Source: a virus
DNA: 36,594 nt
Strand: one strand, 5' to 3'
Virus record (IMG/VR): IMGVR_UViG_3300036846_000410
Span: 1-36,594 of that record
Under the pieces are notes generated by a model that saw only the letters and a program-made list of their open reading frames with translations, had not been told where the DNA came from and did no database searches. Shown here in pieces: positions 1 to 36,594 of this stretch (positions are counted from its first letter, which is position 1; every line of letters begins with the position of its first letter). The position numbers and the translations under genes are program-made.

Positions 1-270
1 ACGTTGGAGCGTATCTAGTTGATCTTCCATCATATCGGCGGCCAGCGCGCGGCAACTGACGGTGCGAATGCCGGCGCGTTCGGCGTGCCAGGCCAGGGTG
101 GCTGCGAGCTCGCGCTGTGCCTCGGCGGCGGGGTATGTGCCGCGGGTGACCAGGACGGCGAGGCGCTGGGCGTCATGGCGTCCCCAGCCGCGCAGGGCGG
201 CGGCCTCGGCCATTTCGGCGGTGATGAGGCGGGCGTCGCTCATGGCGGCCCACGGCGTGCGTGCGAGCAT
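1..270 (-). CDS. Unknown phage protein, 3' end cut by window edge
   Basis: An open frame of 90 codons runs leftward off the window, so the C-terminus is missing. ATG at 270 is preferred over the in-frame ATG at 243 because AGGGGGAG stands just upstream of 270, while 243 has no ribosome-binding site. The visible protein is rich in Ala and Arg, looks helical and shows no motif I recognise. It is the last visible gene of the leftward set that begins at 3651, separated from its upstream neighbour by about 360 bases. If the genome is circular, the small terminase subunit would be expected close by on this strand, but I cannot identify this protein as one. Confidence 0.7.
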   Translation of the reverse strand, partial: MLARTPWAAMSDARLITAEMAEAAALRGWGRHDAQRLAVLVTRGTYPAAEAQRELAATLAWHAERAGIRTVSCRALAADMMEDQLDTLQR

Positions 271-631
271 AGGCTCCCCCTTGCGGGCCGCCGTCGGCTG
301 AGGCATAGAGGGGGCGCAAACCTACCTCTCCATCCCCAGCCGGTCAGCGGCGGGTTACAATTACAGGCCCGTGCCGGTTCCAGCCGACACGGGTCTTTGC
401 TTATGGCGCACCCGGTATGATTCGGCAACGCGGTGGAGGTAGCCCGGCGCAGTTGCCCACGCCGAGCCGCTTCCGCTACCGTATGCGAACCTTGACGATG
501 ACCAAGATCCGCACGATTATCCGCAGCGGAAGCTTCCCATGACGCCTCATGGTAGCCTCCTCGGTACGGCGTCGGGATCATCCCCGGCGCCGTTGCCGTT
601 TTGGCCCCAATCGAAGGGAGCCGCAACGCGC
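271..631. other. 361-base stretch with hairpin, no secure gene
   Basis: No gene is certain here. A hairpin at 368-393 has arms CCCGTG and CACGGG with a further CGG/CCG pairing inside; on the plus strand it is followed by TCTTTGCTT, so it could be a weak plus-strand terminator. A minus-strand frame opens at ATG 635, overlapping the stop of the gene above as ATGA, and runs 131 codons to 240. Its later half has poor codon choice and overlaps the next gene, so it is doubtful. A 24-codon minus-strand frame at 476-550 has a much better ribosome-binding site and is listed separately. Confidence 0.4.
476..550 (-). CDS. Candidate 24-residue basic hydrophobic peptide
   Basis: A short leftward frame starts at ATG 550 with GGAGG five bases upstream, the best ribosome-binding site in this part of the window, and stops at TAG 476-478. 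The peptide alternates Arg/Lys with Ile/Val/Leu, so it would be cationic and amphipathic or membrane-seeking. It lies inside a longer doubtful frame (635 to 240) read in another phase. It could be a leader or small toxic peptide, or the ribosome-binding site could be chance. No family is recognised. ATA is used twice, which is unusual in this GC-rich genome. Confidence 0.25.
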   Translation of the reverse strand: MRRHGKLPLRIIVRILVIVKVRIR

Positions 632-904
632 TCATCCCGCCGGCTCCTCGGCGCGCGGCCCCGGCTGCCGCTGTGCCTGCCCGACGCGGCGGCCCGCGAT
701 GTCGCGCGGCCCATCGATCGTGTCGATGTGCAGCGCCGCCGGGGTCGGCCCCAGCCGGCCCTCGAGCCGGTATTCCCGCGTCGCCGGGTCGAGCACGCCG
801 CGCAGCTCGATCACCCAGCCGAACTGGTCGCGGATCTCGCCCACCACCGAGCCAGGCACGACGCCCTTGGTGAGCCTGCCGGTGTATTGCGGGGCGGTGG
901 TCAC
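632..904 (-). CDS. Small unknown protein, 90 residues
   Basis: GTG start at 904 overlaps the stop of the gene above in a GTGA arrangement, so translation is probably coupled. The first 60 residues resemble a small beta-rich domain (GRLTKGVVPGSVVGEIRD, then IELRGVLDPATREYRLEG), followed by a short tail rich in Pro, Gly, Arg and Gln. No catalytic motif, membrane segment or signal peptide is visible and I do not recognise the family. Codon use matches its neighbours. Its place in the coupled leftward set suggests a DNA-related or regulatory accessory role, but that is only context. Confidence 0.7.
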   Translation of the reverse strand: MTTAPQYTGRLTKGVVPGSVVGEIRDQFGWVIELRGVLDPATREYRLEGRLGPTPAALHIDTIDGPRDIAGRRVGQAQRQPGPRAEEPAG

Positions 905-1164
905 GCGGCTGGCCCGCCAGACAATTCCCGCGCCTCGCGCCGCCGCCGGTTCTCTTCATTAAGCCGAGCGCACTTCTCCAGCCACAGTGCTTCGTGTCGC
1001 TGTGCTATCGGCATAAGCAACAGCAGCGCGTCGTTGAACTGGCGCCATTCGTCGAGTGTCGCTTGGTGTGACCACAGGAAATGCTCACGGATGCGCTTCA
1101 ACACCTTCTGCGCGTTACTCGCGCCAAATGGCAGTCCGTGCTTCGCTGCCTCCTTCTGGTTCAT
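901..1164 (-). CDS. Small unknown helical protein, 87 residues
   Basis: ATG at 1164 overlaps the stop of the gene above (ATGA) and the stop overlaps the GTG of the next gene (GTGA), so the gene sits within a translationally coupled chain. The protein is mostly charged helix, with several aromatic residues in the middle (HFLWSHQ, EWRQFNDALLLL) and a basic C-terminal run ENRRRREARE. A short DNA-binding or protein-binding adaptor is possible, but no family is recognised. No ribosome-binding site of its own is seen, which agrees with coupling. Confidence 0.75.
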   Translation of the reverse strand: MNQKEAAKHGLPFGASNAQKVLKRIREHFLWSHQATLDEWRQFNDALLLLMPIAQRHEALWLEKCARLNEENRRRREARELSGGPAA

Positions 1165-1688
1165 TCGCTGACGCCCAGAATGTCCGCCAGCGTCATCTCC
1201 GGATGGTCATACCAGTCCGGGTGCTCGCTCACGATCTCCTGCAGCGCCTTGGCAACCGCCGTCGCCTCGGCCGCCTTCTTCTGCTTCAGCGCGATGACAT
1301 CGAGCACCTCGTATAGCGTCATGCGGATCAGCATCTTGCGCTCAGCCGTCTCGCCTTCGTCCCACGCGGCATAGACGCGCAACCACTCAAAGCCGAAATC
1401 GTCATCGACCTCGGCGAAGTCGTGCTGCCCGGCGCCGGCCATCGCCGCAACCTTGCGATGCTTCCGGGACTCGTCCGCATCGTCCGCACGGTAATTCTTG
1501 AACGCCACGCCGGCACCGAGCCGCATCAGCGAACGCACATGCGCCTTTGGATCGCCGTCTGCGTTGCAGACACCCTCGGCCACATACCGCTGGATCAGCA
1601 GCGAGGCCGCCTCGCTGGTCTGATAGCCATTGCCGTCGGCATCCAACTCGTTGACGATTTCACGCACGTCGTCGCTCAGTTTGGTCAC
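1161..1688 (-). CDS. Unknown acidic protein, 175 residues
   Basis: The start is taken as GTG 1688 because GGGAG lies 8 bases upstream; earlier in-frame starts would run further into the ParB-like gene. It still overlaps the end of that gene by 29 bases. The protein is acidic and helical. Residues 10-55 contain NELDADGNGYQTSEAASLLI, which loosely resembles a calcium-loop spacing, but I do not think this is an EF-hand. The C-terminal third is helical with many Ala and Lys and ends in HPDWYDHPEMTLADILGV. No known domain is recognised. Its neighbours are nucleic-acid proteins, so a role in DNA metabolism or packaging is possible. Confidence 0.75.
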   Translation of the reverse strand: MTKLSDDVREIVNELDADGNGYQTSEAASLLIQRYVAEGVCNADGDPKAHVRSLMRLGAGVAFKNYRADDADESRKHRKVAAMAGAGQHDFAEVDDDFGFEWLRVYAAWDEGETAERKMLIRMTLYEVLDVIALKQKKAAEATAVAKALQEIVSEHPDWYDHPEMTLADILGVSE

Positions 1689-2484
1689 TGACGAATCTCC
1701 CGTGCAATTCGTTGATCCACTTGTGTGCGGCTTCCAGTGCCGGACCGATGGCATGATCGATCCGGGTGTAACGGTCAGCGAACATCGCCTCGACCGAAGC
1801 CTGCTCGTTGATCAGGCGCAGCGCCTCCAAAGCCCGGTGCCAACGCTGCGCCTCCGGGCTGAAGATCCGCCGCAGGTTCTCCTTGGCGGTGTCGGACAGG
1901 AGCGGCTGCGCCGTTTCATCACTGTGTTCTTTCGGCGCAGTCACGCGGCGAACCGTTGTTTCTGGAACCCCCGTGTCGCGCGCTATCTCCCGGCCGCCCT
2001 TCCCCTCGTCTCTCAGCCGGATGATCTCAGCATCGCGCGCTGCCTTGGCGTTTTCGCGTGCCGCAGCCGTTAGCTTGTCGGCCCAGGAGCCAGAGCACAG
2101 CAGTAACTTTGCCACCGCATCGCTGTCGGTCGCTGCCACCAACTGATTGCGCACAGCAGTCTCGTACGACCGCCGGTAATCCGTCGCACCTCGCTGCAAT
2201 CCGTGCTTCGCATTGGCCGAGAGCGAATACAGCAACGCATCGCGGCGCGTGCCGCGGCGCACATCGACCTCGATCTCGTTCAGTCGCAGCACCTGGCGGG
2301 AATGCCAGCGATGAAACCCATCGGCGAGCCATAGCCGTTCGTTGTCATTGAACGCGACTACCGGCGGGAACCATACGCCGTCGACCAGCAGTTGGACGTA
2401 GTCCTCCAGTACCGTGCGGTCGATAGACGCGCGCGGCTGCAATTCCTCATCCAGCGTCAGCGCATCGAGAGGCAACACGCTCAC
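1660..2484 (-). CDS. ParB-like nuclease-domain protein with HTH
   Basis: The GTG at 2484 overlaps the TGA of the nuclease gene above (GTGA) and has GGGGGAG 7 bases upstream; the 60 upstream codons in this frame are a shadow of that gene. The 274-residue product has a ParB/sulfiredoxin-type N-terminal domain: residues 38-63 include VWFPPVVAF and the signature LADGFHRWHS, followed by SANAKHGLQRGATDYRR at 89-105, typical of phage ParB-domain proteins. Residues 164-181 (GREIARDTGVPETTVRRV) form a helix-turn-helix. Such proteins bind or nick DNA. No ParA ATPase is nearby, so a plasmid-like partition system is not supported; a regulatory or packaging-related role is as likely. Confidence 0.85.
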   Translation of the reverse strand: MSVLPLDALTLDEELQPRASIDRTVLEDYVQLLVDGVWFPPVVAFNDNERLWLADGFHRWHSRQVLRLNEIEVDVRRGTRRDALLYSLSANAKHGLQRGATDYRRSYETAVRNQLVAATDSDAVAKLLLCSGSWADKLTAAARENAKAARDAEIIRLRDEGKGGREIARDTGVPETTVRRVTAPKEHSDETAQPLLSDTAKENLRRIFSPEAQRWHRALEALRLINEQASVEAMFADRYTRIDHAIGPALEAAHKWINELHGRFVSDQTERRRA

Positions 2485-2885
2485 GCCACACTCCCCCGCA
2501 ACGGCAACCCGAGTTCGCGCAACGAGGTCTCGACACACTCCAGCGTCTTGCACGTCACCACCGTCGCACCGCAGTAATGCAGCCTGCGGTGGGTCTCGCG
2601 CTGGTCCTTGCGCAACACGTCGCTCGGCGTCTTCAGTTCGATGCCGTAGAACCGACCTTGCCAAACTATTTCGATGTCAGGCCACCCCGGTCGACACCCC
2701 GAGCGTTTCAACTCGCGCTGGGCGCGCAGCGAGCGCTTGCCCTCGTTCGGGCTGTGATGCGCCACCGCGTCGTAGGGCAGTGCCAGTTCCAGATATTGCA
2801 TGCAGGCGTGCTGCAGGTCGTCGTGGTCGTGCCGCCGCACGGTGCGCACCTCCGGCAGCAGCGATGCGGTGACGATGCCGGTCAC
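2481..2885 (-). CDS. VRR-NUC domain nuclease
   Basis: GTG 2885 overlaps the stop of the HTH gene above (GTGA); GGAGGG lies about 10 bases upstream. The 134-residue protein is close to a single VRR-NUC domain, a PD-(D/E)xK nuclease fold. The catalytic signature is clear: GWPD at 67-70, IELK at 82-85 and Q95, followed by a helix and YCGATVVTC at 104-112. Stand-alone VRR-NUC proteins are common in phages and are thought to process branched DNA, acting like Holliday-junction resolvases before packaging. The position just before the ParB-like gene and upstream of the presumed packaging genes fits that role. Confidence 0.9.
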   Translation of the reverse strand: MTGIVTASLLPEVRTVRRHDHDDLQHACMQYLELALPYDAVAHHSPNEGKRSLRAQRELKRSGCRPGWPDIEIVWQGRFYGIELKTPSDVLRKDQRETHRRLHYCGATVVTCKTLECVETSLRELGLPLRGSVA

Positions 2886-3151
2886 CACAGCAGCGGCCCT
2901 CCGCGGTACAGCGGCGCCGTGGCGCGCTCGGCCCGCGCCGCCGCGATCTCGGCTGCGAGCGCGCGGGCGGCGGCAGCACGCACCCACGGATCTAGCGGCG
3001 GCACCGGGGTGCGCCCACGCAGTTTCAACAGCTGGGTACGGACCGCCGACGCGCTGCGCCCGAACCGCTCCGCCAGAACCGCGGTCGGCAGCGCGTCGGC
3101 CAGGCGCAGCAGCCGCAGCCGCTCCGCACCGGTCCATGGCCGGCGGGTCAC
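2882..3151 (-). CDS. Small SANT/GcrA-like HTH protein
   Basis: GTG 3151 overlaps the TGA of the GcrA-like gene (GTGA). The 89-residue product begins TRRPWTGAERLRLLRLADAL and continues with AERFGRSASAVRTQLLKLRG, a helix-turn-helix of the kind found in phage proteins that start with a W-(S/T) motif and a three-helix bundle like SANT or GcrA domains. The rest is an Ala-rich helix. It is probably a DNA-binding accessory regulator working with its upstream neighbour. It lacks the Cys-rich C-terminal part of that neighbour. The longer frame from 3196 is rejected because it runs back into the GcrA-like gene without a ribosome-binding site. Confidence 0.75.
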   Translation of the reverse strand: MTRRPWTGAERLRLLRLADALPTAVLAERFGRSASAVRTQLLKLRGRTPVPPLDPWVRAAAARALAAEIAAARAERATAPLYRGGPLLW

Positions 3152-3651
3152 GCCGCCACCTCCGGCTCCGCATGCGAACGCGCGCGGTAGTAGCATCTGT
3201 CTCTGTGCTCAGCGCAGTAGACGCTCTGCGGCGCCACCGGCTCGCCGCACATCACCCAGGTCCGCCGATCGTCCCCATCCAGCCATTGACAGGAGCGGAA
3301 CGCCGCCGTCGGCACCGCCAGCGGCTCGGGGCGGCACGCCTCGCGCCGCGGCCCGCGCGGTGGCTTAGGCGCCGCTACAGCGGGCGCAGGCGGCGGCGCT
3401 GGCTTGCGGTGCCGCACCGGCTCCGGCGCCTGCTGCGCGGCCTGGGAGGCCTTGCGCTGCGCCCGCCATTCGGCCCCGACCGGCTGGCGCGGATGCGGGC
3501 TCCAGCCGTGCCGGTGCGCGTAGCCCACGATCGCGTCGCTGGTGGTGCCGACCTCGCGCCCGATATCTTCGGTGCGGGTGCCGGCGTCCCACATCTCACG
3601 CGCCAGCGCGGCGCCGCCCTTGGTGGTCCATGCCGCGGGGCGGGCGGTCAC
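3148..3651 (-). CDS. GcrA-family transcription regulator
   Basis: GTG 3651 is chosen because AAGGA lies 9 bases upstream and the sequence above it has no protein-like composition. The 167-residue protein has the two-part layout of GcrA. Residues 8-50 form the N-terminal helix-turn-helix (WTTKGGAALAREMWDAG, then DIGREVGTTSDAIVGYAHRH); then comes a Pro/Ala/Arg-rich linker; residues 118-155 form the C-terminal segment with C121, C135, C146 and H149 (FRSCQW, VMCGEPV, VYCAEH). In Caulobacter GcrA binds DNA and the housekeeping sigma factor to activate cell-cycle genes. Here it is first in the coupled leftward run, so a role as phage late-gene activator is an inference. Confidence 0.85.
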   Translation of the reverse strand: MTARPAAWTTKGGAALAREMWDAGTRTEDIGREVGTTSDAIVGYAHRHGWSPHPRQPVGAEWRAQRKASQAAQQAPEPVRHRKPAPPPAPAVAAPKPPRGPRREACRPEPLAVPTAAFRSCQWLDGDDRRTWVMCGEPVAPQSVYCAEHRDRCYYRARSHAEPEVAA

Positions 3652-3914
3652 GACCCGAGTCCTTGCAGATGCGCAAGCGATGTGCGTAGACTGCCGGCAA
3701 GCGGGCCGGCGCAGTGCGTAAACACCACAACCGGCCCTGACCACCACCGCGAGGAAACCGCGACGATGGCTGCAACCCTCCTAGCACATCGCCCCATTGA
3801 GTCGTTCCCCCGGTTGTGCGCGCCTGCCCGGCACGCAACTGACGCGTTACGGCGGTGTCATGTCGGAAAGTCGGATAGATATCGTCGCGGTGAGGGCGCG
3901 CGCGGGCATCGGCG
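3652..3914 (-). promoter_or_regulatory. Leader between switch gene and GcrA-like gene
   Basis: This 263-base stretch has no convincing gene. A 9-10 base hairpin region around 3690-3716 contains two copies of GCCGGC (3693-3698 and 3705-3710) and is flanked by direct repeats GTGCGTA, with one TGCGTAGA and one TGCGTAAA context. The frame at 3596-3838 on the minus strand is a shadow of the regulator. Leftward transcription from the switch promoter must cross this leader before reaching the GcrA-like gene, so it may hold a delayed terminator, antitermination site or a separate activator-dependent promoter. No clear -35/-10 pair is seen. Confidence 0.35.
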
Positions 3915-4124
3915 CTACGCCGCTACTTTGGCGCGGCTGGCCTGGAGCGCCTTCATGGTAATGCCAGGGATGTCTTGGTCCTCGGCTGCCTCAATCAGCG
4001 CCTGCCAATGCCGATAGGGAATGCCGTCGTGGCGCCAGTTGTTGACGGCGTTCCTGGCCGCGCCAGTGATCGCCATCACCGCCTCACGGCCGCCGAAAGC
4101 GCAGATTACTTCGTCCGTGGTCAT
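3915..4124 (-). CDS. Carph-isopro-type HTH protein, Cro-like position
   Basis: The 69-residue protein matches the small phage family with the pattern FGG...A......V..WRxxGIPxxxW..ali.aA...gi....: visible are VICAFGGREAV, NAVNNWRHDGIPYRHW and a C-terminal GITMKAL. It is a compact helix-turn-helix DNA-binding protein. It reads divergently from the Xre-type repressor, the place where Cro or CII-like proteins sit in lambdoid switches. There is no ribosome-binding site before ATG 4124, and the predicted transcription start coincides with the A of this ATG, so the message is probably leaderless. Confidence 0.85.
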   Translation of the reverse strand: MTTDEVICAFGGREAVMAITGAARNAVNNWRHDGIPYRHWQALIEAAEDQDIPGITMKALQASRAKVAA

Positions 4125-4159
4125 GCTGTGACGATGACAGAAAAGCTGTTAGCCGTCAA
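4124..4159 (-). promoter_or_regulatory. Leftward switch promoter, leaderless type
   Basis: On the minus strand TTGACG (4159-4154) is followed after 17 bases by CATCGT (4136-4131). Counting 35 bases from the first T puts the start at 4124, the first base of the ATG. The -35 box is strong (5 of 6), the -10 box weak (3 of 6), which would suit an activated or tightly repressed promoter. The 17-bp operator candidate fills the spacer between the boxes. Confidence 0.5.
4135..4151 (+). promoter_or_regulatory. Operator candidate, copy 1
   Basis: TGACAGAAAAGCTGTTA contains the inverted pair ACAG and CTGT five bases apart. The identical 17 bases occur at 4669-4685 upstream of the rightward operon. Placement inside the leftward promoter spacer suggests that a bound repressor would block RNA polymerase. 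Confidence 0.6.
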
Positions 4160-4202
4160 CACGATTTCTGGCGCGATTTCTGCCGGGAAGCGTGGCAGGT
4201 TT

Positions 4203-4216
4203 TCTGCCGTGGCAGA
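4203..4216 (+). promoter_or_regulatory. Dyad at start of repressor gene
   Basis: TCTGCC-GT-GGCAGA is a perfect inverted repeat that contains the proposed GTG start (4209). Related half sites lie just upstream: GATTTCTG at 4163 and at 4175 and GTGGCAGG at 4192-4199. It overlaps a GATAAT box (4215-4220) that has GTGGCA 17 bases upstream. This looks like an autoregulatory operator of the repressor gene. Confidence 0.5.
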
Positions 4217-4604
4217 TAATCTCGTCGATTCGCAGAGGGTAGCTCAGCGGCTTCGCGCCGTGATGGGTGACCTTGGCCTCGAAACTGTCGGCCAGATGGC
4301 GAAGCTATTGGGCGCTGAGCGCAGCCAAGTGTCGAACTGGCTCCAGGGTTACAATCTGCCTCCTCCTCGGTGGATGACGATCTTGTGCCGGAAAAGGCCA
4401 GGTCTCACCTTGGATTGGATATATCGAGGGATTGCTGACGCCGTTCCGACCGCGCTGGCCATAAAGCTGGAGGCGTTGCAGCAGGGTTACGCGGTGCCGT
4501 TGCTTGAGGAGCAGCCCGCAACGGAGATGGTGGCTCGCTCGGTAGCACTGGCAATGTCGCAGTGCGGCGTCCCGGCGAAGAAGCGCCGAAAAAAGGCCAC
4601 CTGA
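4209..4604 (+). CDS. Xre-type HTH phage repressor
   Basis: The 131-residue product is a Cro/C1-type helix-turn-helix protein: RLRAVMGDLGLETVGQMAKL and GAERSQVSNWLQGYNLPPPR give helices 1-4, followed by the family tail RPGLTLDWIYRG and a short C-terminal extension ending in KKRRKK. There is no peptidase domain, so RecA-driven self-cleavage is not expected. GTG 4209 preserves helix 1 and leaves the operators outside the gene; ATG 4134 is a longer alternative that would translate through the operators, and ATG 4263 would delete helix 1. None has a good ribosome-binding site. It faces the carph-isopro gene and is followed by a terminator, so it is probably the prophage repressor. Confidence 0.8.
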   Translation: MADNLVDSQRVAQRLRAVMGDLGLETVGQMAKLLGAERSQVSNWLQGYNLPPPRWMTILCRKRPGLTLDWIYRGIADAVPTALAIKLEALQQGYAVPLLEEQPATEMVARSVALAMSQCGVPAKKRRKKAT

Positions 4605-4629
4605 AGAACCGAACCGAGCCCGCTAGAAA

Positions 4630-4657
4630 GGGCGCCGGGTAGCGCCCGACATTTTTT
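4630..4657 (+). terminator. Terminator after repressor gene
   Basis: GGGCGC (4630-4635) and GCGCCC (4642-4647) form a six-pair GC stem with a six-base loop, followed by a run of six T at 4652-4657. This is a standard intrinsic terminator on the plus strand, 25 bases after the repressor stop. It isolates repressor transcription from the early operon. Confidence 0.85.
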
Positions 4658-4660
4658 CTG

Positions 4661-4690
4661 TTGCATCGTGACAGAAAAGCTGTTATGCCA
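4661..4690 (+). promoter_or_regulatory. Early rightward promoter and operator copy 2
   Basis: TTGCAT (4661-4666) is followed after 17 bases by TATGCC (4684-4689), a weak promoter match. The 17-bp operator TGACAGAAAAGCTGTTA occupies 4669-4685 between the boxes, in the same orientation as copy 1. The expected start is near 4696, about 12 bases before ATG 4708. The operator identity is firm; the promoter boxes are inferred. Confidence 0.5.
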
Positions 4691-4707
4691 TCGTCATCAA
4701 CCGATGG

Positions 4708-5277
4708 ATGGCTTTCATTATGTTCCGCGATTTCGACGACGAGACGGTTCGGCACGGCGACCACCTCCCCTGTGTTACCGACGGGAGCGTGGGTAGCCGC
4801 CTGCCTCCCGAACCCGCGATTGTGGCAGTCCCGTGTCGGCTGTCCAGTGATTTAACGTTGCAATATCATGGCGATAGCGCCGCAGCGTTAATCCCGCATG
4901 ACAGCCAACAAGTTGCGCCGTCATCCGGAGATAATATCAGAACAAACGGTGCCCGACTCGCCGACGAACTCTGCCGCATTGCGCTGCGCGACACCGATTT
5001 CCTGGGCGATCTCACGCCCGGCGATGCGGTGCGGATCTGGGACCACGCCTGCAACGCCATCGACTGGGCGGCGGAAATCTGGAGCGAGAACCATGACGAC
5101 GCCACGGTGCCGCTCGAGGTGGTCGAGGCCGCGCGCAAGGAGCTGACGCAGCAGGCGCACGATATCCTCGCCGATCTGGCCACGCTGGAGGAGGACGCGC
5201 TGTTCGACGCGATGGAGGCCGGCGATCTCGACCACGACGGCAGCGCCATCAGCTATCCCCGCTATAGGAGCGTTTGA
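4708..5277 (+). CDS. Unknown early protein, first gene of rightward operon
   Basis: ATG 4708 gives 189 residues. The last 105 residues (RLADELCRIALRDTDFLGDL onward) have normal GC-rich codon choice and a charged helical pattern with many Asp and Glu, so this part is secure. The first 80 residues are less convincing: the codons around 4850-4960 are AT-rich (TTA, CAA, TAT, AGA), no good ribosome-binding site precedes 4708, and the only other in-frame starts are GTG and TTG codons such as TTG 4858. The true start is therefore uncertain. No domain is recognised. Its stop overlaps the next start as TGATG. Confidence 0.7.
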   Translation: MAFIMFRDFDDETVRHGDHLPCVTDGSVGSRLPPEPAIVAVPCRLSSDLTLQYHGDSAAALIPHDSQQVAPSSGDNIRTNGARLADELCRIALRDTDFLGDLTPGDAVRIWDHACNAIDWAAEIWSENHDDATVPLEVVEAARKELTQQAHDILADLATLEEDALFDAMEAGDLDHDGSAISYPRYRSV

Positions 5278-5474
5278 TGGCTTGGGAACATCCAGAGGAC
5301 GTAAAGGTGCGCCGCGAGCGGCTCGCTGCCGAAGCTATTTGGAAGGTGAGCGGCTCGCCCCCTCGACTGCTTGACGAGATCACGCGACCGAACACCGATC
5401 TAGCTCGCCAGCAAATGACTTGCTGGAAGCAGGCCCGGGCGGCTGTCGCCGCGCTATTCGACGCCGGAGTGTAG
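5277..5474 (+). CDS. Small unknown early protein, 65 residues
   Basis: ATG 5277 overlaps the TGA of the preceding gene (TGATG) and has GGAG 7 bases upstream. The product is a mixed-charge helical protein (VRRERLAAEAIWKV near the start, QMTCWKQARAAVAALFDAGV at the end) with no signal peptide or membrane segment. I do not recognise it. It is one of a run of short genes between the switch and the recombinase, the usual place of host-takeover or anti-defence genes in temperate phages. Confidence 0.7.
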   Translation: MAWEHPEDVKVRRERLAAEAIWKVSGSPPRLLDEITRPNTDLARQQMTCWKQARAAVAALFDAGV

Positions 5475-5476
5475 CC

Positions 5477-5653
5477 ATGGACCTCGATGCCATGACGCGG
5501 CTGATCCACCAATGCAGCACCGACCGCTTCCTCGCCGGCTGGGACCACGCCGCCGAGATGGTGCGCCTCCTGCACGGTGTGACGCTGGAGGACACCAAGC
5601 TGATCGCCGAGATGCGCGCCGAGCTGGCCGCGCTGACCACGGAGAGCGTGTGA
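5477..5653 (+). CDS. Small unknown early protein, 58 residues
   Basis: ATG 5477 follows the preceding stop by two bases and has GGAG 8 bases upstream. The protein is acidic and helical, starting MDLDAMTRLIHQCSTDRF and containing WDHAAEMVRLLHGVTLED. No family is recognised. Composition and spacing are typical of a real phage gene, but there is no homology evidence. Confidence 0.65.
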   Translation: MDLDAMTRLIHQCSTDRFLAGWDHAAEMVRLLHGVTLEDTKLIAEMRAELAALTTESV

Positions 5654-5657
5654 CGCC

Positions 5658-5834
5658 ATGAACATCGTCGTGCACGAGGACAACACCGGCTACGCGCCCG
5701 CATCCGAGCGGTTCGCTGCCTACGATGCCGACACCTACTGCGGTTGCCCGGACTGTCACTGTCCGGTCGGCACCGGCGCCACGCCCACAGAGGCCGAGGC
5801 GGACCTGCTGGAACTCATGGAGGACGCGCCATGA
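5658..5834 (+). CDS. Small Cys-cluster protein, 58 residues
   Basis: ATG 5658 lies four bases after the preceding stop; the end overlaps the next start as ATGA, which supports the frame. The 58-residue protein is acidic and has a tight cysteine cluster in the middle, YCGCPDCHCP (residues 29-38), giving four Cys in seven positions plus a His. This suggests a small metal-binding knuckle or disulfide-rich element. The C-terminal third is an acidic helix. Unknown family; a zinc-binding adaptor or inhibitor is possible. Confidence 0.7.
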   Translation: MNIVVHEDNTGYAPASERFAAYDADTYCGCPDCHCPVGTGATPTEAEADLLELMEDAP

Positions 5835-6094
5835 CCGACACCGACCTGTCCAAGTTCGGCATCCGCGACCTGGCGCAGAAGCACGTGGTGGTCTGCCGAC
5901 CCGTCGGCGGCGGCCCGATGTTTACGCTGCTGTGGCGAACTGCCGGCAAGCGCGGCAAGCCGTTGCCGCAGATCGGCGCCATCCTGAGCCGTGCCGGCGT
6001 CACGCTGTGGGTCACCGAAATTCGTGCACCTGGAACGCTCGACCTCGATGCCGTCAGCGGCCGGGTGCTGGTGGTCAAGAAGGACACGCCATGA
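5831..6094 (+). CDS. Unknown early protein, 87 residues
   Basis: ATG 5831 overlaps the stop of the Cys-cluster gene (ATGA) and the stop overlaps the next ATG in the same way. The protein looks like a compact alpha/beta fold with strands such as KHVVVCRPV, MFTLLWRTAG, GVTLWVTEIRAPG and SGRVLVVKKD. No signature residues or membrane segments are seen. I do not recognise the family. Coupling to both neighbours suggests that the three products are made in similar amounts. Confidence 0.7.
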   Translation: MTDTDLSKFGIRDLAQKHVVVCRPVGGGPMFTLLWRTAGKRGKPLPQIGAILSRAGVTLWVTEIRAPGTLDLDAVSGRVLVVKKDTP

Positions 6095-6276
6095 CCCTCA
6101 CCGACGAAGAGATCGAGACGATCCACCGCGTCGCGTCCGAGCGCTACGCCGTCGAGCTGCGCTGGGCGCTGCAAGACGCGGTGAACGGCGCGTCGCACTG
6201 GCGCACCGAGGCCCGCGCGCTGCTCGCGCTGATCAACGCGGGCATCGTGCCCGAGCCACCGAGACCATGGAGATAA
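6091..6276 (+). CDS. Small unknown helical protein, 61 residues
   Basis: ATG 6091 overlaps the preceding stop (ATGA). The product is a short charged helix-rich protein (TDEEIETIHRVASERYAVEL, then WALQDAVNGASHWRTEARAL) ending in a Pro-rich tail. No domain is recognised. It is four bases upstream of the next ATG, whose ribosome-binding site GGAG lies inside its last codons. Confidence 0.65.
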   Translation: MTLTDEEIETIHRVASERYAVELRWALQDAVNGASHWRTEARALLALINAGIVPEPPRPWR

Positions 6277-6280
6277 AACG

Positions 6281-6508
6281 ATGAAACGCTTATGCCTGAG
6301 TGCGGTCATAGAACTCCCTGAAGACGTGTTCGCAGCCGCCGACGTGTTCGCGTCAGTGAAGACGCCATGGAACACGGCGTTGCAGAACCTCAAAGCCAGC
6401 GGGGTGAAATTCGAGCACTCCCAGGACGTTATGGAGGTCAAGACCAAGGCGACGCGCAAGCCGCGCAAGCCGCGCCTGGTGGAGACGCCACCGGACGAGG
6501 CGGCGTGA
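6281..6508 (+). CDS. Small unknown basic protein, 75 residues
   Basis: ATG 6281 has GGAG nine bases upstream. The first 50 residues could fold as a small domain (AVIELPEDVFAAADVFASV, then TALQNLKASGVKFEHSQDV). The C-terminus is a Lys/Arg/Pro-rich tail (TKATRKPRKPRLVE) that could bind nucleic acid. Its stop overlaps the ATG of the Gp157-like gene (TGATG). Unknown function; the basic tail and the neighbouring recombination genes hint at a DNA-related role. Confidence 0.65.
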   Translation: MKRLCLSAVIELPEDVFAAADVFASVKTPWNTALQNLKASGVKFEHSQDVMEVKTKATRKPRKPRLVETPPDEAA

Positions 6509-6972
6509 TGCCATCGCACGCGGACACCATCGCCACGGCCCTGCGCGAGCGCGTGGCGGCGATCGGCGCATCCGTCGGCACCGCCGGGCGCGGCTTCACC
6601 AGGGCCGTCCAGGGCGTCGCAGGAGCCTCTGATGTGGAGGATGTGATGCGAGCCGCGCTCACCGCTGTGGACGCCGCCCGCGCGCTGCACAAGGCGGCCG
6701 ACACCGCGGTGGAGGACGCGACCGCGGCGCTCGCTGAGGCCATAGAGTCCAGCGGCATCCCCTCGGTGCAGACCGAGCACCTCACCGCGTTTCTGAAACG
6801 GCAGCAGGCGTTTGTGAGCATCTCCGATGAGGCGCTGATTCCGAAGCATTATTACGTCGAGACGCTGGACAAGCGTGCGCTCAAATCGGCCCTCGTCGAC
6901 GGCCTCGAGGTGCCGGGCGCATCGCTCGCCACCCGCAACGCCCGCACGCTCGCCATTCGCGCGCGGAACTAG
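6508..6972 (+). CDS. Gp157-like phage protein
   Basis: ATG 6508 overlaps the preceding stop. The 154-residue protein has a long Ala-rich helical N-terminal half (likely coiled coil, about residues 5-85) and a C-terminal part from about residue 108 that recalls siphovirus Gp157-type proteins: ISDEALIPKHYYVETLDKRA, then SALVDGLEVPGASL and the end TLAIRARN. Gp157-like proteins are common next to phage single-strand annealing genes and have been linked to resistance against phage in one host. Placed directly before the ERF gene, 10 bases away, it probably belongs to the recombination module. The family match is by pattern only. Confidence 0.65.
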   Translation: MPSHADTIATALRERVAAIGASVGTAGRGFTRAVQGVAGASDVEDVMRAALTAVDAARALHKAADTAVEDATAALAEAIESSGIPSVQTEHLTAFLKRQQAFVSISDEALIPKHYYVETLDKRALKSALVDGLEVPGASLATRNARTLAIRARN

Positions 6973-6982
6973 GAGACTGATT

Positions 6983-7876
6983 ATGAACGCGATTGTAGAA
7001 GCTACGCCGAACAGCAGTTCTCTGATGACATTCATCGAGCGCGCCGCCCGCGATGACAGCTTTGATATCAACAAATTCGAGGCGATGCTGCGAATGCACC
7101 GTGAACTCGCCGATCAGCAGGCTAGGCAGGCGTTCAACGCCGCGATGGCGCGGGTCGAGGCTGACATCGGTCCGGTGCTGCGTGACCGGCTGAACCCTGG
7201 CGTAAACCGTAAATACGCGACCTTGGAGGCTATGGATGCGGTGGCGCGTCCGGTCTATGTCGAGCACGGGTTCAGCGTCCGCTTCGGCTGCGCGCCAGCG
7301 CCAAAGGCAGACTGGATGCGGATTACCTGCACGGTGTCGCACGAGGCTGGCTACAGCGAGCAGAACTATCTTGACGGCCCGGTGGACATCCAGCAGGGCG
7401 CTCGGGCCCGCAGTCAAGTGCAGGCGGTCGGCAGCACCATCACCTACCTGCGCCGCTACCTGCTCCAGATGGCGTTCAACATCGTGCTGAGCGACGACGA
7501 GGCGGACGACGACGGCGAGGCGACCCGCCGGGACCGGCAGGCAGATCGAGCCTATCCCCCCTCAGATGCCAGGTCCGCTATCAATCGCGACGTGCCGCTT
7601 AACCCCACGCCGCCGAAGCCAGCGCGCACCCCGGCCGAGCTGCTGGACGGGCTGGAGCTGGCCATGAAGGACTGTGGCACGCTGGACGCCGTGAACAAGC
7701 TGATCGCCAACCGCCACGTCCAGGACATGCTGCGCGACTACCAGGGCGACGACCGCGCCCGGCTGCAGGGCATCGTGGCCGCCGGCATTGCTGCGCACGC
7801 CGCGGTGGTGCATCCCGACGCCGAGGCCGACATCTGGGGCGACGCGCCGGTGACCGTGCCGGCGGGCGCGGGGTAG
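6983..7876 (+). CDS. erf: ERF-family single-strand annealing recombinase
   Basis: ATG 6983 has AGGAG 7 bases upstream; an alternative upstream start would overlap the preceding gene. The 297-residue protein shows the ERF core in the first 170 residues: ARQAFNAAMARVEADIGPVL, NRKYATLEAMDAVARPVYVE, HGFSVRFGCAP, and the diagnostic GSTITYLRRYLLQMAF, followed by an Asp-rich break (SDDEADDDGE). The C-terminal 110 residues are a separate helical part. P22 Erf proteins anneal complementary single strands and help circularise or repair phage DNA. No partner exonuclease is visible in this operon; the VRR-NUC gene is on the other operon. Confidence 0.92.
   Translation: MNAIVEATPNSSSLMTFIERAARDDSFDINKFEAMLRMHRELADQQARQAFNAAMARVEADIGPVLRDRLNPGVNRKYATLEAMDAVARPVYVEHGFSVRFGCAPAPKADWMRITCTVSHEAGYSEQNYLDGPVDIQQGARARSQVQAVGSTITYLRRYLLQMAFNIVLSDDEADDDGEATRRDRQADRAYPPSDARSAINRDVPLNPTPPKPARTPAELLDGLELAMKDCGTLDAVNKLIANRHVQDMLRDYQGDDRARLQGIVAAGIAAHAAVVHPDAEADIWGDAPVTVPAGAG
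7858..7876 (+). repeat. Gene-end repeat, copy 1 of 3
   Basis: GCCGGCGGGCGCGGGGT followed by the stop codon encodes the C-terminal PAGAG of the ERF protein. Copies at 8100-8118 and 8332-8350 end the next gene and a nine-codon frame in the same way; copies 1 and 2 are identical over 17 bases and copy 3 differs by one base. The repeats look like sites where genes were joined. Confidence 0.7.
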
Positions 7877-7887
7877 GAGAGGATGAG

Positions 7888-8118
7888 ATGGCGATAGTAC
7901 CACAGACCGTGCCGCCCGGCCTTGGCTGGCGCCACTGGGGCGACGTGCACCCATCGCCCTTGACCACGGTCGAGGCTTGGCGGCGCGAATGGCAGTCTGT
8001 GGAGGTGCTACGCCTCGCAGATATCCACCCGGCGACGAATGTCTGGGGCCTCTACTGGCGCCCATTGCAACCGCCGCGGCTAGAACCGGAAGTACCCGAG
8101 CCGGCGGGCGCGGGGTGA
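7888..8118 (+). CDS. Small unknown Trp-rich protein, 76 residues
   Basis: ATG 7888 has GGAGAGG close upstream. The product has six Trp in 76 residues (GLGWRHWGDVHP, VEAWRREWQSVE, TNVWGLYWRPLQ) and ends in PEPAGAG, the repeated gene-end motif. No domain is recognised. Its composition suggests a small folded protein rather than a membrane segment. It may share regulation with the ERF gene 11 bases upstream. Confidence 0.65.
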   Translation: MAIVPQTVPPGLGWRHWGDVHPSPLTTVEAWRREWQSVEVLRLADIHPATNVWGLYWRPLQPPRLEPEVPEPAGAG

Positions 8119-8119
8119 C

Positions 8120-8302
8120 ATGGAACACGAAGAATATCTCGGCGACGGCCTGTATGCGTCGTTCGACGGCTTCCAGATCGTGCTGCGAGCGCCGCGCGAT
8201 GGTGGCGATCATTTCGTGGCCTTGGAGCCAACGGTATGGCGCGCCTTGCGCGACTGGCTGGACCGATGTCCCAATCTCAAGCAACACATGGACGGTGCGT
8301 AA
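8120..8302 (+). CDS. Conserved 60-residue phage protein
   Basis: ATG 8120 follows the preceding stop by one base. The pattern EYLGDGLYASFDGFQIVLRA, then GGDHFVALEPTVWRALRDWL is that of a small protein found in many proteobacterial phages and integrated elements, usually near recombination genes. Its function is not known to me. The fold is probably a small beta-hairpin followed by helices; no catalytic residues are apparent. Confidence 0.75.
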   Translation: MEHEEYLGDGLYASFDGFQIVLRAPRDGGDHFVALEPTVWRALRDWLDRCPNLKQHMDGA

Positions 8303-8323
8303 GGTGCCGGGCGTGACCAGCGC

Positions 8324-8350
8324 ATGACCGAGCCGGCGGGGGCGGGGTGA
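8324..8350 (+). other. Nine-codon frame with gene-end repeat, copy 3
   Basis: A tiny frame MTEPAGAG ends at 8350 inside the repeat (8332-8350) and overlaps the next ATG as TGATG. No ribosome-binding site precedes it. It looks like the remnant tail of a gene that ended in the same way as its two upstream neighbours, left after a deletion between repeats, rather than a functional gene. Confidence 0.4.
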
Positions 8351-8709
8351 TGCGCGATCTGCGCGAACTCGATGCGTACCGACTGCGCGGCGATGCCGTG
8401 GCCCACTATGGCTGGGACGGTGACGGAACCTGCGGCGCATTCTCGATGCCATCCCCGGTCGATCGCCAGCCGCTTGTGGTCGTCGCCAGCGTCGGCGGGG
8501 GATGGGATCACTGCTCTGTCAGCCGGCGCAATCGGATGCCGAACTGGACCGAGATGGAGCACATCAAACGGCTGTTCTTCCGCGACGAGGAAACCGCGAT
8601 GCAACTGCACGTGCCAGTCACCGAGCACATTAACTGCCACCCGCTGACGCTGCATCTGTGGCGGCCAGCCGATGGGCAGATACCGCGCCCGCCGGCAATT
8701 ATGGTGTGA
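8350..8709 (+). CDS. DUF7694-type phage protein
   Basis: ATG 8350 (119 residues) is preferred to the GTG three bases earlier. The middle and end match a widespread phage family: WDHCSVSRRNRMPNWTEMEH, IKRLFFRDEETAMQLHVP, HINCHPLTLHLWRP and IPRPPAIMV. The N-terminal 50 residues are more variable and include AYRLRGDAV and GTCGAFSMPS. The family has no known function but usually sits at the end of early or middle operons. It ends the rightward operon here, 12 bases before a strong hairpin. Confidence 0.8.
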   Translation: MRDLRELDAYRLRGDAVAHYGWDGDGTCGAFSMPSPVDRQPLVVVASVGGGWDHCSVSRRNRMPNWTEMEHIKRLFFRDEETAMQLHVPVTEHINCHPLTLHLWRPADGQIPRPPAIMV

Positions 8710-8721
8710 CAGGCCACCTAA

Positions 8722-8745
8722 GCGCGATAACCGGCCTTATCGCGC
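8722..8745 (+). terminator. Hairpin after early rightward operon
   Basis: GCGCGATAA (8722-8730) and TTATCGCGC (8737-8745) are perfectly complementary with a six-base loop, 12 bases after the operon's last stop. There is no T run after it on either strand, so it may end transcription with Rho, protect the 3' end, or serve as a binding site. Confidence 0.5.
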
Positions 8746-8951
8746 GTGATGCAATTTCCCCGCAAACCCGCAGAAACCCGTGGTTTCCCACAGAAAAGGG
8801 CGCCCCTCGCGAGGCGCCCGGTGTGTCGGAAGGGTAGGCACGTCCCGGCGCTGACGAGGCGCCGACCTGGGTCACAACCGGCCATGCTGTGCGGGAGTGC
8901 CGCCCCGATTGAGCGCACAGGCCCCGCGCGGTAGGCGGCCGGCGGTGGGGA
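8746..8951. other. 206-base gene-free stretch between convergent operons
   Basis: No gene is seen. It holds a short inverted repeat GAAACC-CGT-GGTTTC (8773-8787) and the minus-strand terminator listed separately. Open frames on both strands here are short and lack ribosome-binding sites. Confidence 0.5.
8794..8819 (-). terminator. Intrinsic terminator of leftward holin/GH26 pair
   Basis: GGGCGCC (8798-8804) pairs with GGCGCCC (8813-8819) around an eight-base loop. Read on the minus strand the stem is followed by TTTT and CTG, so it is an intrinsic terminator for leftward transcription, about 130 bases after the stop of the membrane-protein gene. Confidence 0.75.
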
Positions 8952-9167
8952 CTACGGAGGCCGCCGTCCGAGCGAGATCAGCACGGCGACCGCGGCCAGC
9001 ACCTCGCCGGTGATCGAGACCAGGTTCTCCCCGCTCCGCGTGCACATCGCCTCGACGCCCAGCATGCACCCGGCGAACACCAGCACCTGCTGCAGCAGTA
9101 CCGCGCCCACCAGCATGGCCAAGAGCAGCCACGCGCCCCGCACCGGGTCGAACGGGCCGCCGGGCAT
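8952..9167 (-). CDS. Small membrane protein, possible holin
   Basis: ATG 9167 gives 71 residues with two hydrophobic segments: about residues 12-37 (WLLLAMLVGAVLLQQVLVFA) and 52-65 (ITGEVLAAVAVLISL), separated by a short polar loop with two Cys, and a basic C-terminal GRRPP. This is the layout of a class II-type holin or another small membrane partner. It follows the GH26-like gene by nine bases and has no obvious ribosome-binding site, so translation may be coupled. The holin call rests only on size, topology and context. Confidence 0.6.
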   Translation of the reverse strand: MPGGPFDPVRGAWLLLAMLVGAVLLQQVLVFAGCMLGVEAMCTRSGENLVSITGEVLAAVAVLISLGRRPP

Positions 9168-9176
9168 GGCACGGGG

Positions 9177-10250
9177 CTACAGCGGCCTGCCGAGCCGGCT
9201 CAGCGGCAGGCAATACGGGTTGCTCATCGCGGCGCGGGTGTTCTGCTGCTGGCAGAGCGCCCACCCGTTGCCGCTCGTCTTGCCCGACCACGCATGGAAT
9301 ATGGCGGTGCGCGGCATGTGCTGCTTGATCGTTTCGATATGCGCGTTGAGGTCGATACTGCCGCCGGCTGACGCGCTGCCGCTGCCCCATTCGGTCATCC
9401 ACCAAGGATGCCTCGGGTGCTCGGCGGTCTGCGCGTCATAGATGCTCTGATAGGCCGTGCATTGGTTCGAGTAGACATCCTCGCCGTGGGTATCGACCAC
9501 GTCGTCACCGGGCCAGCTTTCCGGCGTGTACTGGCTCAACGTCCAGATCAGGTTGCGCAGTCCAGCCGCGTCATAGTGCGCCCGGCGCTGGCGCCATAGT
9601 TCCCCAAACTTTCCGTTCCCCCAGCCGTGCGGGATGCCCCACCAAAAGCCGCCGCCTCCCCCTGCGGTGCCCCACTTGTTTTCGATCAGCGGTCGATACA
9701 GCGTGACGACTCCTCCTGCTTCGAGTTCCTTCAATCCGGCAATCTCCTGGTCCCAGGATATGCGTAGATTGTCCCACTCCCGCGTGCCTTGCGTGAGGCA
9801 TGCGTCCACATTGACGCCGATCGTCTGGCAACCGCCGTGTCCACTTGGATTGGGCTGAAAACTGGTAATGCAAACCAGTCCTCCGCTATTCCAGTGATGC
9901 AAGCAGCGGTCATTGCATTTTGGGACATCCGCCGGTGTCATGGCGCCAGTGTCCCAGTCCCTCCAATATCCCTCACCCGTGAGCCCAGGATATTCACCGG
10001 ACTGCTGATAGAGCGCGTCATCCACATCCGTATTGGCGACGGGATCATGGTATTGACCTGGGATCACGCCCTTGCCCGCGAGGCCGGCGAGCCACGCCAG
10101 CAGGACCGCCTTAGGATCATCGACCGGCGGGTCGATCGGCGGCTGCTCCGGCGGTACGGCGGTCTCCAGCGCGGTGACGCGGGCATCGAGGGCCAGGACC
10201 TGATCCGCTAGTTCGTTGTGGTCGTCTAGGGTGGGCACTGACTCCGGCAT
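9177..10250 (-). CDS. GH26-like glycoside hydrolase
   Basis: ATG 10250 has AGGAG 8 bases upstream. Of 357 residues the first 33 form a short coiled-coil segment (NELADQVLALDARVTALET), then a Pro-rich linker, then the catalytic domain. It shows a GH26 beta-mannanase-like pattern: GGLVCITSFQPNPSG (123-137), VVTLYRPLIE (181-190) with E190 as likely acid/base, a Gly-rich loop and FWWGIPHGW (202-210), and WWMTEWGSG (283-291) with E287 as likely nucleophile. No signal peptide is seen. It may degrade host exopolysaccharide or capsule, or help lysis. The coiled coil suggests oligomerisation. Substrate is unknown. Confidence 0.7.
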   Translation of the reverse strand: MPESVPTLDDHNELADQVLALDARVTALETAVPPEQPPIDPPVDDPKAVLLAWLAGLAGKGVIPGQYHDPVANTDVDDALYQQSGEYPGLTGEGYWRDWDTGAMTPADVPKCNDRCLHHWNSGGLVCITSFQPNPSGHGGCQTIGVNVDACLTQGTREWDNLRISWDQEIAGLKELEAGGVVTLYRPLIENKWGTAGGGGGFWWGIPHGWGNGKFGELWRQRRAHYDAAGLRNLIWTLSQYTPESWPGDDVVDTHGEDVYSNQCTAYQSIYDAQTAEHPRHPWWMTEWGSGSASAGGSIDLNAHIETIKQHMPRTAIFHAWSGKTSGNGWALCQQQNTRAAMSNPYCLPLSRLGRPL

Positions 10251-10262
10251 GCGGATTTCTCC

Positions 10263-10300
10263 TTGACATTTGGGTGCTGTGCGACGCATATACGACGCAT
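10263..10300 (+). promoter_or_regulatory. Promoter and tandem operator of RHH gene
   Basis: A consensus TTGACA (10263-10268) puts the start at about 10298, next to ATG 10299; the -10 region is weak (GCATAT at 10286-10291). Two direct copies of CGACGCAT lie at 10282-10289 and 10293-10300, eleven bases apart, one helical turn. The second includes the first two bases of the ATG. Ribbon-helix-helix proteins typically bind such tandem sites, so autoregulation is likely. Confidence 0.6.
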
Positions 10301-10433
10301 GAAAAGCCCGCGTCTCAATATCACCGTTACCGCTCCGCAGCAGACGTGGCTGGCGCGAGAGGCGAAACGCCTTGGCGTGTCGGTCGGCGAGTTGCTGCGC
10401 CGGATCATCGATCAGATCCGAGGCAGCAAATGA
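10299..10433 (+). CDS. Ribbon-helix-helix DNA-binding protein, 44 residues
   Basis: The 44-residue product has the ribbon-helix-helix layout: a short strand RLNITVTAPQ near the N-terminus, then two helices (WLAREAKRLGV and VGELLRRIIDQIRG) linked by a turn. Length matches CopG/Arc-type minimal repressors. No ribosome-binding site precedes ATG 10299 and the predicted transcription start is one base upstream, so translation is probably leaderless. The stop overlaps the next ATG (ATGA), tying it to the membrane-protein cassette downstream. It likely represses its own operon and perhaps the divergent GH26-like gene. Confidence 0.8.
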   Translation: MKSPRLNITVTAPQQTWLAREAKRLGVSVGELLRRIIDQIRGSK

Positions 10434-10639
10434 GCGAGCTGCCTCTGGACTACCGCGACCAACTTAATCTGCGCGAACAGATCGCACGGATCGACCGCGA
10501 CATGGCGGACATCCACAAGCTGCGGGCCGAACGAGACAAACTCACCCGCGACCATTGGCTGCTGATGCTGGCCGCACTGATCGCGGCATTTGCGGTGATC
10601 GTCGCCCGACTGCCGGAACTCATCGCGGCGTTCAGATAA
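10430..10639 (+). CDS. Small coiled-coil membrane protein
   Basis: The 69-residue protein has a charged helical first half (LREQIARIDRDMADIHKLRA) and one hydrophobic segment near residues 43-61 (WLLMLAALIAAFAVIVARLP). Such proteins are often holin-associated or unassigned phage membrane proteins. ATG 10430 overlaps the stop of the RHH gene, and the next gene starts two bases after this one ends. No ribosome-binding site is needed if translation is coupled. The role in lysis is only suggested by the cluster of three membrane genes. Confidence 0.65.
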   Translation: MSELPLDYRDQLNLREQIARIDRDMADIHKLRAERDKLTRDHWLLMLAALIAAFAVIVARLPELIAAFR

Positions 10640-10640
10640 C

Positions 10641-10832
10641 ATGGACGACACCACGGAACTCCGCAGCGACATTCGTGACTTGCGGCAGCGCTCCACCCTG
10701 CTGACCTGGGCAATGGGCGCCTCGCTCGGCCTGCTCGCCGCCCTGCTTGGCAGCATGGTCAGCATCTCTTTCCAACTGGGCCACGTGACCGGCCAGCTCG
10801 GCGTGCTCATCGGCCACGTGCAGATGCATTAG
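10641..10832 (+). CDS. Small membrane protein, XhlA-like layout
   Basis: ATG 10641 gives 63 residues: a charged N-terminal helix (TELRSDIRDLRQRSTLL) followed by a hydrophobic segment (WAMGASLGLLAALLGSMVSI) and a short polar tail with several His and Gly. The layout recalls XhlA-like or other phage holin-associated proteins, but similarity is general. It is in the middle of a three-gene membrane cassette. Confidence 0.6.
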   Translation: MDDTTELRSDIRDLRQRSTLLTWAMGASLGLLAALLGSMVSISFQLGHVTGQLGVLIGHVQMH

Positions 10833-10842
10833 GAGATTCGCC

Positions 10843-11052
10843 ATGCTGTATGCTCTGCTGCATCTTTGGCTCTGGGCTTGCCTGCTCATAGTGCCGGTCG
10901 TCGCGGTCCTGGCGCTCGTCAACGCAACCTCACGCAAACGACCCACTGCACCGCCGGCCATGCTCCGCAGGACGCCGGAAGAACAGCGCGAGTTTGCTCG
11001 TTGGGTGCGCTCACTGGGACTCCCCGCGGACAGCATCAATCGGCCCCAATAG
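10843..11052 (+). CDS. Small membrane-anchored protein
   Basis: ATG 10843 has AGGAG 8 bases upstream. The 69-residue protein opens with a strongly hydrophobic segment (LLHLWLWACLLIVPVVAVLA) that could be a membrane anchor, then a basic stretch TSRKRP and a soluble C-terminal part (EEQREFARWVRSLGLP). An N-terminal anchor with a soluble domain is also the layout of an inner-membrane spanin, but this one is short. Its end overlaps the end of the convergent internal virion gene by 42 bases. Confidence 0.6.
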   Translation: MLYALLHLWLWACLLIVPVVAVLALVNATSRKRPTAPPAMLRRTPEEQREFARWVRSLGLPADSINRPQ

Positions 11053-12759
11053 GCCATATGGAATGGCCCGACCGATATTCGGTGTGGCACCGCCCAAGCT
11101 GGTATCAATCAGCCGCCCCGACACCGTGGGGCTGCGCAGATACTGCTGGAGGTATCGGTTGGCGACACCAAATGGCAGCAATGCCGCGCCGGACAAAGGG
11201 TGCTCGGCCAGCGATATCGCTGCTGCTCTTGGCGCGGTCCCGCTCTCCGGCATAGCTCCAAAGAACTGCTTGCCGATATCGGCTAGGCCGCCCACCGTGC
11301 CGGTCTTGCCGCCAGCCAATGACCCGTATTTTCGTTGCTGATTGAGCACCTGCTGCTGTAGGCCACCGAGCGAAATGTCGCCCGTGGTCGACTTGTCCAC
11401 CAGTGGCTCGACCGTCTTCATGATCCGGTACTGATATCGGAGATTACGGAGTTGGTCGGCAATATCAGGCGTGGGAGACGACGCCACCAGCCGATCCTCG
11501 ACCGCCTGTCCAATACGCGACAGATAGGGCTGCGCCGCCGATGGCGCGGCATCGGCGATCTTCGCGAGGGGGCCGTCGCTCGCGGTCAGGGATAGATATT
11601 GCTGCGGCGTGATGGGGCCGCCCTTGAATGCGTCACCAACTTCACGGATCGCGCGACCGACATGCCCCACCGTGTCAGGATCGAGGAAACGGGTTGCATC
11701 TGTGCCGACAGCGGCGAGGTCACCGGCTAGCGTGTTGCCGCCGGTAACCTGCGGCACCTGATTAGTCACGTTGGTAAATCCGTCGCTGATGTTCTTTTTT
11801 ATCCCCGTCCACTCCGCTGGACCGAACGTGTCTGCACTGCCGCCCATTTCACGCGCTAGTGCGCCCTGCACGGCACGATGAGTTGCGAGATCGGAAGCTC
11901 CCACGCCGCTAAGCGGTAGTTTGTTGAGCGTGTCAGCCATGATCCGTAGAACCGGATTGGAAGACATCGCAGTGATCGGCACATCAATGCCCATCTGCCG
12001 CGCCCGGTCTGCCAACGCGGCAATGGCGGGCTGTACCCCGCCGGCATAGCCGCGCAGTGTGTCAATCGCCTTGGTGACCCCGCCGAGCATCGGCCCCGCC
12101 ACGCCGCCGGTGATCGCGCCAGTAGCGATCTGGTCCGATACTGGCTGGTCCGATGCCGAAGATGTTAGTGCTGCCTGGGTGGCACCGGTAGTGGCGCCCT
12201 GGCCAGCCAACTGCGCGCCGCGGGCAATCGTGCCCTCTGCCGGCTGCAGTGCGGCAATCGCCTGCGCCACCTTGCCGGCAGCGCCAGGAATTGCCGCAGC
12301 AGCACGCCCGACCAGGGCGCCAGCGCCACCAATCAGCGGTAACGTCGCCAAGGTCTGACCACCAACACGTCCGATGCTCGCCTGCGTGGAATCCGCATGC
12401 GCCTGCTCCCAGGCGTCGCGGTCGGCCTTGTTGGCCTGGCGCAGCGCATCGACGTCGACAGTGACGCCAGGAGGCGCGAGCTTGTTAGCGGTCCACGCCA
12501 ACCCCTCGGCGCCGGTATCGCCCACATCCCGCACGCCACGGGCGACGCCCTCGAGTAGCGGCGCATTGACCGGGCCGGCAATGGCCGGCTTACCAGCGGT
12601 GGCGAGGTTGGTTTTGATGTTGTCCCAGGCGCGCTCCAGGAACCCTCGGTCGTCCACTGGAGCATCCGGCGGCGCTCCAGCATGGTATTCAGCCGGCGCG
12701 GTCAGCGAGCTGCTGTCGGTGTCGCTGGTGTCGTCGCCGACGTGGTAATCGTCTGCCAT
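11011..12759 (-). CDS. Internal virion / DNA-ejection protein, 582 residues
   Basis: ATG 12759 overlaps the stop of the gene above (TGATG); the seven upstream codons are discarded. The 582-residue protein has an acidic N-terminus, then Ala/Gly-rich hydrophobic stretches (residues about 125-165 and 185-225, for example TLATLPLIGGAGALVGRAAA and IATGAITGGVAGPMLGGV) and a long helical body. This layout is typical of podovirus ejection proteins that leave the capsid and form a channel across the envelope. It is the last gene of the morphogenesis operon. The call is from position, composition and glycine-zipper segments, not from a recognised family. Confidence 0.7.
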   Translation of the reverse strand: MADDYHVGDDTSDTDSSSLTAPAEYHAGAPPDAPVDDRGFLERAWDNIKTNLATAGKPAIAGPVNAPLLEGVARGVRDVGDTGAEGLAWTANKLAPPGVTVDVDALRQANKADRDAWEQAHADSTQASIGRVGGQTLATLPLIGGAGALVGRAAAAIPGAAGKVAQAIAALQPAEGTIARGAQLAGQGATTGATQAALTSSASDQPVSDQIATGAITGGVAGPMLGGVTKAIDTLRGYAGGVQPAIAALADRARQMGIDVPITAMSSNPVLRIMADTLNKLPLSGVGASDLATHRAVQGALAREMGGSADTFGPAEWTGIKKNISDGFTNVTNQVPQVTGGNTLAGDLAAVGTDATRFLDPDTVGHVGRAIREVGDAFKGGPITPQQYLSLTASDGPLAKIADAAPSAAQPYLSRIGQAVEDRLVASSPTPDIADQLRNLRYQYRIMKTVEPLVDKSTTGDISLGGLQQQVLNQQRKYGSLAGGKTGTVGGLADIGKQFFGAMPESGTAPRAAAISLAEHPLSGAALLPFGVANRYLQQYLRSPTVSGRLIDTSLGGATPNIGRAIPYGLLGPIDAVRGESQ

Positions 12760-15215
12760 CACTCTGACGCCCCAAGCCACGGCATCTGCTCACGCGGCAG
12801 TGCCGCCGGCTCCCATCCCGCAGGTGGATTGTGCATGGTCAGCTTGCCATTCGGCAGCACCATGAACGAGCCGGGCGCTATTTTCTGCGATGCCCAGTTA
12901 TCTTTCTGCACTTGGCTGAGCCCGGCCGGCATCTTCTGCACCATTGGACCTAACTTCGCCTGCGCCCGCTCCTCGGCGTCCGCCAGCGACGAGCCTGGCA
13001 CCGTCAGCTGCCGATTGACCTCGCCGGCATAGTCCACCTTCCGCTGCTCCAGCTGTTGCAGATAACCCAGCATCGCGGTGCGCACCGGCAGCGACATCTG
13101 CGAGGTCGGATTGGCCGCCTGAACAAACCGCAGCATCATGTTGTCCATCCGGCCTAGGCCCTTGCCGGCTTGCAGTGTCAGTCTGGACATGACGCTGTCG
13201 AAAAGTTGCTGGCCTTGCAGCCTGTCGGCGTTGCCGATGCCGAGCGCACCCGCGAGGCTGGTCAGTGACTGGCCGCCGATCTCGATCTTGCCGAACACGT
13301 TGCCCGGCCCGGCCTGATCGGAAAACAGCTTGGCCAGTTGTAGCTGATTGATGTTGTCGTTCGCTGCGGCTGAGGCGGTTTGCAACTCGGTCTGCCGCCC
13401 CTTGATGATGTCCGCGTTGGTGCGCGCCGCCATTCCCTCCGGCGTCTCGCCGAGCGGCACCGGCGGCGCCGGCGTGCCGATCGGTTCAACCTTGCCGAAC
13501 TGATCGGAACGATACCCTACGGTTGGATTGTAGGCGCCTCCCAGTGTCTTGCGTGCCTCGTCATCCGGCAGAACACGATAGCGCGGCACCTTGGCCTGCT
13601 CGGTCGCTGCTGCTGCGAGGTCTTTCATCACCTCGGCCACCTTCTCAGGGTCGCCAGTAGCACCGGCAGCCGCGATCCGTGCCGCAAACGCCTTCCGCAC
13701 ATCCGGCGGAAGGTCTTGGATCTGCGCCAGCGCCGCGGCGGGCGCGGGTGCCCCAGCGCCCGGCGGGGCATCGGGAACGATGCCGGTCAACTGCCCGGTC
13801 TGCGGATCGTAGTGTCGCGCACCGGCCGGCGTCCCTGGCAGCGCACCACCGGCCTGTGCCACCTGCGTGCCGGCTGGTGGGCCGCCCGCGGCCTCCACGC
13901 CCTTGAGCATCGCCGCCACGTCGCCGGCCGTTCCCGGCATCTGTCCTGGCGCCGGCGTGGTCGTGGGCACACCTGGCCCCGCCATGAGGCTGGAGGGCGG
14001 TCCAGGCGGCGTGATGGCGCCGGTCTGCGTGCCTCCCCCTGTCGGGAGCTGGTCGCCCTGTACAGGCGCGGGACCGCCCGCTGGCGGGGTGGTCGTGGGC
14101 GGCACCGCGGACGGCGCGACGGGTGCGACCGGCGCCGGCGACAGCATCTCGCTGGCCTTTGTTGCTGCATCCTGCGCGGCTTTCAGCTTTGCCGCCGCGA
14201 TTGCCAGTTCCTGCTGCTTGATGGCCAAGCCGCCCTGCGCCACCCCGAGTTGCCCGGCCTCAGTCGTTGCCCGCTGCTGCCCGGTCCGCGCCTGCTGCTG
14301 CGCCACCCCAAGCTGCCCGGCCTGGATCTGCCGGCCCTGCTGCGCGCCCAGGATGGTGAGCGCGTTCTTCACCTGATCGCGCTGCGCCTGCTGCTGCGAG
14401 TAGGCCATGTCCTGGCTGCCGATCTCCGACTCCTGCGCGCCCTGTAGTCCGGCCGCCAGCGCCTGGCCCATCGTGGTGCGCACCGGGTGGTAGCCGCTGT
14501 TGGCCAGCAACCCCATACCGAAGTTCATCAGCGACCGCGTGCCGGCGGCCTCGCGCGCATCGCCGGTGAGGCCGCCACCGCCGCCGCCGAACGCCTCGCC
14601 CAACCGCGAGATGAACGACTGTTCCTTGCCGCTGTCGGGTTGCTGCGAGCCCATGTTGAGTTGGTGCAGCACCCGCGCCACGTCGTCGTCGGACGCGCCC
14701 ACGGCGGGCATCGCGAGCAGCCCCGAGTCCGGTGTGCCGGTGTCAGCCATCTGTGCCCTCGGTGGATTGGAGGTCTTGGGAGATTGTGCCGTGGTAGCGG
14801 ACGCAAGCTCGAAGTGCATCGGGTCGCGCGTGTCGCCTTTCCAGTTGCCGCCCCAGGTCAGGCCATGACTGGCGGCGATCGCGCCAATATCGTCGGGCAG
14901 ATCGGACCCACCACCGCCGCCCTGCGGATTATTCCGCCAGTTGATATCAGCGGCATGACCGTAGGCATGCTGCGACCACGTGTCGGTGCCGGCGATCGGA
15001 CGCGCGTTGTAACCCCCGGTCTGCGACTGATCGAGCTTGTAGCCGCGGCTTTCGAGGTCGCCGAGCAGCCCGCCAAAAGCGTCTGCGGCGTCTTTGGCGA
15101 TGGTCAGCCGCACCCCGGATGGTGAAGTAATGGTTGTCAGCTCGGGCTGCGGCATCGGCCCAAGCGCGGCGACCTGAAACGGCTGGTCGTCGTCGGTGGT
15201 GGTCGTGGTGCCCAT
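12759..15215 (-). CDS. Virion protein with N-terminal M15 peptidase domain
   Basis: ATG 15215 overlaps the stop of the preceding gene (TGATG). The 818-residue protein begins with a D-Ala-D-Ala carboxypeptidase/L-Ala-D-Glu peptidase-like (M15) domain of about 140 residues: GGYNARP, the zinc motif WSQHAYGHAADIN with H83 and D90, and DPMHFEL with H134. After it come Gln/Ala-rich coiled-coil stretches (about residues 240-350), a Pro/Gly/Thr-rich linker (about 355-470) and a helical C-terminal region. It is probably an internal virion protein that opens the peptidoglycan during DNA entry. No other cell-wall peptidase is visible in the window. Confidence 0.85.
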   Translation of the reverse strand: MGTTTTTDDDQPFQVAALGPMPQPELTTITSPSGVRLTIAKDAADAFGGLLGDLESRGYKLDQSQTGGYNARPIAGTDTWSQHAYGHAADINWRNNPQGGGGGSDLPDDIGAIAASHGLTWGGNWKGDTRDPMHFELASATTAQSPKTSNPPRAQMADTGTPDSGLLAMPAVGASDDDVARVLHQLNMGSQQPDSGKEQSFISRLGEAFGGGGGGLTGDAREAAGTRSLMNFGMGLLANSGYHPVRTTMGQALAAGLQGAQESEIGSQDMAYSQQQAQRDQVKNALTILGAQQGRQIQAGQLGVAQQQARTGQQRATTEAGQLGVAQGGLAIKQQELAIAAAKLKAAQDAATKASEMLSPAPVAPVAPSAVPPTTTPPAGGPAPVQGDQLPTGGGTQTGAITPPGPPSSLMAGPGVPTTTPAPGQMPGTAGDVAAMLKGVEAAGGPPAGTQVAQAGGALPGTPAGARHYDPQTGQLTGIVPDAPPGAGAPAPAAALAQIQDLPPDVRKAFAARIAAAGATGDPEKVAEVMKDLAAAATEQAKVPRYRVLPDDEARKTLGGAYNPTVGYRSDQFGKVEPIGTPAPPVPLGETPEGMAARTNADIIKGRQTELQTASAAANDNINQLQLAKLFSDQAGPGNVFGKIEIGGQSLTSLAGALGIGNADRLQGQQLFDSVMSRLTLQAGKGLGRMDNMMLRFVQAANPTSQMSLPVRTAMLGYLQQLEQRKVDYAGEVNRQLTVPGSSLADAEERAQAKLGPMVQKMPAGLSQVQKDNWASQKIAPGSFMVLPNGKLTMHNPPAGWEPAALPREQMPWLGASE

Positions 15216-15673
15216 CACAGATTAAGCAGCCCGCCGCGCACGTAGCTCTGCTGGCCGCCGGCGCTGCCGCCCGGCATCAGTGCGTTGCTGCGCTGCTGCA
15301 GCAGCGTGAGCAGCGTGCCCAGATCAGGCCCGCGACCTGGCACCACCTGCGACTGCGCCATCTGCGCCTGCTGCTGCCGCTGGAGGGCGCTCGCGTTCGC
15401 GTCCTTGGCGCCGCCAGCGCCAGCGCCCTTCAACTGGCCAAGCGCCTTGCCAATGTCGCCCTTGTTGCGGTCCCACCACGAGCCGGCTGGGTTGTCGCCG
15501 ATCGTGTTGCCGGCGAACGGATCAGAACTTCCCATGCCGGCGATCGCCGCATCGGAGGCAAACGGCGAGCCGGTCGACATCGGCAATTCTTCCGGCAATG
15601 CCGCCATCGTGTTGCCGCCGAACAAGTCGCCGCCGCCGAAGCTGCCGAAGTCGAAGCCACCGAACCCACTCAT
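15215..15673 (-). CDS. Gly-rich structural protein, 152 residues
   Basis: ATG 15673 opens a 152-residue protein with a Gly/Phe-rich N-terminus (FGGFDFGSFGGGDLFGG), a middle with GSWWDRNKGDIGKALGQL and a Gln-rich helix (SALQRQQQAQMAQSQV), ending in GGQQSYVRGGLLNL. It lies between two large internal virion proteins and its stop overlaps the next start. Small Gly/Gln-rich proteins in this place are common in podoviruses as internal or assembly proteins. No family is recognised. Confidence 0.7.
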   Translation of the reverse strand: MSGFGGFDFGSFGGGDLFGGNTMAALPEELPMSTGSPFASDAAIAGMGSSDPFAGNTIGDNPAGSWWDRNKGDIGKALGQLKGAGAGGAKDANASALQRQQQAQMAQSQVVPGRGPDLGTLLTLLQQRSNALMPGGSAGGQQSYVRGGLLNL

Positions 15674-15692
15674 CAGACGTTCCCTATGTCAT

Positions 15693-16919
15693 TCAGCCTA
15701 GACCGCCCAAAAGCCCGCCAGCGATAGCGCCGACGCCCATGCCGATCGGGCCGAACATCGCTCCCATGCTGGCGCCTGACGCCGCCCCACCGAGCGCCCC
15801 GGCTGCGGCATTGCGCTGCTGCGCCGGCGCCTGCTGCACGCCGTAGCTGGTGGTGGTGCTGCCGTATGGCACCGCACCGAGCGACGACAGCAGCACGTCG
15901 AGGTTCTGCACCGGCTGTTGCTGCTGCTCGTAGAACTGCCCCATCTGCGCGTTCAGCTGTTGCTGCTGCTGGTTCTGCTGCGCCGCGCCGATCGACTGCA
16001 TCAGCGACGCATTCTTCTGGTCCGCCGCCTGCTGCGCTGCCGCGATCTGCGGCATCTGCTGCGCCGCGGTCTCGCCAAGCTGCAAGTTGGTGCCCAGCAT
16101 GTTCTGCGCCGCCTGCTGCGAGGCGCCGTAGCCACCGCTGTATAGACCGGCCAGCGTGCCGGCCGCGCCGTAACCCTGCGCACCACCCTGCAATGCCACC
16201 TGCGTCGCCGGGTTCATCGCGGTCTGCCAGCCGCTGTTGAGCAGGTTGCCGACGGTCTGCCCGGCGCCGACCGCGGCCTGCGACTGTGCGACACCTTCCT
16301 GCACGCCTTGGCGCGAGCCGCCGAACGCACCCGCTTGGTTCGCGCCGGCGCCGATCTGCTGGAGGTTCTGCTGCAACTGCTGGCGGCCGATCTGCAACGC
16401 CGGGTCGATCACCGCCTGCGAGAACGGCGACATGATCTGCATCGCGTTGGACGCCACCTGCCCGGCGGTCGCCGGTCCCTGCGCCGCATAGCCGCCCAGC
16501 AGCCCGGTCGCGGGATTGATGACGTTCTGCTGGTAGTTGCCCATCAGCGCATTGCTGGCGGCGTTCTGCTGCTCTGGCGTCAAGGACTGCAAATTTCCTA
16601 AGACACCCTGCTGCGCGCCGGCCGCGGCGGCGTATGACGGGTCGTAATTTCCTTGCATTTGACGTACTTGTTCGTACGCCTGCTGAGTATCGGCCCCAGG
16701 ATCGGCCACCATCTGGCCGCCATATGCCTGATAAGGCCGCTGGCTTAGATCAGTGGCTTGTTGAACAGCCCCTTGCGAAGCAGTATTAAGCCAGTCGGGA
16801 ATTGAGGTTGTGGACGTGCTGAACGATTGGCTCTGGCCCCCGCCGCCCCCACCTTTCCCACCCCCTCGCAGTCCGGCGAAGGCCAGATGATCGATCTGCC
16901 CGCCTGCGCTCCACATCAT
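15693..16919 (-). CDS. Internal virion protein, Gln/Ala-rich, 408 residues
   Basis: The frame gives 408 residues from ATG 16919 (a second ATG follows at once). After a Gly-rich start comes a long Gln/Ala-rich body with repeated helical stretches, including VIDPALQIGRQQLQQNLQQI, and polyQ (QQNQQQQQLNAQMGQF). The end GAMFGPIGMGVGAIAGGLLG is a Gly-zipper hydrophobic tail often seen in podovirus ejection proteins and would be able to insert in a membrane. It stands next to the other ejection proteins. There is no clear ribosome-binding site, which is odd as the upstream neighbour is an antisense HNH gene. Confidence 0.75.
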   Translation of the reverse strand: MMWSAGGQIDHLAFAGLRGGGKGGGGGGQSQSFSTSTTSIPDWLNTASQGAVQQATDLSQRPYQAYGGQMVADPGADTQQAYEQVRQMQGNYDPSYAAAAGAQQGVLGNLQSLTPEQQNAASNALMGNYQQNVINPATGLLGGYAAQGPATAGQVASNAMQIMSPFSQAVIDPALQIGRQQLQQNLQQIGAGANQAGAFGGSRQGVQEGVAQSQAAVGAGQTVGNLLNSGWQTAMNPATQVALQGGAQGYGAAGTLAGLYSGGYGASQQAAQNMLGTNLQLGETAAQQMPQIAAAQQAADQKNASLMQSIGAAQQNQQQQQLNAQMGQFYEQQQQPVQNLDVLLSSLGAVPYGSTTTSYGVQQAPAQQRNAAAGALGGAASGASMGAMFGPIGMGVGAIAGGLLGGLG

Positions 16920-16920
16920 G

Positions 16921-16986
16921 GCGACACCAGTGCGTGTGTGTGATATAAGCGGGGCGGCACCAGCGTATCAGCGCCGATGCCGCCCC
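16921..16986 (+). promoter_or_regulatory. Promoter-like site and hairpin before first HNH gene
   Basis: On the plus strand GCGACA (16921-16926) is followed after 17 bases by TATAAG (16944-16949). Just downstream, GGGGCGGCA (16951-16959) and TGCCGCCCC (16978-16986) form a nine-pair hairpin with CAGCG repeated inside the loop. A transcript starting near 16956 would carry most of this hairpin ahead of the HNH ribosome-binding site. The same hairpin lies in the leader of the leftward gene at 16919. Confidence 0.4.
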
Positions 16987-17020
16987 TGACCGTGCCCTTG
17001 GATGAGAAGGACCCCGGCTG

Positions 17021-17515
17021 ATGCCATTCAAAGACCCTGAGAAGGCTCGTGCCAATGCTCGCGATAGATCGAGCCGCTGGCGCGTCAACAACCTTGATGA
17101 GGTACGTGCGCGTCAACGAGCAAGACGAGCGGATAATCCAGGAAAAGCACGAATGGCGTGGCAGGTGTGGATTGAAAAATACCCTGCCAAGTATGCCTAT
17201 AACGCTCACAAATGCAGCGCCAAAAAGCGCGGCATTCCGTTCCTCCTGACGTTCGATGAGTGGTGGACAATCTGGGATGCCAGCGGCAACTGGGAGCAAC
17301 GCGGGCGAGGCCGCGACGAGTTTTGTATGGCGCGAGTCAAAGACAAAGGGGCTTATGTCGTCGGCAATGTCAGCATCTGCACCCACGCGGACAATGCTAG
17401 GGAAGCCGGCGAGATGCGCCGTGGACGCCCACTGAGCGAACTTGCGCACGCGGCTAGGTTCGCCGCTGCCCAAAAGGCCTGGGCGACCCGCCGTCATCGC
17501 GGCAAGACCTTATGA
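17021..17515 (+). CDS. HNH-like homing endonuclease, antisense in late operon
   Basis: ATG 17021 has AAGGA about 10 bases upstream. The 164-residue protein has a basic N-terminus (KARANARDRSSRWR) and a core typical of small phage endonucleases that end with a gNV-I motif: SAKKRGIPFLLTFDEWW, CMARVKDKGAYVVGNVSI and THADNAREA. These match the pattern of freestanding HNH-type proteins with a GxYxxGNV signature; the classical His-Asn-His residues are not obvious, so it may be divergent or degenerate. The gene reads opposite to the flanking late genes, and its end overlaps the convergent gene by 22 bases. Confidence 0.65.
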   Translation: MPFKDPEKARANARDRSSRWRVNNLDEVRARQRARRADNPGKARMAWQVWIEKYPAKYAYNAHKCSAKKRGIPFLLTFDEWWTIWDASGNWEQRGRGRDEFCMARVKDKGAYVVGNVSICTHADNAREAGEMRRGRPLSELAHAARFAAAQKAWATRRHRGKTL

Positions 17516-17859
17516 TGGTGCACCATATTCGGCGTAACGACCCACCCACGGGGTGCGCTCACTTTCCCCCACCCTGGACGACCGACAGCCGTAGCTACGC
17601 TGGCGCCATTCTCCAGCCCCCAGGCTATCGCCTCATCTTCCAGCGCCAAAACAGCGGGGATCGTTCCGAAAAGTAGCCAAAGATGCACGGCCGTAAACTG
17701 CGGAAACTTATGTAGCTCCAAGATCATGCAACCATCGTCGTTTTCGACGAGCTTCGCCTTGCCTGCATGCAGCAACTCAATAATATCCGAGACACTGAAA
17801 GCGTTCCCGCCATACTCGAGCGCGATCTGCATGCGCCTAATCTTCTCGCTGCCGGTCAT
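17494..17859 (-). CDS. GNAT-like small virion-associated protein
   Basis: The 121-residue protein resembles a small family common in podovirus structural operons: IIELLHAGKAKLV, then CMILELHKFPQFTAVHLWLL, EDEAIAWGLENGASVATAVG and RPGWGKVSAPRGWV. The pattern 'AxWgxxxGaxxxxxxGRxGWxxv' recalls the acetyl-CoA-binding end of GNAT-type proteins, but activity has not been shown to my knowledge. ATG 17859 overlaps the stop of the gene above (ATGA), and the end overlaps the HNH gene on the other strand. Confidence 0.7.
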   Translation of the reverse strand: MTGSEKIRRMQIALEYGGNAFSVSDIIELLHAGKAKLVENDDGCMILELHKFPQFTAVHLWLLFGTIPAVLALEDEAIAWGLENGASVATAVGRPGWGKVSAPRGWVVTPNMVHHHKVLPR

Positions 17860-18404
17860 AGCCGCACCGGGTCAAGCAGCGAGACCGCGCTCACCTGCAC
17901 ATTGAGCAACGAGGCAATGGTGGCGCCGGACGACATCAGCGCCACCCCGATCCAATAGGTCTGCCCAGGCGTCATGCCGGTGATGATCGCGTTCTGGCTG
18001 AACGGCGCATACGAACCACCGCCCGAGGTCGCGACATACACCACCGGCTCACCGATCACGGTTCCGGTGTCGGGATCGCCGTTGTTCGGCGGCGTGCCGG
18101 TGCCATAGCGCAGCCCCGCGGTCGAGGTGCCACCGTTGGCCGAGTTGGCGATCTGGCCGGAAACGACCACCTGCGCGCGGGTGTTGCTCAGCGTCGCGAA
18201 GGTGACGCCGACACCCATCATCACATACGTGGACGCCGTGGTGCCGGCCGGACTGCCGGCGGCAACCGTGGCCGCCACCTGCTGGCGCTGCGCAAGCACG
18301 CTGATATCGACGCGACACTGCGAGATCCACGCCGCGATCATCGTTAGTCGCTGGTCTAAATCTCCCGAGAACGGGGCAATCAGTGGAGCGGGCGGCCGTG
18401 CCAT
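17856..18404 (-). CDS. Beta-rich tail accessory protein, 182 residues
   Basis: ATG 18404 overlaps the stop of the gene above (TGATG); the 34 residues further upstream are a shadow. After a helical N-terminus (DLDQRLTMIAAWISQCRVDI) the rest is a Thr/Ser/Gly-rich beta-sandwich-like domain with TYVMMGVGVTFATL, QVVVSGQIANSANGGTSTAG and GMTPGQTYWIGVAL. The 'GLTPGTxYWxxxA' turn is common in fibronectin-like or carbohydrate-binding tail-fibre domains. It probably decorates the tail or baseplate. No exact family is recognised. Confidence 0.7.
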   Translation of the reverse strand: MARPPAPLIAPFSGDLDQRLTMIAAWISQCRVDISVLAQRQQVAATVAAGSPAGTTASTYVMMGVGVTFATLSNTRAQVVVSGQIANSANGGTSTAGLRYGTGTPPNNGDPDTGTVIGEPVVYVATSGGGSYAPFSQNAIITGMTPGQTYWIGVALMSSGATIASLLNVQVSAVSLLDPVRL

Positions 18405-19951
18405 CAGCGCTTCCCCGCGCCCTGCATGACGATGCGCGTGCGGCCGACCGTGAAGTCTGCATCGACCAGCGCCTCGAGTCGCATCGCCGCGGTGCGGCCC
18501 GACCACCGCATATCAACGAGCCCGTTATGCACCACCTGGAACAACCCGGTGTCGAACTCGGACGCCTCGTCGTAGGGCTGCTCGCGCACGATGAAGCGCC
18601 AGCCGAGCATGTCATCGACCGCGCAGGCGGCATCCACCACGAGTTGCGTCACCGCGAACCGGCTGTCGCCCTCGCCGGCGACGATGTTGCCGCTCTGGGC
18701 ATAGACGTTGCCGACCGGGCCGCGCGGCGTTCCATTGTCCGTGAATCCGTATTCGTGCAAATACAGCGCGCCGCCTGACCCGAGCGGACCGCCGAGCACC
18801 GGGAAATCCATGGTGCCGACCGGGTCGCCCGCGGTGCGGGTGCGCATACCGATGGTCCACGGCTTGCTGGCATCGCCGAAGTTCATGGCCACGTAGCGGT
18901 TGCACTCGGTGGCGCCCTCGTCGGGCCAATCCCACCACATCTCGGAGAACGCCGGATTGGGCGAGCCGAACAGCCGCCCGACATAGGCGCGATTGAGCAG
19001 CGAGAAAAACCAGTCCCCGACATCGCACGCCACCGGCTGCACGCTGCCCGCCCAACCCCAGAACGACTGCAATCCCGGCCACATCACCATGCTGCCGATC
19101 GCCACCGGCGCACGCAGCGAGGCCAGCCCGCAGCCTGCCGCGACCTGGACGATGCCATACGCATACGGCGGCCCGACATAGGTCATCATGTGCAGATCGT
19201 TGGCGGTCCAAATGAGGATGCCCTGCGATACCTTCACCGCGGCCATCGCGTAGCTTTGCGTTTGCAACAGCTTGGCACCGGCCAGGTTGGTCACGTCCGG
19301 CGCCCAGACGTGGTAATTCTCCTGATCCGACCACGCGATGTTGCGCGGGTCGCCGCCGGCCGCGAGCAGCACCGCCTGGCGCTGGTCGGTCACCACGACG
19401 CCGCGGTTGTTGATTGGCGCCTCGGTGACGATCGCGGGCAACGTGGTGGGCGTGGTGGGCGACCAGTGGAACAGATGCCCGTCCTGGGTCGGCACGATCA
19501 GCAGATCCTGGCCGAACGTGTCGAGGCTCCAGCGATCGCCTTGGTGGGCGCTCACATCCTGCGGGCCGATGTTCGCTGCGTCGCGCTGGGTGCCGTAGGT
19601 GTCGGTGCCGTAGTTGGCGAGGCCATAGCCGATCTGCGGGCCCGGCGGATCGAGCGCGCCGACGCCGGTGGGCGTGATGTCATAGAGCTGCTGGGTGTCG
19701 AATCTGAAGGCAAACAAATGGGTGTCGGTGCCGATCGCGGCCCAACGCACGTGGGCATTGTCGTGCCAGGTCAGCACATCGCGCGGCAACGTCGCGGTGA
19801 CCGCGTTCGGCAGTGCTACGTTGCCGCCGACCGGCTGGATCTGGCCCTGCCGAAATCGGATGTTCTGGGCGTCGAACCACTTTCCGGGCGTGGCCTCCGC
19901 GGTGCCGTTGCGGAACACGCCGGGCGGCGGTGCCTGGGCGACCCGTGGCAT
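18404..19951 (-). CDS. Tail structural protein, beta-propeller type
   Basis: ATG 19951 is chosen over the upstream in-frame start because the sequence above belongs to the tail-fibre gene. The 515-residue protein has repeated short beta motifs: AQNIRFRQGQIQPVGGNVAL, VRWAAIGTDTHLFAF, DRWSLDTFGQDLLIV, QAVLLAAGGDPRNIAWSDQE and FDTGLFQVVHNGLVDMRW. The N-terminal 'nIRFrxGxixpvGG' and 'gTxxhLfxf' patterns are found in podovirus tail accessory or DNA-stabilisation proteins (P22 gp10-like). It follows the collar fibre by one base and likely forms the tail hub or nozzle below the portal. Confidence 0.7.
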   Translation of the reverse strand: MPRVAQAPPPGVFRNGTAEATPGKWFDAQNIRFRQGQIQPVGGNVALPNAVTATLPRDVLTWHDNAHVRWAAIGTDTHLFAFRFDTQQLYDITPTGVGALDPPGPQIGYGLANYGTDTYGTQRDAANIGPQDVSAHQGDRWSLDTFGQDLLIVPTQDGHLFHWSPTTPTTLPAIVTEAPINNRGVVVTDQRQAVLLAAGGDPRNIAWSDQENYHVWAPDVTNLAGAKLLQTQSYAMAAVKVSQGILIWTANDLHMMTYVGPPYAYGIVQVAAGCGLASLRAPVAIGSMVMWPGLQSFWGWAGSVQPVACDVGDWFFSLLNRAYVGRLFGSPNPAFSEMWWDWPDEGATECNRYVAMNFGDASKPWTIGMRTRTAGDPVGTMDFPVLGGPLGSGGALYLHEYGFTDNGTPRGPVGNVYAQSGNIVAGEGDSRFAVTQLVVDAACAVDDMLGWRFIVREQPYDEASEFDTGLFQVVHNGLVDMRWSGRTAAMRLEALVDADFTVGRTRIVMQGAGKR

Positions 19952-19952
19952 G

Positions 19953-20960
19953 TCAGCGCTGCCTCGGCAGCATCCGCATGCCGCCACGCAGCGGTGCCGA
20001 GCGCAGCATCGCGGGCGCCACAGCGGCTGCTACAGCGGCGGAGGCCTGCACGCCGGCGTAGATGATTTTGTAGCAGGCGAGCACCGGATTGACGATCGAC
20101 AGCAGCGTGCCGGAGCCGGGCAGCGTCATGGTGTGGTTGTGCGAACCATCTGGATTGATGCCGAGTTGGAGGTTGCCCGAGTAGGAGTTGTTATGCGCGT
20201 GCAGGCCGGAGACAGAGATGTTGTGGGCGTGGGCGCCTTGGGTATCGGTGAAGATGTTGTGCGCGTGCAACCCTTGGGTGTCGGTGACGACGTTGGAACT
20301 GCCGAACACCGAACTCATCACCGAGAAACTGCCTGACGACACGCCGGTGCCATTGGCCGCCGGGATCGTCACGTTATGCGCGTGGCTGCCTTGGGCGTCG
20401 GTGCCGCCACCGTGCGCGTGGCTGCCCTGCACGTCGGTGGTGTGGCTGTGCGAGCCTTGGGCATCGATGATGTGGGTGTGGTTGCCGCCGGCCGCGGTGG
20501 CGCCACCGTGGCTGTGCGCGGCGACGGTGTCGGTGGTGAGTGCCAGCGCCGGCAGGTTGGCCAGCGCGATCGAGCGCGAGATGGCACCGGATTTCTGCGC
20601 GAAGCTATAGGCGACGGTATTGCCGTTCTCGTCGATCGTGGTGCCGGCGGAGACCAGCGCCCGGCCCGGCGTGGGCGGCAGCGCGAAATTGGTGCTGCCA
20701 TCGCCCGCGCCCCAGTAGGTCTGGATCACGGCAAACAGCGCGCTGTAGGTGGTGCGAGAGATCAGCCTGCCGTCGCAGATCAGCCAACCGGGCGGCGCGA
20801 CGGTCCCGGCGAAGTCGATCATCCCGCCGATCGGCGTGCCTTGGAACAGCGCGGTGTCGATAACGTCCAGATCGGCGTTCAGCTTCGCCCCCCAGCTGTC
20901 CCGCGAGGCTCCAATTTCGGGTTTTACGAGAGCCAGGTATGTTGTTGCGGTATCAGCCAT
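19953..20960 (-). CDS. Tail-collar fibre with nine HxH motifs
   Basis: ATG 20960 has GGAG 7 bases upstream. The 335-residue protein has an N-terminal anchor ([20 protein letters not shown], then [11 protein letters not shown]) shared with two other fibres here, and a phage tail-collar domain at about residues 44-102 ([35 protein letters not shown]). From residue 149 to 276 nine HxH motifs occur (149, 161, 171, 181, 193, 232, 244, 254, 274), such as GSHAH and GLHAHN; in T4 fibre tip gp37 such motifs bind iron. The C-terminus [17 protein letters not shown] is the usual end of collar proteins. It is likely a trimeric receptor-binding fibre. Confidence 0.88.
20133..20516 (-). repeat. Imperfect repeats coding for HxH motifs
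   Basis: Within the fibre gene the DNA has imperfect repeats read on the plus strand as variants of GTGCGCGTGGCTGCC and GTGGGTGTC, with units of about 30-36 bases. They encode nine HxH motifs with GS/GA/GL and D(A/T/V)QG linkers. Such repeats can change copy number by slippage or recombination and so alter fibre length. Confidence 0.6.
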
Positions 20961-21186
20961 GGGCGGTCTCCGTTGCGCCGCCGTTGGTGCGCGTCGGCAT
21001 GTGCCCCGGCAGCGGCTCGCGCTGCGCCGCTGCGGCCTGTAGCTGCGGCCCGGCCTGGCGGTCGATCTCGCCGATGAACGGCGCCACCGTCTCGTACGGT
21101 GCCTTCGCGAGCACGGCGATCAGGTTGCGCCATTGCAGCAGCGTCATGGTGACGTGGATCGCCATACCGGGCGGCGCGTCGCTCAT
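20953..21186 (-). CDS. Small tail-region protein, 77 residues
   Basis: ATG 21186 overlaps the preceding stop (ATGA); its own stop overlaps the collar fibre start by eight bases. The product contains [20 protein letters not shown], then [20 protein letters not shown] and an unstructured tail. The 'L-xWnxvlxxLaxxPyxxVaxlIxxI' pattern occurs in short phage proteins beside tail-fibre genes, perhaps assembly helpers. Function unknown. Confidence 0.65.
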
Positions 21187-21509
21187 GTGATGCCCGCCGG
21201 CGGCTTGCCCACGGTGGGGACCGGCGGCGTCAGCGTGGTCTCGGTGCTGTCGTCCGCAGTGCTCACCTTGTAGGCCGCGCTCTTGTCGAGTGGCATCAGG
21301 ACGATCCACCCAAGCGGCCCTAACCCACGCCGCCTGCCCTGCCATCCGACCTGCCGGATGAAATCCTGGCGGTTGCCCTCGCTGATCCCGGCATGCGTGC
21401 GCAGCGGCTGTTTGGGATCGAGCACGTAATACGGTTTGCCGTCGCACGGCATCCACTGTGCGTTGGGTTGCGCGGCGTTACTCATTTGACCAGCTAAAGT
21501 TGTGGCCAT
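21183..21509 (-). CDS. Unknown tail-region protein, 108 residues
   Basis: ATG 21509 has AGGAG 6 bases upstream. The product starts MATTLAGQMSNAAQPNAQWM and includes CDGKPYYVLDPKQPLRT, then a basic middle WQGRRRGLGPLGWIVLMPLD and a Thr/Pro-rich C-terminus. No known domain is recognised. The stop overlaps the start of the next small gene. Its promoter region is shared with the divergent HNH-AP2 gene, 30 bases away. Confidence 0.65.
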   Translation of the reverse strand: MATTLAGQMSNAAQPNAQWMPCDGKPYYVLDPKQPLRTHAGISEGNRQDFIRQVGWQGRRRGLGPLGWIVLMPLDKSAAYKVSTADDSTETTLTPPVPTVGKPPAGIT

Positions 21510-21538
21510 CGCCCACTCCTACGTTTACAATAAGCAAC
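21503..21538 (+). promoter_or_regulatory. Promoter-like site of HNH-AP2 gene
   Basis: TGGCCA (21503-21508, 4 of 6 matches) is followed after 17 bases by TACAAT (21526-21531, 5 of 6). The predicted start is near 21538, two bases before ATG 21540, so the HNH-AP2 gene could be transcribed on its own as a nearly leaderless message. Confidence 0.45.
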
Positions 21539-21539
21539 C

Positions 21540-22088
21540 ATGCCGAGAAAATTGCCCGACATTTCGTACGTTCGAGAGTGCCTGGACTACAACCCTGCAA
21601 CAGGCATCTTCACGTGGCGCGAGAGACCGCCGCGACACTTTCCGTATCCTGCGGCCCATAAGTGGTGGAATAGTAGATTTGCTGGTCACGTGGCCGGTTC
21701 GCCGCTGAAGCAGTGTTACTGGCAGATATGTCTGATGGACCATCCCTACAAAGCACACCGCCTTGCATGGTTGCTGACGCACGGAGAGCCAGTTCCCGAT
21801 ACTCTTGACCACATTGATGGCAACGGCGCGAACAACCGGATCAGCAATCTTCGTGCCGCAACTCCCGAGGAAAGCAACCAAAACCGAAGGACGCCACGTA
21901 ACAGTACTACTGGCACGATAGGCGTCACGCTCCGTTCGACGAGGAACGGCCGCCCCTTCTACGAAGTCAGGGTAGCGGCAAACCGCAAACGGCATCTCGT
22001 GGGCTTCTTCGCCACCCTCGACGAGGCAATAGCTGCGCGCAAAGAGGCTGCTAAGCGACTGCACGGAGAGTTCTCCCCTTATGACTGA
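21540..22088 (+). CDS. HNH-AP2 homing endonuclease, antisense in late operon
   Basis: The 182-residue protein is a typical freestanding homing endonuclease. Residues 70-115 form the HNH motif (YKAHRLAWLLTHGEP, LDHIDGNGANNRISNLR), with H73, H91, D93 and N99/N103 as key residues. Residues 124-172 form an AP2 DNA-binding domain (TGTIGVTLR, YEVRVAANRKRHLVGFF, DEAIAARKEAAKRLHGEF). ATG 21540 has no clear ribosome-binding site. It lies on the opposite strand between two tail genes and does not overlap either. Such genes cut an empty allele and spread by repair. Confidence 0.92.
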   Translation: MPRKLPDISYVRECLDYNPATGIFTWRERPPRHFPYPAAHKWWNSRFAGHVAGSPLKQCYWQICLMDHPYKAHRLAWLLTHGEPVPDTLDHIDGNGANNRISNLRAATPEESNQNRRTPRNSTTGTIGVTLRSTRNGRPFYEVRVAANRKRHLVGFFATLDEAIAARKEAAKRLHGEFSPYD

Positions 22089-22107
22089 GTGTGGTCATGG
22101 GATGCTC

Positions 22108-23334
22108 CTAGAGGTCCGCAAAAGCGGTGTAGGTGATGTCCAAGAAACCAACGCCAGTGGCTGGTGTAGTGCCTCCGACACCGAACGACTGCGCTTGCCC
22201 CAACGACGTGGTCGTCGGCGTGTTGAAATTCGCCTGCCCGCCGCCCAGCGCGACCGTCACATTCGGAACGGCGCGCATCGCAACCGGCAAGAACGCTGTG
22301 GTGACACTGTTGCCACCGGCACTGGCCGCGTTAAAAGTGCTGTAAACTCTACCTACGCAATAGAACCGCTGGCAGCGCCGCAGATCGTCGCCGAAGGCGA
22401 TGCGCTCGAACACCGTCGCCACCGATCCAGCTTCTAACTGTGCCATTCCAACCGTGCCGGCGTTGAACTCCACAGTTATGCCGCCATTCGCGCCAATACC
22501 TGTCACGGTGATCGGGCTAGCGGCATAACTGCCAGCGTTAACGCGCCCTTGTGCCGTGCCAACCCATGACAGCGTATAGCTACCGCCTTCCACGTCGGCT
22601 GACTCGATAGTTTGTTGCAGCGAGCCGGCGGCGATGGTGATGGTGGTCGTCGGAAACACCTGCGTGAAGGTGTAGGTGCAGCCGCCGGCGCCAGCCTTCC
22701 AGCGGTCGTGGGCATACGCTGCTGCGGCGAGCGCGGTGCCGCTGGTGTAGCCACGCTGATTAATGCGAAAGCCGCCGTTGTGCAGCCGGTTGCGCCCGAC
22801 ATTGTTGGCCGCGCCAACAACCGCGTTGTCAACGTAGCCCTTGTTGGTCGCGTGGTTCACCACGGTCGGCGTCCATGGCAGCAGCAGCGATCCGCTGACG
22901 GTCCCGCCGGCGAGCGGCAGGAAGGTGTCGACATAGCCCTTGTTGGCGGCGTGCAGCGTCGCCGATGGCGCCCCGGAGAGCGTGAGCGGCCCGGTCATCG
23001 CCGCGCCGGAGAGCGGCACCACCGCGCTCCAGGCGTTGGCGTGGCGGCCATAGGTGTTGGCGTCGTTGGCGGCGTCGGTGAACTGGTGCGCGTCGGCATA
23101 CTGCTTGGTGACAGCGCCGAGCGCGGTGGACGGATCGGCGGCCAGCGTGAGCCCGCCCAGCATGGTGCCGCCGGACAGCGGCAAAAACTTGGCGGACGCG
23201 CCCGAGGTCGCCAGCGCGCCGTCGAGCACATCGGCGTTCGCGTTGAGGTGGGTGCCCCACGCTTCGGCGTCCTGGTCGTATATCGGCTTGTATAGACCGA
23301 GGTTCGGGGTGGTGGTGTAGTCGGTGCCGCTCAT
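22108..23334 (-). CDS. Tail fibre with triplicated fibre repeat
   Basis: ATG 23334 has GAGG just upstream. The 408-residue protein opens with the anchor MSGTDYTTTPNLGLYKP, WGTHLNANADVLDGAL shared with the fibre at 26173. It is followed by three fibre repeats starting LPLSGGTM, VPLSGAAM and LPLAGGTV, each ending near the pattern ATKxYVD (VTKQYAD, ANKGYVD, TNKGYVD). The C-terminal 220 residues are beta-rich (RLHNGGFRINQRGYTSG, AYAHDRWKAGAGGCTY, then VGMAQLEAG), typical of a receptor-binding head. It is likely trimeric. Its start lies six bases after the stop of the signal-peptide protein above. Confidence 0.88.
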   Translation of the reverse strand: MSGTDYTTTPNLGLYKPIYDQDAEAWGTHLNANADVLDGALATSGASAKFLPLSGGTMLGGLTLAADPSTALGAVTKQYADAHQFTDAANDANTYGRHANAWSAVVPLSGAAMTGPLTLSGAPSATLHAANKGYVDTFLPLAGGTVSGSLLLPWTPTVVNHATNKGYVDNAVVGAANNVGRNRLHNGGFRINQRGYTSGTALAAAAYAHDRWKAGAGGCTYTFTQVFPTTTITIAAGSLQQTIESADVEGGSYTLSWVGTAQGRVNAGSYAASPITVTGIGANGGITVEFNAGTVGMAQLEAGSVATVFERIAFGDDLRRCQRFYCVGRVYSTFNAASAGGNSVTTAFLPVAMRAVPNVTVALGGGQANFNTPTTTSLGQAQSFGVGGTTPATGVGFLDITYTAFADL

Positions 23335-23340
23335 GTCGCC

Positions 23341-23883
23341 TCACGATCCGCTGAGAAAATCGACGGCCATGTACTGCAGCGAAAGCGAGCCTGCGGTCGC
23401 CGCCGTGGTATTGAGCGCATTCACAGTAACGGTAATCGGCGCGCTGTCCGACACGACGGTGGTCACCGAGTTAACGCCAGCCGGGGCGGCTGTTGTCGTG
23501 CCGATGGCGGCAAACGATTGCGTGCTCGACCCTGTCTTGGTCAGCCATATTTCAAAGTAAAAGCGATTCGCTCCGACCGCGGCGGCGTTCATAGAACTAA
23601 CGAGGGAGGCGTTGAGCTTGACTGATATGGTCTTTACGTCGGTGGTGTTGGCAGCGGTCCCGGCAGCCACGACGTGGATGGTATCACCGACGTTGGCCAG
23701 GGTGCCGGCCGGCACCGTGTAGGTCTGCAACACCTCCGCGACGCTGGTCGAGGCGCAGGCGCAGCTAACCAACGTGCCGGTGAAATACAGCCGCTGAAGG
23801 CCACGCTTGTTGAACAGGATATCGGCCGACGCCGACTGCGACAAAAGGCCAAGCAGCGCCGCCAGGGCCAGCCAGCGCTTCAT
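23341..23883 (-). CDS. Tail-region protein with Sec signal peptide (180 aa)
   Basis: ATG 23883 overlaps the stop of the gene above (ATGA). The first 20 residues, MKRWLALAALLGLLSQSASA, have a basic N-region, hydrophobic core and an ASA cleavage site, a clear Sec signal peptide. The mature part is Thr/Ala/Val-rich beta-structure (LQRLYFTGTLVSCACA, TYTVPAGTLANVGDTIHVVA, RFYFEIWLTKTGSSTQSF) and resembles beta-sandwich tail or decoration domains. Two close Cys may form a disulfide, which would agree with periplasmic export. Virion proteins are normally assembled in the cytoplasm, so a signal peptide is unusual here. Confidence 0.75.
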   Translation of the reverse strand: MKRWLALAALLGLLSQSASADILFNKRGLQRLYFTGTLVSCACASTSVAEVLQTYTVPAGTLANVGDTIHVVAAGTAANTTDVKTISVKLNASLVSSMNAAAVGANRFYFEIWLTKTGSSTQSFAAIGTTTAAPAGVNSVTTVVSDSAPITVTVNALNTTAATAGSLSLQYMAVDFLSGS

Positions 23884-24239
23884 CGCGCGAACTCAAGGGC
23901 AGTGAATGCCGCGCCCACCGTCGCGCTCCACACGCTGATTCTCCCGGTCGGCACCGCGACCGGGCAAATGTATTGCGAGCCTCCCGGCAGCCAGAACGAA
24001 CCCGCGCCATTCGACGCCGTGCCGTCGATCGCCACCCACAGGTCGGTGCCGCCGAGCGCCTGGATCTCACAGCCGACGCGCCTGGTGTTCGCCGCCAGCA
24101 CCTGCTGCGAGGTCGACGCCGACGCGATGGTGCCGCTGGCATTGGTGGTAGCGCCACCGCCCGCGATGCTGCCACTGCCCGACTGCGCGAGTGCCCATGC
24201 TGGAAATAGCAGCACCACCATCAATACCACCAAGCGCAC
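23880..24239 (-). CDS. Small exported beta protein with signal peptide (119 aa)
   Basis: GTG 24239 is chosen because GGAGG lies 7 bases upstream; the longer frame from GTG 24263 would start before that site. The N-terminus MRLVVLMVVLLFPAWALA followed by Q is a clear Sec signal peptide. The mature 100 residues are Ser/Gly/Thr-rich with ASTSQQVLAANTRRVGCEIQ, GTDLWVAIDGTASNGAGSFW and VPTGRISVWSATVGAAF, like a small beta-sandwich of the kind found in tail or capsid decoration proteins. It couples to the next gene by ATGA. Function unknown; it may act outside the cytoplasm with its two neighbours. Confidence 0.75.
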   Translation of the reverse strand: MRLVVLMVVLLFPAWALAQSGSGSIAGGGATTNASGTIASASTSQQVLAANTRRVGCEIQALGGTDLWVAIDGTASNGAGSFWLPGGSQYICPVAVPTGRISVWSATVGAAFTALEFAR

Positions 24240-24265
24240 GGGACATCCTCCTGAGTCGCTCACGA

Positions 24266-26188
24266 TCAGAACCCCACCGCGATTGAGGGATTAACCACCG
24301 CGCCAACAGTCACGGCGCCGAAGCTCGCAGGCAGCGCCGTCGCCAGCGTGGTGTCGGTGTAGGTCGCCGAATACTGCGCAGCGAACGGATTGCGCAGCGC
24401 GTTGACCGGCTGCGCTGCCACGCTCGGCGTCGCCGTGGCGCTCCACGCCGAGACGATCCACACATAGCACTGGGTGCAGCCGAGAGTGACCGAGATTGCA
24501 CCGGGGCTGAGCGCGCCGAGCGCGGACACCGGCAGGATGCCGCTGTCGTAAAGTTTGTTCCCTGGCGCGGTGGCTAACCCATTGTCGGCGTAGATGCCCA
24601 ACCGCGCGGACCCGCCGGTAGTGGCCGCGATCGTCGCAGTCAGCGCCTTGACGATACCGGGGCTGCTCTGCGAGATCCAGAACGGGTAGGCATAGAGACG
24701 ACCAGCGGTCGGCGTCGCGTTGGTGGTATCAGTCAGGTTCGCCGTGCCGAACCGGATATTGGTCCCGGTAACGCTTTCGTTGTGGATCGCCTCGAGCAGA
24801 TTACCCGTCATATTCACGTCGTTGACCGCGACATAATCGACGCCTTTGCCGATACGGATCGCGTGGTACTGCGTCGGCATCGACTGGTCATCGGTAAGAG
24901 AGCCGCCAGTGATCGTGACGTGCTGCACGCCATCCTTGATATTCACGGCGCCAACCGGCGGCGTTACTTGTGCCACCTGATTGCCGTTGCTGATCGTGTT
25001 GCCGGTGATGTCGGTATAGCGCGCCAGCACGTCGAGGTTGATGCCGATGCCCTTCTGATTACGCAGCGTATTATTGCTGACCACAGTGTGGCGCGTGTTG
25101 ACTTCAATGCCGTCGCTGAGGGTATTGCAGCCCTGGTCGATGGTGTTGCCGTCGATGACGACGCCATTAGCTTTATCGGTGGTGAGTGTCCCCATCGCAG
25201 TCGCCGTGCCAGGGTTGACCGTCCGGTTCGCCACCAACACCGTGCCGCTGGTGATCGAGGCGGCGACGTAAACCCCGTTCCAGGCCGCCGGAGTCATGCC
25301 ATCAATCACGAAATACTCGGCTGCGAGGATGCCATGCGCGGCGGATGTGGTGAGCGTGGCCTGTCCGCCGCTGGTCGCCGCCCAGGTCGCAGCCGTCACG
25401 TTGACGACGGCACCCGGATAAGTGCCGATCTGGCCGCCGCCAGTGACCAACGGGCCGGTCGATAGGCAATGGCAGTTCCAGATGTGGTTGCCGCGCACGA
25501 TCGTGCCCTGGCCATTGACGCCGATCGCATCGATGCCGGTGTTGGATATCTCATTGTCGGCGATGATGATGCCGCGCTTATAGTTCAGTGCCCAGATGCC
25601 ATAGGTCTGCAGCGTGGTATCGGTCGGCCCCATTCCGATGATGGCGTTGCGATTGACGATGTCATAATCGCCGGTGACGGCGATCGATCTCGCATAGCTG
25701 TTGATGAAGCGGTTGTTGGTGATGCGGGCATAGGCACCCGACACCGATAGCTCAGCATTACTGACCGAATGATTAGTGCCGTTGCCGTCGATGGTGCAGC
25801 CGCGGATTTCGCTTTGGTCGCCGCTGATCGTCAGCATCACGCCGAGTAGCGCCGGGCCGCGCTGGATCACGGTGCCCCAGTTCGGGCACTCGATCACGGT
25901 GTTGAACCGAGTCACCGTCTGCGCGGCGGTCAGAACGTATGTCGTGTTCCGCGCCAGCCGGACGATGGCGCCGCCGGTTGTCAGTGAGGCGAGCGCGGTC
26001 GGCAGGTCGGCATAGTCGGCGACGTTGACCACCTCGGCCTGACGGTCGGCCAGCTTCCGCGCCACCGTCGAGCCGGTGGCGATCGTGGTGCTCTGGCTCA
26101 CGTCGAGCGTCGGGTTGGGCTGCGCGAGCGCTGCCGTGGGCGCCAGCAGCGCCGCGAGCAGGCCGGCGAGCTTCAGGGCGCGACGCAT
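24266..26188 (-). CDS. Parallel beta-helix protein with Sec signal peptide
   Basis: ATG 26188 starts a 640-residue protein with signal peptide MRRALKLAGLLAALLAP, then TAALA before Q23. From about residue 60 to 480 it has the short, regular asparagine-rich turns of a right-handed parallel beta-helix: TISGDQSEIRGCTIDGNGTN, RITNNRFINSYARSIAVTG, GIIIADNEISNTGIDAIGV, VVSNNTLRNQKGIGINLDV. Such folds are typical of tailspike depolymerases and pectate-lyase-like enzymes. The C-terminal 150 residues are a separate beta domain. Catalytic residues cannot be assigned. A tailspike with an export signal is unusual; an exported enzyme that modifies the cell surface is an alternative. Confidence 0.85.
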   Translation of the reverse strand: MRRALKLAGLLAALLAPTAALAQPNPTLDVSQSTTIATGSTVARKLADRQAEVVNVADYADLPTALASLTTGGAIVRLARNTTYVLTAAQTVTRFNTVIECPNWGTVIQRGPALLGVMLTISGDQSEIRGCTIDGNGTNHSVSNAELSVSGAYARITNNRFINSYARSIAVTGDYDIVNRNAIIGMGPTDTTLQTYGIWALNYKRGIIIADNEISNTGIDAIGVNGQGTIVRGNHIWNCHCLSTGPLVTGGGQIGTYPGAVVNVTAATWAATSGGQATLTTSAAHGILAAEYFVIDGMTPAAWNGVYVAASITSGTVLVANRTVNPGTATAMGTLTTDKANGVVIDGNTIDQGCNTLSDGIEVNTRHTVVSNNTLRNQKGIGINLDVLARYTDITGNTISNGNQVAQVTPPVGAVNIKDGVQHVTITGGSLTDDQSMPTQYHAIRIGKGVDYVAVNDVNMTGNLLEAIHNESVTGTNIRFGTANLTDTTNATPTAGRLYAYPFWISQSSPGIVKALTATIAATTGGSARLGIYADNGLATAPGNKLYDSGILPVSALGALSPGAISVTLGCTQCYVWIVSAWSATATPSVAAQPVNALRNPFAAQYSATYTDTTLATALPASFGAVTVGAVVNPSIAVGF

Positions 26189-26763
26189 ACCACGCCCCCG
26201 TTGTTATAGAGATCGCCCGAGACGATGCCCTTGGTCGCAAGATCGGCCGGCGTGCCGGTAGACTTCGGCAGGGTCACACCACGCAGCGGCAGGTACGGCG
26301 TGCCGCTGACCTGCGAGCGTTGCCAGACGGCGCCATTGCTGACCATCCAGTCGCCGGCACTCGCCGCAGTGATGCCGTCAATCGCCGGGCTGATCGCCGC
26401 ATTGGCAACGGAACACAGATAGTAGGTGCCGCCCTGCGCCCGCGCCCCACCAACCATTCCACCCGAGGCGAGCAGCGGCGTATTGGTCGCCGCGTTCCAG
26501 GCGCCGCTATAAATGAGCGTGCCGGTCAGCACCGGAAGCTGCGCCACAGGCACCAGCCCGGTCCCATCCAGCGAGGCGACACCGTTCACGACGCCCTTCT
26601 GCGCCAGCGGCACAAAGGTCGCCGTCGCCGTCGAGGCCAGCAGCGCGCCATCCAGCGTGTCGGCGTTGCTGTTCAAGTACTGCCCCCAGTTGCTGACGGC
26701 GGCGTTGAATACCGGTTTCAACAACCCGAGGTTCGGCGTCTGGGTGTAGTCGGTGCCGCTCAT
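26173..26763 (-). CDS. Short tail fibre with shared anchor, 196 residues
   Basis: The start is ATG 26763, overlapping the stop of the gene above (ATGA); residues upstream of it in the same frame are a shadow. The protein opens MSGTDYTQTPNLGLLKP, WGQYLNSNADTLDGAL, almost the same as the fibre at 22108. It continues with VASLDGTGLVPVAQLPVLTG, TLIYSGAWNAATNTPLL and ends PADLATKGIVSGDLYNNGG. The C-terminal part looks like a fibre connector rather than a large receptor domain. Its end overlaps the beta-helix gene by 16 bases. It may anchor the beta-helix protein or the long fibre. Confidence 0.82.
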   Translation of the reverse strand: MSGTDYTQTPNLGLLKPVFNAAVSNWGQYLNSNADTLDGALLASTATATFVPLAQKGVVNGVASLDGTGLVPVAQLPVLTGTLIYSGAWNAATNTPLLASGGMVGGARAQGGTYYLCSVANAAISPAIDGITAASAGDWMVSNGAVWQRSQVSGTPYLPLRGVTLPKSTGTPADLATKGIVSGDLYNNGGVVCVAP

Positions 26764-27308
26764 GCTGCCCTCGCGAAACCGGGTGCCCAGGTGCCTGGCG
26801 CGCAGACCTGCACCGAGGTGTCGAACGCGACCTCTACGACCGCGAGCTGCGGGTGGGCGCCGTAGGGGCCGACGCCGTAGGGGCCGACGCCGAAGGCATT
26901 GGGAACGGCGCTTCCGGCTGGCCACAGTCCGGTGCCGCTGGCAAACCCGCCGGTGCCGAACCGGCCGGTGCCGAAGCCGCGCAACGCCGGCACTTGGACG
27001 ATCTGCACGCCGGCCGGCGGAATGCGCGCGATGGCATACTGCGGCACTGCCACGACCTCGACGGTGAACAGGGCGACCAGCAGCGTGCCGCCGATTGGCG
27101 CGTCCCAGACCTCGACCGCCTCGACGCTGCCCCAATCCTCGCCGGCGGCCGGAAACTGCGCTGCGGCAAGGTTGGCGATGGTCACGCCGTCGCCGCAATA
27201 CACCAGCGTCGCCGGCTGGCGGGCGTAGCTGAGGTGGGTGATCTCGATGCCGGTGTCGGCATCCTCCAGCCCGAGCCAACACGCCAGCGGGAAGCTCAGC
27301 GCCGCCAT
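26760..27308 (-). CDS. Tail fibre or decoration protein, Gp80-like
   Basis: ATG 27308 overlaps the preceding stop (TGATG). The 182-residue protein has the pattern of a common phage tail family: LSFPLACWLGLEDADTGIEI, the YARQPATL motif, FPAAGEDWGSVEAVEVWDAP and IGGTLLVALFTVEVV; these 'gYaRqxv... Fpxatxxwgxvtxvxi.Da..GG.ll' patterns suggest a Gp80-like tail or decoration protein. The C-terminal part is a Gly/Phe-rich linker (GFGTGRFGTGGFASGTG) and a beta tail. It stands between the adaptor and the fibres, so a role in attaching fibres to the tail is likely. Confidence 0.7.
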   Translation of the reverse strand: MAALSFPLACWLGLEDADTGIEITHLSYARQPATLVYCGDGVTIANLAAAQFPAAGEDWGSVEAVEVWDAPIGGTLLVALFTVEVVAVPQYAIARIPPAGVQIVQVPALRGFGTGRFGTGGFASGTGLWPAGSAVPNAFGVGPYGVGPYGAHPQLAVVEVAFDTSVQVCAPGTWAPGFARAA

Positions 27309-27994
27309 CAGAAGCACACCGCCATCTCGGCACGTAGCGGGGCGCCAGACATATCAGACTGCTGTTTCCACAAATTGGCCCGCGTCACCTGCTGCTGCCA
27401 CTCGGCATCGGCCTGCGCGGCGCGGTCGGCATCGAGCGCCCAGATCGCGCCGGTCTTGAGCAGGCCGTAGAGGTAGATCCCGTAATGCCGTTCCAATACC
27501 GGGTTGGTGTCGGTCGGCAGCAGCAGCGGGCGCGGCTTTTGGTAGTACGCCATCGCCACCGACTGGAACACGTGCGCCGGGTCGGGCGGATCGGGGATCT
27601 GCGGATGCGGCAGGAACTCGATGCAATCGCCCACCAGGCGATAGGCGAAGCACGGTGCCGCCGGGTTGGTCTGCCACAGCAGGCTGGGATAGACGCCGCT
27701 GTAGGTGGTGTAGGGCGAGGTCCAGCCGCCGCCCTTGGGCGACCACTCATCCTTGAGATCGAGGTTCGCCCCCGACGTGGCGTCGCGGATGGAGGCCATG
27801 GCGGCGAAGTCGGCTGGCAGCGCGATGTAGGGCGCGTCGATGTCCTGCATCGCCGATACCCATTGCGCGCGGGTGCGACAGGTCTCCGCGATCTCGGTCT
27901 CCAGCATGGCGACCCAGCCAGGGATCAGGCTGATGCAGTCGCGGCGGTTCAGCCACGACAGCACGTCATCGGTTAGTTGCTGGTAGGTCGCCAA
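27308..27994 (-). CDS. Tail adaptor / head-tail connector
   Basis: The start is TTG 27994, three bases after the stop of the previous gene; there is no ATG or GTG in a better place. The 228-residue product matches SU10-type podovirus adaptors: DDVLSWLNRRDCISLIPGWV and EIAETCRTRAQ near the N-terminus, IALPADFAAMASIRDA, YRLVGDCIEFLPHPQIPDPP in the middle, MAYYQKPRPL and HYGIYLYGLLKTGAIWALD near the end. Adaptors bind the portal ring and seal the capsid after packaging. The position after the capsid gene and before the fibres agrees with this role. Confidence 0.85.
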   Translation of the reverse strand: MATYQQLTDDVLSWLNRRDCISLIPGWVAMLETEIAETCRTRAQWVSAMQDIDAPYIALPADFAAMASIRDATSGANLDLKDEWSPKGGGWTSPYTTYSGVYPSLLWQTNPAAPCFAYRLVGDCIEFLPHPQIPDPPDPAHVFQSVAMAYYQKPRPLLLPTDTNPVLERHYGIYLYGLLKTGAIWALDADRAAQADAEWQQQVTRANLWKQQSDMSGAPLRAEMAVCF

Positions 27995-27997
27995 GGA

Positions 27998-28444
27998 TCA
28001 GCCGTGCGCTTCGGGCTTCGGCCCCGGAGGCGGTGCTGGCGGCGGCGGTGGCGGCTTCGCCGGGTCCTCTGGTGGGGTATCGCCGACCGGGTCCTGCTGC
28101 GAGGCGTGCAGCGTCTTACCGCCCTCGTATGCGGCCTGGCCCGCCGCCATCGCGGCATCCTTGGCGGCCGTGGCGCCCTTGGTGAGCGCCTCGGGATACA
28201 GTCGCGCGTAGTGCACCGGCTCGATGTCGCCGAACAGGAACGGCGGCGCCGGCGGCGTGTCAGGCGATTGCGGCACGCCCTGCGACGGTACGCCGCTGCC
28301 GCCCACCCGGTTGCCCTGTTCCGGCGTGACCGAGAGCGATGCAACCGGCAGGCCGGCAGTGTCAAGGCCGGGCGTGACGCCTGGCGTCGGGCGCATCGGT
28401 GGCACCTTGTCGTTGCCGCCGCTGCTGTGGGTTGGAAGTGCCAT
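27998..28444 (-). CDS. Pro-rich structural protein, 148 residues
   Basis: ATG 28444 has GGAGG 7 bases upstream; the longer frame upstream is discarded. The product is low in secondary structure, rich in Pro, Thr and Gly, with a helical middle (YPEALTKGATAAKDAAMAAG, QAAYEGGKTLHAS) and a Pro-rich C-terminus (DPAKPPPPPPAPPPGPKP). It lies between the capsid and adaptor genes. It could be an unstructured head or connector component. No family is recognised. Confidence 0.65.
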   Translation of the reverse strand: MALPTHSSGGNDKVPPMRPTPGVTPGLDTAGLPVASLSVTPEQGNRVGGSGVPSQGVPQSPDTPPAPPFLFGDIEPVHYARLYPEALTKGATAAKDAAMAAGQAAYEGGKTLHASQQDPVGDTPPEDPAKPPPPPPAPPPGPKPEAHG

Positions 28445-28445
28445 G

Positions 28446-28763
28446 TCAGATCCTCCTTGCGTCGTCAGTTCTGAAGTAGCGGGCCTCGCGGCTGTCCAAC
28501 CATGCGTTGAACGCCTTCTGGTCACGGGTGATGCCGAGCCGGGTCAGGTTGGCCCAGGTGTTGGCATCGATGCGGGCGACGTGGGTGATGTCGCGTTTGA
28601 CGTGCGGATCGAAGCCCGACGCGATCCGCTTCGCGCTCTCCATGATGAGGCGCGCGTTCTGCGTGCGGACGATGAGCGGCAGGCCGGTCTCGCTGTCTGC
28701 CACCACCTCGGTATGACGGGTGGTTACCGGGTCATAGCGCTCATACAGGGGTGCCGCGCTCAT
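28446..28763 (-). CDS. Conserved small head protein, 105 residues
   Basis: ATG 28763 follows the capsid gene stop by 10 bases. The protein contains TRHTEVVADSETGLPLIVRT, QNARLIMESAKRIASGFDPH, THVARIDANTWANLTRLGIT and AFNAWLDSREARYFRT, a pattern shared with short proteins directly downstream of podovirus major capsid genes ('NARlixesaxxIAxxfd... hvAriPxxvwxxLxrlGI'). Function unknown; a head completion or assembly factor is likely. No ribosome-binding site is obvious. Confidence 0.75.
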   Translation of the reverse strand: MSAAPLYERYDPVTTRHTEVVADSETGLPLIVRTQNARLIMESAKRIASGFDPHVKRDITHVARIDANTWANLTRLGITRDQKAFNAWLDSREARYFRTDDARRI

Positions 28764-28773
28764 TGCGGTTTCG

Positions 28774-29757
28774 TCACTGATTGAGGTCGGCTATCCAGGC
28801 GTGCGCGAGCGGCGCTGTAACGCGCAACGTCCCCTCAAACACCACGCCGCCTTGCGAATTATCGCCGGTCTGTGCGAAATCGAGTTGAATTATGTCGCGT
28901 TCTGGTAGCGGCGCCAGTTCCAGATAGTCGCGATCGACCAGCAGTATCTGGTGCGCTGGGCAGAACCGGTCGGGCGCAAGCTGCAACGTCCCGAAGTTCG
29001 TTCGGTACACGTCTACAGCACCTTGTATCGACATTTCCCCAGTTGGGCTGGCCTGCACGATGTTCTGCGCGACAATGGCATTGTTGGTGCCGCCTTGCGA
29101 CAGTGTGCTGAAGTAGTTTTTGATATTGCCGGACATGATCCCGAGCGTCGGATTGCCGCCGGCGTTCCACGCGGACTGCATCGCGGTGTTCACGGTGGTC
29201 AGCGACAGGTCGTAGGGCGTGCCGGCGGTGCCTGCGTTGCTGCCGTCGCCGATTGGCGCGACCCCGGCACCGGCGCCGCGGATGGCGTTGTTGCAGTAGC
29301 ACGGCAGGCCGGACATATGGCGCGGATCGGTGATGGTCTTCACCAGCGGCGAGGTGATGATGAGTTCGAGGTCGCGCTTGATCTCCATGCCGCGCAGGAT
29401 GAGCTGGCGGTTGTACTCATCCTCGCCGCCGACGATGTCGACCACCCGCAGGGTGTTGGACACGCCTACCGTGCGGGCTGCGATCTGGCAGATGTTGTTG
29501 AGACGTGCCGGCTTGACCGCGGGATGGATCACGGCCGTGAAGCCTTCGGGCATCGCGTTATCACTGGCCGCATTGAGCTGCTGGACCAGCCACTCGGTCA
29601 TCACCTGATTGGCGACGATGCGTGGGATCGCCGACAAGAGCGGCGTCTCGTCGGGGTCGATGCGGTAGATGATATCGGCGAGGTCTTCGCGGACGCCGGT
29701 GGCGGCGGGCTCGAGGTAGGTATTGGCGGGCGCAGCGCCCATTGCGGGAACGGCCAC
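28774..29757 (-). CDS. Major capsid protein, SU10-type
   Basis: GTG 29757 has GGAG 6 bases upstream. The 327-residue protein has the SU10 major capsid pattern: GVREDLADIIYRIDPDETPL, LSAIPRIVANQVMTEWLVQQ, NAASDNAMPEGFTAVIHPAV, LNNICQIAARTVGVSNTLRV, and near the end FEGTLRVTAPLAHAWIADLN. This is an HK97-fold shell protein without a visible delta-domain protease fusion. No maturation protease gene is evident nearby. The gene is preceded by a 273-base leader with its own promoter-like sequence, unlike most other genes of this operon. Confidence 0.92.
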   Translation of the reverse strand: MAVPAMGAAPANTYLEPAATGVREDLADIIYRIDPDETPLLSAIPRIVANQVMTEWLVQQLNAASDNAMPEGFTAVIHPAVKPARLNNICQIAARTVGVSNTLRVVDIVGGEDEYNRQLILRGMEIKRDLELIITSPLVKTITDPRHMSGLPCYCNNAIRGAGAGVAPIGDGSNAGTAGTPYDLSLTTVNTAMQSAWNAGGNPTLGIMSGNIKNYFSTLSQGGTNNAIVAQNIVQASPTGEMSIQGAVDVYRTNFGTLQLAPDRFCPAHQILLVDRDYLELAPLPERDIIQLDFAQTGDNSQGGVVFEGTLRVTAPLAHAWIADLNQ

Positions 29758-30030
29758 ATGTCACTCCATTGCAGGCGCGCGCGCAGAGCGCAGCAGCGCG
29801 GTTGAACCGATCGATTGGTTCGCAATGGTCGTGACTGTCGGCTGGTCAGTCCGTCATCCGCGACATGCAAGCACTGCGGCGCGTCTGGCAGCCGGCGACA
29901 TCAAGCCAGCGAAGGCACGTGGCGCACGGCGGGACATGAACCTCAGCAGCAGTTTGGCAACCGGCTCCCGGAGAGCGCACTCCGCCGCGCGTTGGTGACA
30001 ATCGTAACTACAACCTGCCGGCGCCGTCAA
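29758..30030 (-). promoter_or_regulatory. Leader before capsid gene with promoter-like site
   Basis: After the scaffold stop there is a 273-base leader without a gene. On the minus strand TTGACG (30030-30025) is followed after 18 bases by TACGAT (30006-30001). Farther down, GAACC-GATCGATT-GGTTC (about 29804-29821) forms a small dyad. A dedicated capsid promoter would raise capsid expression above that of the other head genes. The promoter match is moderate. Confidence 0.4.
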
Positions 30031-31095
30031 TCACCGCGCGCGGCGTGCGCCGAGCAGGGCTGCGGCGTTGCGGAAGTTGGGCCGCGCCTCGAACGCGCTC
30101 TCGGCGTCACTCACGCGCTGCGCCGGTGCCGGCGGCGGTGCGACACCACGCGGCGGCGCTGACTGGATCGGCGCACCAGTGCGCGCACCGTCCATCATGC
30201 GGTCCCACTGATACGCCTTCATCATCACCTTGAGTTGCCGGTGATCCGCCAATCTGGACAACTCCTGCCGGTTGAATCCGGCCTTGCCCATCGCCCATTC
30301 GCTGATCTGGCGTTGCCACTCGGCGCGGATCTGTGGGTCGGCCCACTGCGGGAATTCCTTGGCGAGTTCCTCGTTGCCGCGTTGCACCTGCTCGGCGAGC
30401 GCGCGCTGGGCTGCCTCCTGCTGCACCTGCGTCAGTTGCCCGAGCCGGCCCTGCTCATCGGTGGCCGCCTCGTAGGCTGCGCGCTGGCGCAGATATTCCT
30501 GCGGGTTGCTCTCTATCAGGCTCGCGTCGGGCCGCGGCACGCCGGCGATCTGCTGCTGGATGCGGGCGAGCTCGGGCTGGAGGTATGGCAGCACGGTGGC
30601 GAGCGCCTGCTGCTGCTGCTCGAGCGCCTGGCGTTCGCGGGCGAGTGCCTGGGTCTTCTGGGTATAGTCGGTGGCGGCGGCGACGGCGCGGCGTACCTCG
30701 TCGTGGCTAAGCCGGCGTCCGTCCACCTCGATGCCGGGCACGGTCGGGCCCGGCTGCTCTCCTGACGCGGGCGGAGCGATGCCATCCGTCAGACCCAGCG
30801 CGCGGGCCATGGTGTCGTCGCCAGCGGCGGGAGCGGGCGCGGGTGCGGGCGCTGCCGGGGTAGCGGGCGCCTGCTGCCCGCTGGGCGCTGCCTGCTGCCC
30901 GCTAGGGCGTGGCGCGGGCGTGGTCGGCGGGCTGTCGCGGCGCACTGGGGCGGTCGGTGGTGGCTGGCCCTGCCGGCGCTGCTGGCCGAGCAGGCGCGCG
31001 GCCTCGCTGACGGAGATCGCGGGCTGGCTGTCCGGCGGTGGTGCGCTCTCGGGGGACGCTGCCGGTGCGGCGGGTGCGCTGGTGGTTTCGCTCAT
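30031..31095 (-). CDS. Scaffolding protein, 354 residues
   Basis: ATG 31095 overlaps the preceding stop (ATGA). The product has a long Pro/Ala-rich N-terminal third (for example TPAAPAPAPAPAAGDDTMAR), a conserved patch VPGIEVDGRRLSHDEVRRAV at about 122-141, then a coiled-coil body (TQALARERQALEQQQQALAT; LAEQVQRGNEELAKEFPQWA) and a basic C-terminus RGVAPPPAPAQRVSDAESAF followed by FRNAAALLGARRAR. This is the normal layout of phage capsid scaffolds, with capsid-binding C-terminus. It directly precedes the major capsid gene, as usual. Confidence 0.85.
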   Translation of the reverse strand: MSETTSAPAAPAASPESAPPPDSQPAISVSEAARLLGQQRRQGQPPPTAPVRRDSPPTTPAPRPSGQQAAPSGQQAPATPAAPAPAPAPAAGDDTMARALGLTDGIAPPASGEQPGPTVPGIEVDGRRLSHDEVRRAVAAATDYTQKTQALARERQALEQQQQALATVLPYLQPELARIQQQIAGVPRPDASLIESNPQEYLRQRAAYEAATDEQGRLGQLTQVQQEAAQRALAEQVQRGNEELAKEFPQWADPQIRAEWQRQISEWAMGKAGFNRQELSRLADHRQLKVMMKAYQWDRMMDGARTGAPIQSAPPRGVAPPPAPAQRVSDAESAFEARPNFRNAAALLGARRAR

Positions 31096-31265
31096 TCCGC
31101 GGCTTCCTTACGTTCTCGCATGAGTCGTCCTGCAATCTGTCCAGCAAGGAAGGCGCGCACCTCCACATCGATAACACCAGGTTTGATGGTATCGAGGATC
31201 TCCCAAGCGGCATCGATCGCCCAACCTGTGCCCGGTGGATAGCGGTCGGGATATTGGTGTTTCAT
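31092..31265 (-). CDS. Small unknown head-region protein, 57 residues
   Basis: ATG 31265 overlaps the preceding stop (ATGA) and the stop overlaps the scaffold ATG (ATGA). The protein starts MKHQYPDRYPPGTGWAIDAA and continues as one helical stretch (WEILDTIKPGVIDVEVRAFL, AGQIAGRLMRERKEAAE). The tight overlap on both sides and GC-rich codons support a true gene although it is short. Function unknown. Confidence 0.7.
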   Translation of the reverse strand: MKHQYPDRYPPGTGWAIDAAWEILDTIKPGVIDVEVRAFLAGQIAGRLMRERKEAAE

Positions 31266-31516
31266 TCGCTGCTCATCGCGCGTTGCCTCGAATGCTCCTG
31301 CACCAGCACGGTATCGATGCGGTCCTGGATCTCGGTGCGGAGCGAATGGATGGCGAGCGCCAGCATGCGGCCGCGCTCGCGGGTCGGCGGGTCAAAATCC
31401 GCTATGGCAACTCGGGTCGCGTGCGCCTCGAGGTCACGCAGGATCGCCTGTAGCGCCGGGTCCTCGCGCAACCGGGCGGCATCGGCTGCCGCCAGGCGGG
31501 TTTCGCGGTCACTCAT
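31262..31516 (-). CDS. Small unknown helical protein, 84 residues
   Basis: ATG 31516 overlaps the stop of the gene above; its stop overlaps the next ATG. The product is a charged helical protein: MSDRETRLAAADAARLREDP, LQAILRDLEAHATRVAIADF, RMLALAIHSLRTEIQDRIDT. It looks like a short coiled-coil protein and could be a head assembly factor. No family is recognised. Confidence 0.7.
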   Translation of the reverse strand: MSDRETRLAAADAARLREDPALQAILRDLEAHATRVAIADFDPPTRERGRMLALAIHSLRTEIQDRIDTVLVQEHSRQRAMSSE

Positions 31517-31680
31517 TTGCTCTTGCGGCCACCCTGCGCGGTGGTGGTCTTGGCGGTGCTGGGCATTACAGCTTGCCCGCGCGCCTTGCCGGCACCGGCC
31601 GAGCCGCCAGGGTTCGGCTTGTTCTGGCCGCCGGTCGAGGTGGTCTTGGTGCTCTGAGAACCCGATGCTTTCGTTACCAT
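31513..31680 (-). CDS. Small basic Thr/Gly-rich protein, 55 residues
   Basis: ATG 31680 has GGAG 7 bases upstream. The protein is low complexity: TKASGSQSTKTTSTGGQNKP, then GGSAGAGKARGQAVMPST and the end TTTAQGGRKSK. It has many Lys and Arg and no acidic residue, so it may bind DNA or capsid inside the head. The end overlaps the next start (ATGA). It is too small for homology to be certain. Confidence 0.65.
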   Translation of the reverse strand: MVTKASGSQSTKTTSTGGQNKPNPGGSAGAGKARGQAVMPSTAKTTTAQGGRKSK

Positions 31681-31695
31681 GTCATGTCTCCCTGT

Positions 31696-31887
31696 TCACG
31701 GTGGTTTCGCCTGTCGCTGCGCACGTGTCATCGCGTTGCGCGCGGTGCCCTGCTTGGTGGCTTTCACGGTGCCCGGCTTGAGGTCGCCGGCCTTTTGAAG
31801 CGTAGCGACCGCGATCGGCCACGCGCTCTTGGCCGCAACGCCACGGGCTTTTATTCGCTGTACTGCTTTATCAAGTAAACCCGGCAT
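31696..31887 (-). CDS. Small basic phage protein, 63 residues
   Basis: ATG 31887 starts a basic protein MPGLLDKAVQRIKARGVAAK, then SAWPIAVATLQKAGDLKPGT and VKATKQGTARNAMTRAQRQA. The pattern 'A..tLqkaG.lk.GT.kaT.kG..R..mt.aqR' is common in short phage proteins near the portal gene. It probably binds nucleic acid or assists packaging. It is 14 bases from the divergent HNH start at 31902. Confidence 0.75.
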   Translation of the reverse strand: MPGLLDKAVQRIKARGVAAKSAWPIAVATLQKAGDLKPGTVKATKQGTARNAMTRAQRQAKPP

Positions 31888-31901
31888 GTTATGCTCCCGT
31901 C

Positions 31902-32390
31902 ATGACTGGTAAGCCGCAGAACACGTCACAAACATTCTGGTCACGGGTGCACCGCGACGGGCCACATGGCTGCTGGGAATACAGCGGCAAACCAAACAAA
32001 AACGGCTACTGTGAGTTTGGGTTGGACGGAAAGCGCCATTACGCCCATCGCACGGCATATGCCCTGACGTTCCCGGAGTGGGATGGAACGGGCCATGTGC
32101 TTCACCATTGCGATAATCGACGTTGCGTCAATCCGCTGCACCTTTTTAACGGATCGGACGCAGACAACGTCGCAGACATGGTCGCCAAAGGACGCGCGCG
32201 CGGCGCACCGCGTGGGCTGTTGCATCCGGACGCCAAACTGACACCCGAAGATGTTGCGGAGATACGTGCAAGCCCGATGGGATGCCGCCGGCTGGCCCGC
32301 AAATATGGCGTGACCAGAGCGCATATTCAGGGAATTAGAACAGGCAGGAAATGGCGTCATGTTGCGCCAGGAGCCCCCGCGACCCCTTGA
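31902..32390 (+). CDS. HNH homing endonuclease with C-terminal HTH, antisense
   Basis: The 162-residue protein has the HNH_3-type motif: GCWEYSGKPNKNGYCEF, YAHRTAYAL, VLHHCDNRRCVNPLHLF and DADNVADMVAKGRARG, with H68, H69, C70, N72, C75, N77 and H80 as key residues. The C-terminal part (LTPEDVAEIRASPMGCRRLA, RKYGVTRAHIQGIRTGRKW) is a helix-turn-helix as found in nuclease-associated modular DNA-binding domains. It reads opposite to the flanking portal and head genes; its 3' end overlaps the portal 3' end by 34 bases. TTTATC and TATGCT, 17 bases apart, place a transcription start at about 31902 itself. Confidence 0.92.
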   Translation: MTGKPQNTSQTFWSRVHRDGPHGCWEYSGKPNKNGYCEFGLDGKRHYAHRTAYALTFPEWDGTGHVLHHCDNRRCVNPLHLFNGSDADNVADMVAKGRARGAPRGLLHPDAKLTPEDVAEIRASPMGCRRLARKYGVTRAHIQGIRTGRKWRHVAPGAPATP

Positions 32391-35158
32391 CCCCCTGGTT
32401 TTGGTAGGGGAGGTCCCCCAGGTCCATAGAGAACACCCGACATAGCTCTGTTAGCCAGCTGGCCGTACGCCGTGGGCAAACCGCGCCCGGCCAAGCCCTG
32501 CTGCACCGCCATGCGCTGCGCCGGATCCACGCCAGCGGTCGGCGAGGCGATCAGGTTGGAAGGCGGCATCATGGGCGCCTGGGGACGCCCTGGAGGCCCT
32601 TGCGGCATCTGCCCGGTCATCGGGCCGCCGGGAGGCTTGGGCGCCGTCTGCGGGCCTCCTACGGCTGGCGGCTGAGGCGACAGCGGCGGCGGGCTTGGCG
32701 GCAGCAACTGCACCGTCGGCGCCTTGCTGCTCATCGCGCTCTGGAACTCGCCGATGCTGGGCAGCGGCGTGCCGTGCTGCGCTGCCACCGCATACGCCTG
32801 GGTCCAGAATTGCAGCGCCGCGTGGCTGCGCTCGCGGTCGTCGCTGCTGAGCAGGTCCGCGCGCTTGGTTTGCTCTTCGGCCCGCTGCGCCTCAATGTCG
32901 GCCGACGTCTTCTGGCCCTGCACGTTGGCCAGGATCAGCGACGGATCCGGTGGCGTGGCCGGGTTCGGCGGCGCCTGCCAGCCCGGAGGCAGTGGCTTGA
33001 AGTAACTGCTCACATCCGCAATCCCCACCGTCTCCAGCATCCTGCTCAGCGTGTTGCGATACTCCGGCACGCCCGCCAGCGGGTTGTTCAAGCCGCCCTG
33101 CTGCACCAGCATTTCCTGCTTGCCGGCGATCTGCGCCAGCATCGCCAATCTTTCCATTGGCAGGCCCTTGCCGCCGACGTTCACCGAGGTCTGCCACATC
33201 GTGGCCAGCGCCCGCGGGTCGATCGAGATCCACTCGCCGCGCAGCCGGATCACGTTGGGCCGGTCCTGCTGCCGCGCCATCATCTTGAGAATGCCGGCAT
33301 ACAGCGGTGCGAGTCCGGTTTCCGCGAGCGTGCGCGCCATCATGTCGAGCCGGTCCTGCGCCGCCGACGTCTGCTGCGACACCGCCACCGGCGTGGTGCT
33401 CTGCAACTGGTCGAGCGATAGCCCTTGGCTCGCCCGCGTGATCCCGGTGCGGTTCTCGCGCACCGCCTCCAACACCTCCATCACCGGCAGCGCCTCTTTG
33501 CCAGCGAACGGCTTGACCAACTCGGTCACCGCGCCCGGCTGGGTGATGCGGATAATGCTGCCGATCGCGGTCTGCCGCACGTCCTGCAGGTTGGCCTGGC
33601 CGAGCACCACCGCGGTACGCGGGAACATGCTCTGCCCGAGGCTGTCCAGCACCGCGCGCATCACCCGCGTCTCGGTGCGCTGCAAATCCATCACCATGTC
33701 GGCCTGCGACGATCCGATGATCCTTCCCGGCTCGCGATACGGCGTGAAGCACGCCAGCGGGATTTCGTCCGTCCGCTCCCACTGCACCAGTTCCGTGGCA
33801 TTGCCGAGCATATGCACGTGCAGCATCTCGGCGCGGTGATCGTTGTCCGCGTCGCACCTGATCCAGCCCTCGGCGTAGCGCACCAGTTGCATGCTGCGGT
33901 CGTTCGGCGCGGAGCCGCGGATATTGTGCCCCGACGCCTCGTTGCGCGCGATCGCCTCGCGCCGCCGCAGCGGGCTCATCATGCTGTCGAGATGCCGCAT
34001 CACCTTGTCTTCCGGCAGCCCCATCTCGATCAGGTCGCTGGCGGGAACGTCTCTGACGTGGAAGATCCCGCGCGCGCCTTCCACCGTGTTGGCGTCCGCC
34101 ACCACCCACACGCACTCGGAGGGCACCGCCTCTACCACCGGCCAGTTCTGCGCCGCGTGCCGCGTCAGCGTGGCACTCCAGTACTCCGGCGCGCCGCCCT
34201 GCTGTAGATACATCGCCACCTCGGGCACCTTGGCGAGCAACTGCAGTTCGCTCGGCTGGATCGGCCGGCGAATGATGCGCTGCGCCTCAATGCCGGGTTC
34301 CGCGAGCAAGCCCTGCAACTGCGGCAGCAGCAGGTTCTCGCACACCTCGGTGCGGGTCACCTCGCGCTTGCCCCAGTGCCACCGCGCCCAGCCGGCCTTG
34401 CGCGTCAGGGCATCGAGCAGCACGTCATGCAAGATTTGCCACCCAGAATTACAATTGAATAATGCCCATCTGCAATAATCCGTAGCTTGTCTGGCTAAGG
34501 TGGTTGCAAGTTTATCATCGCCCGTCACATCGGCGCTGATTGGCTCGAACGAAACTGGGTCTTCTACCCCGGTGAAGACGCGAAGCAGGCTTGGCAATGT
34601 TGCCCTGATGGTATCTCGCACCACCGTGAGCACCATCTGGCTGCGCCCCGGTTCCTCGTCGCCCAGCGGCCGGCCGGCGTAATACTGGCTCGCCGTGATG
34701 CGCTCGCGGCTCAGGTAAGTGTCGTAATTTTGGGCTATTTTGAAGTAATATCTGGCGATATCGGCGATCTCGCTGTCGGGCTTGCCAAGCCGCTCATACA
34801 CAAATTCTTGTTGCCAAGCCGCCGATGTCGGCACCAGCGTCGCACGCAATCCTGCGGCATACGGGCGCAACATTCCCGGCAGGCTGTCGTCGCTGTCCGG
34901 CGGCAGCGTGGTGTCCGATGGGCCTTTGCTCAGGTTGGCGAAAATCTGGTCGTGGCCTGGCGGCTGCCCGGTCGGGCGCATCAACCCTTGCAGCGGCGGC
35001 ACTGGCGGCGGCTGGCTGCTCTGCCACACCGACGGCGCCAGAAGTCCGCCCCCGCCAGGCTGCATCCCACCGATGCCGCCAATGCCGCCCGTTTCTGGTC
35101 CGCCTGGACGCACCGGTCCTGGCGGTAGCGGTGGCTGTATGCTGCTGGAGCCACTCAT
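32357..35158 (-). CDS. Portal protein, 933 residues with Pro-rich ends
   Basis: ATG 35158 overlaps the stop of the small gene above (ATGA). The core (about residues 110-800) resembles P22-like portal proteins: ARYYFKIAQNYDTYLSRERI, TASQYYAGRPLGDEEPGRSQ, VVRDTIRATLPSLLRVFTGV, WARWHWGKREVTRTEVCENL, PVVEAVPSECVWVVADANTV. Residues 1-90 are Pro/Gly-rich and the last 100 or so are again Pro/Gly-rich, making it longer than common portals of about 700 residues. The portal forms the ring through which DNA enters and leaves the head. Its end overlaps the HNH gene. Confidence 0.9.
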   Translation of the reverse strand: MSGSSSIQPPLPPGPVRPGGPETGGIGGIGGMQPGGGGLLAPSVWQSSQPPPVPPLQGLMRPTGQPPGHDQIFANLSKGPSDTTLPPDSDDSLPGMLRPYAAGLRATLVPTSAAWQQEFVYERLGKPDSEIADIARYYFKIAQNYDTYLSRERITASQYYAGRPLGDEEPGRSQMVLTVVRDTIRATLPSLLRVFTGVEDPVSFEPISADVTGDDKLATTLARQATDYCRWALFNCNSGWQILHDVLLDALTRKAGWARWHWGKREVTRTEVCENLLLPQLQGLLAEPGIEAQRIIRRPIQPSELQLLAKVPEVAMYLQQGGAPEYWSATLTRHAAQNWPVVEAVPSECVWVVADANTVEGARGIFHVRDVPASDLIEMGLPEDKVMRHLDSMMSPLRRREAIARNEASGHNIRGSAPNDRSMQLVRYAEGWIRCDADNDHRAEMLHVHMLGNATELVQWERTDEIPLACFTPYREPGRIIGSSQADMVMDLQRTETRVMRAVLDSLGQSMFPRTAVVLGQANLQDVRQTAIGSIIRITQPGAVTELVKPFAGKEALPVMEVLEAVRENRTGITRASQGLSLDQLQSTTPVAVSQQTSAAQDRLDMMARTLAETGLAPLYAGILKMMARQQDRPNVIRLRGEWISIDPRALATMWQTSVNVGGKGLPMERLAMLAQIAGKQEMLVQQGGLNNPLAGVPEYRNTLSRMLETVGIADVSSYFKPLPPGWQAPPNPATPPDPSLILANVQGQKTSADIEAQRAEEQTKRADLLSSDDRERSHAALQFWTQAYAVAAQHGTPLPSIGEFQSAMSSKAPTVQLLPPSPPPLSPQPPAVGGPQTAPKPPGGPMTGQMPQGPPGRPQAPMMPPSNLIASPTAGVDPAQRMAVQQGLAGRGLPTAYGQLANRAMSGVLYGPGGPPLPKPGGQGVAGAPGAT

Positions 35159-35370
35159 GCCGGGACCTGAGACTTATCGTAGACGCTGACACCACCATCT
35201 AGTGCTTGTATCGCTTTGCCGAGCCGCATGCTGGCGTCCTCCAGGTGGCGATACGCCAGCATGGCGTTGGCGTTGGCCTCGGGCGGAGCGTCACCACCGA
35301 CCAGCGCGCGCACCTGCTCGGCGATGGGCTTCAGTTCACGGCGCAGGGCTTCATATTCTGCTACTGTCAT
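35155..35370 (-). CDS. Small head-region protein, 71 residues
   Basis: ATG 35370 overlaps the stop of the 19-codon gene above, and its own end overlaps the portal ATG. The protein is helical: MTVAEYEALRRELKPIAEQV, RALVGGDAPPEANANAMLAY, RHLEDASMRLGKAIQALDGG. This looks like a small helical factor of portal assembly or packaging. Function unknown. Confidence 0.7.
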   Translation of the reverse strand: MTVAEYEALRRELKPIAEQVRALVGGDAPPEANANAMLAYRHLEDASMRLGKAIQALDGGVSVYDKSQVPA

Positions 35371-35426
35371 GGTCCGTTCCCCTGTTGGGTCGTCTGGTCG
35401 TCGTCAGGATCGAGCAGCGACGGCAT
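35367..35426 (-). CDS. Candidate 19-residue coupled peptide
   Basis: ATG 35426 overlaps the stop of the membrane-protein gene (TGATG), and its stop overlaps the next ATG (ATGA). It would encode MPSLLDPDDDQTTQQGNGP, an acidic polar peptide. The exact overlap on both sides makes a translated linker gene plausible, but its size means the frame could be a bridge that only passes ribosomes on to the next gene. Confidence 0.45.
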   Translation of the reverse strand: MPSLLDPDDDQTTQQGNGP

Positions 35427-35599
35427 CAGATGCGACCGAGCAGCAGCAGCACCAGCAGGATCACCACGATCAGGCCGACCCCGCCCATGCCATAGCCGTA
35501 TGCGGGATAGCTGCCGTAATAACCGCCGCGCCATCCCCAGCCGCCGCCAAGCACCAGCAGCACCAGCAGTACGACGACGATCAGAGCGATTGGACTCAT
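35426..35599 (-). CDS. Small membrane protein with Gly/Tyr loop, 57 residues
   Basis: ATG 35599 follows the terminase stop by two bases. The product has two hydrophobic segments, IALIVVVLLVLLVLGGG and GVGLIVVILLVLLLLGR, joined by an aromatic Gly/Tyr loop (WGWRGGYYGSYPAYGYG). The repeated XVVXLLVLL pattern suggests an internal duplication. Similar short proteins appear in phages and bacteria of alphaproteobacterial lineages. Role unknown; its position between terminase and portal is odd for a membrane protein. Confidence 0.7.
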   Translation of the reverse strand: MSPIALIVVVLLVLLVLGGGWGWRGGYYGSYPAYGYGMGGVGLIVVILLVLLLLGRI

Positions 35600-35601
35600 C
35601 G

Positions 35602-36594
35602 CTAGTACTCCATCCCAGATATCCTAGGCCGTAATGGCGCTTGTGCATACAACCCGGCATCGCTCTGGCTGCTCACCATCATGCCGGCCTCCGCCAACGT
35701 CAGCAGGAACGCATCGGCGCGATCCGGCGACGCCAGCCCACGCGCCCGCATCTGCTGCTTGCTCTCGATCTGCACCCGGCCGTCGCTGGTGTAGGTGTAG
35801 CGTGGCGCGACCAGGTCATCACGCAGTTGCTCGTCGCGCGGCAGCCGGCACATGCGCGACGCCAGCCACTCACGGCCACGACCCCATAGCTCATCGCGCA
35901 GCCGCACATACCGCCCGGTCGTGCTCGGTGCCTCGCCGACGTTGACGGCCAGGATCGGCACGCCCTGCTCCATCAGCCGGTCGGCGACACCAGCGCCGAT
36001 GCCGATGGCGTCGATCGCGATCAGCGCGGGCTTGTTGTTCGCCATCAGGTCGTACTCGTGCTTCACCGCGCCGGCCAGCATCATGGTGTCGAACTGTCGC
36101 CAGACGCGCGGTGGCTCGGTGACGACGTAGCCGCGGCGCTTGATCAGAACGCTGCTGTCGTCACCGAACCTGGCCACGTCCAGCCCCCATATCTCAGACT
36201 TGGTCAGGTCGAGCGCGACGTCGCGTTGCATCGCCTGATCGACCAACTCGCCGGCGATGAACGTGTCGCTGTCGGCCTCGGGGAACTCGCCAAGTACTCG
36301 CACCCGATACGCCGTGCTGTTGAGGCCATACCGCTGCGCGTGCTCATCGACGAACTCCTTGGTGACGCGCGGCGAATCCAGGCCGCTGACCTTCATGGTG
36401 AACCAGCGCCCGCGCTCGGTGGCATGCGTGCGCCAGAAGAAACCTGTGCTGCGCGTTGGATTGCCGATGAGGATCGTCGTCGCACCGGCTGACGACATGC
36501 TGCCCGCCGCCGCCTCGAACACCGGCTCGGCGATGCCCGACGCCTCGTCACACACCAGCAGCACGTTGGTGCTGTGGACGCCCTGTATGCTCTC
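35602..36594 (-). CDS. terL: Terminase large subunit, 5' end cut
   Basis: The 330 visible residues begin inside the ATPase domain: VHSTNVLLVCDEASGI contains the Walker B-like motif. The nuclease domain follows with the acidic residues of the RNase H-like fold: WGLDVARFGDDSSVLIKR, LIAIDAIGIGAGVADRL, and SPDRADAFLLTLAEAG. It is a P22-like type of large terminase (ATP-driven motor plus headful or site-specific nuclease). The N-terminal ATPase part, including Walker A, lies beyond the right edge of the window. It is the first visible gene of the leftward morphogenesis operon. Confidence 0.95.
   Translation of the reverse strand, partial: ESIQGVHSTNVLLVCDEASGIAEPVFEAAAGSMSSAGATTILIGNPTRSTGFFWRTHATERGRWFTMKVSGLDSPRVTKEFVDEHAQRYGLNSTAYRVRVLGEFPEADSDTFIAGELVDQAMQRDVALDLTKSEIWGLDVARFGDDSSVLIKRRGYVVTEPPRVWRQFDTMMLAGAVKHEYDLMANNKPALIAIDAIGIGAGVADRLMEQGVPILAVNVGEAPSTTGRYVRLRDELWGRGREWLASRMCRLPRDEQLRDDLVAPRYTYTSDGRVQIESKQQMRARGLASPDRADAFLLTLAEAGMMVSSQSDAGLYAQAPLRPRISGMEY

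Follow-up and report, generated by a model that had tools for sequence, protein, structure and literature searches.

The appendages of phage tails and capsids are assumed to remain in the cytoplasm of the host up to lysis, and soluble phage depolymerases and tailspikes are likewise cytoplasmic proteins that are freed by lysis. Phage T4 encodes Spackle, a soluble periplasmic protein of superinfection exclusion. The use of host Sec for late phage proteins has been described for secreted endolysins, namely Lys44, which bears a signal peptide, and the SAR endolysins (PMC6116005), and two phage proteins exported to the envelope, Llp of T5 (PMC9586334) and Rtp45 (PMC12685063), block adsorption and stop further infection. 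Added receptor-binding protein has also been reported to compete for adsorption (PMC12946066). No report of signal-bearing fibre modules was found in the literature searched. In this study we examined three neighbouring genes of an uncultivated phage that, judging from sequence features, very probably encode swapped appendage modules with real export signals.

The window, by which we mean the whole stretch of DNA analysed, is a record of 36,594 bases from an uncultivated, soil-type virus. Profile searches identified it as an SU10/GP4-like podophage, with matches for an SU10-type capsid, portal and adaptor and for a Gp80 fibre (PF17236, E 1e-65; PF23899, E 1.8e-143; PF24175, E 3.7e-16; PF23140, E 3e-10), and phage class and signals together suggest a Gram-negative host. 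An earlier note on this DNA had placed three open reading frames between two fibre genes, and this arrangement was confirmed: bh640 (24266..26188), p119 (23880..24239) and p180 (23341..23883), all on the minus strand, lie between two anchored fibre genes at 26173-26763 (fib196) and 22108-23334 (fib408), a position suggestive of late expression. The start codons of all three genes are well supported. The bh640 ATG lies within the last fib196 codons, the two genes overlapping by 16 nt (26173..26188, minus strand), and the start codon of p180 (ATG) shares bases with the p119 stop. For p119 the GTG at 24239 was chosen, 7 nt downstream of a Shine-Dalgarno AGGAGG (24247..24252, minus strand), whereas the mechanical ORF begins at 24263. 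An HNH endonuclease gene (PF13392, phrog_99; 21540-22088, plus strand) lies on the opposite strand inside the fibre region and is a possible driver of exchange there. Elsewhere in the window, an 819-aa protein encoded between likely DNA-ejection proteins (12759-15218, minus strand), the N-terminal stretch of which matches endolysin PHROGs, is probably a virion-associated lysin.

The Sec/SPase I signals claimed for all three proteins were borne out by strong scores and by the presence of a basic n-region, a hydrophobic core and an A-x-A type site. The signal peptide of bh640 (26123..26188, minus strand) comprises 22 aa, MRRALKLAGLLAALLAPTAALA followed by QPNPTL, with the cut between A and Q; that of p119 (24186..24239, minus strand) comprises 18 aa, MRLVVLMVVLLFPAWALA followed by QSGSGS, cut between A and Q; and that of p180 (23824..23883, minus strand) comprises 20 aa, MKRWLALAALLGLLSQSASA followed by DILFNK, cut between A and D. 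Scores were obtained with a purpose-written scorer of n-, h- and c-regions (threshold >=4), calibrated on 84 E. coli K-12 genes with location classes assigned by gene name, among which the threshold was reached by 0/43 cytoplasmic proteins and by 11/14 of the exported ones that are not lipoproteins. On this scale bh640, p119 and p180 scored 5.12, 5.96 and 5.18, so the low scores that had been named as refuting export were not obtained with our own calibrated scorer; per 20,000 whole-protein shuffles, 10, 0 and 20, respectively, attained the observed score. Only one further called gene of the window, a 71-aa ORF at 8952-9167, exceeded the threshold, and no second run of three comparable signal genes was present in the window. 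None of the three proteins has a lipobox, the +1 residues being Q, Q and D, and none has a Pfam or PHROG match to a muralytic domain.

The fibres of the same phage are built differently at their N-termini. Both fib196 (minus strand; phrog_31460 tail, E 1e-14), directly upstream of bh640, and fib408 (minus strand; phrog_4492 tail fibre, E 1.7e-29), directly downstream of the three genes, are signal-less and start with the anchor MSGTDYTQTPNLGLLKP, defined by the motif T-P-x-L-G-L-x-K-P with x-W-G and D-x-L-D, and a related version of this anchor is found in the signal-less collar fibre (19953..20960, minus strand; Pfam Collar PF07484, E 1.3e-18). This N-terminal anchor is absent from bh640, p119 and p180, and no second, anchored copies of their domains occur in the window. 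The earlier description of the three proteins as tail-like holds for their domains, which are anchored fibre parts in relatives, but these copies lack the anchor common to the three other window fibres. By sequence comparison, their mature domains are appendage modules that in relatives form the C-terminal parts of anchored signal-less fibres.

The mature part of bh640 is a right-handed beta-helix of tailspike/pectate-lyase type (Pfam Beta_helix PF13229, E 3.7e-8) in which no catalytic residues could be assigned, and would represent a depolymerase-like module. Homologous beta-helices in four contigs all lack a signal; they are clearly preceded by a TPxLGLxKP-type fibre anchor in L075 and L077, and by fibre-type linker sequence in L007 and L030. 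The p119 protein is a jelly-roll/beta-sandwich (phrog_22789, E 2.3e-7, residues 28-116), its mature part being predicted by AlphaFold2 as a beta-sandwich with pLDDT mostly above 90. Its best match among solved structures, a weak one, is the receptor-binding domain of the PM2 spike P1, and a sequence search against solved structures returned nothing meaningful. Anchored fibres of L004 and L067 end in a signal-less p119-type domain, a stand-alone signal-less homologue in the cultured Sinorhizobium phage phiM5 is annotated as 'detected in phage particle proteome', and tblastn identified signal-less homologues in four rhizobial/Ochrobactrum phages. Among cultured phages there was no tblastn match for bh640, signal-bearing p119, p180 or two signal-bearing relatives. 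As for p180 (AlphaFold2 mean pLDDT 79), its fold matches are of lectin/CBM type and weak (TM-score 0.29-0.46 by query), and given these low scores the model is termed no more than a lectin-like beta-sandwich. Its homologues bear a signal in L082, L084 and L108, and are anchored and signal-less in L067 and L112.

A comparison with sister phage L002, the capsid of which is 99% identical to that of the window, suggests how such genes are assembled. DNA similarity between the two spans 23818-24195; it starts close to where the p119 signal ends and stops just past the p180 signal. The mature part of p119 is under purifying selection between them (dN 0.07, dS 0.32), and the L002 signal differs in sequence while retaining the same signal properties, which argues that the p119 signal is beyond chance. 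Conversely, L002 keeps the p180 signal (MKRWAALAALLGLLSQSAEA) before a largely different mature domain, and L003 retains the signal of bh640, together with the first residues of its mature part, before a different beta-helix (DNA block 26067-26275, 84%). Recombination breakpoints fall at or near signal/mature junctions, and signal and domain behave as separate modules; terms such as 'moves', 'swaps' and 'late' are used here and below on the basis of gene order. The L002 p119-p180 pair lies outside the fibre region, beside the terminase and upstream of the portal gene, in a genome that retains full-length anchored fibres. The pair at this other site and the occurrence of p119 without the other two (e.g. 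in G006) led us to reject an obligate three-protein complex, and the exported complex that had been proposed was not upheld.

The fib196-bh640 junction is also found beyond the window, the same fibre C-terminus being followed by an overlapping signal-bearing gene in L003, L006 and L182. In L182 (4345-5860), where the neighbouring genes are unlike those of this phage group, the fibre C-terminus PKSTGDPADLAAKGI.SGDLY.NGG.VCVAP is held in common and the overlapping gene is a signal-bearing p119. A programmed frameshift joining fib196 to bh640 was considered and rejected, since a signal-like hydrophobic segment would be buried in the fibre; the same overlapping start in three other phages also contradicts it.

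Signal-bearing small domains of two families were detected in more than 60 uncultivated contigs, singly or in runs of 2-5 genes. In the p119 family, distinct full domains number 41 with a signal and 22 without one. These numbers do not equal independent events, as many members are close relatives on metagenomic contigs with approximate gene calls, and they exclude the L151 domain, located at a contig end with its upstream part missing. Members of the second small family (LDVATVTTGG...) were recovered from 25 contigs; in 24 the signal score clears the threshold, and the exception, L088, has a signal plausible by eye; a scan of GTDB genomes with this family as query found no relative. Runs reach five signal genes in L102 and four in L108, with several in L104 and L105. 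Short motifs, QPNPTLD and QASPTY, are shared at the mature N-termini across signal proteins. Signal-bearing companions include tail-protein domains (G005), a GDSL/SGNH-like hydrolase (L006) and, by its GLSGGG motif and with no Pfam match, a possible alpha/beta hydrolase (G009). The sites occupied vary: between TerL and portal (G002, G003, L002), portal and capsid (L087) or capsid and adaptor (G005, G009), or in the fibre region (window, L003, L006).

Three further observations concern these contigs. Beside the capsid-adaptor genes of L203 (1759-2847, minus strand) lies a gene for a 362-aa protein that carries a signal, a GLSGGG motif and numerous cysteines; by eye it appears alpha/beta-hydrolase-like, and it has no Pfam match. 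Among the larger appendage proteins with a signal, RR-x-hydrophobic starts occur in L006 (RRNML; 4658-6556), L197 (RRGLL; 12125-13438) and L108 (RRDLV; 3319-4848), so some may use Tat instead of Sec. Finally, proteins of related phage contigs (L074:635-1270; L012:676-1311; L016/L018:735-1370; L193:7643-8449) combine a Sec signal with a C-terminal PEP-CTERM motif (VPEPxSLALLGxGLLGLGLVRQRR), the L074 and L012 genes being situated just upstream of a large-terminase-like gene; a limited literature search found no report of phage PEP-CTERM proteins.

If the signals work, a switch of compartment should be accompanied by a change in cysteines. Indeed, at two alignment columns of the p119 family both residues are cysteine in 41/41 signal-bearing members and neither is in 22/22 signal-less ones, which have W, F, Y, L, S or other residues there (Fisher p 3e-16, kinship ignored). 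A tree built with the cysteine columns removed places this contrast on 2-3 independent switches (at least two well supported, three inferred), all concordant and too few for a sign test. In the window protein, Cys57 and Cys92 would form a disulphide, and the family pattern is such as oxidative folding outside the cytoplasm might leave. Similarly, two cysteines are invariant in 15/15 aligned members of the second family. In the beta-helix family, cysteine counts over the aligned region do not separate exported from anchored members (3-5 versus 5).

Export is likely because strong signals, their recurrence in many phages, the cysteine pattern and the breakpoints at signal/mature junctions converge; the export proposed in the earlier note is thereby supported, and the interpretation given there as a whole is supported in part. 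We give a probability of roughly 0.48 to the fuller account, in which modules whose anchor has been replaced by a signal are exported late and work on the infected cell's envelope, masking or trimming its glycans. The virion anchor of three appendage modules, one beta-helix and two lectin-like beta-sandwiches, would have been swapped for a Sec signal; the proteins would be made with the late proteins, then exported and cleaved, and folding would take place outside the cytoplasm, with a disulphide in the case of p119. Their site of action would be the infected cell's own envelope, not the particle, where they might bind or trim the surface glycans that this phage family uses as receptors, with the benefit that further adsorption to infected cells or debris would be blocked and the release of progeny eased. 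A decoy of the phage's own receptor-binding domain is left unsupported by the window, which holds no second anchored copy. Envelope action also has against it the small number of independent switches in the cysteine test and the lack of a cysteine contrast among beta-helices.

Also against it, a phiM5 homologue is present in virions, and the signal genes of G005 and G009 directly follow the capsid gene in the manner seen in phiM5, an order that fits a particle role as well. These points, the overlap of the bh640 start with the fibre gene end, kept across phages, and the motifs common to mature N-termini speak for the chief alternative, in which the proteins would undergo oxidation in the periplasm and be added to the particle, as decoration or fibre tips, at lysis or later. 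We regard this as doubtful: the anchor of the three other window fibres is missing, the genes change location among TerL-portal, capsid-adaptor and fibre sites, the L002 pair sits by the terminase and portal genes despite full-length anchored fibres in that phage, and we know of no precedent for tail-fibre assembly after lysis. It is unlikely, too, that a large uncultivated phage group has a two-compartment virion maturation, with appendages routed by Sec or Tat, disulphides made in the periplasm and attachment at lysis. The cassette-like behaviour and variable position of the three genes and their relatives, and the PEP-CTERM surface proteins of several related phages, two of them encoded just upstream of a terminase-like gene, could instead indicate host-conversion cassettes, lectins or enzymes altering matrix, clumping or biofilm with no link to adsorption; this seems distinctly improbable for genes within the structural region of a window in which a non-exhaustive Pfam/PHROG annotation revealed no lysogeny system. 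Least credible of all are hydrophobic N-termini unused for export, on ordinary virion or chaperone-assisted proteins: sequence prediction cannot demonstrate cleavage and our scorer yields a calibrated score only, but three signals in a row, the recurrence of diverged yet functional-looking signals and the cysteine pattern are not easily accounted for unless the proteins are exported.

Should a recurrent exchange of anchor and signal on one and the same domain, accompanied by a corresponding gain or loss of two cysteines, prove true, many soil phages would deploy host-binding modules from inside the infected cell, and this would offer a route to superinfection exclusion or to progeny release that can be tested. 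It would also caution against annotating such genes as virion fibres, and would point to them as suppliers of secreted glycan binders and depolymerases stabilised by disulphides.

Compared with known systems, Llp and Rtp45 may serve as functional precedents of a different kind, as both are small and unrelated to the window proteins and Llp is a lipoprotein, whereas the window proteins lack a lipobox. The secreted endolysins differ in having a lytic domain. Soluble depolymerases and tailspikes resemble bh640, a beta-helix with a tailspike-type N-terminal motif, but the three window proteins carry Sec signals. In phiM5 (GenBank MF074189), gp13 is a p119-type protein that adjoins the SGNH hydrolase gp14 just after the capsid gene, both being annotated as particle-detected, and unlike p119 it has neither signal peptide nor cysteine. 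The fibres of GP4/SU10-like podophages (Gp80 fibre I and the anchored fibres) belong to the same phage class and gene neighbourhood as the three proteins, from which the anchor is missing and in which signals are present; with dozens of related environmental phages showing the same switch, copies of the host-binding part are probably sent out of the cytoplasm.
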